Source: Gracilaria domingensis (taxonomy: Eukaryota; Rhodophyta; Florideophyceae; Gracilariales; Gracilariaceae). Taken from it: a stretch of 64,000 bases of DNA. The notes below the pieces were generated by a model. That model was not told the DNA's origin. It saw only the letters and a list, made by a program, of their open reading frames with translations, and searched no databases. Made by a program: the position numbers and the translations under genes. Position 1 is the stretch's first letter. Each line of letters begins with the position of its first letter. Shown here one piece after another: positions 1 to 64,000 of the stretch. The stretch covers positions 186,001 through 250,000 of the forward strand of contig VCMS01000010.1 in NCBI GenBank assembly GCA_022539475.1, given 5' to 3'.

Positions 1-450
1 TGCCACAGACCCTCCGAAATGAGCAAATGCTTTGGGCGATGATTAGCATTGCGTTCTTGTTGTTCGGCAAGTTCGATGGTGGATGGCCAACAAAATTCGT
101 CTGCATTCGATGACGGCAAAACGGGGATCTTGACCAGACGACGGACAGTAGGTGGAGCGCACCAGCGCGTCATCATGTCGGTCCACACATTGTCGAGGCC
201 ACTGATGTGGAAGCAGAGGTACGAGTAGGCGCTAAGGCGCACAGCCCAGCGGAGAACTTTCCGAATCGATGACTGACTAAGATCTGGGAGGAGCGATAGA
301 GGGTCAAACAAAAACACCAAGTTGTTGTGATCAGTGAAGAGGTCAAATCCGGCAGCTGTGGCTGCCAACCAGTGCATGCGCTCGACAGTGGCCATGATGG
401 CGAAACCTTCTTTCTCGAGAGTCGACCAGCCGAGTTGGGTTTGTATAAGA
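1..450 (-). pseudogene. Ty3/gypsy RNase H / integrase-linker fragment
   Basis: Read on the minus strand from about 450 down to 1, one frame gives a typical Ty3/gypsy RNase H region: LEKEGFAIMATVERMHWL, then FDLFTDHNNLVFLFDP (TDH motif), then KVLRWAVRLSAY and a DNVWTDMMTRW motif, followed by the linker toward the integrase. No ATG-initiated ORF covers it, and the upstream RT is not recognisable, so it is a truncated relic that runs off the left edge of the window. TDHNNL and DNVW..MMTRW are standard RNase H landmarks of gypsy elements. The fragment is not a close copy of the gypsy element at 52-62 kb, whose RNase H reads TDHQALKYAF. Confidence 0.75.
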
Positions 451-1129
451 CGTATCTCGATTCATGGGTCATGAAGCCCTTGGTGAGCACGGCAGGGATG
501 ACACAAGGCTCCTTCAATGAACCACAAGTCTTAAAGGCGCTGCCAGATTTTTTTGAGAGACATCGCGTACAGAGTTGGAAGTCAGATCAAACTCGAGAAG
601 AAAGTAAGGCTTACAAGGTGGAATACATTCGGACAGTTCGAGTGGTATCTTCCACATCAGAGAAGATGGTATCAGAAAGTCCTGAAGCACTGATGGCAAT
701 CGTGAGCTATGGCAGTGAGCCACGTGTCTGCGCTGTCTAGATCAAGTCCATGACATCAATAAACACAATTAAAGCAGCAAGAAAGGTCCGGGATACGTTC
801 GGAAGCGCAGTGAAAATCACTGATATTGGTTCCAATGAAGATTCGAAGCCATTGTTTTACAAACTGGTCCCCTCGGTTCCATATCGCCTTCAGTGCCTGC
901 AACATGCCATGTGTCTTAAAGTAAACACAGTCTGTTTTACTGCTGCGAATGGGAGTAACTGCGGGATAGGGGAGATTATTTATATTCCACTACTACACTG
1001 CTCGAGTTCAGTACTGGATCAGTACAGTTATCTTTTATCTGGAAAACGAACAGCTTCCTTCAATTGGGTAGGAAAAAGTGCACGTCATATCCCAGAAGAG
1101 TCAGACGAAATGTTGTAGGCCACGTATGC

Positions 1130-1905
1130 TACAGATTTACATTCGTACTCTACATTCTACAGCCTTAGGCAGGCCTACAAAGAAATGGTTGTCCAGCAAG
1201 GGCCTCTTCCGCCTGCAAGAATGATAAGACCGACCGTTCTGGTATATTGGAACTGTTTTGGTGGAGTGGATGAATTCAGCAGAGCGCTAACGTCTCTTTG
1301 CTACACAAATGCATCCGAAAATTCTTTTTCAGCATCATTGGCCGGCTTCTGTGCGCACAGGTCAACAATGCTACAGTGGTACACCGTCTCTCAGCAGCTA
1401 GAAAACTCGGTACACTACCAGGTTCTGCAGATGATATCAGACCCGGGAATAGATACCGCGAATTGCGCCACAATGAGTCTAAAAGTGCTTCTGTTGCTGA
1501 TTACGCACGTCAGCCAGCCAAAGAGTATAAGATGGAAAAGGACCAGAACAGTAATACATCAAGTACTCAATCAAGTTAGAACTTTCGAAATGTAGGTGCC
1601 GAGGAGACTTCATTTGAAGCTAACAGTGTGAAACCAATGTACTACAGAAATGTGGTTGAGAAGTACAACCGCGAATATGATGTAAAAAGATGACTTTCAC
1701 GAATTGATACTCACAAGCAGGTCAAGTTTAAAGAAGTTTATTGTTCAATGTGTTCATACAGTTTTGTTATAAAGAAGAATGGAAGGGAATTTCGGAAGAA
1801 AGGTGGATCAAAGCAACGAACATAGTGCTCTATATGCAGGCAAGCTATATGTGCTGGGTGTTTTAATAAGTGGCACGGAAGGCCGGTGTTGGTTCGCGCT
1901 ACAAT
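1130..1905 (+). pseudogene. piggyBac-like transposase relic (C-terminal half)
   Basis: Plus-strand frames carry pieces of the C-terminal part of a piggyBac/PGBD transposase. At 1185-1330 the motif FGGVDEFSRALTSLCY corresponds to the conserved GGVD block of the family. After a frame change (1298-1579) it continues as KFFFSIIGRLLCAQVNNATV. At about 1661-1900 a cysteine-rich finger follows (CSMC, then CSICRQAICAGCFNKWH), matching the CX2C...CX2CX4CX2CX3H layout of the piggyBac C-terminal zinc domain. At least two in-frame stops (TGA in the DVKR segment, TAG just before CSIC) and one frameshift show it is dead. The N-terminal catalytic Asp region was not found; the ORF at 750-1118 is not recognisable. 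Assignment rests on motif memory only. Confidence 0.55.
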
Positions 1906-2510
1906 TTCACCTGTAGAACGACGAACGTTTGAAGATCGTGTGAACAGTTTAACTGAAACTTGAATTCACGTTGATGAAGCTAATGCTCATTGACTGAAGA
2001 TTGGCATTGTTTTTAATGGTAGTCTGCTATCGTACATACATCTAACTAGGTAAATGAGATTTGATACAGGGGAAGGTGGGGAGGTTGCAGCGAGATGGAT
2101 TTGGAGAGCTCTCCTTCTGGAGGAGAGCTCTCCGTAGGCCGCGGCGGACGGGCCAGAGGAGGGTGATTTGGAAACGTTCGCTCCCGCCGCACCAAAAGTG
2201 TAAGGAGAGGAAATTTCATATCCTTACAGGCATGGGGTTATTGACGCTGTGCACGTCGGCGGCGCAGTGCAATGCACCTGCCGCGGCACAGAGCATACAA
2301 CAACGTTTAGGTGGCGGTCTCGCCTTGTGCTGGTGCGATGCATGTCAAAAGTTTTACTGGTTTTGTTATGCCATGTGGGCGCGCGAAAATCGTGTGACCT
2401 CTTTTGTGCGCATAAATTTTAAGGGGGTTTGGCTCATACTGCACGCAAGCCTTACAGCTGGTAAACTTTGTCGCACGTTCTCACTGAGACACAACACAGC
2501 AGAGAGGGCA
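1906..2510. other. no recognisable gene
   Basis: An open frame of 156 codons (2061-2531, +) has low-complexity composition and no recognisable motif. I see no gene that I can support here. Confidence 0.4.
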
Positions 2511-2514
2511 TGTA

Positions 2515-3045
2515 TTTCACGTGCGCAGTGAAGTCAGTCGTCCGTCTTCGGCGCTTGCTCCGAGAACAGGGAAGAAAATTGGGTTCCTCTCTGTTTGGCT
2601 ATGAAAACTGAGCAAATCCGGCGCTCTCTGGCTCGGTCTTCTGTACCGGATTTCACATCATTTATACTCCTCCTCTTTTCCTCAGAGGACGTCGACACGT
2701 CTCAAGTGTGGAACATCTTGTTACAGCATCGCGCTTACAGCAGCCGCGTACAGAAATCTCTTTTAAACCAGTCGGGGCTTGAACCCGAGACCCCTGTATC
2801 TGGGCCCATAACTATGAAAACTGAGCAAATCCGGCGCTCTCTGGCTGGGTCTTCTGTACCGGATTTCACATCATTTATATTGGCCTTCTCTCCTTCCTCG
2901 GAGGAGCCGGACAGTCCAGTTTTTATTGTAGAGTCCTCGCGCACCTGCGTACCTTCGGGAGATCAGCAAAGCTCCCGCGAGGTCAACGACAGCAGCCACG
3001 CTCCGTACGCGGGGCGATTCGTGCCAAAATGCACACACCCTTCCC
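2515..3045 (+). repeat. dispersed repeat, copy A (interrupted)
   Basis: The outer parts (2515-2595 and 2882-3045) match 18715-18970 closely. Shared blocks include ATTTCACGTGCGCAGTGAAG, GGCGCTTGCTCCGA, CCGGACAGTCCAGTTTTT/CCGGACAGCCCAGTTTTT and GGGAGATCAGCAA. Copy A is interrupted by about 285 bp of unrelated, internally duplicated sequence that copy B lacks. No coding signal is evident. It is probably a decayed non-autonomous element or a fragment of an LTR. Confidence 0.75.
2598..2881 (+). repeat. direct duplication bracketing an insert
   Basis: A segment of about 67 bp beginning ATGAAAACTGAGCAAATCCG occurs at 2600-2667 and again at 2815-2881 with one or two differences (GGCTCGG versus GGCTGGG). 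The 150 bp between contains a tRNA T-arm-like stretch on the minus strand. The structure resembles an insertion flanked by a direct repeat inside the dispersed repeat. Confidence 0.7.
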
Positions 3046-3706
3046 TCGAATGAGTCCACAACGACTCTATTCGAGGATGCATGGAGTCTTCTTGCGATAA
3101 AGACTTCGCGAACGACCATTACGGATCACTCAACGAAAAAAAGGGGGCCAATACCACCGGGTCTTGTTTGCCGATGAATTGTAACCAATACAGATGGTGC
3201 GCGTAGTCGTCAAGATCTCGCGTCGCACAATCCAACGCAACGAGCGACATTAGTGTAGGTCTCGAGTCCCAGAAACCGTGCGGACGGAGGCTATCTTACA
3301 CAGAAATTGTAGGAACATCAGATTAACTCCGGCGACAATGTTGCATCGCATGGTGAGTGCAAAGAACCGAAACAAAAGCGGTTGGCTCTATCAAACGCAC
3401 ACAACGAAGTGCCAGTCGTGGAAACCTTTCATACAGGACCCGAAACTCCAAAGAAAGACAGACGCCTTCCACAACGTTTGTAAAAGCAGTAACCGAACGA
3501 TATGCAAAACACGTTGGTAAACGTTTTCGTAGGCTTCCGTGTACACGGCAGTCTGTACGAGACCACCTCACAGGAAGTGTGCGAAATAGAGTTCTTACCA
3601 CACAGTAGGTTTCTTGGTGCCTGTAACGAATAGCGCGCACGCTTCATATTTACGGCGCGTCTAGAACAACCTGATATCCATATTTCGGGCATTCAACGCC
3701 CCGAAG
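3046..3706. other. no recognisable gene
   Basis: Only short overlapping ORFs occur on both strands and none has a recognisable motif. Confidence 0.4.
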
Positions 3707-3708
3707 AG

Positions 3709-3715
3709 TATAAAA
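3709..3715 (+). promoter_or_regulatory. TATA box (TATAAAA)
   Basis: A TATAAAA heptamer lies 175 bp upstream of the ATG at 3890, on the strand of the only long coding-like frame nearby. The similar element at 38925 sits 75 bp upstream of a secreted-protein gene. Function is inferred from the consensus. Confidence 0.4.
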
Positions 3716-3889
3716 TGCCGTCGTCCGTGTCTTCTCACCTTTCAGACTGCAGTGTTGCTGTGTTCTGGGCAGCTGCATTCTCGTTCAACTTCGACGCCGG
3801 TTAAAGGAGGCAGGCATTGGCGCAGCCTTTTGCCTAGGCTCCTCACACGCTCAGTCACGCTTGTCCAGTCTTGAAGCAACCGAAGTAGG

Positions 3890-5207
3890 ATGAGAAGATC
3901 GTCGCGCCCTTTGCGAAACACAAGTCCCAGGCCATCAGGAGCGGAGTCTAGCGCGGTTGCACTGACAGGGCGTGGTGGCCTGGCACCCAAAGGAAAGATC
4001 GCATTCAGTAGGGCATCTCGGGAAGAGGAGGTCCTCCGAGACCGGCGGGGCGTCCTGCGATCTGTGGTTGAGCGACGACGCGGTGGCGCGCATCCCGCGC
4101 GCTTGAAACGATTGCAGCGTGCAGAGGCGGGTGCATCCATGTCAAACCAAGCGACCGCGCACATGGCCACTCGAGAACCTGGCCGCAGGTACCCCAAGAT
4201 ACAAAGAAGCTCTAGATACCTGTTTGTGCATTGGGACGAAAAGGGGTCGGATGCAGAAGACGAAGAGGATGCATGGGAAGTGAACAGAGTTATATCCATA
4301 ACACGGAGCCTTGAGAAGAATACGGAATCGTACTCTGTCGAACATCTCTCGGGCCACACCAAGACTTTTGGCGCAGTGCAGAGCAGTCTTCGGAGACGGT
4401 TTGTACTTCTGGTCACGTGAGCGCCCCGGCGTCTGTCTAGACGACGACACGGCAACCGGATTCGGTCTGTATGACCAGGGCGATGGTGAATTATGGTCCA
4501 TCGACGAACTTATGTTCGTTGAGGAAGATTGTGTATTGCCGAGCCAGTCTGTGGTCCGCATCTATCGCGGGCCCGCGCATTACGCCAAGAATCGTGATGA
4601 ACCACATTGGGGTTGGAGTAGCGTGACGCCTAACAGCATTAGCGGTCCGGGCCTAAACTCCGCCTTGATCCGACAGAATATTTGGCTCGGTCTACTGCAG
4701 TGCAATCTCAGGCGCACACGCTCGCGTTTCTCACTTGAGCCAAGACCAACGTCAAAAGCTATTGATGCGTTGGACAGTTATTGTGTTGCACATCCGCACC
4801 GCTCCGTTAGAGTGTCGAGCCCAGGACATCGTCCACTTTTCAAGTGCACGAAAAAGTATTGCTTGACTGAAGGGCAGATGTTAATAAGTAACTCCCAATT
4901 TTTCTGCATGCAAGCATCTGCTATTAGCGGAGCGGCAAGGTTGTCGGGAGGAAGATATGCCAGATGCGCACGGCTGTCCTCAAAAATTCCCCCGATTCTC
5001 AGCTTTGCAGACATTGGGCGGTGGTTCCAACAAGTGGCTGGGCGACTGAAACTAGAACGTGTGAAAGGTGTGCTACCCGGAACTTGTAAGTTAAGATGGA
5101 TTGTGACCCAAACCTCCGTGGTGTTCCTAGTGCGCCTAAGAGCCAAGAATGTCGACCACGTAGTATGCGTCGAGGCAGACGCAGGGCCAAATCTTGGACG
5201 CCGTTGA
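3890..5207 (+). CDS. unclassified protein, two overlapping frames
   Basis: Two plus-strand frames overlap. The first (3890-4420, 176 codons) starts basic and Arg/Ser-rich and ends with an acidic stretch (DEKGSDAEDEEDAWEVN). The second (4311-5207, 298 codons) contains FGDGLYFWSRERPGVCLDDD and DGELWSIDELMFVEEDCVL. Both compositions look protein-like, and a TATA box at 3709 points to this strand, so the pair may be one gene broken by a frameshift near 4390 or joined by an intron I could not define. A competing minus-strand ORF (3742-4455) is Ser/Arg-rich and looks like a shadow. I do not recognise the family. The downstream end abuts the decayed copia-like element on the opposite strand. Confidence 0.35.
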
Positions 5208-5395
5208 GCCGTCTCCACTGGAACTATCTTACGAGGCACTTTGCCGATGCATGGGTGGCCTCCGCAAAGGAGTCCGGGTAATGGAACTCCGAAAGTTAGA
5301 GTATTTTGCCAAACAGGCGAACTCGCGGGAAAGATGCGAGCGCCCCACATAAACATAATTCAAGTCTTATGCGGTGTTTGGGGAGGCTACATAGG

Positions 5396-8300
5396 TCAAC
5401 GACTCGTGCCAGAGACTCTCTTCGTATTGTGGAAATTTCTACTCGGGAGCTTACCGGTGTACATTACCTCGTTCAATCTTCGGAACATCACGACGTTTCT
5501 CTTGGTTAGTGCGTCGGCGAGATCAAGTGAACCTTGTACCCACTGAAGCACAGAGATATCTCCAGTCTCGAACGAGTCCCGCAGCCTCAAGACCGTAGGT
5601 CACAGGCGGTAATCCCTCCACTCATGCAGAGTGGTAATTGTGGAGTAGAGCTCGTCAGAATCTACGGTTAGGACGAACGGGAGGTCCGCGTTTGCTCCAT
5701 ACACCCGTACCATAACAGTGGACATCATGGCTCCGCGATCCGCTGAGAGCGCCGCAGCTAGTATCTCCGCACCGATTGAGCTAAACGAAACTCTTGCTTG
5801 CTTAGAACTCGTCGAGTCGAGCACGTGAAATATTAATGCCTCGCCCCCAGCAGGCATGAAAAGACCCGAGATGTAGCCCGACTGCCCATACGAACCTTTT
5901 CCTTGACGCGCATCCTAGAACGCCAGGTATCGCGGAGTGATTGCAAGGGAAGGCGGGCGGCGGTACAAAAGCTCAGGCTTAAGGGACTGCAGCTCACCGA
6001 AGACTGGGTTGGCAAGAATCATATCAGAAACCATAAGTCTCGAGGTGCGCTGCTGCAGGTACCTTGCTGCGAACGACGCATGGGGTAGTACACCATGTCC
6101 GAGGAAGTTTAGTGATCCCGCTAGACCTAAGAACTCCGTCCATTCAGCTGGGGTACATGGGCTGTCGAAGCATTTGCGGCGTTCCCGTGATATGACGAGT
6201 TTGTTGATACTCGCCATGAACTCCTTCATATTCATCGATATCGAGCGATTGGCCAGCTGATTGATGCGGAGCCTGTTGGAGATCAAGTCTTGCGAGGTAT
6301 CAAATTTCCCGACAGTGAACTTCTGGCATATATCGTGGTAAAAGCTTTGAAGATCAGGCAGCCCGGTGAGAAGCATATCGTCAACCACCTTTGCCATGGC
6401 CAGCCGTATCGAACCGTCTTCGGTCCGCATTATGAACAGCTGTGGAAGGCCCGGTACGGGTTCAATACCATTCTTCACTAACCATTTTTCGATAGCGAGG
6501 TGCCATAGCCGGCCCGACTCAACAAGCCCTTATGTCGGTGCCAAAAGCTTCCATACATGGCCTGGTTCAGCCCAGCCTTTGGGCGGGATCATGAAGATGT
6601 CTCGAGAGAGGTCACCTCCCTGCAAGTACGCGCCTTTTATATCGAGGATCGCGAGCGGTAGACCAAGCGTTGCGGCGATGGACAAGACCATGCGAATGAC
6701 CAGAAACTGCGCGGAAGATGAGTTTTTTCGAATACCCTCCTTCTCTCTGTCCGTGTTACCGTGGGGGACCAGCCGGCATTTGAGGCGAAGCGCAGCATTC
6801 TCACCATCGATCTTGAAATGAAAGAAGTGGTGGAAGGAGACAACATTAGCATGCCTCGGGAGTGCAGATCGTCGAACTTCTTGATACTGCCCTTTATACA
6901 CTTCTTTTTCCTTCGCGAAGGCCCGATCTACGACCCACAGCGGCAGGAATTGCGTTCGGAACTTCAAGACATGGTCCTTTCCAAGCACCTGCATGGCACT
7001 CTTGAGAATTTCTTGCTCCGCAGATTCCAACTCAAATGGAGGCTTTGCTTCCATCACGGTAGTCAATCCGACGTCTTTGTCTGGACGTGATGGGTCATGA
7101 GGACTACTGATGTCCCGTTCTGGTATATCCACCAATTTTGGTTTGTGGCCGGCGAGCAGGGACACAACGTTGGGATCGGATGACCAGAGTGTCCGCTCGT
7201 CATTCAACAAGAAGCCTAGAGAGCTTTTGCGGGGCGTTGCTTCGGTAGCCCGTTTTGAGCAGGCGTTGGTCTTCTTCACGCCACGTTCGTCGCCTTGGCT
7301 TTCTTCGAGACGTTCCTCGTCGATTTGGACTACCGCGTATGAAAGCGAAGAAGTGTACCCCATTTGGTCCAGTTTCATGAGTAGGGCTGATGTGGGGACG
7401 ATACGGACGTCTTCACATGCAGCACGTATGCTCGGGTCCAGGTGAAGCTCGTTCGAAGACAGGAGGAGCGAATGTTCCTGAGCTTCCCGAACAAAAATGA
7501 CATGCCACACACGGAACTTAGGACCCCTCTTAAAGTAATACACTGCAGTACCCCTTGGGAACTCAGCCTGAGTGAGAACGTGAGGGTTTCTGGTCTTCTC
7601 CATGATGTGAAAAGCTCTCCTAGTTATCTGCTCTTGGTAGGCCTCAAGACGTTCTAGGGTAATCTTGGACTGCGGCAGGGCCATCAGGCTTGGTGTGTAA
7701 CCACGAACGAGTTCGAAGCTACTCATCTTGCGGCTGCCGTACATACAATTGCTCAAGAATGTTGCACGAGAGAGTATCTCTTCGAAGGAGAACTTTGTCT
7801 TGCGAACCGCCGAGAAATAGCTCGCGTCTCGGAGAAGTCGCGCGCATGCAAGCTTCACTATAGCATTCTTAGACTCTACGACACCAATCTTGTTATGCCT
7901 ACGCGCCGGGTGCGGTTCATAAGAGATAGAGTGCGCATTGAGGAAGTCCTTGAACATCCCGTTATCAAATTCGGGGTCACCAGAGAGTGATGTCGGTAGG
8001 CCATGGATGTTAACCCAATGTTGCTCGATAGCGTTCACCTCACTTAACTCTCTGGACTCAAGCATCACCGTAACCGAAAATGCTGAGGAAACGTCAACCA
8101 TGTGCAAGATAGAAATGCTGCCCATCTCCGAAACGAAGAGAAAGTCAATCTGCAAATGTGTGTTGAAGGGGACTAGGAGTCGCCGGAAGGAAACCTTCCT
8201 GGACCATGAAGGACGTCCGGTTGATTTGCAAGTTGTACACTTAGCCAAGACAGCCTCTAGGGCTTCCGGCAGCACCGATGTCAGCACACCAGCTCTCTCA

Positions 8301-8728
8301 AAGATCTCCTTCATATCATCTATAGGTATGTGGCTCAAGCCATGGAGCTTCGCCGCGCAGCGGTGACAAACCTTTTGGTCGCTGTACTTTCTCCTGAGCT
8401 ATTTTACCGTATTTCTACCGGCTAGGCTGCGGTAACATGCGAAGTAGGAAGAAATGGCTTCGTTAGTGCTTGGAAGTACGAAGATTCTAGTTCGGATCGT
8501 GTCCTCAGGGTCGCCGGAAAGCCGGGAAATGTATGTTTGAAGCTTCAAGTTCGTGCCGGACAACAAACCTTTGGGAACGACCAGGAGGCTTTCGCCGCCT
8601 AACACGTTGCTTTGATGGAGGAAGTTATTGCCGATTAGAAGTATCATGTCACCTTCTACCATGCCAAAAGGTAGAGAGGCGTGTAGGCCATCAACATCAG
8701 TCAAAGAGAGGTCCCAGATGGTGAACAC
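5396..8728 (-). pseudogene. Ty1/copia-like polyprotein, one frame with four stops
   Basis: Read from 8728 down to 5396 a single frame carries, in order: a protease-like segment (LHASLPFGMVEGDMILLIGN); a GAG-pre-integrase zinc region ending AVLAKCTTCKSTGRPSW; an integrase core with DVSSAF, LSGDPEFDNGMF and ARRHNKIGVVESKN; RT with LAILDIKGAYLQGGDL and the VVDDMLL catalytic motif; a typical GLVESGRLW block; copia RNase H (SGYISGLFMPAGGEALIFH, SIGAEILAAAL); and the C-terminal LADALTK motif. Four in-frame stops interrupt it: one near 8399, TAA at 6530, TAG at 5915 and TGA at 5600. No frameshift is needed across about 3.3 kb. It belongs to a different lineage from the copia element at 19-25 kb. I could not find LTRs. 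Confidence 0.85.
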
Positions 8729-8928
8729 TAGGCGAGCGTCGTCGCAGTTTGTGCCATATTCGTGGTAGAATGGTTCCCAGTGAGAAGCGCGAATTCGGAA
8801 GGGAATTCGAAGGGCTGACTAGATTCGTGCTGCCGATATTACGCCGCCCGCACTCCTCAGACACCCGAGGTCCAAGATGGGGTTCGGATCGTTCGCATCT
8901 TTCAAAACAGAGGCTCCACGCCTCAATT

Positions 8929-9700
8929 TTAAGCTTGATTGGCGTTGGAGGGTGTGGAACCTCCTCGAAAAAACCCATCAGAAGGCTTGTTCTTCGCAGA
9001 TGACTCCTTCTCCAGTCGAACCATCTTCTGCAGATACGTTTCGTCGTCCTTGTTTTTCCAATCCCTCGAATTGCGGTAGTGCTGAGTGACGCCACAGTCA
9101 AAACAAAAAAACTCTCTTAAAACTGTTTTGCTGCTTATTTGCGGCATCTGAGCGGCCTTCACCACGACTCTGAGGTTGAGCTCTCTTCTTCTTTCCAGCA
9201 TTCTTTGAACTGGGCTAAAACGCACCATCGAAGGGTTGTTGCGCCTCTGAAGGCTGAACACGGTAAGAGAGCAGCGCTTTTTGAACTCTCTGCTGGATCA
9301 TGGTTTCTCTATCATTGCGAGAGAGATCATTAGAGACCTGCGAAGTAGCAGAAGAGAGAAAGTACAAGACGGAGACAGCCTCATGGAGGTGAAAACCAAC
9401 ACGAGACGCTGCAGGCTTTGGAAATGCCTTAATGTTCTCCGCTTACTATCGCTCTTTTTCTGAGAGAACCTCGAGAGTTGGAGGGCCAGAGTCGAAAGCC
9501 TCTTGAACCTTTCTCTGATATTCCTGGAATCGCGCTTGCGTGGACTCCAAGGTTTCAGGATTCTCCACAGGACCAAGCGTTTACACGAGACAATCCGAAA
9601 TGCTCCGGATCTTATCCATGACAGCGAGAGAGACAAAACCATTACCAAAAGCAGCTTTGCCGTGATCGACTCGCGATTGTGCCTGGGAAACAGTAAAACA
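8929..9700 (-). pseudogene. gag part of the same copia-like element
   Basis: Upstream of the pol relic on the minus strand, 8929-9261 encodes a degenerate CCHC knuckle (CFDCGVTQHYRNSRDW, last Cys replaced by Trp). Other frames across 9298-9648 give gag-like charged helical sequence. The frames differ from the pol frame, so at least one frameshift lies near 8700-8930. The assignment follows from position and the knuckle. Confidence 0.5.
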
Positions 9701-9778
9701 CAACTTCAATAAATTTATTGCCTCCGAAGAAAATTTATTGGGCGATACCATCGTCCTTTGGAGACGTGACTGCAGTAG

Positions 9779-10099
9779 TTACACGCCGAATAGTAATCGA
9801 CGTGTGGGCTGGTTGAGTCTACTTTCGAAGTACACCTGATATTCAATGCCTACGGCATTGAATACCAAGTGAAATTCATACGATTGGTCGCTGCCCTTAC
9901 GACTCTCGAGTTCCGAGCAATACTGCTTACGAAGCAACAGTGTAAATTTTGCTACGCATTTCTGCCAAGTAGTGTAGAAGTCATGCAATCTTGGCAGGAC
10001 CATCGGACTGGCTTTAAAATCAGCTGATGGCCACTGGTCATCGGCCAGACATGACCTAAAACTGCACCATAAAAACGCGCCACGGCAACATCTGCCCAT
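9779..10099 (-). CDS. unclassified ORF, 106 codons
   Basis: An ATG-initiated frame whose second half (FYTTWQKCVAKFTLLLRKQY and onward) has balanced, protein-like composition. No family is recognised. It lies between the copia-like relic and the hAT gene and may be a remnant of either one. The confidence reflects doubt that it is a gene. Confidence 0.2.
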   Translation of the reverse strand: MGRCCRGAFLWCSFRSCLADDQWPSADFKASPMVLPRLHDFYTTWQKCVAKFTLLLRKQYCSELESRKGSDQSYEFHLVFNAVGIEYQVYFESRLNQPTRRLLFGV

Positions 10100-10452
10100 T
10101 CAAAAGAGTTTAACCCAAACATTTGACTTCTGTGGAGCTCACATTACAAAAACTCTGTAGAACAGAAGTAAGATATTTGGGTTACATACAAACCGTAGCA
10201 CGCGCCCATGACACTGGCGCACTAAACAACGGAAACGTCAGAAGTTGCCTATTTCTTATCTTGGTCTCCAGGTATTGCACCTTTCTTTTGTAGCCACCCG
10301 CAGCCATTGCTTCTGATTCCGCACTCGATTACTCAGCTCTCGAACGCATTGCTCCTCTTGGAGCTTCTTTGTCTTGCCGCACCGCTACAAAATCACAAGA
10401 AGCAATACGAATCTCTTTTTAAGCGCCTGTTTTTCACAGAGAGCGCGCATGT

Positions 10453-12933
10453 TTGACCGTTCACCGATTTGATTTGGCGAATGTTTCTAATCCCGTGATG
10501 TCTGCGAATAACGTCTCAGCTTCAAATCAGTCTTTGCCAAACCAATCCCACTCATCCACATCACGCAAAGTCGGAAGAAAGCGCAGCTGGTGGCCAACCG
10601 AGTGCTTTTCACTCCAGCAGGACAATGATTCTACAACCCCTACCGACAATATCTACACCACTTGCAATGGCTGCGGGTGGCAGACGAAATCTGCCACAAT
10701 GAATGCTACACAGCTCGGGCAACATCTTCTACAGTGCGAATTTACGTCGTCTGACGCTTTGAGAAAACTACTCAAGTCACCTTCTCTACTCAAGGCTTAT
10801 CGAAAGCTTGGGTCTACGTCTGAATGTTTTGATATTCCCATTACCCCGTCTAAAGTACGTGAACGTTCTGATTCTACAGCCCTCAGTAGACCCCCAACTG
10901 TAGCCATTCAGAAGAAAGAGAAGCTTGGGCACGTTTTGAAGGATGAAACGGTGGAAAAGGAATTCGGCAGCAGAGTTTCACGGCTTCATGATCTACTTAC
11001 ACGTTTTATTGTGCACAATATGCTTCCATTCAACATTTTAAGTAGACGTGAAGATGAAAACGAGCTCATTGAGATTGTGAAGCTCTTGGATCCTCGATTT
11101 GAACGCCACGTGCCGACTATTGCCAGGATGGCAAGCAAGAATATCGAAGGATACTACTTGAAACAGATGAATCTGGTTAAGTCATCAATTTTTTCCGCAC
11201 TACGCCGAACCTACGGCACGCTCATTTTTGACGGCTGGACCGACGCAAATGCCGAGAACGTTGTGAACGTGCTGCTCACAATAACCGGTGTTGATCGCTC
11301 CCGAGTCACGTATTTTTTGCGTTCTGTTTATATGGGAGCCGCCAGCTGCGATTCAAGCCTTTACTCCGATATCGTTGATTCAGTCTTTCGAGACTTCGGA
11401 GACATGAGCCGACTTACTGGCGTTGTCAGTGACAATACTGCCTCCTGCGTTAAGGCAAAAGAGGAGATTGCACGACGACATAACCACATCATTTCCGAGC
11501 AAGATCAGACCCATGTGGCAAATCTGTTAATGCAGGACGTCGGAGAATTGCCGTGGATTGGTGATATACTGTCTACCGTTTCAGGGGTAGTTAACGATTT
11601 ACGGAAGCATTCTAAACTTTATTTCCGCTTTAAGCAACTTAAGGATCAAATCAACATAAACCTTCGCAACACAGGCTACATCACACGAAACCGGGAAGTC
11701 GATCAGTATGGCCGCGTTGTCCCAATTCGAACCGCAGTGCTGCCAATGAAAATGGCGGCTACTCGCTTTGCGAGTTCGGAGGGAATGCTTCATTCCTTTA
11801 TTAGAGGCAAACCCATATACAGGAAGTTGGTAGACTGTCCTGACTTTCACAAGAATTTGTATTGGAACAGGAATGCCCATCGACGAGACTACTTTGAGGC
11901 CACTGTTCGCGACAATTACATATTTGAGAAGTGCCTCGACATCTATTATGTGTTCCGCCTCATGCGACAGTATTTGCGCATATTTGATGACGAAAGTTCT
12001 GTCATCTCAGAAGTGTTCCCTGCAACGAGGCAACTTGAACGAGAACTCCAAGCCCTCTCTTTGACGCCGTTTTTCACCGCCGTTCGAAAGGACCAAGTAC
12101 TGACATCCTTCCGTGGTCGTATGAAAGACGACTCACGAAAAATTCCGCTGTTGACTTCTCTACACTTCGTGGCGTACTTTATTGATATTCGAAGTCTAAA
12201 TGAGGACGTTACAGACTACAACGAACATGTGTTGAGGCACATCAGAGCGTACGTTACCTCCGATGTGTTCCCGCCTTCGCAAAAACTACCGAGTTCAGGC
12301 GGAGTTGATGGTGCTGTTCATCAATTGTTCGAAGAATTTAGCTTCACGCGGCTATCATGGAGGGCGAAAGCAGATAATCTGACACGACGAGAAGCGCTGA
12401 TGGCGTTTAAGAATATTCCAGTTGTTTATTGGATGCAGTTCAGAGGTAATCACTGGTTGAGAGACTTCGCCCTACGCATTTTATCGGTGAGCCCCTCATC
12501 GTCAAGTGTGGAAAGGAGTTTTAGCCTGCAGGGGAGAATTCGAACCCCTTCACGAAACCGGCTCCATCCACTCAAAGTGAAAAAGATGATCTTCTGTGCC
12601 TTTAACCGTGCACTGAACTCAAAGACACATCGCTCTGGTAAGAATGCATTGAGATCAGCTCATGCTGCAGTGGCATCCCCACAAGGATCTAACGTAGCTC
12701 CAGAGCAAACAGCTCCGACGCACCAAGGGCAACCGACAGCGACTCCTTTAGGCACCGGAGATTTCGTCTCCTACTTTGACATGGACCCCAGCGTTGACGC
12801 AAACAATGAGCATATCAATGAAGAAGAGGCAATCACCGAAGTCATCGTCGAATCGGCTTTTTCAGACGTTGAAAATGAGCATGAGGAAGCCCAGCTTCCC
12901 GACGCTGGTGTTATGCGCAGCCTTTTTCAGTAG
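10453..12933 (+). CDS. hAT-family transposase, apparently intact
   Basis: An uninterrupted frame of 826 residues. A BED-type zinc finger lies near residues 73-98 (CNGCGWQ then HLLQC). The RNase H-like region includes LIFDGWTDANAENVVNVLL (about 258-276) and VVSDNTASCVKAKEE (about 325-340), followed by THVANLLMQDVGELPW. The C-terminal hAT dimerisation domain is clear (LRILSVSPSSSSVERSFSL near 676-694). The length is normal for hAT transposases. A second in-frame ATG lies at residue 17. hAT enzymes cut and paste DNA at short terminal inverted repeats and make 8-bp target duplications, but I could not find the termini. The Ser/Gln-rich and acidic tail is unremarkable. Confidence 0.9.
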   Translation: MTVHRFDLANVSNPVMSANNVSASNQSLPNQSHSSTSRKVGRKRSWWPTECFSLQQDNDSTTPTDNIYTTCNGCGWQTKSATMNATQLGQHLLQCEFTSSDALRKLLKSPSLLKAYRKLGSTSECFDIPITPSKVRERSDSTALSRPPTVAIQKKEKLGHVLKDETVEKEFGSRVSRLHDLLTRFIVHNMLPFNILSRREDENELIEIVKLLDPRFERHVPTIARMASKNIEGYYLKQMNLVKSSIFSALRRTYGTLIFDGWTDANAENVVNVLLTITGVDRSRVTYFLRSVYMGAASCDSSLYSDIVDSVFRDFGDMSRLTGVVSDNTASCVKAKEEIARRHNHIISEQDQTHVANLLMQDVGELPWIGDILSTVSGVVNDLRKHSKLYFRFKQLKDQININLRNTGYITRNREVDQYGRVVPIRTAVLPMKMAATRFASSEGMLHSFIRGKPIYRKLVDCPDFHKNLYWNRNAHRRDYFEATVRDNYIFEKCLDIYYVFRLMRQYLRIFDDESSVISEVFPATRQLERELQALSLTPFFTAVRKDQVLTSFRGRMKDDSRKIPLLTSLHFVAYFIDIRSLNEDVTDYNEHVLRHIRAYVTSDVFPPSQKLPSSGGVDGAVHQLFEEFSFTRLSWRAKADNLTRREALMAFKNIPVVYWMQFRGNHWLRDFALRILSVSPSSSSVERSFSLQGRIRTPSRNRLHPLKVKKMIFCAFNRALNSKTHRSGKNALRSAHAAVASPQGSNVAPEQTAPTHQGQPTATPLGTGDFVSYFDMDPSVDANNEHINEEEAITEVIVESAFSDVENEHEEAQLPDAGVMRSLFQ

Positions 12934-13270
12934 GCAACTTAGCAGTTTGCCTTCCTTGTTCGGCTGCCTTCTGATCCGCCATGTTTCCGTTCATTTGCGG
13001 AATGAGAGCGTGACAGCATCGCTCCGAAACTCACCAGACGTGAAAGTTCATGTCGATGACGTCCGTGAAATCGAAGCACGTAGCAAGGGAGATGACTTTG
13101 AGTACTCTCCTGGCAAGAAGACCAAACGCCGCTTTGAAGTGTATGAATTTCAGCTGGTGGTTACCTTTCGCTCTGACGTTAATCGTTCAGATTTAGCAGA
13201 TTATGTGCAAGGTTTGGCTGATGACCAGCGAGTTAGATTAGAACTTGACATCCCACTCGACCGTCAATAG
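12934..13270 (+). other. open, protein-like frame after the hAT stop
   Basis: The frame that starts inside the hAT gene (12776) stays open past its stop to 13270. Its last 80 codons (VHVDDVREIEARSKGDDFEY and onward) have a charged, protein-like composition. It could be a 3' remnant of a second gene or an alternative C-terminus reached by a frameshift. No family is recognised. Confidence 0.25.
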
Positions 13271-16000
13271 GGTGCAATTTGAGGAGCACGTTGGCCACGA
13301 TTACGAGCTTGAGGAGGCAACGGGAGATCGGGGAGGTTGGGTGACCCCGCAAAAGCAGGCAAAATGAAAAAGATACGTCTCGGTAGAGATGAGGAGGGAG
13401 CTGTAGACAAGCTCTGGCGCAGGACAAGGGCGGGAAGGGGCGAGCGGAGGGCGAGCAAGATTTGTAGAATGCGGGGGTGAGGAGGTAGGAGAGGAGAGCG
13501 GTGGTACGAAGAAGGTAGAGGGAGTGGAGGAAGCCACGAGCTTCTCTAAAGAAGCGGCTGAGCCAAAAGAATCGGGCCCGGCATTCTCGAACGGACCGCA
13601 GAAACAGCGAAAGAACAAAACGGGAACAAAATGAGAGCCCTAGTGTACATGAAAGGATTGGCGACAGCGAGGGCAAAACTGGAAACCAAAAGGGCAACTG
13701 GTCGCCGGGGAGATACTGAAGGATCATGGAACAATGCAGACTGTGAACACGGGGTATGTCTCATTGCGACGGTCGCAATAGCTTGTGTGAATTGCAAGGA
13801 AGAAGACTTGCGTAGTTTGCACTAAGAACACTGGGTGCACTCTACTGTTCTGCAGCTCCCCAGCTCCGGCCGCCATCTGAGGAACTGCTCTATTGCTTAG
13901 AGCATCTCCTCGTTCTGCCCGCGTGGATGATTTGAACGAATACTTGAGGTAAAAAAACAGGGTTGTTTCAGTTAGACCTGGTGCCGCAGCTGATGGACGG
14001 AAGACGTCGGTCTGCATCAAAGATATGAAGTCGAACTCGAAGGATTCGACAAGAGCAGGCTCTGAGTGCGACAGCCACAACCGTGAATACTACTCGTAAC
14101 TCATCTACGTGCGAGTCGAAAGAGGTGTTGTGACTCATCTACGTGCGAGTCGAAACGGGGTTTGTGAGCATGTGTATAAGAAGAGATAGGGTGGGCAGTT
14201 AATAGTCTTTGAGAGGCAGAGAACCAGCCTCAGAAGTTAGATTAGAAATGTTCGGGTTTCCTCAAGAGAATTTATGTCTATCTTGTTTCAAGATTGAATC
14301 CCCGTAACTGGTAAATGTGACTCTTGAGCTTTGAAATTAATCCTGCCTATCGTTATCCAGATACTTTCCCGACCTCAGTAAAGCACCACGCAAACACGAA
14401 TGGCATCTATCACGAATAGTTCTTAGCGGCAAAATGCACATGAAAGATGATAATGTTTCGTCTCAATACTTAAACTCGTAAAACTGGACTTCATAACTTT
14501 AGTTCACTGCATTAGTGCAAACGTAGACAAGGTAGTAGATCCGTCGATAGAATCCGAGGAAGAAGAGTTCATCTCAATATTAACATCATTAACATCGGGG
14601 TGGGAAATCTTCTTGTTCTTCGTTTCGAAATTAATTTGAAGTATGCACTTAAATTCGTTAGTAAAGAGCGTTGGAATCGTTTTGTATGAAAACTTACCTG
14701 AACGTAGACAAGCAGCCACCATCTCTGTGGCATGATGTGGACAGAACTTTATGCCCACAGGTGCAAGATGTTTGGATTAAGAATCCAAGGCGATAAAGCG
14801 GGCTGTTGTTGGGGACATTTGGGTTCGTTGTGGACAGAAGTCGACTTCTGGTCTTCACTTGATTGTGTAGATTCCAATTTTTTGGAGCTGTGTTTTGCTT
14901 CATCATTCACAATATACTACGTTGGTGCCAAGGAATCCAGCGAAAACGCAGCAGACAGCGATTATCGTGAAAGAGAGTGGATAAACTTGAACAGGAGAGA
15001 AGAAACAAGCAGAGCATGTACAGTTATAGCACGAGCGTAAAAGTGTGCAGTAGGCGTTTCAGGAGAGGAGCAGTTGTTGTGCGCATCGTTTTGTCGCGTA
15101 GTTGAGGTAAACGTCGTGGAGGCAGCTCCTTCTTCTTTTTGCGCAAAGCTAGACAAAGCTATTACAGCTCGTTTTCAGCAAAGTTGAGCAAATTTGAGTC
15201 GACACCAAACTCCGTCGGCCGAAGAAAGAAGTCGGTTTCTCTTACGTTGAACGGCAATATGATTGGCGGAATGGCTGCTGTTGCGCAAGAACTGTTTTTA
15301 TGCTTGACTCTGTACATGCATGGAAATCGAAAAAAGGAGATGGGTTTCGGTTTTTCTCGACATTAACACGAAAATGGTACAGACGCCTGTGACAGACAAG
15401 GTTTTTTGCGTACGCTGCGTGACGAGAGCGTTCTGGAGTAAATTTATTCAAGTTGTGTTTCACTGCTGGGAAAGGAGCTACTAGACGGCATTGTGTAAAG
15501 TGATCTATGGAAGGTTGGCATTGTTGAAAAGTGTGATAGCCAACACTTCGCCGATATGCGTAGGAGATTCGAATCCAGCATTAATGAGATGCTGTAATGC
15601 CAGTCCGCGGAATCTATACACAGAGGTCACCAATTTTTCATTCTTTCGGCGGTGACTGCTTAGAATCTTATCACAAAAGAATGTTAGCCTATTGACCATC
15701 GCAATTGGAGGGTCGACCGCAACAAGATTAAAAATTTCTCGTACGGAATGAATTTGTCTTTCTTGACAAAATTTGATGCGTCCTTTGGCTTAAATTTCTT
15801 TAACAATCTGTTTTGAGGAAAAGGAAAAACCATGTTCAACCAACAAACGTCCGAAGATAGTAAACATTGTCTTATACCGTTTTTTAGGACTCCTTTTAGA
15901 CGCAATTTTGATCGTGTCAACACATTCAGAACAATCACGTCACCATTGCAGAGGGTCTTTAGCAGGCCCGAAGGGATGACTGACTGACTATCTCAAAAAT
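13271..16000. other. gene-poor interval
   Basis: Only short ORFs occur on both strands, none with a recognisable domain. The block 14099-14340 (tandem repeat, then a stretch rich in GAG and TCAAG) looks like a decayed LTR end, but no partner was found in the window. Confidence 0.4.
14099..14166 (+). repeat. 34-bp tandem repeat, two units
   Basis: Two adjacent 34-bp units (14099-14132 and 14133-14166) begin ACTCATCTACGTGCGAGTCG and differ at a few positions near the end. Promoter-like tandem enhancers are common in LTRs, but no element could be assigned. Confidence 0.85.
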
Positions 16001-16007
16001 TGGTACA

Positions 16008-18603
16008 GACTAACTAACTAACTAACATAGAAACAGGGATTAGTTAGTCAGAAGTTGTACAGCGTGTACAAGTACAACAAATGGTACATTGTAATACGTG
16101 TAGAACATGATAGATCACAATGACGTAAGCCTAGACAAACTGTCAAGGTCGAGAATGCGCTAGATCAAGGAATCACCACACCTGTTGATCAGGTGCTTGT
16201 ATCTTACCAACTTGTATTCAACATGCCTACTAACGCTGTGGAAACAGCAGGAAACGTCCAACTTACAGCCTCCGCAGTCATAGAGAAGCAACAAAAACAG
16301 CAAGGAAAGCGTCGAGGTCCTAGCAATGGAAAAGGATCAAGCACAAAAGTCTCAGTCTGGAGCACACTTGCCGCTAGCATCATAAAACACGACAAACAAC
16401 CAAAGTTTCAATGCAGAACATGCGGCCTCATTCGCAGCATTAACAGATCTTATTCCAATAGTAACATCGTCTTTCACTACAAAACCAATCATCACTCTCT
16501 TTATTCAAAACTGCAGCTTGCAATACAGCAAAACCAAAATGAAATACAACTAAAAGCAATCTTCAACAGAGAAATTGTGGCGCAGAAGAGATACCATCAG
16601 CATGCTCAGAAAACTTTCTTTACAAATATTTCAAGCAAGAGTAACTCAGGTTCACGAAATGGAGTTTCAACGAAAACAGTGCAGGCCGTCGCATTAGTTC
16701 TGTTTGCTTGTACTACAGAGACGAACTTGTCCGCGATTGGAACACCTACGTTTCAAGGTCTCATTGATCTTTTGGGAGGAAGGTTACAATTCTCCAGCAA
16801 ATTTGTATTGGACTCTCATTTATTATGTACATACAAAGCCGTTTGCTCATTGCTTCGAGAAAGGGAGACCGCGGCAAGAACAGGATCACTTACATTTGAT
16901 GGTTGGAGTGCAGCACTTGGCGCACCTATTATGGGGGTAACGTGGCATTTTGTTGATCATCGGTGGAAGCTTTGTTCGATTCTTATTGCTACATTGAATT
17001 TGGGAACATTGCCCAAGAATGGGAGACAGCTATGTGCTGTCTTGCAAGAGATTGTGTCTAAAAATACGGTTGTTGGAGGTGAGAATATTCTTGTGTCTAC
17101 TGCAACGACAGATAATGAACCGGCAACTACATTTGCTGTCGACATGTTTACAAATTATACTGGTTCTGTCCGATGTGTGGTTCACACCCTTGCATTGGTA
17201 GTGAATGACGTTTTCAAAGAAGGTACTGTATGGCAGAAATACATGGAGCATATCAATCAGGTGACCTCATATTCTAACTATCACTCAAAGGCAAGTATGA
17301 GACTAAGAGAAATGCAAATGCGTGATGGCGTTACGGCAGACAGAATACAGCGGTTGAAGCACGATGTCCCCACTCGCTGGCATTCCCGTCTTGGGGCTAT
17401 GACTACCTATCTTACACGAGCTTCGAATATTGCATTGGTGGCAGAAGAGCTTTCAATTTCAGTCAATGATCTTCCTCCTCTAAACGAGGAGCACATGAAC
17501 TGCTTGACGGAAATTATTGCAGTCCTTACAGAGTTCCGTCGCGTTGCGAGACAGCTGGAACCTGACCAGCATGTCACTTTGTCTCGTGCTTCTCACGTCT
17601 TTGTTGAATTGTATGAAACAATGCAGATAATGCCCGGAGATATGGTTCCGAGCACAACAATGTTCTACGATCTGTCCACCGGGGCCAACGTGCACAGCTT
17701 TGCTTTTCCAGAGCCTTCTGCGAGACCCTCCGTACCAAGCGCTGCACGCTACGACAAAGAGCGGTATAACGCAAGGCGTATACGCGTTGTAAAGCCTGCT
17801 ACCCAGCAGCTCTGCAGGCGTCTCTGCGACTCATAGAACTTGTGGTTGGGTGTATTTGGCAGCCAGTATCGTCTACTTCGGCAGCATGTCATCTTACGTC
17901 GTCGCTCGCTTCAGACGCACTTTCGCAGTCTCTTAGGCGTGAGGAGCGCAGAGTCATTCTATTACATCTCGCTGCCATATTGGACGTAAACGAATGTGAA
18001 TTGGACTTCTTGGGAGAAAATGAAAGCGCTAGAGAAGGCTATTTTTCTTTACTTTACGATTCTTTAATTGGAGAGCTGCGTGCCCTGGATGATACTGTTA
18101 GCATTTCAGGTTCTTGCCTACAAGTTCTCTTTGAATTGTTTCATGATGAGATGCGAAATTCTCTGAAACGTGATGGAAGAAAGGAACCGGATGAAGCTCT
18201 ACACTATTGGAGAAGGGCAAACGAGTGCGCAAATGCGGTTAGTTCCGTGCCATTCAATATTCTAGTACGGGCATTTTTGGCGTCGCAGGCTTCGTCTGCA
18301 GCCGCTGAACGTTTTTTTAGTGACCTCGGCCGTCGCAAAGGCTCGAAGAGTCAATCACTGCTGTCTAGCACAACGGAAATGTGCGAGCTGGTTCGTGTCT
18401 TTGTTGGTAACGAGCTATGCTGTATGGGAAAGAAACTAAGTGGTATGCTTCACCCAAAGGGAGAGAGCTTTACAAAAATTGTTCGAAGAATAGCTACTTT
18501 GGTTTGGGATGATCTGAAGGACTCACATCATTGACTAGAAGATGACTGACATGCCCGAAATGGCAGTGACTTATGACTTGTGAAAGTCTCAATTTAGTTA
18601 GTC
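16008..18603 (+). mobile_element. hAT element 2, possible termini
   Basis: GACTAACTAA at 16008-16017 is the reverse complement of TTAGTTAGTC at 18594-18603. The pair brackets the second hAT transposase gene at distances of about 175 and 60 bp. The left copy sits in a CTAA microsatellite-like run, and I see no matching 8-bp target duplication, so the exact ends are doubtful. Confidence 0.3.
16193..18534 (+). pseudogene. hAT-family transposase with one frameshift
   Basis: The first frame (16193-17836, 547 codons) has a BED-like finger (CRTCGLIRSINRSYSNSNIV...HH), the block LTFDGWSAALGAPIMGVTWH, VSTATTDNEPATTF and RCVVHTLALVVND, then HDVPTRWHSRLGAM, all hAT landmarks. The second frame (17842-18534) continues with the C-terminal dimerisation domain (VRAFLASQASSAAAERFFSD). 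The frames differ by two, and the downstream frame is open back to about 17790 (AALQASLRLIELVVGCIW), so a single frameshift near 17790 broke a gene of about 775 codons. A second in-frame ATG (MPTNAVE) lies 10 codons in. It is not closely related to the hAT gene at 10.4 kb. Confidence 0.85.
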
Positions 18604-18714
18604 ATGTATACGCCTCTGGTCTTTAGCGGCATCTGAGACCAAAATATCGTCAGAACTAGTCATGTTGGACGATACAGGCTCTGAGCTCATAAGTGAGTCA
18701 CAACACGGCAAAGA

Positions 18715-18970
18715 GCGTTTGTATTTCACGTGCGCAGTGAAGCCAGTCGTCCATTTTCGGCGCTTGCTCCGAAAACATGGAAGAAAAATTGGGTTTTTCT
18801 CTGTCCGGCCTTCTCTTCTTTCTCGGAGGGGCCGGACAGCCCAGTTTTTTTATTGTAGAATCCTTGTACACCTGCGCACCTCCGGGAGATCAGCAAGTCT
18901 CCCGCGAGGCCAACGACAGCATTGCTGCGCTCCGTACGCGTGGCGATTCGTGTCAAAATGCACATCACCT
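18715..18970 (+). repeat. dispersed repeat, copy B (uninterrupted)
   Basis: Matches 2515-2595 plus 2882-3045 without the insert found there. It contains a short inverted repeat, CCGGCCTTCTC...GAGGGGCCGG. Non-coding. Copy B gives the likely ancestral arrangement. Confidence 0.75.
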
Positions 18971-19307
18971 AGCAGATTGGCGAGGGCAGTTTGGCGATTA
19001 TCTGCAAAGAAATCGATCAATTGCAACGAGGCTTTTATAAATAAGTGTCTCATCATGAGGTTGTTGCGGAAGAACGCGTAATTGCGACGACGAGACAAGT
19101 TTCGAGGGCACCAATGGATACCCGTGCCAATATGAAACAATTTGCATGCTTCCAGCTAGGATTTACGCATTTCGAAGAAACGAAATTCCAGGTACGATGA
19201 AACTACCGGCGCTTCCACTAGCTAGTGTCCGGCCTTGTCACCCGGGCATCCCAACCGTATCCAGGGTCGAGAGCCACGATCAAGAAAGTTGACTGCTTTT
19301 ATTTGGA

Positions 19308-19330
19308 AGGCCGGACTCCGGCCTTCCAAA
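19308..19330. repeat. palindrome next to the copia insertion site
   Basis: GGAAGGCCGG ACT CCGGCCTTCC is a perfect 10-bp inverted repeat with a 3-nt spacer, 14 bp left of the copia LTR. It belongs to the sequence that was there before the insertion. Confidence 0.7.
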
Positions 19331-19344
19331 TAGAAGCTCTATGG

Positions 19345-19549
19345 TGTTGCTGCCCGTCGGCCTCATGCAAGCCGAAGCGCATGATTGACGCGACACGTAT
19401 GCGCCGTGTTCGCCGGGCGCACTGCGCTCGCTCCGTAGCATGCACTGACAATAAAATGGCACGACCGTTCGGTGCGGCACTCTGCCGGCCGCCGGTCAAC
19501 TGTGCACGATCTCATGACTCCTCGCCCCTCGCGCCGCGTGCGCGCTACA
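19345..19549 (+). repeat. left LTR of copia element
   Basis: 205 bp, TGTTGC...CTACA, GC-rich, containing an AATAAA-like signal (GACAATAAAATGG). Same sequence as the right LTR. Confidence 0.97.
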
Positions 19550-19564
19550 TGGTAGCAACGCCTG
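19550..19564 (+). other. primer-binding site
   Basis: TGGTAGCAACGCC starts at the first base after the left LTR. It would pair with a tRNA 3' end of the form ...GTTGCTACCA. The tRNA identity is not determined. Confidence 0.75.
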
Positions 19565-20698
19565 GGTGCCTTCCGCATTCCTCTACAGCGCCATCATTAC
19601 TCGCAACCTCTTCCGTCATCTCGCTGCCCGTTTTGCTATACTGACTGCTGCCTTATGCTCTGCGTTCAGAGTCCTCTAACCTTTAGGTTACGATCGGCTT
19701 TGCGTTGATGCTTGGTAATGTGTGTTCAGAGTCCGCTTATACTCGGGGTTCTCTGGGCTTTGCGCACAACTGTACTGTGGTTATTCTTTTTGATCTATAC
19801 TATGTTTGTCTACCGCAGGGACTCTTATATGGTTATTACGGTTATTCTACAACATGCTTGGGCACTCTATGGCTCTCTGCTTATCACACTTTGCGAAACA
19901 TTCTCTGCTTTTCTACACACTGTTATCGTTCTTGATGCGCGATCAACTTGGCACATTGAAGTTCAACGTTAGGTCTGACATTATGATTTGCGCAAGTGTT
20001 TTTCCCCATATGGATTTGAGCTTTCACACTACAAAATACGCCATACAATTATCGTCATACGCGACATGAATTCAGCGTGCACAACCAGAATTTCTCTCAT
20101 TACACAAATGTTCTATGTTACGCATGCGGACGTTCGTCTATCAGTTTTGGCCTTTCCGCACGCAACTTTGATCCCGCTCATTCATCTTTCTTTGGTGTTT
20201 ATTCTACTCCACCCCTTCTGAAAGTCGATCGGATGCGCCGGCACACTCGGCACCGAACAAACGATCCTCTCTTCGTTCGACATCGCAACAACTACGTTCA
20301 TCGCGTATTGTCTTTCGCCGCTTCGTTTCTTTCTGGGTCACTCTACTCTTCTCTTGGCTACATTCTACTTCTGCGTTTTCTGTTCTGTTATCGCGTGGAG
20401 CACCGTCCGCTTGTCAGTTCCGCGAAGAACCTCCCAAAGGTCTGATCGTTGTGGTGCGGGGTTAGCTGCCTTGTGCGGAGACCTGTACTGCATCGATCGC
20501 CTAGCTCCCAGAGTTGGGCTAGGGTCGCCTGAAGCTGTTAACTCCCTTTTGCCAGTAGGGGACTGGTTTGAAGTTTATTGAAGTTAAGAAGGATCCCTCA
20601 AACCGTAGGGGACGGGCGAAGTTTACGAAGTTTTTGCGGATACCTTTCGCGCTTGAAGAAGGTTACTCACACTCTACCCCGATTGTCCGACCATCACT

Positions 20699-23600
20699 AT
20701 GTCGGGCTCACAAGATGGTCTCCTTGGCAAGCTTCCAAAGCTCAAGGTCCCATCAGATTACATCTTGTGGCGTCGTCGTCTCTTGGCATATCTCCGCAGA
20801 AATGACGCTTTCCTTTCCGGATTAGATCCCCGCCCCGAGGGTTTCACTCCGACGAATCGCAACATGAGGTCCTGGTTCGAAAAGTCGGTAAAGGCAAAGA
20901 GCACAATCACGCTTTGTCTTGGCGATTCGGCTCTGGCACTCGTTCGCACCTTCATCGATGATGATGAAAAGACTGCGAAGGACCTTTGGGATGAACTGCA
21001 ACGCGTCTACACTACATCAAACGCGCAAGCTGTGCAGAACATTCGACATCGCTTGGACACTTTGGTTTACAAAGACAATGACGGCTGGAACAAACATGTG
21101 TCCCAGTTCTTGGAGATCGTCGGCGAACTCGCAACATTTGACGAAGAGCTTTCGGAAAAGGACAAGGTTTCCAAACTTATCCGAAGCCTTCCAAACTCCT
21201 TCGCACCACTGGCCATGATGTCGAACCTAACTGATGTTGGCTTTGATTCCATTATAAATGCCGTCCAAGCCGAGGTAGCTCGCCGTAAGAACCCGAACAA
21301 CCCTCAAAATGGTTCATCCTCCGCCACTCCCTCTACATCCACGCAACCAAAGGCCAGCACAGCCTCCAGGAGTGGACGGAACCGGCGTAACCGACGTAAT
21401 AAGTCATCACTCAACAAGGATCGCGACGACAATAACTGCTACTATTGCGGACGTCGCGGTCATTACGCTCGAGATTGTTACAAAAGGAAGCGGGAGGAAG
21501 CCGATAACAACAACTCCCGCAACACTTCTGCAAATCAGCAGTCCCGCAAACGATCTAACCGTGATCCCAACCGTTCGCAGCCTAACTCGAACAACTACCA
21601 AGGAGGTCAACGTCAGTCGAACTGGAACTCTGGCTTTGCACCAAGGGGGGATGTTAATGGTAACCGCAACTCCAACCCTCGATCCTATGTGGTGCAAAGA
21701 CACGATGATCCACCTCCCTCACCGCGCTTTAACTGCAACATGGCGAAGTACCGGAGTAACGTCGCACTACTCTCACAGAACAAGGTGAACTCGGCGTATA
21801 TCGACTCGGGCGCCACTCACCACTTCTTTCATTCGCGGAAGTCTTTCATCCGGTACGAGCGAATCGACATCGAGTTGGTTCAAGCTGCTTCTGGCACAGC
21901 TCGTCTTGTCGGCAAAGGCCACGTCTGGATCCCTCTTAATAATGGAACAGTCGTTGAAGCGTACCATGCCCCGGCGTTTGAGTCAAACATTCTCTCCGTT
22001 GGTGTTCTCAGCGCTGACTTTATGGTCGTGTTCACCTCTACCCTGCGCCCATTTAACGGCTGCTTCATCATGCATCCCAAACGAAACTCCGAGGTCATTT
22101 GGGAAACAGCGATACATCAAGGACTGTTCATCATGAACCTGACTGACAAGAAGAAACAGGTCATGGTTGTGAATGCTGGCAGCACTAAACAGGAATTGGC
22201 ACTTGAGTGGCACGGTCGCACTGGTCATCTGCACCCAAGCAGGTACCAAAACCTATCGAAGGCCTTGGACTCTGTCCCGTACTTTCAGAGATCCATCCTT
22301 GAATCCCTCACTTGCGTACCATGCCTTACCGGCAAAATGAAGCGCAACCCGCTCATCGCCAGACCGCGGTCCGTCTCCACATCTGATCCTTTGGAACTTG
22401 TGCACATGGACGTATCTGGAAAGATTTTGCCATCTCTTTCAGGTGCGATCTATGCCATGGCTATCCTGGACGACTACATTTCTAAGTCAGATGTCTTCTT
22501 TCTCTTGGATAAGACCCATGCCAACATCCTGAAATACTTGGACTGGTACAAGCGCCGATCCGAACTTGAACTCAACAACTCGTTTCGCCTCAAAAATGTT
22601 CGCCTGGACGGGGCAGGTGAACACAAGAGCAACGAACTGGAAGCCTTCTGCTTCAACAATGGCATCCATCTAGACTTCTCTCCGGCATACGCTTCTGAAT
22701 CCAACGGAGCTGCCGAGAGACTCATTCAAGAACATTGGACGAGAACTCGTGTACTTCTCTTTGCGAGTAAGCTGCCCCTATCCTTCTGGGCTGAGGCCAT
22801 GAGCCACGCAAATTGGCTACGGAACCGAGTGCCATCCTCTCGAATTCAGGGACGGATACCCATGTTGGAATGGGACCCCACGACAAAGATTGATTTCTCC
22901 CACATTCCCAACTTTGGTCAGCCTGGCTACTCATTCGTTTACCGCTCCAAAACGGTGGCGAACAAGAAGTTTCTCCCTCGGTCAGTGTTTTCACACTTCG
23001 TGGGGATGCAGATTGACAACACACTCTTCCGCGTCTTTGTACCGGAGAAGAACTCAGTGGTGACTTGTCGCAACTTGGACTTCAAGGCGATCAACTCCTC
23101 TCCGCTTCCTAACATCTCTTCGCTTCTGGAAGGCATCATTCGCCAACAAGAAACGGAGGAAGCAAAACCTGCCGAGGATCATCCAGACAACATGGACTTG
23201 GAAGAACACCTGGTTAAGGCCTTCACTACTATCACGCAAAACTTCCCTCAGGTGTGGGTCTCCAAGAAGACACTGGACGACCCCTCGGTGCCGCACTCCT
23301 TCAAAGAAGCCTGCAAGGACCCTGGTTGGTGTGAAGCCATTGACCGCGAAATGAACGCGTTGGTCAAACGGAACACTTGGGAGCTAATTCCACGAGAAGG
23401 TTGGATGAAGCCTGTCCCATACACTTGGGTGTTCAAGGAAAAGATGTTGGACGGGATTGGTAAGAAGTTTCTGAAGAAGGCACGCTGCTGTCTACGGGGA
23501 GACAAGCAGAAGCCCTTCATCGACTTCGATCCTCTCAACACCTACGCACCTGTGGCCTCCCACGAAGCCTTACGTCTACTTCTGTCTTTCGCAGCCTCTA

Positions 23601-24871
23601 ATGACCTACTACTCGAAGGGGCTGATATCTCGAACGCGTACTTGTATGGCAAGCTTGACGTTCCTATTATTATGGAGCAACCCACCGATGCATCTGGTGT
23701 GCAAACTAAACCGGGTTATGTGTGCAAACTTCTCAACTCCCTCTACGGAGCTGTACAAGCTGGGTTAATCTGGGGCTCACTCTTCTGGACACTCTACTCT
23801 CCTGGGGCTTTGTCAACTCAGCACTCGATCCAAGAGTGTTCATGTACCTCGACGAAGAGTTGTTCATCGTCATCGCCGTTATCGTAGACGATTGCGCATT
23901 CGCCTCTAACAGTGGTAACCTCCTCACTCACCTGAAACAAAAGCTTGCTACAACCTTCGATGTGAAACTTTATGGAGAACTGTACTCGTTCATCGGCTGC
24001 AGTATTCAACGCTCTCCAGCTGGTATCAAGGTGTCACAGTATGGCTACGCAGTACAACTACTTAAGAAATTTGTAATGCAAGAGTGCAACACGGTTCAAT
24101 CACCTCTTCCTGCGAACGCCAATCTTCTACCAACGAGTGAGAACGAGACCGCACTCAACCGCCAGGAACATGCAGACTATCGCTCAGGAATCGGTGGACT
24201 TCTCTCCATAGCCATCTCGACAAGACTTGATCTTTCCTTCGCTGTCTCAGCTCTCTCGAAGCACTTACACAATCCTTGCCAACGGCATCTTTCTTTACTT
24301 AAGCGTCTCTTCAGGTACTTGGCTGAAACGTTGGATTACGGATTACATTTCCGAGCGAACGAACCGATCACCCCTCTCTCCATCCGTGCGTACGCTGACG
24401 CCGATTTGGGGGGGATGTATCGAGACACGTAAGTCTACCTCTGGGTACGTAATCGTTGTCAACGACGCACCAATCATGTGGAAGTCGAAGCGACAAACCG
24501 TCATTGCGCTTTCGTCTGCTGAAGCAGAGTACGTTGCTCTCTCTACTTGTGCTAAGGACATAACGTGGGTCCGAAAGATGTTTTGGGAGTTTGCCCATCA
24601 ACAGCCTTGGAGCGAGAAGTTCTGGTACGAAGCAACGGAAACTCTCTTGAATAGCTCGGCTGCAATTTCGTTGACCACAAACCCGCAAATCTCTGGACGC
24701 AACAAGCATATTGACTTGGGGATGCATCACGTCGGAGACCTTTTACGAGAGAATATCATTAAGCTTCGTCACATTGCAAGGAGTCTACAGATCGCTGACA
24801 TATTGACAAAGGTCGCCCGTCTCATTGATGTGAAGAGGATGGTCAGCTTGATGGACCTTGACTCGTTCTGA
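20699..24871 (+). pseudogene. copia gag-pol polyprotein with two frameshifts
   Basis: Frame 1 (20699-23887): UBN2-type gag; a CCHC knuckle (CYYCGRRGHYARDC, about residue 247); protease YIDSGATHHFF (about 367); GAG-pre-integrase (WHGRTGHLHPSRY and LTCVPCLTGKMKRN); an integrase core with HMDVSGK, DGAGEHKSNE and SESNGAAERL; then RT (VFKEKMLDGIG, LNTYAPVASHEALRL, LLEGADISNAYLYG). Near 23775 the frame shifts to 23722-24432, which holds the catalytic IVDDCAF motif. At a run of seven G (about 24408-24416) it shifts back to frame 1 for the RNase H end (ETRKSTSGY, ALSSAEAEYVAL, ADILTK). Both shifts fall in G runs and compensate each other, so either two recent indels or assembly errors. Confidence 0.95.
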
Positions 24872-25339
24872 AAAGAATTGTTGGGATGATACTACAAACT
24901 ACGCTAACTGTTTGTTATATGATTTCGTTTGTTTTTTCATGTGTATTGTTTTGTTTATGTGAAATTATTTCATGTATTGCTTTTGTGAATGTTTTGTTAC
25001 GGCTCACATACCTTCTCTATTTTTCCTGCAGAGCTTCATTATTTTTCTTACAAGGTTTTGAATGTTGCTAAGGTTTTGGAGTTTACTGGTGTGAGTAATT
25101 ATCAGATGTATGCTATGTCGAGATGATGTGTTGTTATTTGTCTATGTTTGTTAATTTATTTGATGTGTGCACCACGCCTGCAAGAGCTGAAAGACGCTTT
25201 GCGGAGGAGATGAGCTCGCGGAGGAGCACGTCTTTGAACTTACTCTTCGGTTCTGTTTTATGTTTCTATTGGTGTGCAAACTCTAGCAAGGTTTGCTATG
25301 TGGTGTGAGGAAGAGAATGCACTTCGCCTTGAGGGACGG
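24872..25339. other. 3' untranslated part of copia element
   Basis: AT-rich and T-rich, without coding signal. It ends in GAGGGACGG directly before the right LTR, a weak polypurine tract. Confidence 0.6.
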
Positions 25340-25544
25340 TGTTGCTGCCCGTCGGCCTCATGCAAGCCGAAGCGCATGATTGACGCGACACGTATGCGCC
25401 GTGTTCGCCGGGCGCACTGCGCTCGCTCCGTAGCATGCACTGACAATAAAATGGCACGACCGTTCGGTGCGGCACTCTGCCGGCCGCCGGTCAACTGTGC
25501 ACGATCTCATGACTCCTCGCCCCTCGCGCCGCGTGCGCGCTACA
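25340..25544 (+). repeat. right LTR of copia element
   Basis: 205 bp, base-for-base the same as 19345-19549 on reading both. It is followed by the TATGG duplication. Confidence 0.97.
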
Positions 25545-25759
25545 TATGGCGCTAGGGCTGAGACGAGCCGTCGATACGAATCTTGGCGGCGAGCAACTTT
25601 TCACCAAAGTGTAACCTTATCTCCTCTGGGGATAACCGTTTAGAGAACATGCGTCCCGCACGCGTCTGATAAGCACAACGATGCAAATTGAGTTTATTTA
25701 TGTCGCGTGTCCACGTGTCAAAGCATGACACATATCTCCCTATCACTCCTTCTCATCGC

Positions 25760-27145
25760 CTACTCGCACGCAGACAGGTTCTCCACCGATCCGTCGATGG
25801 CAAACTCCAAGAACAGCAGCTGCCCGCACGGGTGCAAGCTCACCACATGATCCGCCCCCTTCACCACCGCCACATTGCGCTTGAACACCGCGTCCAGGTC
25901 CTCCACATCCTCCATCGGCGTGACGGAATCCAGCTCTCCCGCAAGCACCAGCGTCGGAATCTCCGCCTGCGGCGCCTTGTCGAGCGGAAGCCCCTCGCCC
26001 CTCAGCTGCCGGAACGGCATGGCGGGGCAGTATTTGGCCAGCGATTCAAAGCCCTCGGTCATGTAGAACGGCGAAAAGTCCTGCAGTCCTACCTTGTGCA
26101 GCACGTCGTACACAAGCTTTCCAAACCGTTCCAGCAACCCGTCGTCCACGTCCCACGGCACCAAGTCCACCATGCTGTTGCAAATGGTGGACACGGACAT
26201 TGCGGCAGAAAAGTTGCGAAGCGGAGACACGGACGGCTCTAGTTCCTTTGCGATTTCCTTCAAGCCCGTGTAGTTCTTCTCATTGGCAGCAGCGGCAATT
26301 GCCCCCGCGAAAGAATCCGACGTGAATCTGTACATATGGAACAACAGTCTCGGATCCATTTTCAGATCCTCCCTCAAAGCCCGGTTCCAACGCAAGCGGC
26401 GGAGAACCGTCTTCACCTGGTTCTTGAACTTGCGCGGCGTAAAGTCCGGGTTGTCCTTGTTTTTCGCTGCATGAATTCGAGCGTAAGCGGCATGGTGCCG
26501 AACCTCATACAAATCTTGGTATCGCATCGGCAGAGGCGAATCGAGAATCATCGATCGAACGCTGTCGGGGTACAGCACGCCGTAAGCTTGCGAAATGAGC
26601 GTGCCGTATGACACGCCAAACAGATCCAGCTGCTTGAAACCAAGCGCCTTTCGAAGGACTTCCAGATCGTTCACAATGGCGTTCACAGAGTAGTGCAGCA
26701 CGTCATCCCCAATCTCTCTCAGACACGACCGAATATCGAGAAGGTCAATGTCTAACGAGAGCGGCTCGGCTTGCAGAGAACAATTCAACCGAGATTCATT
26801 TCCAGTTCCACGAGGATCAAACATGATCACAGGGCGTTTGAGTTCATTCACAAGCTCGAGCGAAGTCAGTTCTTCAATAGGATGCTCCAAGACAGAGCCG
26901 CCAGGGCCGCCAGGGACGAGAACAAAGGCATTTTCCGAGTCCACTTGGATCGAAGGATAGGTTATGGCGTAAAGCATAGAAATGTTCACGGTGGTATCAG
27001 GGTTCGCATGATCGAGGGGCACGCTAATCTTCCCGCAAGTCGAGTTAGAGAGGTACTCTGGGCACGAAATGGTCCCCAATGAAGCGTAGGCCAATGACTG
27101 GAGCACGAGGAATAAGATGAGAACTAAGAACAGAGAACTCAACAT
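25760..27145 (-). CDS. secreted alpha/beta hydrolase, S33 / TAP-like peptidase family
   Basis: 461 residues, no introns. It starts with a hydrophobic signal peptide (LFLVLILFLVLQSLAYA). The fold's landmarks are in order: an oxyanion-hole loop (FVLVPGGPGGS, about 76-86); FDPRGTG; the nucleophile elbow LFGVSYGTLISQAYG (GVSYG, Ser near 179); a Leu/Lys-rich lid region; then the C-terminal TAP-like part with the acid (LVLAGELDSVTPMEDV) and catalytic His (KGADHVVSLHPCGQ). Family members such as bacterial tripeptidyl aminopeptidases cleave short peptides from the N terminus; here export is predicted, so extracellular or vacuolar peptide hydrolysis is likely but the substrate is unknown. Cys residues at both ends suggest disulphides. 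It lies on the same strand as, and 1.2 kb downstream of, the CDPS gene. Linkage of function is only a possibility. Confidence 0.92.
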   Translation of the reverse strand: MLSSLFLVLILFLVLQSLAYASLGTISCPEYLSNSTCGKISVPLDHANPDTTVNISMLYAITYPSIQVDSENAFVLVPGGPGGSVLEHPIEELTSLELVNELKRPVIMFDPRGTGNESRLNCSLQAEPLSLDIDLLDIRSCLREIGDDVLHYSVNAIVNDLEVLRKALGFKQLDLFGVSYGTLISQAYGVLYPDSVRSMILDSPLPMRYQDLYEVRHHAAYARIHAAKNKDNPDFTPRKFKNQVKTVLRRLRWNRALREDLKMDPRLLFHMYRFTSDSFAGAIAAAANEKNYTGLKEIAKELEPSVSPLRNFSAAMSVSTICNSMVDLVPWDVDDGLLERFGKLVYDVLHKVGLQDFSPFYMTEGFESLAKYCPAMPFRQLRGEGLPLDKAPQAEIPTLVLAGELDSVTPMEDVEDLDAVFKRNVAVVKGADHVVSLHPCGQLLFLEFAIDGSVENLSACE

Positions 27146-27241
27146 TGTGAGATGCTGGCGAAACGTGGTTGACTTTTGGTGAAGCAGTTGGAGTGGGCAG
27201 TGGTTGAAGGATGGTATGGGAGACCGACATGGGATTGCGAG

Positions 27242-27255
27242 GCTCTATTTATCAT
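27242..27255 (-). promoter_or_regulatory. TATA-like element of the hydrolase gene
   Basis: On the minus strand TGATAAATAGAGCC lies about 100 bp upstream of the hydrolase ATG, in the position seen for other TATA boxes in this window. Inferred from sequence only. Confidence 0.35.
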
Positions 27256-28353
27256 GCTACTCCCTGAGCCCAGCAGTGTGAAAGCTGGTGTGATCGAAGA
27301 CAGCAGTGAAGCCAGTAAGAGTAGAAGATAGTTGTTGGCAGTCGATCTGTGAGTTCTGCACAGGTCAACGAATCGTTTTTGTTGTAATACGAGAGATAGA
27401 GAGAACCCAAGAGCCTGCACTACAAACAAAAACCCCATTCCATCCACATCCAACAAACGTCGTCCTATGTGACCTTAGGTATTCTACATGAAGTATACAT
27501 GTCTTGATCACGGGGAAAAGGAGCTACAAAAGAAAGTTCGTTCAAGTAACATAGAAGGTTGCTCATGGAGGGAGACAAGTGAAGCTAATCGTAGTTTCCG
27601 TAGAGCATTGTCGAAGTTAGCCAATGAGCGCAACCATTGTCAGCAAGAACAAAAACGTTTTTGCTTTGTCGAGGTGTCCACAATTAGTTGGAGCCCTGAT
27701 TATGGAGAACATATAGCTGCATCCTAACAACAAGTACCGCCATGGACTGAAGTGTGTCCTCAAACACATAGAAAGATGCCAAAGAAGAGGATTTGGATGG
27801 GTTGTTTCTCTGACGCCAAGGTGCACAGTGAGCCCCTTCACGTTAGTCATGTTTTGTCGGGGAGATCAGCTGCGCACACACTCAGACCGGTTGGGAAGGT
27901 GGAAAGCATCCAACAAGTATTTCGGACATGATGGTTTGTGCACTCTGAATGGCGCATGCCACAATGCCTTTGCCAAGTGTACGTCGTGGTGATTTCCAGC
28001 AGGGATACATTGTCGGACGACTCCACGTCACATCCCACGTGTACCAGATCGTTTCAAAAACCCTGTTCGTCGTTCGTAAAAGTGGTGAGTGTGGTACTGT
28101 TGAACCAATACCTCAACTTCTAGCTTTACCATGTGCTCAGAAGGCACCAAACCAAGGTAAGCACTATCGGCAGTGGTACTACATGACCCAACAATTTCTC
28201 TGCTAACAAAAACAAACAAATCGGCTTCAAAAGCAAGAAATCAAATAGTTCAACGTAGCATTCGCTATCTCTTTCCACTAACGTCCTGTAGCCACTGCAT
28301 CAGGTTACTACATGCTGTAGGTAGGGGTAGGCTCTAACGTAAACTCTGTATCA
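27256..28353. other. intergenic, no recognisable gene
   Basis: Short ORFs only, on both strands. It separates two same-strand genes and should hold the CDPS 3' region and the hydrolase promoter. Confidence 0.5.
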
Positions 28354-29235
28354 CTAAACCCCGGCCATTACTTCGGCGGGCTGAGGCTCAATCGCAAGTA
28401 TGGCTAAACCATTGTGGGCCTCTATTCCATCATCCGCTTCCACTAGTTTCTTCTTAAGATCAGAAAAGATTAAGTTGCTATGGATATCCTTTGCCAAGCG
28501 CCGCATTGTAGGGGCATCCGGATTGGCGTTAGCCCTCGCCAAGGATATTGTACTAGTCGCATAGATACGCGTAACATACCGCTCATTTTTGTGCGACAGT
28601 CCAGTCAGGAAAAGTGGCAACTCGTCCAGGATGAATTTCACCGCATGGGACGTTCGTCGTGAGACGAATCTACTATTCGGAATTCTTTGATTGACAAACT
28701 CCATGCCAATCTCGTCAACTCGGTGTCGGAAAGATGGGTTCCTGTAATAATACTCATGCACAATTGCAGCTTGCTTCGCCTTGTTCTCGTCAATTATATC
28801 GTCCCATCGCAGAAGGGTAATTTTGTCGCTGCCAGTAGCGATTATGGCGTCGGATATCGCCTTGACATATAGACTGCCGCGTTCCAGAGCCATTCGGTGT
28901 GCTTCGTTGGGACAAATTTCGTGGTCTTTTCTCCTTCTTTTTATCGCTATTATGTCGTGTCGAACCGGCGAGTCCACTACGAGAACTACGGAAGGATATG
29001 GCAAAGATTGCAAATATGCAACTACACGGTGGGCCCCACTAGGTTCCTTCAAGGGCGAGTTTACGAGCACACTGATCGTTAGAAACACCCCGGGTTGGTT
29101 GAGCATCTCTTCGCAGACATCGAACATAAAGTAGAGCCCGGCTTCTCGGTTTCCGTCATGTTCTCTTGCACTATCTTTCGACATCTTTTTCAAGAAGAAC
29201 GGGCTGGAATTCTCCTCCACGATGGTATTTTGCAA
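28354..29235 (-). CDS. probable tRNA-dependent cyclodipeptide synthase (CDPS)
   Basis: 293 residues from the 29235 ATG; bacterial CDPSs are about 240. These enzymes use two aminoacyl-tRNAs to make a cyclic dipeptide through a Ser-bound intermediate in a Rossmann-like, class-I synthetase-derived fold. Matches to the known layout, in order: FLTISVLVNS (Ser55, at the catalytic Ser of GIS in AlbC/YvmC); VVLVVDSPVRHDIIA (second strand, as DVVYVDTHIDEMLIA); a basic helix (KRRRK); LLRWDDIID; EYYYRNPSFRHRVDE (as in FFEQPHFRHACLD); and KFILDELPLFL (residues 200-210, as EYVIAELPFF), giving Glu205 at the conserved Glu. Tyr225 (RIYATST) sits at the conserved Tyr. The usual Tyr of YxxxE is Phe201, and the residue after Tyr225 is Ala, not His or Pro. 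The start is uncertain: Met18 is an alternative, and an upstream exon is possible (see 29171-29506). Recognition is from remembered family motifs, not a search. Confidence 0.72.
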   Translation of the reverse strand: MQNTIVEENSSPFFLKKMSKDSAREHDGNREAGLYFMFDVCEEMLNQPGVFLTISVLVNSPLKEPSGAHRVVAYLQSLPYPSVVLVVDSPVRHDIIAIKRRRKDHEICPNEAHRMALERGSLYVKAISDAIIATGSDKITLLRWDDIIDENKAKQAAIVHEYYYRNPSFRHRVDEIGMEFVNQRIPNSRFVSRRTSHAVKFILDELPLFLTGLSHKNERYVTRIYATSTISLARANANPDAPTMRRLAKDIHSNLIFSDLKKKLVEADDGIEAHNGLAILAIEPQPAEVMAGV

Positions 29236-29506
29236 TTAGTCGATACGGTAGCGTGAACTGTTTGGTGACTTCGATGAATCCGGCGGCTTGAATACCTCCA
29301 GCACAAGTTGGAGACTTTTTCGTCCTTATACCCTTACAAGGGTTGCTTCCCACTGGTGCAATCGATGTCCAAAATTCCTCACCAAAGCATAATCTCTGGG
29401 TCGCTTCATTCAGAAGGCAGTATATGAATACATCTTGTTCAAAAGGACTGCATACATATGATACGGACATAATAGCACGAGATGAATAAGACTTGTCAAT
29501 TCTCAT
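29171..29506 (-). CDS. possible 5' exon or upstream ORF of the CDPS gene
   Basis: 111 codons, overlapping the CDPS frame by 65 bp in another frame. It starts 45 bp downstream of a TATA-like element (29551-29559), so transcripts probably begin just before it. It holds strong donor-like sequences (GGTGAGG and TGTAAGG), and CTAAT followed by CAG near 29212, so part of it could be spliced onto the CDPS frame. I could not choose a unique phase-consistent junction. It has no recognisable domain of its own. Confidence 0.35.
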   Translation of the reverse strand: MRIDKSYSSRAIMSVSYVCSPFEQDVFIYCLLNEATQRLCFGEEFWTSIAPVGSNPCKGIRTKKSPTCAGGIQAAGFIEVTKQFTLPYRLIAKYHRGGEFQPVLLEKDVER

Positions 29507-29550
29507 CTTTTTTGTTTTCCGCCCATGTTATCCTCCAGAAAAAAAATCAA

Positions 29551-29559
29551 AGTTTATAT
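29551..29559 (-). promoter_or_regulatory. TATA-like element upstream of CDPS
   Basis: On the minus strand ATATAAACT, 45 bp before the ATG at 29506 and 316 bp before the CDPS-frame ATG at 29235. The spacing favours the upstream ATG as the first one in the transcript. Confidence 0.35.
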
Positions 29560-29989
29560 CGAGACTCCTGTTGTTTACATATTATGGGTTCGAAAGGTCC
29601 AATTCTAATTGGTGCACAACAATTGTCGTAAATCTAAAGCCCGTAGCAATTCACAGAATATGCAATAGGATGATGCCCGTTCATCGAATGACAGGACTCT
29701 TGCGCACCCACTTCAGTCAGGAGGTACCATGATGGCAGCGATAGTACTAGCTGAAGTAGCGCTCTCGACGAGTGGTAGCTTACGATGCGTTCTCCTTCCG
29801 TCACAGGCAGAGTGGCACTTCAACTCTTGTGCCTATCGGATCATGAAATTCGTTGTTGCAAAGCTTTCCACTTCCATTCTCCAACAGAATATCTCCTTTC
29901 AACAGCTGTGCCATCGTATAGCATACATGAGACACAAGGCAACTCGACGTCACAACGGGAGCGTTGTATTCTGCTGCAAAGAGAAGTCG

Positions 29990-30038
29990 TTAACCCTTTT
30001 GAGACGGTTCGCTTATGTCTAGTGAGCTAGACATAAGC
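29990..30038. repeat. TTAACCC end with adjacent hairpin
   Basis: TTAACCCTTTTGAGACGG at 29990 resembles the ends of the inverted-repeat element at 51004-51335. It is followed by a perfect hairpin, GCTTATGTCTAG (30011-30022), loop TGAG, CTAGACATAAGC (30027-30038). A related TGTCTAGCTCATTAGACA lies about 70 bp further on. No opposite end was found, so this may be a solo end of a decayed element. Confidence 0.45.
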
Positions 30039-30059
30039 GGGCAACATGATTGGGTAGCC

Positions 30060-31040
30060 GCTATAACCAATCGTTGACAGCGTGCCACTTCTCTGCCTGG
30101 CTTCTGTCTAGCTCATTAGACAAAAGAGAAAAATCTTTTTAAATAGCTACAAATTCAATGTGTTTGAAATTAAACCAATCCCATTCGAACTCGAGTACCA
30201 CGTGTATTTCAATCAACATGGTTTGTTACACCGCTCTGCCTCAGCCGCATGATCGAGTCATTTCTTTCCTTCGTTCGGCAATTCGTACCTCTTTTCTCCG
30301 ATCAACACAATTTGTCATCATGTCATGATGACTTGGGTAGCCTACAGCTACGTTTCATTCATTATACTTGAAATAGGCGTAGATTTTTTGAAGAAAAACT
30401 TTCATTTTGGCAATTTTAGTTTCTGAGAAGCAGGCTTGAAATCTTCAGTACACGATGAAAAAGTGTGCAATACGTGGATAAGTCATGGTATGTGTAAACG
30501 GAAAGATGTTCTCTTCCACAAGTCTTCCTGCACACCTTCCATGCCGTAGCTGTCGCGTCGTTGCAATATGAACTTTGCTTGTGGGTCGTTGAAGCAACCC
30601 GGACACTCGCGTTGACAGTCCCCGGATGCTAATTCACACATTGTGGCAATTGCTAATTCAGATTTGGTTGTGATAGGGGACGATATTTAGCCGAGTGCGT
30701 AAGTCGATGAAGCGTTCAGGACCCAGCGGCCTTTTAAATTTATCTGTGAGCATATCGATTGTTGGAATTCGATTCAGTGTCATCCTACACTTTCCGATAT
30801 GGTGCTGAAGCTAACGGTGCCGTATTTCGATTTACTTCTTTCGGCGGGTGGGAACTCGGTTTGTCACAAAAAGCATGGATGAAGTATTTTCAATGCGGTG
30901 AAGTGTGGCTTTATATTGAGAAAAAGTGCGGAATTGGAGGACTTTACGCACCCAATTCGTGTATCGATTGGCCTTAGTTGCTGCTATGTATTCTGCCGTT
31001 ATCGTTCAGAGAGCGACAACATTCTGCTTTCCTGCAGCTG
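30060..31040. other. no recognisable gene
   Basis: AT-rich, with only short ORFs and no motif recognised. Confidence 0.45.
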
Positions 31041-31500
31041 TCACGATAGTCGCTTGGTTTGTGCTTTGGAGCTGTATTGGCCTTCCTTGGCATTGGACTC
31101 CATGACTTTTTCCGGGTTCGCGGTGCTTGGTGACAAGGCGTTGTCAATGACAGGGTTTTCAATTCTACAGTGGGTTAGATTCACGGTGGGGTTCTTGCCC
31201 TCCGACACGTACCAGATATTCTCCGGTTTAACCTCGCGATGGGCAGTTCCCTTGGCGTGCAGGTAGATGATCGCACGTACCAGCAAGCGCATAACGGTGT
31301 GGATATCATTCTCGCAATAGCCCGGGTTGTTCCTGTATATGTCAGTGATTCTGGGCAGCAACTGGACGCTCGTGAGCAGCTCCATGACAATGTATACGAA
31401 GCATTCGTCCTCAAAGATGGCGTGGCACTGCACGAGGTTCGGATGCGAGCCAATGCGGCGGAAGGCGAGCAGCTCGCCGCAGTCTTCCGGCTAGGGCAAG
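31041..31500 (-). pseudogene. decayed protein kinase catalytic domain
   Basis: The minus-strand frame ending at 31041 reads ELLAFRRIGSHPNLVQCHAI, then FVYIVMELL (hinge), RAIIYLHAKGTAHREVKPEN (catalytic loop) and VNLTHCRIENPVIDN. It follows subdomains IV-VII of a CAMK-like Ser/Thr kinase, but HRD has become HRE and the DFG position reads THC, so catalysis should be lost. A TAG lies just upstream of the first block (about 31490), and no glycine loop or VAIK Lys is found in the GC-rich sequence beyond. It could also be an internal exon (CCTTGCCCTAG looks like an acceptor), but the lost catalytic residues argue for a pseudogene. Confidence 0.65.
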
Positions 31501-32099
31501 GACGGGGACGGAGGCGAGACGACGCGAGCTGGAGGCAGGGTGCCGGTCGCGGCCGAAGACGCGCTAACGGTACTGTACCGTCGGTAGCGGAGGTGGTGGC
31601 GGCAACGTGGCGCGGTCTTGCCTGTGGGAGATTTGACGAGCGGGCATTGGCCAAAAATCGGCGCCACAGCGCGACATATATATGAGTTATGATGAAAATC
31701 GAGTGATGACATCAAGGCATGAGAAAGAAATATTAGGGCCCGAGCCGAAGGCGAGGGACCAATTTTTCTTTGGAGTGTCACGATGTCGTCGCGAGATTGT
31801 CATCATAACTCGCTTATCGCACGGCTCGGAGTCGTTGAAGCAGAGGCTGCTATGCGGCGTGTACGTGTGCCTTGCGTTTTGAGGGGGTTGAGGGGGATTG
31901 CAGAAAAATATGATCGGGAGCCAAGCGGTACTAATCACGTGAGGTGACGTGACGTGAATACCTTGTGACAGCTTGCGGACCACAATAAAGGCTAATTTGC
32001 GTTGTTTTTCTCGGGCAAAGACTTATCTCACTAACAATGACGGACCAATGTAGTTATCTCACTGACAATGACGGACCACATTGATATCCGCACTGCTTC

Positions 32100-32560
32100 T
32101 GTGCGATAAGAGCGCTTGTGAAGGAGATGTACGCGCATCTAGTGCGTGCGGTTGCGCCTGCACCACGCTCTGGACGCGGCAGCCGCCGCGCTCGTGGGGC
32201 ACTTCCGCCATACGCAGGCGTTTACGGCGGGGAGGCGGCGGATCGGCTGCTCGATGGTGGTGGAGGCGCAGCCCGGCGGGCACGGGTCGTTGACGGGGAG
32301 CGCCACCTTCTTGTTGTGGACGAGCCGCGCGGCGGTCAGCTCCCACAGTGGCTCGTGTGCGCGCGGACGCCGCGCGCGACGACCATGACCCCGCAGGTGC
32401 CCTTGCGCGGGCGGGCTACAGCGGGTAGAGCGGGCGCGGCAGGTGGAGCAGATGGGCGCGCGGCGGCAGTCTGCACGGTCTGGTCTTCCAGACCAGTCCG
32501 CGCTCGCACGTGCGCGCATGGCGCTGGCTGTCGCGGCGTGTCCACGCGGCCAGCGCGGCT
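32100..32560. other. GC-rich island with overlapping ORFs
   Basis: Sharply GC-rich against AT-rich neighbours. Ala/Arg-rich frames are open on both strands (155 codons minus, 188 plus), as expected from composition alone. No motif is recognised. It may be the 5' part of the kinase gene region or an unrelated insert. Confidence 0.3.
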
Positions 32561-32599
32561 TGTTTCTGTCACAACACCAAAAGACACGATTGAGAATAT

Positions 32600-34150
32600 A
32601 AACCAAAGTGTTTTCGTTTCTTGTAGAAATATTTTGTTTTTAAAAAACGTTTCGTTATGGAAAAGTTCCTATTATTTCTCTTGAAAATGCACGAAAACCT
32701 CAGACAAGACTAAATGTTTTCGTCTATCAGCGCTTTGAGAAGCGATCTTAGTAGCAAGCGCTGTGTGTGTGTGTATCACAGCTCTTAGGAGCGAACTTTA
32801 CTGTTGGTAAGGGTTATCCCATCTAAAAACAGAGTTGATCTAATCTGAGCTAAAAAATTTAAAAAAATTAACAAACTGTCTCTTTTTGGCGTATTAAATC
32901 ATTTTTGGGACACTTCTCGTTTTCGTCGTTTACAATTAGAATCTATCTTTTTCTTTCAAAAAATGTAATAAACGCTGAGCTTTTGTCTCAAAAACATGTG
33001 CCATGTCATACGGCGCATTTTGCCTTGCTTTTAGACATAGGATGAAATTTGAAAATAGATTATCAAAAAGTAAAAACGCAAGGAAAAAAACGGTCATGTT
33101 GTCCCAAATTGGTACCACACCTCCCTTGAATACCAAAACTGATTTAATTTTCAAAGCTTTCTACAGACATGTTAGCAAGATATACCAACCATTTGGAACC
33201 TTTTGATCTTTTCTTTTTGGCTGTCATAAAATGTTTTAGAAAGTTGACGAAAACGCACATTTGTAAAATTCGGCGAACGTGTAAAGATTGTGCAAGATAA
33301 AGTTCAAAAGATAACTACTTAGCTTCCTACATTTATAACTTTATATATGATACTATTGATTTACACTGTTTACATGCAGAAATTTTCTTATGTCGCAAAT
33401 TTTTAAAGGAGCTTTTTGCGAATTCTGCAAAGCTTGCGTTGCATAAATCTGATATATTAATTCAGCTCTGCGAGCACCTTGAGGGCGCAACATGTCTTTT
33501 GGATGTGGATGGATTGGTCAAAAGGAGAGAGCCCAAACACATAGTAAAACTGAAGTGGAACGTGAAAGATAGACAATAGTCGATAGCAGACTACTTACCG
33601 CCAAAGCGTTGGCTCTGCAAGCTTCCGGAGTTACGCTTTCGGCGGCAAACTTCTCCAGCAAAGATCCAAAGCCCTGATTGCAAAATTGCAATACATATTC
33701 TCCCTGGTTCCTGAAAATGCGATTAAACTAAACCTTCCCAGACGAAAATAAATGATAATAAGGTGAATTCTGAAAGCAAATAAATATGACTAATATATCT
33801 GCAGGCACATAAACATATTTTTTATCATGTTAATTAGATCAGTCAAGTAGCTTTCAAATGTAAAGTAATATTAGACCTCAACACAGTTCACGGTAGTAAC
33901 TCAAGCTTTTATTTCAAGTACTTTTTTTTTCGCAATAAAACTAAAGGCAAAAACGAGCTGTCACTTAACATCGCAGTTGTGCAACCTTTTGCCGAACACG
34001 AAGTCTGAGGTACCTAAAATTGGGCACAATCAGTTTCCCTTATTGAAGCTACCCCATTTTTAGCTAAACCCATCTCTCACTTCGAAGAACTTGTCAGAAA
34101 CAACTCCACCAACACCAAGAGAAACATAGATTCTAGCTTCACTATATCAT
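32600..34150. other. AT-rich intergenic DNA
   Basis: Strong AT bias, a short GT microsatellite near 32766, and no coding signal. Confidence 0.6.
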
Positions 34151-34151
34151 T

Positions 34152-35240
34152 TTAGGTCTCCCCTACGGATGCCAAATGAGCTTTGTTTGGCAACGTCGTA
34201 CGAGAGAATCCGTATCTGCAAATCTTGCACAGGTCGGTGTCGCTCGCACGAGAGTTCCAGCATCCGTAACTAAAATGACCGGACAATTCACTGCACATAT
34301 CACTCACAACGCCACGAATAGATGGGGGGATGTCCAGATTAGGCACATACTTCAAGGCATGGATCATCTCCTTGACTGACGAGGTAAGTTGTTCCTTGGT
34401 CGGGGCGATTGCGACATGGTTTGAAGCGGCGGTACGAGAGAAGCCATATCTGCAAATATTGCACAGGTCGGTGTCGCGCGCACCAGAGTTCCAACATCCG
34501 TAGCTAAACCGACCCGACAATTCACTGCACATATCACTCAAAACGCCACGAATAGATTCAGGTAGCTTCAAAGACGGCATGTGCGACAAAGCATTGACGG
34601 CCTCCTTGACTGGTAAACCAAGATGTTCTTGCGCCGGAGGTAGAGCTATCTTGTTTGAAGCTGCGCTACGAGAGAATCCGTATCTGCAAATCTTGCACAG
34701 GTCGGTGTCGCTCGCACCAGAGTTCCAACATCCGTAGCTAAAATGACCGGACAGTTCACTGCACATATCACTCACAACGCCACGAATAGATGGGGGGATG
34801 TCCAGATTAGGCACATACTTCAAGGCATGGATCATCTCCTTGACTGACGAGGTAAGTTGTTCCTTGGTCGGGGCGATTGCGACTTGGTGTGAAGCGGCGG
34901 TACGAGAGAAGCCATATCTGCAAATATTGCACAGGTCGGTGTCGCGCGCACCAGAGTTCCAACATCCGTAGCTAAACCGCCCCGACAATTCACTGCACAT
35001 GTCGCCAATGTCCCCAGGTAAGATCGCGCGCGACGGCGCAAACAATCGATTCCATGACAACTCAGAGATTTCGTGGCGGTGAATGGAAACGAAAGCCAAC
35101 AGAGACACGCCTATGATGCCGAAAGCGAGGCGAGATCCATACGAGAAAAACGACCGAGCTGTAGAGTCAACAGCTCGCTTCTGTGCGCTTGGTTGGACGT
35201 TCGAAACTGGGATCGCTTCGTACTCTGCCTTTGGAATCAT
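34152..35240 (-). CDS. single-TM protein with four CX10CX10CX2C repeats
   Basis: 362 residues, no intron. A short cytoplasmic head is followed by one membrane segment (FGIIGVSLLAFVSI, about 40-53), suggesting a type II anchor or uncleaved signal. The rest is four copies of a 78-residue unit, each opening DMCSELSG.FSYGCWNS..., with cysteines spaced CX10CX10CX2C (the last pair as CNIC or CKIC) and then RYGFSR, plus a helical linker (KEMIHALKYVPNLDIPPSIRG). Units 1 and 3, and 2 and 4, are closest to each other, so a two-unit block of 468 bp was itself duplicated. I do not recognise the motif. Paired cysteines suggest disulphides outside the cell or metal binding. The last unit is followed by a short tail. 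Confidence 0.85.
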   Translation of the reverse strand: MIPKAEYEAIPVSNVQPSAQKRAVDSTARSFFSYGSRLAFGIIGVSLLAFVSIHRHEISELSWNRLFAPSRAILPGDIGDMCSELSGRFSYGCWNSGARDTDLCNICRYGFSRTAASHQVAIAPTKEQLTSSVKEMIHALKYVPNLDIPPSIRGVVSDMCSELSGHFSYGCWNSGASDTDLCKICRYGFSRSAASNKIALPPAQEHLGLPVKEAVNALSHMPSLKLPESIRGVLSDMCSELSGRFSYGCWNSGARDTDLCNICRYGFSRTAASNHVAIAPTKEQLTSSVKEMIHALKYVPNLDIPPSIRGVVSDMCSELSGHFSYGCWNSRASDTDLCKICRYGFSRTTLPNKAHLASVGET

Positions 35241-35359
35241 TTTGGCTGTGATGCGTTCGCTTTTGTTTAGAATGGCAGGCGCGCTCTCCGTCGACTACAA
35301 TGGAGGATGTAGGCTCCTGCTGACGACAAATGAGCAGTCGGTGAGAATCCTGGGCACCA

Positions 35360-35367
35360 CTTTATAG
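35360..35367 (-). promoter_or_regulatory. TATA box of the Cys-repeat gene
   Basis: On the minus strand CTATAAAG, 120 bp upstream of the ATG at 35240. Confidence 0.45.
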
Positions 35368-35502
35368 CAGCCGCAGCTGTCGCGACAGCAGCCAATGTAT
35401 TCATGATCGCAAGAGTGACACGTTTTCAAAGAAAGACAAGACAAGCAGAGAACCACACATTCCATAATGCACAGATGTGACAGACATTCTTGCGAGAACT
35501 GC

Positions 35503-35676
35503 TTCCAAGATGGAAGCAGTTTCGACAGTGTTGGGTGAAAGCAAAGGCTTCCAGCCTCCAGCCTTTGCTTTCACCCAACACCGTCGAAACTGCTTCCATG
35601 TTGGGTGAAAGCAAAGGCTGGAGGCTGGAAGCCTTTGCTTTCACCCAACACTGTCGAAACTGCTTCCATCTTGGAA
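35503..35676. repeat. perfect 78-bp inverted repeat with nested palindromes
   Basis: 35503-35580 and 35599-35676 are exact reverse complements, separated by 18 bp that repeat part of the arm (CGAAACTGCTTCCAT). Each arm contains a second palindrome built on GTTGGGTGAAAGCAAAGGC and its complement. RNA from either strand would fold into a long hairpin. The repeat lies about 260 bp upstream of the Cys-repeat gene. Confidence 0.95.
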
Positions 35677-35889
35677 GGAACCTGGGCAAATTGATGTACT
35701 CCTCTTGACGCACTTCACGATATGGGATGATTAATATAATCGCACAAATTGTACATTGGAGAGAAAGCTATCAGTTTGAAATCACCGGTCATGTCCACTG
35801 CTTTGCGTCGTATCAACCAGGCCCGAATAGGTGACTGGCTGCCTACCGCTATTTTTGGTATAACTATGACTGACTGACTTCTTTGTCTT

Positions 35890-36962
35890 AACCCTTGTCA
35901 GAAAGACATGGAATAGTCAGCAGATTGCTGAAAAGCGCGTTTTTAGAACTCGCACTATTTCTTTATTGTTCCTTGTAAGGACAAGAAAATCATAGCATCA
36001 TGTAGTGCTTTGTGTCCTCTTTCAATTGCTACTCAGACGATTTCACGTTGAATTCAATATGAAGAAAGTGAAGTAAAAGTTCGTAAATAATTTAAGCCTG
36101 ACTCATTCATTCATTATCTGTTTATCCATATGCAATTTTGTATTCTTTGGTTCCATATTACACTCAAACAGCACTATTTAGAACCTCTCAAAAGGCTTTC
36201 GATTCTGCTGTTTCTCGATCATCGCCATGTTGACATTGTTTTTCTAGTTCGCAAAAGCTTTTTTAGACAATGACGGATAATTTGGTTTTCTGTTTGCCTC
36301 TGTTACTCATAGAATAAAGAAAATGAAGAAGGCTAGTTTTGCACTCTATGGTTACTTCATTATGATCATTCTTTTTCAAGACGTTAATGAAGCTTCAATG
36401 TTGCATGTTTATGGATATAAATTTTCATTTGGATAGAAGTTCAATCATCTTTTTTATTTGGCTGCAATCGCCGTTTTAGACATCGCATCTCTTTTTTGGT
36501 TTCAAATAGCGAACTCAATCACTAGGCACCTTCAAAGGATTAAAGTCTTTTATTGGCTGTGCTATATGTAGAAAGCATGTATAGAGTTCTAAGATCATAA
36601 ATATGTTTCTCTATAACAACAAAGTCATCTATTAACTGCATTTTTCAAGCGATTCTCTTCTAATTTCTTAGAAAATTGGAAACTAGTGACGGTCATGCTG
36701 ACTTTGCTACCTACAATATTGGCAAGTGATACATCTCTCCTTGGTTCTAGTTGGGCAAGATAGCTCAGCTCAAAGTGCATATTGATGCGAAATGCAGTTA
36801 TCGATTGCCAGCAGTGTAGGGCAAAATAGAATTTCGTTAATTTGAATGAAGCTTTCATGCATAGAAGAGCTATTCCAGCTGCTGGAAGAGCTCTTCCATG
36901 TAGCTATTTCAGCAAAAACCGTACATGGAAGAGATCTCTTCCATGTATTCGACAAGGGTTAA
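35890..36962. mobile_element. piggyBac-type non-autonomous element
   Basis: Starts TTAACCCTTGTC (35890) and ends with the exact reverse complement GACAAGGGTTAA (36962), so both ends are TTAA followed by CCC, the target and terminal triplet used by piggyBac transposases. Beyond the 12 bp the ends remain partly similar (ACATGGAATAG versus ACATGGAAGAG read inward). The 1.07-kb interior is AT-rich without coding potential. A palindrome, CATGGAAGAGATCTCTTCCATG, abuts the right end. Related end sequences occur at 38290-38450 and 45501-45561. Confidence 0.75.
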
Positions 36963-37555
36963 GGTGAAGTAATAGAAGTAGTCAAAGCCTTCAAAACAGT
37001 CTCTGCGTCTTGAGATGATCTGTAAAACTCCAAGCCCCGGAAGCTTTGACCTGTCGGCCGGTCAGCAAGCTATTCTCAGTTCACTATTCTGCGTGATTGT
37101 TAAAGGCAAAGCGTCAGTGCGAGAGGCAATCGGTAGCGTTAGTAAGATCTCAAGCAAGATCTGAGAGCAGCGACTCTAATGTACCGAGTAAATAGTCTTT
37201 TAACCTGACCGATTCTTCCTTGATGACTACTAATGACTACTACAGGGTCGATTACGGCTAAATTTGCCTGACTTTATGACTTTCGGGGGCTGACTACAAG
37301 TAGTACCAATACGCTTCCGGTATCAACAGATACTTAGTCGGCACCGTTCTATTCTGAGGTGATCAATTGAATGAATGCTCCAAAGTTCAAGTCCCAAAGC
37401 CTTTAACGTGCCACCATTATGGCTGTAAAGTGCGTCTAATCGTGCCAAGGTTGGAAACTGAGCTTTTCGAGGAACGACGAATATATTATTGCGCCTCGTT
37501 CAAGGCGGCATAACATAGAAACAAGGGTTGACTTGTTAAGAACTGAGTCTCGTGT
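36963..37555. other. no recognisable gene
   Basis: Short ORFs only. Contains several GACTACTA/TGACTA-rich stretches. Confidence 0.45.
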
Positions 37556-37800
37556 TCACTGGTAGTCGGAAAATTGGCACTTGGGGCCAATTTGACCTTC
37601 CTTCCTGTCGTGGGAGCCGATCTTGTTATCTGAACGCTTCTTGAAGCCAAGATCTCGCTGCGATCTCTCATACGGTTGGGGTTTCTCTCTTCCCGCCCAA
37701 TCCAAATCTGGATCGTTGATTTTGTGGAGAATCAACGAGGGTTTAAGAATGCGGTCCTGGCCTCCTTCTTTACAAACATTACACAAGAAACAGATGTCTT
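37556..37800 (-). repeat. dispersed coding-like fragment, copy 1
   Basis: The minus-strand frame holds CNVCKEGGQDRILKPSLILH, then KINDPDLDW and RSQRDLGFKKRSDNK. The segment 37640-37800 aligns with 41385-41560 in DNA and protein (CKKGRGPVYSARFDLHKIN there). The CX2C start suggests part of a zinc finger, perhaps from a transposase or a multicopy gene. Both copies are fragments. Confidence 0.55.
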
Positions 37801-38285
37801 GTTATCTCTGCGATGCAATAAAGCATTTAACTTGTCACTCAACGTGGGGACAGGGTGCTCTCTGCCTGAGTTGCTTCCGGCACGCCAGCTGCTGTGACCC
37901 AGGGGCCAAAACTTCAGTGACACAACCCGCGGCGCTTGCAGTATGGGCCACGGCGCCTAAGGTATGCGTCACTGCGCGTGTGACATGGGCCTCCGATGGC
38001 CCACCACGGCCCCTTTCAAAGCCCAGTATGTTCTTGGCCTGGCCACGGTGGCACGGAAAACAGCGCCTATCACGGCATTGTGTGTTCTTGGCCATGAAGC
38101 CAACAACAAGCCTTGCCATGACGCCAACCCCAAGGCAGAGAAGAGTGGCCTGTAGCCGTTTCGGCACCAGTTTCATGAGTCACATCGCGCTGAGCATTAG
38201 CCCCGCAGGGGCGCTGCAGTGTGAAGGGAAGCCCCTTCTGTGCTATGGGCTCGGAAGGCTATTTAACCTTTGTCAAGAGGAGATG
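37801..38285. other. no recognisable gene
   Basis: A 232-codon plus-strand frame (37623-38321) crosses this interval. It runs antisense to the zinc-finger-like fragment and has no motif, so I treat it as a shadow. Confidence 0.4.
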
Positions 38286-38450
38286 GAATCACTTTCAAAT
38301 TCCTACAAAACCCCGTTTTGAATCTCGCACTGCGTTAATATGTGTGAAGCTTCGTATATGGAAGAGCTCTTCCAGTGCCTGGAAGAGCTCCGTGTACCTA
38401 TTCCAGCAAAAATCCTACATGGAAGATGTCTCTTCCATGGATACCCCAGT
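38286..38450. repeat. partial copy of the piggyBac-type element
   Basis: The stretch 38340-38450 (GGAAGAGCTCTTCCAG, CCAGCAAAAATCCTACATGG, GTCTCTTCCATGG) aligns with 36865-36950 next to the right end of the element at 35890-36962. 38300-38335 (CCCGTTTTGAATCTCGCACT) resembles its left interior near 35935. No TTAACCC ends remain. Confidence 0.55.
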
Positions 38451-38924
38451 GCCTTAGGCATGGGCCAGAACAATGTGCATCGTGAAACTGCTTCCACAGT
38501 ACACGAAGATAATCAGCGCTTTGGGAAGTGAACTGATTGCTGAGTGTCCATGCTTTGCAACAAAATTAATTGTATTGAAAGGTATGACACCTGGTCAACT
38601 CTACCACGTATCCACCTGTCACTTCCATGTGATCAAAAATTTGATCAATGCGGTGTGCAGTTCATCGAGCCCATCGCGGAGGGGTCAACGCTGTACTGGT
38701 GTAAGTCGTATCCATGAGGATAGTCCTCGTGTTAGTGACTAGTGAGTCATGGGTGTGTTTGCCTTCACAATCACAGCGAGAATCCTATCACTATGGAAGT
38801 CTGCTCCGCGACGTATTTAACGATCACAATAGACGCTGTGTATGAACAAACCATTTGTTTTCATTCCACGTCGGAGCTTAATGTTCTCTCCGAAGCATCA
38901 CGCTGCCCGCGAACCTTCTCTCAC

Positions 38925-38932
38925 TATAAAAG
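38925..38932 (+). promoter_or_regulatory. TATA box (TATAAAAG)
   Basis: 75 bp upstream of the ATG at 39000 of the secreted-protein gene. The best TATA match in the window. Confidence 0.6.
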
Positions 38933-38999
38933 CAAACCTTTTAGTTCATCCGAACTTCAACAGGCAGCATAAACTCGGTCTCTGTATAGACTTTTCAAC

Positions 39000-39590
39000 A
39001 TGATTCACACATTGTTCGCGTTTCTCTTACTGGCATGTTCCGTCGCGGCCTCAACGTGCCCTGTTAACCTTCCGTTGCCGTCCGCTGTCGCAGGTCGCGC
39101 GCTTAGTATGATGACTCCGTGCGGTCCAGCTCGTTTTGTGGCTTACGGAACAGTTTCGGTCAGCAACACTGAAATCCGTTACACACCGTTCCAGGAGGAT
39201 TTCAATCACGGAAATGTCAATCCAGGTTACGTCTGTAAACGCCAGTTCATATTCAGAATGGAGAGGTGGGCTCCGTTGTTAACAGAACTTCCTCGCCTTG
39301 TGATCCCGTCGGACGTCGACCGCAACAGCAACTATTGTGAACGCGAGCAGGCTAGGCAGCGAATTTTGTCGCGGCCCAATGGACCCACTCGGGATAAGTT
39401 CATTGCGGGAATGAATGCTACCATTAGTGGAATTACGTACCTTCGCGATCATGAGTGCCGCTCAGCTTCCCTGCCTGCACCCCCGCTGCCTTTCCGATAC
39501 CACGAAGAACATCTGAATGGTTGGTTGAATGCACCATTAGCTTACTTGTTGAGTGTTGCATACAACGTTGGTCTGTGTTTGAACGTTTAA
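39000..39590 (+). CDS. small secreted protein of unknown family
   Basis: 196 residues with a clear signal peptide (LFAFLLLACSVAAS, likely cut near residue 18) and cysteines spread through the mature part (STCPVNL, MTPCGPARF, GYVCKRQF, NYCERE, HECRS), suggesting disulphides. No known domain is recognised. The TATA box at 38925 supports the start. The overlapping frame 39455-39658 is also open past the stop and ends in an acidic tail, so a late frameshift or alternative C-terminus cannot be excluded. Probable extracellular or cell-wall protein. Confidence 0.7.
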   Translation: MIHTLFAFLLLACSVAASTCPVNLPLPSAVAGRALSMMTPCGPARFVAYGTVSVSNTEIRYTPFQEDFNHGNVNPGYVCKRQFIFRMERWAPLLTELPRLVIPSDVDRNSNYCEREQARQRILSRPNGPTRDKFIAGMNATISGITYLRDHECRSASLPAPPLPFRYHEEHLNGWLNAPLAYLLSVAYNVGLCLNV

Positions 39591-39911
39591 CTGTTTCTGA
39601 GAACGAAAATACTTTCGCACGTAGTCCAGCTGAACTACCAGAAGAAAACAACTACTGAATGAATGAAAATGGATCTTGGTGGCTCAGCGAAACCCATTCT
39701 ACCACGACTTACTCGGTAACTGCAGGAAAATTACGACTAATTAAACCAACAGAGTCGGTAAAGTTGAGGAATCCCCAGCTTTGAAAGCCTTTCAAATTGA
39801 ACCTTGCGTTATTATTGTGCCCAGACTATCGCTAACCAAGTCGCTAATCTGTATTGCAGTAGCGCCTCACTTTTCCAAAAGCAATCTGGGCACAATCTTG
39901 AGCCTTTGCCA

Positions 39912-40577
39912 TTATAGAGGAGTTGGTTGGCGCAGATTGTACCTGTGTGCAACATTTTCAGCTCTACGTCTCCACTTGCGGGCACATTTGTCACATGGCT
40001 CCATCACGTTCGTCCCATGCTCGAACATGTACGCTAGCTGTAGCATTGCCCATCTCAGCGTGTTGGGCACCTTCACTCCTAGACACAGTTCCACCGCGCG
40101 TTTCTTACCACGTTTGCTCCCGTCATATTCCAGCCAGCACCTTATCAGAGAAGTAACAATGTGGGCAAAAGCATCACCACCAGGCTTTTCAACCGCCTCT
40201 TCCATGAGAAACAAACCGCGCCTTTTCCCAGCCTCACCGTAGTTACCGTGGAAGAGCATCCTTCCCAGTTCAAAATGGTTCAATATTGATGGATATAGTC
40301 TCAACGCTGTTTCGAGCGTAGGCACTATTTGGTTCTTCTGTTCGACAGTACCGAATTCTTTGCAGTACGCAGCGATTCCGTGGAGCGCGGCAACACTGCC
40401 GTACTGCTTCCAGGCGCGTTGGAATAGTTGTAAGCCACGGTGGCGGGAAGTTGAACGTTGCCGACGAGCGTAAATCAGATGAGTCGCTAACTCTACTAAC
40501 GTTGTCTCACACGGCTGCCGCTTCATATCGGCTTCCAGTTCTACCTCGAGTCTTTCAAACTCGGTATGAGATTTCAT
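39912..40577 (-). CDS. Sel1/TPR-like helical repeat protein
   Basis: 221 residues without signal peptide or membrane segment. The sequence is built of amphipathic helices with Ala/Gly/Leu positions of solenoid repeats: GLQLFQRAWKQYGSVAALHG, ALRLYPSILNHFELGRMLFH, GLFLMEEAVEKPGGDAFAHI and RWAMLQLAYMFEHGTNV. The last two look like Sel1-like repeats (A..LG..Y..G type). Such proteins act as scaffolds, but no partner can be read here. The start at 40577 is the first ATG. It ends in a basic tail (CARKWRRRAENVAHRY). It is convergent with the secreted-protein gene. Confidence 0.6.
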   Translation of the reverse strand: MKSHTEFERLEVELEADMKRQPCETTLVELATHLIYARRQRSTSRHRGLQLFQRAWKQYGSVAALHGIAAYCKEFGTVEQKNQIVPTLETALRLYPSILNHFELGRMLFHGNYGEAGKRRGLFLMEEAVEKPGGDAFAHIVTSLIRCWLEYDGSKRGKKRAVELCLGVKVPNTLRWAMLQLAYMFEHGTNVMEPCDKCARKWRRRAENVAHRYNLRQPTPL

Positions 40578-41384
40578 TACGGTTTACGACGTTCAATCAC
40601 AAGAAAATGAATATCAGTCGGAACAAATGCAAACGCTATGGTACAATCCCCACCTTAAGTATGAGGGAAGAGCGTTTACTGCTGCATTCGAAAAGTGACA
40701 CGAAAACGCGGGCTGTATGCGAAGAACATTGTGTGACCACCTTAAATTCCTGTTTGTGAGACCAGTCCTTCCCATCTTCCACTACAGTAGGGCTGGAAAC
40801 ATCGACAGAAGGTCAGAAGGGCGAGACATCACGAGAAGCTACCGAAAATTGTTAACGATACAATTCTAACCACTGTCCGATATCGAACGCTTTTTAGAAG
40901 CTCAAAGAGACTGCGGAAAATATTTTGAAGTCCCAATGAGGGCATGTCGAGCTGAGGGGAAGGCTTGGACGAAGTCGTAGTGCTAGTACTAGAAGTAGGT
41001 GAAAAAATATTTTGCTAGGTTGGGTTGCATGCATCTCGGTGGAAAGGCGCCATTGGTCGTGAAGACATTCAGTTTATCGGTCCATAGCAATTTCTCGTCT
41101 CCTTACCACAAAGTACAAAACTGTTCCACCTGATTCTGGAGCTGACCTTGGTAGAGATGGACTGGAGAAGATGCTCAATATGCATTTTTAACGTAACAGA
41201 ATAGGAATATATATTGTGCTTGACTTAAAACTCTGATCTTTTCAAGGGACGAAGAATATAATTTATTTATAGGTTTCTGATCCTGGACAGTTGTGGTTTT
41301 GTTTGGTGCACCGCCGTCCCGTGGCGACGACCACAGACCTACACGTTTTGTCCATTGTGTTCCGCAGACGTCTTTCTCAAGGCA
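40578..41384. other. no recognisable gene
   Basis: Short ORFs only, no motif. Confidence 0.45.
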
Positions 41385-41600
41385 TAGTTTGCGGGGTCTC
41401 TCTTTCCAATCGCGCTGCGATCTTTGGGAGGTTCTTGCTTTTCATACCCACCCACCCATAACCCAGAATGATTGATCTTGTGGAGATCAAACCTGGCAGA
41501 ATAGACGGGGCCCCTGCCTTTCTTGCACAAACTATACAAACTACAACTGTCTTGTGATCTATCCGATATAATAATGGATACTTCACCTTTGGTTATAAGA
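41385..41600 (-). repeat. dispersed coding-like fragment, copy 2
   Basis: Minus-strand sequence similar to 37640-37800: CAAGACAGTTGTAG / CAAGACATCTGTTT, then CTCCACAAGATCAA / CTCCACAAAATCAA, then GATCGCAGCG in both. The protein frames diverge by frameshifts. No intact gene. Confidence 0.55.
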
Positions 41601-41862
41601 AAAAAATGGTTCGCTCGAAGTGAGGACGACACGCGCGTCGTGTACGTGTAGCCGCTGGGCCAAGACTGACGCGGTGGTGTGGACAGCCGACGATGCAATC
41701 GATGAGGCCAGTGGCCATGCAAAACTGCTACGTGTTAAGTTGAGAGATTGATCCGATCATTTGATCCAATAATTAAAGAATGAAACAAGTGTCATAGTCA
41801 GGAACGTGGGTAGTCTTGAACAAACTCCCCTTTTGTGTACAAAGGGTACTCTTTCATGGTTG

Positions 41863-42137
41863 TGCCTTCTATTTGTGGGCATGACATGCCAGACTCAGCT
41901 CATGACATGACAGATGACATGCCAGCCAAGATGTCACGAATGTCGTTCCATCTTCTAAATTTTGTATTATTTTCCAAATTTTTTTTTTGTGATTCTAAGC
42001 CTTGCGTCGAAGCCCTGCGTTCTTGGCGACTCGCAGGGCGAGTCGCCAAGAACGCAGGCATGTCATGTCGAGCTGGGTGTACTGGCATGTCATGTCGAGC
42101 TGGGTGTACTGGCATGTCATGCCACAAATAGAAGGCA
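41863..42137. mobile_element. 275-bp inverted-repeat element (MITE-like)
   Basis: TGCCTTCTATTTGTGG...CATGACATGCCA at 41863-41891 is matched by its reverse complement at 42109-42137 with a single extra G on the left. Inside are a perfect 21-bp inverted repeat with a 3-nt loop (42014-42034 / 42038-42058) and a 27-bp tandem repeat (CATGTCATGTCGAGCTGGGT and onward, from 42059) present just over twice. No coding potential. It ends 73 bp before the NADAR gene's ATG. Confidence 0.85.
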
Positions 42138-42210
42138 GTGCAATATATTGCAAGCCGCTGTCGATTTCAAAGCTCAACATTCATCCGATTGCAGCATTGA
42201 GTAACACGCC

Positions 42211-42840
42211 ATGGACGAAAGGCCGTATTCTCGTCAGGCTCTTATCGCACAGGGGCCGAGGTCAGAGGCTTCTTTTTTATTCTTTTATGGCCACGATGCT
42301 GCGCTTGGACCGCAAGCAGTGCTGTCAAACTTCTGGCATTGTCCACAACCCTTTGCGGATTCCGAAAATCGCCAGTTTTCCACATCAGAACACTACATGA
42401 TGCACGGGAAAGCTGTTCTTTTTGGCGATGAAGAAATGGCAGAAGCAATTCTGAACGCTCCAACGCCCTTGGCAGCGAAAAAGCTTGGAAGAAAGGTGCG
42501 CAATTTTGATAACGAAGTATGGAGGCAACATCGTCTTCGAATTGTAGCAGAGGGGTGTTTCTTGAAGTTTTCGCAATGCAAAAACGCGCGTCGTTTTCTG
42601 CTGGGTACCGGTGATCGCATATTGGTGGAAGCAGCGGCGAGAGATAGGATCTGGGGCATAGGAATGAGTGCTGCGAATGTGTACAAATGCGATCCGACAA
42701 AGTGGAGAGGATTGAACTTGCTTGGAGAAACTCTCATGATGGTGCGACATCGTCTTCGTGAGAATGGGAGCGCAGATGAGACCAAGTGGTCTCTACCGGC
42801 ATTACAAAACGCTCCGAGCGGTAGTGTCGCTAATAATTGA
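42211..42840 (+). CDS. NADAR-domain protein (YbiA-like)
   Basis: 209 residues, intronless, no signal peptide. NADAR landmarks are in order: VLSNFWHC (about 37-44), FSTSEHYMMHGKAVLFGD (about 55-72, conserved Glu/His/Met/Lys positions), AKKLGRKVRNFDNEVW (about 86-101), LKFSQCKNARRFLLGTGDR (about 114-132) and LVEAAARDRIWGIG (about 134-147, conserved Glu, Asp and WGIG). Members such as bacterial YbiA cleave N-glycosidic bonds in early riboflavin-pathway intermediates, and some act on NAD/ADP-ribose-type substrates, so the role here is either metabolite repair or ADP-ribose handling. The length fits a stand-alone NADAR protein with short tails. The MITE just upstream probably forms part of its 5' region. 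Confidence 0.92.
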   Translation: MDERPYSRQALIAQGPRSEASFLFFYGHDAALGPQAVLSNFWHCPQPFADSENRQFSTSEHYMMHGKAVLFGDEEMAEAILNAPTPLAAKKLGRKVRNFDNEVWRQHRLRIVAEGCFLKFSQCKNARRFLLGTGDRILVEAAARDRIWGIGMSAANVYKCDPTKWRGLNLLGETLMMVRHRLRENGSADETKWSLPALQNAPSGSVANN

Positions 42841-42931
42841 TTATTTATTTACGTGTAGCGCTACCTGAATTGTTTTATTTGATTCTTTTCAATGCTTTTA
42901 GATGATTCGTTTAAAAATCTTAAATTGTAGG

Positions 42932-44422
42932 TCAACCGTCGCTCGCACGAAACGTTTTTGGTTCATATCCGTACTCCAAATTTCCATGTAAATCACCGAT
43001 CAACCTCCGTTCGATAAACGAGTTATTTCCTCTGCCAAAGTCCTTGATGGTGGGCGTATCTTCAAAGAATTCCTTCCATGCCCATCGAGAGTCTACTCGG
43101 CTCTCCAATCTTGCTATCACCAGAACAACCCATGCAAAAAGCAGACCCATGAAGATTGCTATGCTGTGTATAATTCCCAACCATGGCCTGTTGTAGAGCA
43201 CCAATGGTTCTTGTTCAGTCAATCGTTCATCATCTTCACCCTCCGATTTGATTCTAGCTCCTCTGCCAATTGGAAACATTATGGACCGCAGCAAGTCATG
43301 CAAGTACCACCCCATTTTCAAAGATTCATCTTCCATCTCTAACAGGTGTGGAAAGTATTTCAAGTGCGATTCGTTCAGAAATACTTCGCTCAAACCCATC
43401 GATATTTCCACGCCAGCTCTTTCAGTTTCCAAATGGCGTTGGAAAAGTCCTATACTTGGTCTTTTCTCGCTGGAATTGTCCGTTTTTTCTATCAAAGATG
43501 TTTCTAAGATCGTCAAATTCGTTCTTTCAAGACGACTCAATAAAGCAATCTTCATATCCTCGGCGGTGACATTCTGTCTTCCGAAATACATGGTTCCAGA
43601 GCTTCCTGGGAGGCTATTCAACACTCCAATTACATATCTCAGCGTCAAAATCTTATCCCATAAAAACACATGTGCTTCCACTTGAATGTTAGATGCGCTG
43701 AGGCGCATCACAGCCGTTTGACGAACTTCAGGCGTTGCATCATTCGCATTCACGTCGACCTCCCATCTTGCACAAATCTGAATGTTGGCTTGCGACTCAA
43801 AGCCAGGGTTCTCAGTCAATGCTGTCTGGTGACAAGCGTTGTTCAAGAAGCCAGCCGTGTACTCGCAACCGCGATCTCTAAACTCGAAGATCGGAACTTC
43901 ATCAAACTCGATGAAGTGTGCAGATACTCGATTGGTGGAAAAGAATATGAATAAGAAATCCACCAAGACAATCGCCAAACCGGTGCAGATTAGAACCAGA
44001 GATGTGCAAGTTGACCGGGAAGGCTTGGACTGCGGATCAACCTTTTTTCCATTTCTATCTTCTGCGTTCTTGTCCTGACATGCTTGCGGGAGTGATAACA
44101 ACAGAGAAACCGGATTAGAGTAGGTAGAAATCACATTCTGTCTGAAAATCAATCTTTTCGAGACTTGATCTTTCCTAGCTCGGACAGAAATGCGAAACGC
44201 AATATCCATAAAAAGCAGCAGAGAAACGGAAGTCAGAACAGCTGTAACCAAAGAAACGGCGTTCTCATTCAGATTGAAGTTGGCAGGATCATCGAATTGA
44301 TTTTCGTAGAACCCGTCAACACGCCAACCAACGCCAAACTCATCTATGCCTGATACATTGCAGTGCAAAGCATCGCTTAGTTGAGTTCCAGTACTAATAA
44401 ATGCTTCCTGTGGGGTGGACAT
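42932..44422 (-). CDS. three-TM membrane protein, paralogue 1
   Basis: 496 residues, no intron. Three hydrophobic segments: AVSLVTAVLTSVSLLLFMDIA (about 74-94), LVLICTGLAIVLVDFLFIFF (about 140-160) and a C-terminal one (IIHSIAIFMGLLFAWVVLVI, about 412-431). Between the second and third is a domain of about 250 residues with cysteines (RGCEYTAGFLNNACHQTAL, NIQICARWEV) and several N-glycosylation sequons, probably outside the cell. The short tail ends with RWAWKEFFEDTPTIKDFG. It is clearly homologous to the product of 45963-47450, sharing these motifs in the same order. No known family is recognised. Head-to-head with its paralogue. Confidence 0.85.
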   Translation of the reverse strand: MSTPQEAFISTGTQLSDALHCNVSGIDEFGVGWRVDGFYENQFDDPANFNLNENAVSLVTAVLTSVSLLLFMDIAFRISVRARKDQVSKRLIFRQNVISTYSNPVSLLLSLPQACQDKNAEDRNGKKVDPQSKPSRSTCTSLVLICTGLAIVLVDFLFIFFSTNRVSAHFIEFDEVPIFEFRDRGCEYTAGFLNNACHQTALTENPGFESQANIQICARWEVDVNANDATPEVRQTAVMRLSASNIQVEAHVFLWDKILTLRYVIGVLNSLPGSSGTMYFGRQNVTAEDMKIALLSRLERTNLTILETSLIEKTDNSSEKRPSIGLFQRHLETERAGVEISMGLSEVFLNESHLKYFPHLLEMEDESLKMGWYLHDLLRSIMFPIGRGARIKSEGEDDERLTEQEPLVLYNRPWLGIIHSIAIFMGLLFAWVVLVIARLESRVDSRWAWKEFFEDTPTIKDFGRGNNSFIERRLIGDLHGNLEYGYEPKTFRASDG

Positions 44423-44630
44423 CGATATCAGAATGAAGAGCGTCTTGCAGAAATGAGTTCGGAGACGAAGAAAGAAGTCATGCGGTTTGAAAGAGTTTCT
44501 TAGAGTTGGCTGGTGGTACCATTAGCAGCGTGTTGTGCAGTCAAGACGAACAAGGTACAAATATGGCACTAGAACGATCCCGAATAGCTGAGCATACGCG
44601 TTCGTCAAACGCCCCCTGTACGCCTCTGTC

Positions 44631-44640
44631 GTTTTTATAA
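44631..44640 (-). promoter_or_regulatory. TATA-like element of paralogue 1
   Basis: On the minus strand TTATAAAAAC, about 210 bp upstream of the ATG at 44422. Confidence 0.35.
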
Positions 44641-44754
44641 TCTTGCACTCCTTCAAAATGCCAGCGAAGCTGAGGTAAAACTTTGAAAACGACTTGCTGT
44701 CTCATTACATAACTCTGTTCATCTTTTCCAAGCAGTAGACGTGGTCTGAGATGA

Positions 44755-44949
44755 TATACGTGTACTCAAGTTGTTGCTAAAGCATTTGAACTTGAGTACG
44801 AGAAGATTGAGGCACGTGTCGCTGTTTACATTCATCACGTTATCTCCGTCTGCTTAGAAAAGAAGAAATTGATAGAAGAGATTCAATCCTACAAAGTAGA
44901 AAGACTTTTGGCCTTAGGTATAGCGGATACGTTTTTGCACGACGAGTAA
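44755..44949 (+). pseudogene. short protein-like frame without start codon
   Basis: A 64-codon open stretch ending in TAA reads ELEYEKIEARVAVYIHHVIS then CLEKKKLIEEI and LLALGIADTFLHDE. It looks like a helical protein C-terminus but has no ATG and no recognisable family. It lies between the divergent paralogues, probably a remnant of a lost gene. Confidence 0.3.
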
Positions 44950-45500
44950 TTAGAGGTCGAACTGATCTACTGGGGATGATGCGAAGCTAAAACTGGCAAC
45001 TTGACAATCAGTAAAGTTGGTCAACAAAATGTCAAACATGCCGGAGTTTTGTGCCAAACCAATAGAAACACAGTGAAAACAAATCCACTAACAAAATTTG
45101 TTGTCCATTTGCCAATCGAGATTTTGTGCCACAACAACGCACCTAAAGTTACCAACTAGAGACTGCTTTAGTCCGAGACGGATCTGTGCGCTGTTGGTGC
45201 CTGCGATTTTGTCCGTCCCTGTTTGATCACTCCTTCTGGCTGTTGCATTTCTTGCGTCCACACTGCGCTATCTACCTTTGATGGCCGCTTTGTCACCCTT
45301 CCGAAGGCCTTATGAGCAGCATCGTCCTCGAGGGACGAGCTGAACGGTATGACAGAGGCCACACAGTAGAGTAAAGCTTGAGGAGTGATTGCTCACTCAG
45401 TGCCTCAGTGTACCGAAGTTCAAGAATCTCCATGGTGTTGAAAGATGATCAACAAAAACGGTTTTGTCTTGACAATTGCGGAACATGTGTAACTTATAGC

Positions 45501-45561
45501 TTAACCCTTGTCGGGTACTGCAACAGGTACATGGAAGAGATCTCTTCCGGAGACAGGGTAA
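45501..45561. repeat. 61-bp remnant of a piggyBac-type element
   Basis: Begins TTAACCCTTGTC, the exact left end of the element at 35890, and ends GACAGGGTAA, its right end with two bases missing. The middle contains ACATGGAAGAGATCTCTTCC, the palindrome that abuts the right end of the larger element. It looks like an extreme internal deletion derivative. Confidence 0.6.
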
Positions 45562-45962
45562 CGTAACCTTAACTGCCAACTAGCCGTACATATGCGCGTA
45601 CACCTCAAATAACTACATATTTTGATGAACAGAAATGCATCAACTGCGCGACGTTTTTGAAGCAAACACGCAACATCCAACTTGATTGGTAAGCTTTCAG
45701 TAAAGAAGTATGTACATAGTTCAATTATTTTACTACTACAGCAAAGCATAAATTCATTCATGTTGTCAAGAGCCACGAGCTTGTCCGAACTCGTGGAGAC
45801 CTCAGTCACATCTTCATGGTTTCGTAGACGTTCTATATCTCTAACAGCTTCAGAAGGTTCTTCAGACCGATCTTCATCACACAACTGAAACTTTTCGACT
45901 TTGTCAAAGCGTGAAGTACTGGAGATAGTGACTGTTGATAAACCGAAATCTCAGAGCCAGAA

Positions 45963-47450
45963 ATGTTTGATGAAGAGGGATTACGTTGCTCTGCACCGGG
46001 CTTGGATGTTGTCAGTGGTCGTTGGCAAGTGCAAAGTTTCTATGAAGAGCAGTTCAACGATCGTGTAAACTTCAATCTGGATGAGAACACTGTATCGCTT
46101 GTTACCGCTGTGCTGACTTCCATATCGCTCTTGCTGCTGGCGGACATATTCTTTCGGGTGACAGTTCGTGCTAGAGGCGACAAAATATCGAAGCAACTTA
46201 TTTTTCGTCACCATGTACTCAACACTTTCTCGAATCCAATTACTCTATTGCTGTCACTACCCGAAGTTTATGGGAGAAGCACTCAGAATAGAGTTGAACA
46301 TGATGAAATTGAAGTGGGCAAACCAAGCACGGACTCTGGACCTATGGTTCGGAGGGCAACACTGCGTACTTGGGCGATAGCGTTCATGGGCCTTGTTCTG
46401 GTCCTCGTAGAGTTCTTGTTCATCTTCTTCGCCACAAACCGAAATTCGGCTAAAGAGTTGGATATTGACGAAGTTCCAGTGTTTGAGATCGAGGATCGAG
46501 GCTGCGAATATATTCCAACGGCTGTAGTGAACGCTTGTAGTCAAACTGGGCTCACTTCCAAAGCTGGATTCAATTTGCGGGCAAGTATTCAAACGTGTTC
46601 ATCGTTCCATATCAGCCCGGCCAGAGGACCCCTCGACTTCAACGTTTCAGGTTTGGCGTTCATTCTGTTCGGGATTACGCCAATTCGAACCAGTGCCACT
46701 ATTGCGTTTGACCGCACTCAGGTTAGAATGGATTATGGCATAAGCGTTAGGAACAGTGCTGATGGCAATGGCTTGGTGTTCTATGGAAATCATAATGTAA
46801 CAGCGGAGAGTATGAAGAATGCGTTATTGAGTCGTCTCCAAAGAACGAATGTGACCGTTCTAACGGTGGAATCCTCAAATCAAACGGCGGCCGGAACGAG
46901 AAATATGGCTACGCCTTTTTCTCAGATTCACCACCTGGTGAAGATGCAGCAAGAACTAGAGGAATTCTATCTAGTTGTGTTTGGAGTGGATGTTGGGGAG
47001 GTTGTCTTAAGTGAGACTCATTTGCCAGTTATCTACAATACTTCCAAACTCGAGAATGAGTCGTTGTTTATGCTGGAGTACCTGCAGGATCTTGTTAGGT
47101 CAATCATATTTCCGTCTGGTAGAGGATCTGCATTTCACATTGCAGAAGAAACGCAAATTGGCTATTTGCTGGAAATCGCACCAGGGGTGTTTTTTAACAG
47201 ACCGTGGGTTGGAATTGTGCATAGTATGGCAATATGCATAGTCCTGCTTGTGACTTTTGTCGTTCTGGTGATTTTTAGAGTCGAGGGGACCATAGACGAT
47301 CGATGGGCGTGGAAAGAATTCTTTGCAGACACACGTACTGTGAATGATTTCGGCATTGGGGACGATTCCCATCTGAAAATGGGGTGGAAGACAGACATCA
47401 GCGGAAAGCGAACGTACGGGTTCATTCCTGAGGCGCGTGCGACGGCTTGA
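45963..47450 (+). CDS. three-TM membrane protein, paralogue 2
   Basis: 495 residues, no intron. Same architecture as the gene at 42932-44422: TM segments VSLVTAVLTSISLLLLADIFF (about 46-66), WAIAFMGLVLVLVEFLFIFF (about 139-158) and IVHSMAICIVLLVTFVVLVI (about 416-435). The intervening domain has cysteines at matching places (RGCEYIPTAVVNACSQTGL), YGNHNVTAESMKNALLSRLQ (YFGRQNVTAEDMKIALLSRL in the paralogue), and the ending RWAWKEFFADTRTVNDFG. Identity is moderate, so the duplication is old. The two starts are 1.5 kb apart on opposite strands. Function is unknown; a surface or organelle-membrane protein is likely. Confidence 0.85.
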   Translation: MFDEEGLRCSAPGLDVVSGRWQVQSFYEEQFNDRVNFNLDENTVSLVTAVLTSISLLLLADIFFRVTVRARGDKISKQLIFRHHVLNTFSNPITLLLSLPEVYGRSTQNRVEHDEIEVGKPSTDSGPMVRRATLRTWAIAFMGLVLVLVEFLFIFFATNRNSAKELDIDEVPVFEIEDRGCEYIPTAVVNACSQTGLTSKAGFNLRASIQTCSSFHISPARGPLDFNVSGLAFILFGITPIRTSATIAFDRTQVRMDYGISVRNSADGNGLVFYGNHNVTAESMKNALLSRLQRTNVTVLTVESSNQTAAGTRNMATPFSQIHHLVKMQQELEEFYLVVFGVDVGEVVLSETHLPVIYNTSKLENESLFMLEYLQDLVRSIIFPSGRGSAFHIAEETQIGYLLEIAPGVFFNRPWVGIVHSMAICIVLLVTFVVLVIFRVEGTIDDRWAWKEFFADTRTVNDFGIGDDSHLKMGWKTDISGKRTYGFIPEARATA

Positions 47451-48405
47451 GTGTATGATTGGTTCGGCTGTTAATGAAAACTGATTTTCGTTCGATGTAG
47501 TTTGAATCCATGTGTGTGCCTCAAGTTGTGGAGGGTGGTTTGTGTTTTGATGACGTTTTGATAGCTAGGAGTTTGGGTAAGATTTGTTGTAGCTGCCTTT
47601 TTTGTAGACGCGTTTATGCCCTTGTACTCGTGGCGCATGAGGGCCGGTCATTTACAACGGAGGCATGCAAGATCAGAGAAGCGAGGCCGAGATGCGGCAT
47701 TGGTGGAGTTGCTCAGTTCGACTGTGTACAGAACATAGCCTCTTATACCGTCGTACGTCTCGACTAACGCTGGACTCCTGTGAAGACAAGGGTCGATGTC
47801 CCCCGGGTCCCAGAGAAGGAGGAGAGGAAGGAGGAGCACAAGAGAGATGATGTCCTGTCAGGAGGGGCGTTCAGGACGCAACACGGCGCGATTAAATTTG
47901 GCACACTACGACTGCTCGAGCGAGGCGCACATATTACACGACTTCCACATGTACTGTGCTGCGCCAAACACATGCCCCGCTGTTCGCTTTGCACTCGCGC
48001 TTCCCATGTGTGCCGTAGAGCCACGACGTCGATCGTCCCACGTGGCACAACGTATCCCCGTGTCCACGCTGTACACCATTCCCACCTACACACCGAGAGA
48101 CCACCTGCCGCGACGCGGAAGGTCGATGGTCATTCCATCGACCTCACAATCTGCATCTTGCACCGCCGCCGCTGCGTCGCCGCCGGAGATGTTCTGCTAT
48201 TAGTTGTGGTGCGCAATGTTTTCGCAACTGTTGATGTTCGACCAGTTCCACTCCAGTCGTAGGTAGACAAATGAAATCCTGCTCTTGACCATTTGAAATC
48301 GCCTCTCTTTACTGCAAACTAGTGGTATTCATGTATGAGAACAGCTCTGTTCTCGTGCCCTGTTCAAGCTTTCTCACAGGGACATGAAAACTCTATCTGC
48401 ATCTA
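47451..48405. other. no recognisable gene
   Basis: A 160-codon plus ORF (47780-48262) and antisense ORFs are Arg/Cys-rich without motif. I cannot support a gene. Confidence 0.4.
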
Positions 48406-50205
48406 TCAGTTCACGTCTGGATCCAGCCCAAATCCGTTACTGCTCCGGCCAATGCCTTTGTCGAGCATAAACTCGCCACCCCAAGGGTCCACAACAGTAT
48501 ATTTCCCGCTCATCTCCATCTTAAAGCCTCGTTTCACAAACTGACGTACGCTGTTCCTACTAGGGCCACTCATTAGCTTCCTTCCACTAACGTCTGTATA
48601 GAACGTTCCGTCTGCTGCACGGCCGTCTTCGTTCTCGAACGAGCAAAGATCGTCGCTGAAAATAAAATTGCCAATAAGAAGTAGTCGAGTCGATCCGTCA
48701 TTTCTTTTGAATGTGCCGTCATTCTCCCTGCCCAAGCTCACACTTTCGTCGGCCTTCGTTGATGAAACGATCCCGGTGATTGGGTTGGTTATGTCCATGG
48801 TCAGCATCCCGCTCCGACCAGACCCAGAGCAGATAGGGTTCGTCGCCCACTCCTCATATGTGCCACGTACTAATTCGACTCGGTTATATTCGTATGCGGG
48901 GTTCAGAGAATGGATGTTGATGACATTCACTGAGCGCTTGTTGGTGATTCGTTCGTTCTCATACAGCTCGATCTGCAGTTCTTCTTCCTCGTTCGTCAAA
49001 CCCACAAAGCCTCCTTCTCTTGCTCTCACTCCTGTGAAACCGAAAAAGCCCTTGTGGGTCACTTCCGCGAGCAGTTCCTTTGTCCGGGCTTCCGAAACAG
49101 CAAAGATAATCGTATGATTGCGAACACTAACGCGTCGAAGCTTTGATGCCTGCATATGGATACAGAAGCATACGTAGTAGGACCGTGCTCGGAGCACGGC
49201 GCACTTGAAACCCTCATGTGACTCTTCTTCGCGGTTGTTCTTCCACGGAGTGTATCCAAACTTCGGTGCGTAGTTCATGGCAGCAAGGGCAGAAGATCCA
49301 TGCTCATGATCGTAAGCGCTACATGAAACAAAGCGCAAACCGAAACAAAAGAAGTTGTTAGTCAGTACAAGGCTTTTCAACTTGACATAGGGAATAAAAG
49401 ATAAGGTAAGTTACATGTGTTGAACATACCACCAGTAGCAAGGGTCCCACTGCGGATGCCATGTAGGCCACATCCTTCCTCTGACATCCGCGTCCGAAGC
49501 ATCAGTTTCGGGCGTAACCCACAAGCCATGAAGCGCGTCAGGGCATCGCCGGTTCGGAAGAATAGTTTCCGACACCCCATTTGGCTGTGCTGGCTTTTCT
49601 GACGGTTTACCATCATGCTCTGCGACCATCGCATACCACCCTCCAATGACATTCACACCAGAAACACTGCGAGTGACCCAATCATTCGAAGGAAGAATGG
49701 CAGTACCCCTTGCGCCTCGTGAAAAGATGTACACACGCGTTGGAAGATATCTTGACTGCGTTTGATGCACGCCAAAGACGAACTCACGGTCGAGACGATC
49801 GACGCGAATCGCCCAGCCTTCACTATTCCAACCCGGCAGGCGTGCAGGCGGAAAGTCATTATTGTACTGCACGGAGACAATCAAATAGACCTTTGCGTCG
49901 CGATGGAGGTTGAGTTGAATGAAGCGGTCCGAGACGGGTTGTTTGTGATGCTCAACATAGAACCAGTCCAGCGCATCGTACACCATGGAGGACTCATCCG
50001 AAGCTGGAGCAAATCGGTGAGTGGTGTATCGCGGGTAGTAGACGGCGCCTGTTGTGCTTCGGCCGTTAAGAATGGTCCACGATGATACCAGAACTGGATT
50101 CAAATTAGGTGAGTACGACGGATGATCGGCGCAGGTCAAGGGCGTACAGGTTACGTGCACGACGATGAAAAGGACTTGGGCGAGTATGAGAAACAAGGAG
50201 TACAT
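48406..50205 (-). CDS. secreted two-exon protein of unknown family
   Basis: Exons 50205-49430 and 49318-48406 join to 1,689 bp, exactly 562 codons plus stop. The unspliced frame stops within the intron, while splicing joins CYW to CAYDHEHGSSALAAMNYAP without a break. The N terminus is a signal peptide (LFLILAQVLFIVVHVTC). The mature protein starts with a conserved-looking segment (NPVLVSSWTILNG). Around the junction is a Trp/Cys/His-rich core (WPTWHPQWDPCYW, YDHEHGSS, FKCAV). The C-terminal third is beta-rich with a signature VVDPWGGEFMLDKG. I do not recognise a family. His/Asp/Cys clustering in the middle (DHEHGS) could bind a metal, but this is inference. Likely extracellular. Confidence 0.8.
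49319..49429 (-). other. spliceosomal intron, 111 bp
   Basis: Minus strand: donor G|GTATGTTC at 49429, acceptor TTTCATGTAG| at 49319. It contains TACTGACTAACAAC, a good branch-point stretch, about 50 nt before the acceptor. Removing it restores one frame over 1,689 bp. The only intron I can support in the window. Confidence 0.8.
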
Positions 50206-51003
50206 GACGCGTGGGATCGAAGAGTAGTTGCCGTTAATGACCCCGACGAAGCAAATTTGCTCTACTATGGCGCGATTTCAATAGAGTAGCAATAGTCTGG
50301 AATGTGATTGGCATGGGCATCGGCGACGCAAACGTAGTTGCCCGAATCGCAGAATAGCAGGGCGTGCTAAAAACGCCGCATCGTGATGTATGGTATCGAC
50401 TCGACTGTAAAGAGGGACAAAGATGCAGGGGACTCTTTGCATCCTGCGCCGTGTCCGTCGGCGGGGGCTGATGAGCTGGATTCGCCGTTGACGACGGCCG
50501 CATCTGCCACTGCCACCGCCGACGCACGAATACTAGGATCCGGCCGTCATAGATCTTGGTGCAGTCCAGCGTTAATCTGTCAACCTACCTAGCTAATCTC
50601 ATCGAGCCGCGCTGAGTAACTTGTCTAGATCCACTCCTGGAACAGATCAAGTCTCTTTCTTAACAGAATGCAAAAAAAATGTTTGCAGGGAGCTAAGGAC
50701 GTTATTGTAGCCCACGTCGATAGCTCCAATAGATACGAGGTGTAGAGTCATATGGACTTAGGGGGAGACTGAAGAGGCCATTTTTGGGGAAACAGAAAAC
50801 GACTCGACGTAAACAAGCCAGGAACGTACTTGTGACTGTCTAAATTGTAATTTCACTTAGTCATTGCCCTTCCTCTCGGCTACATTTAAGACTCATTGTT
50901 ATTTTGAAACTATCAGTTGAGGTTCTAGATCAATGCCTTTGACGGCGACAAGTTCATCTTATTTCGTCCTAATTGAAGAAGCAAAAGCACCAATGGCCCC
51001 AAA
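50206..51003. other. no recognisable gene
   Basis: Should hold the promoter of the secreted two-exon gene. No TATA-like box was found. Short ORFs only. Confidence 0.4.
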
Positions 51004-51335
51004 TTAGCCCTTTTGATCCTAAAAGAATTTAAAGCTGTTGAGACAGCTTTAGGAAGAATCAATTAAAATCGAGAATTATGTCTCAACTGGGTGGTTCAAA
51101 CCTGTGCTGAGATTGATTGAATGCTTGCAAGGTGCACGTAGCTTTTTGAGTGGCAAATATTGCAAACTATTGCCCATGCGGCCAATTAGCACAGCTTGCT
51201 TATCGCTGTTTAGCCAGCGATAAGCGGTTTTAACACATGGCAAAACTGTATCCAATAAATCCAAATTTGGCCCAATCGTTCTTCATCGTTAACGCTATCT
51301 CAACAGCTTTAAGCGTTTAGGGCCAAAAGGGTTAC
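51004..51335. mobile_element. 332-bp inverted-repeat element (piggyBac-like ends)
   Basis: The left end TTAGCCCTTTTGATCC and the right end (inward) GTAACCCTTTTGGCCC match, and both continue into TTTAAAGCTGTTGAGA / TTAAAGCTGTTGAGA, giving imperfect inverted repeats of about 38 bp. The outer bases look like decayed TTAA next to CCC. No coding potential. The 29990 sequence has a similar TTAACCCTTTTG end. Confidence 0.65.
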
Positions 51336-52332
51336 GATTGTGGCACTCGAATATTTTACTTCAGTTGAAAAAATTTCTCCTACTAACATACAGTCTAACC
51401 TAATCTTGAGCTACTTGAGCAATTCGCTCAACTGAACCTGTTTCCAGGCTGCAAGAAGTTGTTTTTAGGTACTGTAAACCTACTGCTTTGTACTAATCGC
51501 TTACAATAAGAAATTTTGTACCAGAGTTTTGGCAGAAACAATGCAGTTGCTAAAAACCCCGTAACATACAAGAGAAATGCTCCAGAACGCCAGCTTAAAG
51601 GTAAAAAAAATAAATGTAGCTCGCGTGTCTGAGTCAAACAAACAGAGAGATGCGGGAAAACAGTAAATTCAGGATGTTTCAAGCATCAAGAAGTTACAAT
51701 TTTTGGAGAACATTTTAAACATTAAAGCACCTGCAGCTCATAAGGAACCTGTTACCCTCACAGTTTTTTGGGCGCCAGCAGGGAGGAGCAAGAAATGGCA
51801 GAAGAACTAGATTTGACTATCAAGCGCTCTTGTCAAATAATATTGCAGTATTTCAGTAGCTTTTACAGTAAATTTAGAGATGATGACAGTTTAAAGTGGC
51901 CTTATTCTGGAGCACATTTGACCGCGTTGCTACTCCGGCCGAGGAGAATCCCTTTTGATTTGCGGAAAGAGTTCACTTTCCCGGAATAATCTTAAATTAG
52001 AACGCCTTTAATTTTACGAGCAAGATCATCTCAGTGTTCAAAGTGGAGCACAAAGACAGTATTGTCGTAGAGTAAGTAGAGAATCTTCGCATAGTTGTAG
52101 TATCAATGTGATAAAACAAGAAGTTCTGTACCTTAAAACGCGGTATATACCGGTTTAATCGCTATATACTTGTGTTGAGTACCGCATACTTTTATTGATG
52201 AAATACTTCGTTTGAATTTAAAATAGGGTACTCTACTCACAAAAAATGCGTTCAAGTAAAGTAGGTTTCGTTCTGAACCTAAGAGCGTTTACGAACAATG
52301 CTAGGGACGTTCCTATTTTTTCGAAGGAGTAC
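51336..52332. other. AT-rich, no recognisable gene
   Basis: Short ORFs only, up to 84 codons, none convincing. Confidence 0.5.
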
Positions 52333-53727
52333 TGTGGAGGCGGTTACGAGAGAGCGTCCCGCAATCCCTTGGACACGGCCAAAAGATTTTCTTATCCCCG
52401 GAAATTGCTCCGTAGATAAAATCACCCCCCACCCCTGAACTGCGCTCCTCGCCGCCCCGTCTGCGCTCGCTGCCGTGCGTCTGCCGCCGCGTCTACGCTC
52501 GCTGCCGTGCGTCTGCCGCCGCGTCTGCGCTCACTGCTACGCGCCGCGCGTCGTAGCACGCCGCCGAAGATGATGAGATGGCGCGCTTTGGCGCGGCGGC
52601 AAAGAGAAGTAAGTCGCGCTCCGCGCGCTGCGGCGCGCGTGAGAAAAAGGAAGATGAGGTGGCACGCCGCGCGCTGCGGCCCGCCTGAGGACGGTGAAGT
52701 CGCGCGCCGCACGCCTCGGCGCGCCTGAGGCAGAGGGAGATAAGGTTCCGCGCCGTGCGATGGGCCTTGCCTAAAACTGAAGATGGTACCACTGGCTCTG
52801 TACTGGTGTTGCGCCTCTCGCGCTGCTGTTCCTCTGCATTGCTACGGACGGGAATGGACGCTTCTACTGTGAACGAAAGGAAATGGGGGAAAGCGCTGTG
52901 GGACACTGTTGCTACCGCCGCTGTGGGACTGTTACTGTTCTGGAAGTGGGGCTGCGGCTACTGGATGATTGGCGCGCCGTGTGACTGCTACTATGATAAT
53001 GATGTTGAGGCTACTGATATGATGGCGATGACGCTGGCGATGCGCTGCACTATGCTGCGGTTAATTCACGAGGCATCTAAAGCGCACGTAAGCAGAATAA
53101 CTAAAGGCAGGAAGAACGATTGGGACCGAACATCATGGCATTATATGGAACACGAATATAACCTACGAAACTGGTTCAGAACCTAACGACATATCATCAC
53201 TGACCAACCACCGACCTACATAACGAAGAACCGTATGTCGACATCACTACCTACTATAGATATGGTGAGCAGACTAGGGTATTTGGTGGAAACCGATGTT
53301 CAGCACGCAGCTTAAGATACACAAAGCATTGAGATTGTAGATATAAACCCCCGAACCCGAGCGCTCGAAAAGCAACTCGGTTCGGGCAGACCACTTCCCC
53401 CCTTGACGATCCCCCCCCCATCCTTGCCTCTCTCGTCTTTCTTCCTCCCCTTCCGTCGTCACCAACCTTCCTTCCTTTGGCACTCCCATCTTCCCTCAGC
53501 GCAGTCTGCGCCTCCCTGCCACCAACCTTTCCCCCTACATTTCCTTATTCCCGGCGGCCCGGTCTCCCGCCGTTCCCTACACAGTCGCCTTGTGCTCCCC
53601 TCCATTGGGCTCGTCCGCACATTGCAATCATACCTACATCCCCGTTCTTCCGGACGGACGTGGGCAGTGGTACGCATTGCACGGGTTCCCTTCCTGTCGT
53701 CACCTCGCCTGGTTACTAGGTTTATGG
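52333..53727 (+). repeat. left LTR, 1.4 kb
   Basis: Starts TGTGGAGGCGGTTACG. Nearly identical to 61148-62520, apart from an extra segment of about 24 bp near 52396 and scattered changes in the GC-rich part. Contains short tandem repeats (CTCGCTGCCGTGCGTCTGCC type, from about 52455), a 143-codon ORF shared with the right LTR, and a pyrimidine-rich stretch (53400-53560) likely to surround the transcription start. The 3' edge is set by the primer-binding site, but the expected CA end is absent. Confidence 0.88.
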
Positions 53728-53752
53728 TGGTATCGACGAAGGATCGAACGCC
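53728..53752 (+). other. primer-binding site, with one-base deletion
   Basis: TGGTATCGACGAAGGATCG: the reverse complement resembles a tRNA 3' end with T-arm (GTTCGATCC) and CCA. Compared with the copy at 62521 (TGGTATCGACGACAGGATCG) one base is missing. Confidence 0.6.
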
Positions 53753-54042
53753 TTAGCCCTGCCCATTCTACTGTTCCGCCGACAGCCTTGGTGTGTTTGT
53801 CTGTTGGCGCTGCATTCTGTCGTTGTGTTGGCATTCGGCATCGAACGCCGAACCACACTCTCATTTAATTACTCTCCCCGCTTCCTGTTAAAGGAGAGTT
53901 TCTGCTATCTTGGGGTTATCTTGTCTGCTCCGGCAGGCATCTGAGCTACGTTAGCTTGTCGCCCCTTTTGGGCTGGTACTCTCGAGCATTTATTGTGTCG
54001 CTCTCCTTGGGTTTGTCACCACCCGCGCTGTTTCCGCCAAAA

Positions 54043-54816
54043 ATGGCGTCCATATGGTACTCTCGAGGATGGTCTGGTTCTCCTGATTCTGGTGTGATTT
54101 CCTTCGATGGTTCTGCCGTCGACGTATGGAAGTTTCTGTTTTACTTTGAGAATGTCGCTACCCCCAACGAAGAGGATAGTGTTCGGGCTATGAAGTTGCT
54201 CGGCTATCTTGACGGTGAAGCGTTTGACTTCTACTATGACAACTATGCTGTTGACGGCTCTCTTTCGATTGAAGCAAAGGACTATCAGAATGTGAAGCTT
54301 GCTTTGATCGAACGTTTCGGTGCAATCGAGGAACCGGCGGAGAGGATTCGCCGGGCAGTTTCGGCAAGTTTAGATTACGTCGATCTGCTGGGGTCCTTAA
54401 AGAAGATGGACTCTTTCTTCGATCAGGCAGGTTTTAACTCGAAAGCTAAGTTCGGGTTACTACGAAACGCTGTCATGGAGTTTGCAGATCTTGCACAGTT
54501 TGTCATATTCCGTGGAGCAGATGACTATGAATCCTTGAAGGCCCTCGTTAAGGACTTTGTTGGCGGAAAGAAAGCTCTCGGGTCGTATGGTACCCTCAAC
54601 GCTTTCCCACCGGCGAAGCATATTCTTCAACGTTCTAAGGAACCTGCTCGTACAAGTCCGCTGGAGTCGAAAGTGGATCAGTTGGCCGACCAGATGGCAC
54701 AGTTGCACCTCCTAGTGAAGAAGACTCAGAGTGCTGCGACTGCCACCGGACGTCAGGATACGGAAAAAGTTTGGTTCGTATTGCAGCCAACCTGGTCACT
54801 TTGCGGCACGTTGTGA
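54043..54816 (+). CDS. gypsy gag (capsid part)
   Basis: 257 residues from the ATG at 54043, which directly follows the sequence shared with the right end. The frame is open upstream to 53956, but this is leader. The helical capsid-like sequence includes DVWKFLFYFENVATPNEEDS and LLGYLDGEAFDFYYDNYAV, typical of retrotransposon gag. It ends just as the nucleocapsid zinc knuckle should begin, because of the one-base difference described in the findings. Confidence 0.85.
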   Translation: MASIWYSRGWSGSPDSGVISFDGSAVDVWKFLFYFENVATPNEEDSVRAMKLLGYLDGEAFDFYYDNYAVDGSLSIEAKDYQNVKLALIERFGAIEEPAERIRRAVSASLDYVDLLGSLKKMDSFFDQAGFNSKAKFGLLRNAVMEFADLAQFVIFRGADDYESLKALVKDFVGGKKALGSYGTLNAFPPAKHILQRSKEPARTSPLESKVDQLADQMAQLHLLVKKTQSAATATGRQDTEKVWFVLQPTWSLCGTL

Positions 54817-57800
54817 GCTTAATCCACATCGAAGCACACGATGTGGTAATTGTGGCAAGTTAGGTCACTCTACAGCTACGTGCTGGAGGAAGAATAACAC
54901 CGATGTTGTGCGAAAAGTTGCATTTGGAGGTGTGAAATCCGAATCAGAGAGAGAGAAGTTGCTGAGTGAGAAACGAGGTTCCCAGAACACAGGCGAGAAC
55001 CAAGTCTCAGTTGTGATTGCTGACCCTTCGGATGATGAAGATCCCGTTACTACCGCAAAACGAGACGCGGAAGGGGAGCCTCTGCCCAAGCAACCGCGAA
55101 CTGGCCCTCTCTCAGGGATTTCTCCTGTAATGTTTCCCGACTCCCATACTACCAGGACTGCCTCTCAGCAAGCCAAAAACCCTCCCAAAAAGTGGACAAG
55201 GACTAGGAAGGGCACTGGGAAGAAGTCTAAAGGAAAGTCCCGGAGAGTGAAGATCCAAGAACACGTTGGGAAATATAACATTTACGAAGAATTGGCGAGA
55301 GCCCCTTCTGGCATCACTTTCGGTCAATTGGTCGGCGGCGATGCAGATGAGGCCAAGAAAGACATTCGCCGAATTCTCTCGGGAGGTCTCTCGTCAAGGC
55401 GTGTCAGTTACGCTCATACTCATTCACTCCCTAAAACTCTCAAAGTGGTGAATGTTACTCTCTATGGCACTAGTTCCCAGGCGTTGCTGGACTCCGGTGC
55501 TATCCCGAATCTTATGTCTATTGCGTTATGCAACAGGTTATCGTTGGAGATGAAACCGTCGAGTAGGAGGATTGTCGTTGCCGACGGAACCAAATCCTTA
55601 GTTCGCGGAAGCCTGCACGATGTTCCCCTCGAGTTTGGTTCTCTCCGTGTCCCGTTGGATTTCCTGGTCGTTGAGAAGCCTCCCTTCAATGTGATTGTTG
55701 GCTGTCCTGCTCTTGAGTCACTCCAAGCCTGCTTGGACCTAGGTACTCAGCAAGTTTCTATGCAATTTGACGGCGCATCTGTTGTTTTGCCTCCCGATTA
55801 CCATCGCCCTGGTGTAGTGTTCGACGAACAGGATGAACACACCGATAGTGAGGATTTCACTTCCGCTTCAGAGTCGTTCTTCTCTGAGAGTTCGGAGAGC
55901 GACGACGAAGGATACGCGATCGCTTTCTCGAACGGCAAAGTTGACACGTCAGTATATGCTTTGAATACTATGAATGAAGAACAAAACTCCTTACAACCAC
56001 CCGAAGAGGAATCTACGAATGGGCTGGAGGATATTGGTGCTACGAGTCTCGGTCAGGAAAGATCCTCCCCTGCTGATCCTCAGGATTTAGAGGGAGGTAT
56101 GAGACAATTGAATGTGAATGATGTTGAACCAGAACCTGCTATTACTACTCCTCATGCCCCTGTGGAAGCAAATAGAGAATTTGAGAACGATGAAGAATCG
56201 GAGGAAAGCGCAGACGACAACGACTCCGAAGGTTCTCCATCGGATGGAGGGCATGAACGCGATCTCGTTATCCCAGTCAGGGATGACGTTGTTCTTCTAC
56301 GAGCCGAAGATGTGAGACGACAGCTTGATTATCTCATCTTTCGAGTCTACCGTCGTTATCCTCATCCACCGGACAGAGAACAACTTCATCCACACATCTC
56401 TGAACTTCCGTACGGAGAAATGGGTGTCCTAGAGCTGGACAACAGCTCCGAACCAGTAGTTCGTTTCGGAGTAGGCTGGCCTATACCTGCACCGGCTGAT
56501 GAAGAACCCCTCGCGGTTCCATCGCAAAGCGAAGCCCATGAAGACCATGTGATGGTTATAAGTCTTGACAACACTAACGATGAGGCCGATAACCAGCTGA
56601 GGGGTTTAGCTGAGCCGAATGACGATCAACGCCGATCGGTCTATCACACCCCGAATCCCTCGTCTTTTCAGAGTTCCACGACAGACACTAGCCTTCAACC
56701 ACCTGATCCTCCCCTTTCGTCATCTGAAAATAATGGGGAAGGTGAAGAGAGGAACTCTGGAAGGGATGACGAAGAAGATGAAGATTTTGTAGAAGTGGAA
56801 GCAGGAGTTCATGAAGCAGAAGTAGAAGTAGAAGAGGAAGTGGTGAATAATGGAAATGAAGATGATCATGAAGAAGATGAAGATGGTTCCTTACCAGAAG
56901 AAGTCGAGCTGTCTGGTACCCCTCTCTACCGCGACCCTGTCCTCACCATCCCGATTACGGACGAGGTCACTTTGCTACCACCTGAAGAAGGGGAACTTAT
57001 CAGCGATTTTCTTTTGGTTCGTGTCCAAATTCGGTACCCTGTACCCACTCCAGCGCACCCCCCTCACCTCGGCGTGCACAATATGCCTTTTGGTCGTACC
57101 GGGCTACTGGAGGAGGATGACGACGGCCGCTACGTGATTGCTTTCGAGGAAGAGCTCCCTCAAGAAGAGTTCTCAACGCAGGTCCCCCCACCACCTGTTA
57201 GGGAGTTGGAAGATCAACCCGGCTTCTCGCTGGCAGAGCCGCGTACAACTGGTTCTGGTGAAGGAAAATCCAGTTCACGTGATAGTGAGCCGACGGTTGC
57301 GTGTCCTGCTCCTGGGATCGATTACTCCCTGTTAGATCCGGTCGCAATTGAAGGCACGGGTCGTACATTGGATCGAAGAGATTACCCTCCTGACACGAGT
57401 CACGAAGAAGTCATCCTCAAAAGGCTTTCACACTTGCCTAGAGTGCAGCAACAGGAACTACTTCGTGTTTTACTTGACCTTGGTGTGGTCGCCTGGTCTT
57501 TATACGATCTTAGACCGGCAGATGTACCAGTCATGCATGAGTTCTCACTGACGACCCAGACTCCGATACACTCAAGAGTTCGTAGGCTTCCGCCACGACA
57601 TGACGAAGTCGTCAAGAAGGAACTCGGTAAAATGCTTGACGCTGGGATAATCAAACCTTGTACATCTGCATGGTCCTTTCCGATCGTCATTGCGACCAAA
57701 AAGGATGGCAAGCCAAGGTTCTGTGTAGACTACCGAGCTCTGAACCGAGTTATGAGAGCGGACAGATGGCCCTTATCTCATATTGAACAAATCTTTGATG

Positions 57801-60800
57801 ACTTAGGCGGCTGTTCGTTTTTCACTACGCTTGACCTTTTCTCTGAGTACTGGGAGATCAGAATTTCACCTCGGTGTAAGGAGATGACCACCTTAGTTTG
57901 CCGTCAAGGAACCTATCAGTTTGACGTCATGCCCTTCGGCTTGATGAACGCCCCCTCAACATTCCAAAGAATGATGGACTCTATCCTCAACAAGTATCCG
58001 TTTGTGAGGGTCTATCTGTACGACGTGGTTATCTACTCAAAAACCTTAGAGGAACACGTCGAGCAAATCAAGTTAGTACTAAGGACAATTGCCTCCCATG
58101 GGTTGAAGCTGAAGATCTCTAAGTGCGACTTTGCCCATCCCAAGATTGAACTGCTCGGACATGTTGTCGACCAGAGTGGAGTTGCAGTGGACGTGAAGAA
58201 AATAGAGGCCATCAAGGCGGCTCCGATCCCTAAGACAACCACTGAACTTTGGAGCTTCCTTGGTCTTGCTGGATACTACCACCGGTTTATCACGCACTTT
58301 GCCAAAACTTCGGCAGTCCTCCATGCAGCAACGTCCGGAAATCGGAAGCTGGAGTTCAACAATGAAATGGTTGAAGCCTTCAAAGACCTGAAGGAGAAGC
58401 TAACCAGTCCTCCAGTGTTGGCCTTTCCCGACTTCGACAATCCGTTTCGGGTCGAAACCGATGCTTCTTCATTTGCGTTGGGCGCCGTTCTCGCTCAGAA
58501 GAAATCTGATGGCATGTTTCACCTAATTCAGTATAGCAGCCGGACTATGACTGCAGCTGAAAGGAACTACGCGGTCTGTCAGCAGGAGGCGCTTGCTGTC
58601 ATCTTCGCGTTCAAGAAATTTCGGCTATACCTTCTTGGATCAAAGCCATTTCAATTGATTACAGATCATCAGGCGCTGAAGTATGCGTTTCAGAAGAAGA
58701 GTGTATATGGGCGATTGGCCAGGGGGCTCGATTTCCTAGCGGAATACGAGTTCGAGGTTGTTTACCGCTCAGGGGAAAAGAATTGTGCTGCTGATTATCT
58801 CTCTCGCTACTCCACGATAAGGGGGCATCATGCTCCAGAAGTAGCGACTACTGTTTCTTCCCCTACATGTGAAGCTTTCTCAGGCCTCGAACCTTATTAT
58901 GCAAATATTGGTCGATATCTGAGCGACCTTCCGGTCGATGAGCCCAACTCGAGCCTCAGAGGGGCAATCAAAAGGAATTCTAAGAAGTTTATGGTATGGA
59001 ATGGGCAGTTGTATCGTAGAATGGGGTCCGGGTTACGACTCCTTCCTAACGTCAATGAAAGGCGTAAACTCTTGGAAACATTTCATGACGATGTGGGACA
59101 CTGGGATGTCAGGGCGACCAGGAGGCACGTCATTGATCGATTCCGGTGGCCCAATATTCACACTGATGTCACAACCTACGTCAAGAGTTGTGATGGCTGC
59201 CAGTTCATGGGGTCTTTTCTTGCTTACCGAGCGGGGCAACGAGCCCCGCTGACGGATATCTTCCACACGTTTTCAATTGATCTCGCCGGACCCCTCAGGG
59301 TGACAAGGAACGGAAACCGATTCTTGCTCATTGGGGTCGAGCACCTCACGGGATGGCCGATCGCAGTGGCAACTCGAACATCTACTGCAGTCGATGTAGT
59401 CAACTTTATTAGAAGGGAAATCGTCACATCCTTCGGCTACCCCCGCACGATTGTCTCCGATAACGCTACCTCCTTTCTCGCGTCAAGTGTCCAAGCTTAT
59501 CTAATGCGTCATGATATCACTCTCAAACCGGTGCTCGCATATGCACCTATGTCTAATGGACGCGCAGAAAGAATGGTAGGGAGGATCAAGAGGGCGATCG
59601 CGAAAACGATTCATGATCAGAACTCTGATTGGGATGAAGTACTCCCGGAGGTTCTCTATGGTTATCGCACTCGACAAATGGCCGAAGGATATTCTCCATT
59701 TCAGCTCATGTATGGAGTACGACCCCGAATGCATCCATCAGATCCTCCTTCCCTGATAGCCACGCCGTCACTTGATCATCGTGAGGTGGAACTACAAGCC
59801 TCCACTCTTGGGAGGGCCACAAGGGTATTACAGCAGCCTCACCGTCAAGACGATGAGCGCCGTGGACATCGGTTCGCTGTTGGAGACCAGGTACTGGTAA
59901 TGCGTGGTGAAGCCCTTAATCCTTCGGTGAAATGGCCATCATTCAAATCAAAGTTTTATGGACCATGCCACGTCGTTCGGGCCAATCATCCTCGGTACAT
60001 ATTGGTTTCTCCACACCGACGTATGTCGAGAAGGGGCATTCATGCGAGACGCTTAAGACCTTACCGTCCTAGACCAAGGCATTTGATCCCTAGAACAGTA
60101 CGACATGAAAGAAATAATCAGCCCGAAGCGGCATGCCCGGTCGTGCTACAAGAGGGTCCAAACCCAACCAGATCCCCTGCTGATTATCTGAGGATAATTG
60201 TGGCTGGATGGGGACTTTCAGAATGGCTTTTTCCTGTCAGCACGAGTACAAACGATCTACAGAAGATCGCATGGAACCTATTACATGTTTATCTTGGAAC
60301 TTTCAAACGACATGGACCCTACATAACCGAGAGTCTTCTTACTAAGCTGGTCTCATTGACAGGAAGGGTGAACCCTTTCATTATACCGCTTGTGGGTCAG
60401 AAGTTTGTCTTTTACTATTATCACTTTGCAGTGGCTCGCTATGGACATCTTCCCCCACAAAGAACTTACGGAGTGGAAGTTTCAAGCTTCCTGCAACAGA
60501 TTGAAGCTGGAGAGGCTTTCGAGATCGATCTGGCATATGATCAAGATCGCGGTGACGTACCTCCTACACTCCAGATTGAAGACACCATACCAATAACGCC
60601 GGCTCTTCTTGCAATGCCAATAATTGTTGACTACGAAGTCTACAATGAAGACGTGAACTATCTGCAAATGGAGATTGGCGGGCGCAAGCTCGAAGACTGG
60701 CTCTCGCCACTTGAGTGTGAAGACTGGGAAAAGCATCGCATCGTTTGGAACTGCTTTCATCTTTGCTTAAGCATTCATTTCGTATACGGCCAATACTTTA

Positions 60801-61099
60801 CCCAATATGCACACGTGATGTTGGGCAGGCTCACTAGAAAGCTGCACCCACAGATGAACCAGTTAGGAGCTGATACGACGATCTTTTTCATCTATCACTA
60901 TGTTGTTGGAAAATATGGGCATCTGCCGTCTGCTGCAACCCATGAAGAGCAGGTGGAGGATTACACTCGCCGTATCGAACGGCATGAAGAGTTCTTCGTT
61001 GAGTTTGAACCCGATCCCGAGTATCCAGAGCCCCCGTATCCTTTCCGGTATACTACCGAAGAGGTTTCAACGGACGAACCAATACCAAAGCTTTCTTAA
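54731..61099 (+). CDS. gypsy nucleocapsid-pol polyprotein, 2,122 codons
   Basis: In frame: two CCHC knuckles (the first, about 19-29, lacks its first Cys; the second is CGNCGKLGHSTATC); aspartic protease (ALLDSGAIPNLMS, about 252); a long acidic linker with two related folded-looking segments (about 509-590 and 735-811); RT (KKDGKPRFCVDYRALN; MPFGLMNAPSTFQRMMD; the YLDD motif is YLYD at about 1095); RNase H (VETDASSFALGAVLA, TDHQALKY); integrase zinc and core (GHWDVRATRRHV, CDGC, SIDLAGP, VSDNATSF, NGRAERMVG) with D-D-E present; a GPY/F-like C-terminal domain (KFYGPCHVV); then an extra 310 residues with a duplicated domain. RT should be inactive. The true start is inside gag; the first ATG is not meaningful. 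Confidence 0.93.
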   Translation: MLRLPPDVRIRKKFGSYCSQPGHFAARCELNPHRSTRCGNCGKLGHSTATCWRKNNTDVVRKVAFGGVKSESEREKLLSEKRGSQNTGENQVSVVIADPSDDEDPVTTAKRDAEGEPLPKQPRTGPLSGISPVMFPDSHTTRTASQQAKNPPKKWTRTRKGTGKKSKGKSRRVKIQEHVGKYNIYEELARAPSGITFGQLVGGDADEAKKDIRRILSGGLSSRRVSYAHTHSLPKTLKVVNVTLYGTSSQALLDSGAIPNLMSIALCNRLSLEMKPSSRRIVVADGTKSLVRGSLHDVPLEFGSLRVPLDFLVVEKPPFNVIVGCPALESLQACLDLGTQQVSMQFDGASVVLPPDYHRPGVVFDEQDEHTDSEDFTSASESFFSESSESDDEGYAIAFSNGKVDTSVYALNTMNEEQNSLQPPEEESTNGLEDIGATSLGQERSSPADPQDLEGGMRQLNVNDVEPEPAITTPHAPVEANREFENDEESEESADDNDSEGSPSDGGHERDLVIPVRDDVVLLRAEDVRRQLDYLIFRVYRRYPHPPDREQLHPHISELPYGEMGVLELDNSSEPVVRFGVGWPIPAPADEEPLAVPSQSEAHEDHVMVISLDNTNDEADNQLRGLAEPNDDQRRSVYHTPNPSSFQSSTTDTSLQPPDPPLSSSENNGEGEERNSGRDDEEDEDFVEVEAGVHEAEVEVEEEVVNNGNEDDHEEDEDGSLPEEVELSGTPLYRDPVLTIPITDEVTLLPPEEGELISDFLLVRVQIRYPVPTPAHPPHLGVHNMPFGRTGLLEEDDDGRYVIAFEEELPQEEFSTQVPPPPVRELEDQPGFSLAEPRTTGSGEGKSSSRDSEPTVACPAPGIDYSLLDPVAIEGTGRTLDRRDYPPDTSHEEVILKRLSHLPRVQQQELLRVLLDLGVVAWSLYDLRPADVPVMHEFSLTTQTPIHSRVRRLPPRHDEVVKKELGKMLDAGIIKPCTSAWSFPIVIATKKDGKPRFCVDYRALNRVMRADRWPLSHIEQIFDDLGGCSFFTTLDLFSEYWEIRISPRCKEMTTLVCRQGTYQFDVMPFGLMNAPSTFQRMMDSILNKYPFVRVYLYDVVIYSKTLEEHVEQIKLVLRTIASHGLKLKISKCDFAHPKIELLGHVVDQSGVAVDVKKIEAIKAAPIPKTTTELWSFLGLAGYYHRFITHFAKTSAVLHAATSGNRKLEFNNEMVEAFKDLKEKLTSPPVLAFPDFDNPFRVETDASSFALGAVLAQKKSDGMFHLIQYSSRTMTAAERNYAVCQQEALAVIFAFKKFRLYLLGSKPFQLITDHQALKYAFQKKSVYGRLARGLDFLAEYEFEVVYRSGEKNCAADYLSRYSTIRGHHAPEVATTVSSPTCEAFSGLEPYYANIGRYLSDLPVDEPNSSLRGAIKRNSKKFMVWNGQLYRRMGSGLRLLPNVNERRKLLETFHDDVGHWDVRATRRHVIDRFRWPNIHTDVTTYVKSCDGCQFMGSFLAYRAGQRAPLTDIFHTFSIDLAGPLRVTRNGNRFLLIGVEHLTGWPIAVATRTSTAVDVVNFIRREIVTSFGYPRTIVSDNATSFLASSVQAYLMRHDITLKPVLAYAPMSNGRAERMVGRIKRAIAKTIHDQNSDWDEVLPEVLYGYRTRQMAEGYSPFQLMYGVRPRMHPSDPPSLIATPSLDHREVELQASTLGRATRVLQQPHRQDDERRGHRFAVGDQVLVMRGEALNPSVKWPSFKSKFYGPCHVVRANHPRYILVSPHRRMSRRGIHARRLRPYRPRPRHLIPRTVRHERNNQPEAACPVVLQEGPNPTRSPADYLRIIVAGWGLSEWLFPVSTSTNDLQKIAWNLLHVYLGTFKRHGPYITESLLTKLVSLTGRVNPFIIPLVGQKFVFYYYHFAVARYGHLPPQRTYGVEVSSFLQQIEAGEAFEIDLAYDQDRGDVPPTLQIEDTIPITPALLAMPIIVDYEVYNEDVNYLQMEIGGRKLEDWLSPLECEDWEKHRIVWNCFHLCLSIHFVYGQYFTQYAHVMLGRLTRKLHPQMNQLGADTTIFFIYHYVVGKYGHLPSAATHEEQVEDYTRRIERHEEFFVEFEPDPEYPEPPYPFRYTTEEVSTDEPIPKLS

Positions 61100-61147
61100 G
61101 TCGAATTCTTGGTCGCCCAGGGGTAGCGACCGCTGTATGAGAGAGTG

Positions 61148-62520
61148 TGTGGAGGCGGTTACGAAGGAGTGTCCCGCAATCCCTTGGACACGGCCAAAAG
61201 ATTTTCTTATAAAATCACCCTCCACCCCTGAACTGCGCCCCTCGCCGCCCCGTCTGCGCTCGCTGCCGTGCGTCTGCCGCCGCGTCTACGCTCGCTGCCG
61301 TGCGTCTGCCGCCCCGTCTGCGCTCACTGCTACGCGCCGCGCGTCGCAGCGCGCCGCCGAAGATGATGAGGTCGCGCGCTTCGGCCCGGCGGCAAAAAGA
61401 AGAAAGTCGCGCGCCGCGCGCTGCGGCGCGCGTGAGGAGAAAAAAGATGAGGTGGCACGCCGCGCGCTGCGGCCCGCCTGAGGACGATGAAGTCGCGCGC
61501 CGCACGCCTCGGCGCGCCTGAGGCAGAGGGAGGTAAGGTTCCGCGCCGTGCGCTGGGCCGTGCCTAAAACTGAAGATGGTACCACTGGCTCTGTACTGGT
61601 GTTGCGCCTCTCGCGCTGCTGTTCCTCTGCATTGCTACGGACGGGAATGGACGCTTCTACTGTGAACGAAAGGAAATGGGGGAAAGCGCTGTGGGACACT
61701 GTTGCTACCGCCGCTGTGGGACTGTTACTGTTCTGGAAGTGGGGCTGCGGCTACTGGATGATTGGCGCGCCGTGTGACTGCTACTATGATAATGATGTTG
61801 AGGCTACTGATATGATGGCGATGACGCTGGCGATGCGCTGCACTATGCTGCGGTTAATTCACGAGGCATCTAAAGCGCACGTAAGCAGAATAACTAAAGG
61901 CAGGAAGAACGATTGGGACCGAACATCATGGCATTATATGGAACACGAATATAACCTACGAAACTGGTTCAGAACCTAACGACATATCATCACTGACCAA
62001 CCACCGACCTACATAACGAAGAACCGTATGTCGACATCACTACCTACTATAGATATGGTGAGCAGACTAGGGTATTTGGTGGAAACCGATGTTCAGCACG
62101 CAGCTTAAGATACACAAAGCATTGAGATTGTAGATATAAACCCCCGAACCCGAGCGCTCGAAAAGCAACTCGGTTCGGGCAGACCACTTCCCCCCTTGAC
62201 GATCCCCCCCCCATCCTTGCCTCTCTCGTCTTTCTTCCTCCCCTTCCGTCGTCACCAACCTTCCTTCCTTTGGCACTCCCATCTTCCCTCAGCGCAGTCT
62301 GCGCCTCCCTGCCACCAACCTTTCCCCCTACATTTCCTTATTCCCGGCGGCCCGGTCTCCCGCCGTTCCCTACACAGTCGCCTTGTGCTCCCCTCCATTG
62401 GGCTCGTCCGCACATTGCAATCATACCTACATCCCCGTTCTTCCGGACGGACGTGGGCAGTGGTACGCATTGCACGGGTTCCCTTCCTGTCGTCACCTCG
62501 CCTGGTTACTAGGTTTATGG
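61148..62520 (+). repeat. right LTR of gypsy element
   Basis: TGTGGAGGCGGTTACG... matches the left LTR. The region from about 61560 onward is almost free of differences, including the 143-codon ORF (61548-61979). Confidence 0.88.
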
Positions 62521-62844
62521 TGGTATCGACGACAGGATCGAACGCCTTAGCCCTGCCCATTCTACTGTTCCGCCGACAGCCTTGGTGTGTTGGTCTGTTG
62601 GCGCTGCATTCTGTCGTTGTGTTGGCATTCGGCATCGAACGCCGTACCACACTCTCGTTTAATTACTCTCCCCGCTTCCTGTTAGCGGAGAGTTTCTACT
62701 ATCTTGGGGTTATCTTGTCTGCTCCTGCAGGCATCTGAGCTACGTTAACTTTTCGCCCCTTTTGGGCTGGTACTCTCGAGCATTTATTGTGTCGCTTTCC
62801 TTGGGTTTGTCACCACCCGCGCTGTTTCCCCCAAAAATGGCGTC
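62521..62844 (+). pseudogene. second primer site, leader and first gag codons
   Basis: TGGTATCGACGACAGGATCG follows the LTR directly, then a leader about 3% different from 53728-54050, ending after ATGGCGTC. Beyond this the sequence is unrelated and AT-rich. It is the 5' piece of a second element. Confidence 0.85.
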
Positions 62845-64000
62845 GACAAGTACCATCGACATTTCGAGATGTTTCCACATCTTCGGAGATGTACATGTAC
62901 ATCTCGTTCGCACACACTACTGTACTGTAATGCTGCTATGCTGCCAAGTGCAACATATTTCAAAACTTTTGATATATTTTACAATCACTGAAAGGCGCAA
63001 AAAGATTTTTTTGGCAGTAGTCTTACACTTTTGCTATTTCCCGCGCTCCCCAGTAATTTTCGACAATATTTCAGTCTATGTGAAAGTTGTGGGACGTGTA
63101 ACATCCGTCGCAGATTTCGTAACTGTGCCACAGCAGACTTTGAGTAGAGTTTGCATACTTTAGCACACTTCTTATAAACATCGTAGCTCAGCAACAAACC
63201 CCTGTAGGAAACTATTGCAAATCTATTTTGTAGCTGTTGCAACACTCTATCTATCCATATTGAGAACTGCGTCTAAGAACCACAAATAGAGTGGTAAACA
63301 GTGTCGCACACTTTACTATTCAGCTAAAAAACGCAGGTTTTGTTTAGATTCAGACCTTTTCCTTCTCATGAAAACGTCTTAAAATACAGCTGCAATTTTT
63401 TCTGGATTATAGGTCTCTATCATCTCAAGATTCTGGCATATTTAATTTTCCGATGAATGTGTTAGAATCGGGTGCAATAGTGAAGTTATCTTTTGTGTGA
63501 AAAGATAACTCAACTTGACCTCTGTAAGTGTGCCGGAGCACAGTTGAGGTTTGGTTCTTTTTTCTTACGCGTCAGTTACTTTTTGCAGTACTCTTGCTGA
63601 CAAAACAGTAAATTTTAAACTAAACAATCATGTCAAGCATGGCTGACTACATGTTGCAGCACTTGTATTTTTGCAGGTGCGTAAAAGATACACACTCTAT
63701 TTGTACCTAAAGCAACTTTCCTCTCCATTTTTTCCCGCATCTCCCAGGACAACCGCAAGGTAAAAAGAACCTGTTTGCGAATAGAGAGCAGGTGAAAAAC
63801 GAGCAGAAGAAAGGACTCAGCTTTTCATGTCACAAATAACCACGTCAACCAATGCAAAGTCGAGAGATCACAAAAAGCAGAGAAAATCGGTGCAAAAAAA
63901 ACAGGCTTGAAAAGCTTTTCGTCAACGATGGAAAAGAAAATGAACAGCCAAGGGCATGCGGGAAAATCACTATCACAATGAAATTTTGAATGCTTATTAC
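62845..64000. other. AT-rich, no recognisable gene
   Basis: Short ORFs only; nothing supported. Confidence 0.55.

Follow-up and report, generated by a model that had tools for sequence, protein, structure and literature searches.

A divergent cyclodipeptide synthase homologue in the nuclear genome of the red alga Gracilaria domingensis

Gracilaria domingensis is a florideophyte red alga. The stretch of its genome assembly analysed here, 64,000 nucleotides from a single contig and called the window below, carries on its minus strand an open reading frame (28354..29235) of 293 amino acids that opens with a TTG at 29235 and had been read in the original prediction as a probable cyclodipeptide synthase (CDPS). 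The frame lies where it was reported, and the peptides quoted from it are found in its translation. The gene likely starts at the ATG at 29184 (Table 1), because this codon is aligned with the start of a paralog (C50) and keeps the LxFxFD block, residues 17-22, that is common to all six paralogs in the genome; the protein-database version (P0001, 250 amino acids) starts from ATG 29106, past this block. Residues are numbered here from ATG 29184, and the numbers of the original prediction are higher by 17. A TATA-like element was also reported upstream, and the motif is present but by itself is evidence of nothing.

Table 1. Positions of the CDPS-like gene, its candidate catalytic codons and the upstream motif in the window
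Feature	Position	Strand	Remarks
CDPS-like gene	28354..29184	minus	single frame of 276 aa starting at ATG 29184; CDPS family matches
Ser38 codon (Ser55 of the original prediction)	29071..29073	minus	probable nucleophile; end of first predicted strand; invariant in 6/6 paralogs
Ser43 codon (SP motif)	29056..29058	minus	alternative nucleophile; invariant in 6/6 paralogs
Phe184 codon, position of AlbC Tyr178	28633..28635	minus	Phe in 3/6, Tyr in 3/6 paralogs
Glu188 codon (Glu205 of the original prediction), position of AlbC Glu182	28621..28623	minus	invariant in 6/6
Tyr208 codon (Tyr225 of the original prediction), position of AlbC Tyr202	28561..28563	minus	invariant in 6/6; next residue Ala (Trp in one paralog), not His/Pro
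TATAAA	29553..29558	minus	369 nt upstream of ATG 29184; read from sequence, no evidence of function alone

The flanks had been described as ordinary host genes. Host genes are present, and the window contains a NADAR-domain gene (42211-42840, E=2.5e-51), an alpha/beta hydrolase and a fragment of a kinase, but the surroundings are also transposon-rich, with copia-type elements at 6530-8314 and 20699-23887 (RVT_2), a hAT element at 10498-12933 and a gypsy-type element at 55130-61099. The gypsy-type frame encodes reverse transcriptase, RNase H and integrase and is flanked by the stretches 53204-53625 and 61997-62418; both match the same stretch near another CDPS copy (L026:8066-8479, close to C196) at 82.1% identity, and are therefore probably long terminal repeats. 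The kinase fragment (31041-31433) has the motif HREVKPEN, where HRDLKPEN is usual in protein kinases, and resembles either a degenerate kinase or a single exon. The frame at 34152-35240 contains, by eye, four tandem repeats of ∼78 residues with a cysteine-rich DMCSELSG...CNICRYGF motif after a hydrophobic stretch, and the domain scan gave it no convincing family. A divergent pair of frames (42932-44422, minus; 45963-47450, plus) encodes proteins of ∼495 amino acids each, alike by eye and with hydrophobic stretches, for which there were zero Pfam matches.

CDPSs divert aminoacyl-tRNA from protein synthesis to natural products and are mostly bacterial. Judged by sequence and predicted fold, the window gene is homologous to these tRNA-dependent enzymes. 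The NCBIfam model TIGR04539 matches it with E=1e-6 (28.5 bits) and the Pfam CDPS model (PF16715) with E=0.0012 (19.1 bits); both scores miss the curated cut-offs, of 45 and 27 bits respectively, and the matches are confined at most to residues 109-216 of the 293-residue frame, the models covering the 276-residue protein only from ∼residue 92 onward. The Pfam search proposed as a check thus gave a match, but a weak one. The paralogs do better: among the five scanned, TIGR04539 matches all (best 9.5e-11) and PF16715 matches four, and C234 passes the Pfam cut-off with 30.5 bits. A genome-wide scan with the Pfam model at E<=0.001 yields two copies, of which C234 alone is above the cut-off, and zero matches in 14 control genomes; relaxing the limit to E<=10 brings the total to just three of the six copies.

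Among solved structures, the best match by sequence is the CDPS of Fusarium (FoCDPS, PDB 31ee/31eg), with E=6.5e-5 for the window copy alone and 3.4e-9 with a profile, followed by the 7qat series, a Parcubacteria CDPS (ParcuCDPS) of the XYP subfamily. Bacillus CDPSs match the window copy alone weakly (E 0.33-0.44), and the sole non-CDPS entry in that search comes last (E=0.64). When a profile of the six paralogs was compared by hhalign, the Fusarium CDPSs gave a probability of 97.5% (E=8.1e-12, score 82.3) and five bacterial sequences of the NYH subfamily 54.6% (E=1.2e-4, score 37.1), while 100 column-shuffled controls for each comparison reached at most 27.0 and 23.3. A structure predicted from just five paralogs was of low quality (pLDDT 50.8). 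A model of medium confidence has the class-Ic synthetase-like Rossmann fold of the CDPS type; all 50 of its listed Foldseek matches are CDPSs, with members of the XYP subfamily on top, and the VIA comparison places CDPSs ahead of tyrosyl-tRNA synthetases. The original prediction would have fallen with no significant CDPS match and a different fold; the searches gave such matches, and the predicted fold is that of a CDPS. Chance, or a generic likeness among class-I synthetase-like Rossmann folds in place of CDPS descent, would accommodate a window copy under the Pfam cut-off and just 16-21% identity with the Fusarium proteins, but it is hardly credible when CDPSs come out best in the Pfam, TIGR04539, solved-structure, Foldseek and VIA comparisons alike, and when the shuffled profiles fall so far below the real score.

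The gene belongs to a family. Genome searches with two paralogs returned the same six loci, C10 (the window), C50, C96, C234, C86 and C196, with one open frame each on six separate contigs. One search showed a TAA inside the match at C86 and the other showed none; the 275-residue frame of C86 ends upstream of this TAA, and the match is therefore read as overrunning the natural stop. The copies are under purifying selection: dN/dS (NG86) is 0.23 for the window copy with C50, 0.24 for C96 with C86, 0.27 for C234 with C196 and 0.20 for C234 with C86, the four pairs with dS below 1.5, the remaining pairs being saturated and two of them lacking a dS. Third codon positions are the most different, and second positions the least, in all 15 pairs. 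In a tree with five Fusarium sequences the six copies form one group with full support, separated by long stems of 2.1 and 2.6 changes per column; inside the group only the pairing of C234 with C196 is supported.

The relatives found outside the genome are distant. When a profile built on five paralogs was run against 5.8 billion proteins, a search that reaches only relatives with identical 5-residue words, it gave five matches among 5959 candidates, namely the window protein and four named G. domingensis proteins. Species genomes of bacteria and archaea and viral contigs were scanned by pattern with either the algal alignment or FoCDPS, and no relative was confirmed; such scans are sensitive only to close relatives and overlook even bacterial CDPSs already known. 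Plasmids gave zero matches for FoCDPS, P0004 or the Parcubacteria piece. The nearest relatives found are the Fusarium CDPSs (P0006 and relatives), at about 20% identity. In their alignment to the Gracilaria family, gaps are few between the [ST]PL motif and the hairpin that follows the ELP helix. Searching with FoCDPS yielded 30 proteins (P0006-P0035), of which five short ones were left out and three of the remaining 25 (P0008, P0027 and P0030) were dropped for motif mismatch, leaving the 22 rows used below. Eight of the 30 are deposited as 'chitinase', apparently a misnomer.

Against known CDPSs, the active site of the Gracilaria copies is partly conserved. Glu188 and Tyr208, the Glu and Tyr named in the original prediction, share columns with Glu182 and Tyr202 of AlbC in each of three MAFFT runs and are invariant in all six copies. 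Where AlbC has Tyr178, the window copy, C50 and C96 carry Phe, and C234, C196 and C86 carry Tyr, as do all 22 Fusarium rows. The window copy shares its predicted fold with AlbC and the bacterial NYH CDPSs, but it departs from their trio (Asn40, Tyr202, His203), with no Asn three residues past either Ser38 or Ser43 and no His after Tyr208. Nor does it have the XYP pair (Tyr202, Pro203), since Tyr208 is followed by Ala209; the corresponding residue is Ala in five copies and Trp in C196, and therefore neither subfamily label applies. XYP enzymes (label from PMC5816076) are the top Foldseek matches. Read with fixed spacing, 18 of the 22 Fusarium rows would have His where AlbC has Tyr202; this is not claimed, as MAFFT puts Tyr188 of FoCDPS there, in agreement with its published XYP label. 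A bacterial layout along the whole length, as first proposed, thus survives for the Glu and the Tyr, but not for the Tyr178 position, the subfamily trio or the region before ∼residue 92.

The nucleophile, judging from alignments and the predicted model, is probably Ser38 rather than Ser43. Ser38 closes the first predicted strand of the model, and AlbC Ser37 likewise stands at the end of the first strand. Three of four hhalign settings for the N-terminal piece pair Ser38 with Fusarium residue 20, the fourth leaving it uncovered; this residue, the presumed nucleophile, is Cys in 20 of the 22 rows read and Ser in two, whereas the Gracilaria copies have Ser in all six. The VIA row of AlbC (3oqv) starts with 29 on 28, which gives a Ser38-on-Ser37 register if gapless thereafter. 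On the other side, MAFFT shifts Ser38 one column from Fusarium residue 20, and both hhalign and MAFFT align Ser43, part of an invariant SP pair, with Ser37 of the bacterial CDPSs, a placement of very low confidence because the hhalign probability for this N-terminal piece is only 0.08-0.24%. The catalytic serine named at the outset is therefore a probable choice, but Ser43 is equally invariant and the alignments disagree.

These departures allow another reading, that the proteins descend from a CDPS and no longer make cyclic dipeptides, retaining the fold and possibly the ability to bind aminoacyl-tRNA, but serving another aminoacyl transfer or a regulatory role. Phe at the Tyr178 position in half of the copies, the absent subfamily trio and an N-terminal piece that scarcely matches bacterial CDPSs would all fit. 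We consider it unlikely: Glu188, Tyr208, Ser38 and Ser43 are invariant under purifying selection, and three copies retain all four catalytic residues, given Ser38 as nucleophile. At least some of the six copies are likely to have the predicted CDPS activity, and the window copy may be one of them. Positions equivalent to the AlbC substrate pockets (35, 185, 186 and 200), assigned by counting from the catalytic residues with the pocket list given in PMC5816076, vary across the paralogs (T/L/P; L/P/I/M/V; F/C; R/N/L, respectively). This variation weakly hints at differing substrates, and the paralogs may therefore make different cyclic dipeptides.

The CDPS contigs might also derive from an organism contaminating the algal sample. 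In keeping with this, no gene of certain red-algal origin has been shown on the contig of the window, and the five 8-kb flanks taken around algal marker genes had, by blastn, no repeat in common with the window or with any of the other five CDPS loci. The mean 3-mer distances from the window and from the CDPS loci to these flanks (0.022 and 0.024) are slightly greater than those within groups (0.018-0.019), a difference that speaks for neither origin. Contamination is nevertheless highly improbable. The eukaryotic-type retroelements of the window make a bacterial origin very unlikely; the six copies are spread over six contigs of 103-437 kb; and three of the five other loci (C96, C86 and C196, but not C50 or C234; 10 kb examined by blastn) share repeats other than the CDPS gene with the window. 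The assembly itself (77,892,253 bases in 680 contigs, 77.9 Mb) agrees with the 78 Mb given for G. domingensis in PMC10388701, and it contains light-harvesting genes (11 matches) and phycobilisome-linker genes (14 matches). GC3 of the copies (0.39-0.51) is near or just under that of eight neighbouring genes (0.46-0.68). The window gene is, then, a true, divergent nuclear CDPS homologue of the red alga, and the central claim of the original prediction stands.

Eukaryotic CDPSs are already known. The first were reported in 2010 from fungi and animals (PMC2922099), and a 2014 review lists twelve eukaryotic candidates from Ascomycota, Annelida, Ciliophora and Cnidaria, with no alga in that list (PMC4159871). 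In 2018, fungal CDPSs were assigned to XYP and those of marine animals, among them Nematostella Nvec-CDPS2, to NYH, with two failed attempts to express fungal enzymes (PMC5816076); the marine-animal proteins, compared here by description only, are eukaryotic and nuclear like those of Gracilaria. Candidates of low conservation have been named in the diatom Seminavis robusta as proposed makers of a diproline pheromone (PMC8027222), again compared by description only and from an algal lineage unrelated to Gracilaria. Fusarium proliferatum has two CDPS genes in H3K27me3 chromatin that are upregulated on loss of the mark, the Fusarium product being described there as unknown (PMC10786395). The literature searched contained no report of a CDPS from a red alga; the paper on the G. 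domingensis genome, whose title covers secondary metabolite pathways, lay outside that scope and may mention the gene. Four of the G. domingensis paralogs already have names at NCBI (three 'Cyclodipeptide synthase', one 'hypothetical protein'), and the identification as a CDPS is therefore not itself new. As far as the searches reach, what is new is the occurrence in this phylum, the family of six copies, and how far it has diverged, active-site departures included.

The best explanation, to which we give a probability of about 80%, is that the gene encodes a CDPS homologue that would make cyclic dipeptides from aminoacyl-tRNAs in a red alga. The enzyme would work in the cytosol, where the aminoacyl group of a first aminoacyl-tRNA would be transferred to a serine, probably Ser38; Glu188 would aid the attack on a second aminoacyl-tRNA, and Tyr208 would act in the cyclisation that precedes release of the cyclic dipeptide. 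Phe184 in place of Tyr should weaken the holding of the amino group and may alter rate or substrate. By analogy with the proposals made for the diatom (PMC8027222) and for an annelid (PMC2922099), the products may have a role in signalling or defence. A broader picture is offered only tentatively: that Gracilaria has a CDPS branch of its own kind, a third one beside NYH and XYP, specific to eukaryotes and distantly linked to the fungal enzymes. Duplication would have given at least six genes, whose diverged pockets and Tyr178 position would let the seaweed make its own range of cyclic dipeptides to serve in signalling or defence. A six-gene macroalgal family would extend CDPS chemistry to Rhodophyta. 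Diketopiperazines associated with seaweeds are now isolated from fungi living on them, including a Gracilaria case (PMC8398661), and the family raises the question of whether some also originate in the alga itself. The copies with Phe for Tyr offer a test of how much of the catalytic set is required.

A conserved biosynthetic cluster around the CDPS gene was considered and is unsupported. The alpha/beta hydrolase (25760-27145; TAP-like and proline-iminopeptidase-like, with an N-terminus hydrophobic by eye) lies 1.2 kb from the CDPS gene on the same strand, but its seven genome matches, some of the relatives being in pieces, are solely on C10, C15 and C78, and therefore on none of the five other CDPS contigs. 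No gene other than the CDPS is common to any two of the five other neighbourhoods (10 kb, frames of at least 130 amino acids, compared by eye), and scans of 15 of the 16 window frames of at least 200 amino acids (all but 4512-5207) brought up no domain of the P450, oxidase or methyltransferase type. Individual neighbours of the other copies include an Asp/Glu/hydantoin racemase gene 1.3 kb from the C86 copy (L024:2719-3564) and two protein kinase genes, alike by eye, on either side of the C96 copy (L023:2937-3839 and 6811-7644).
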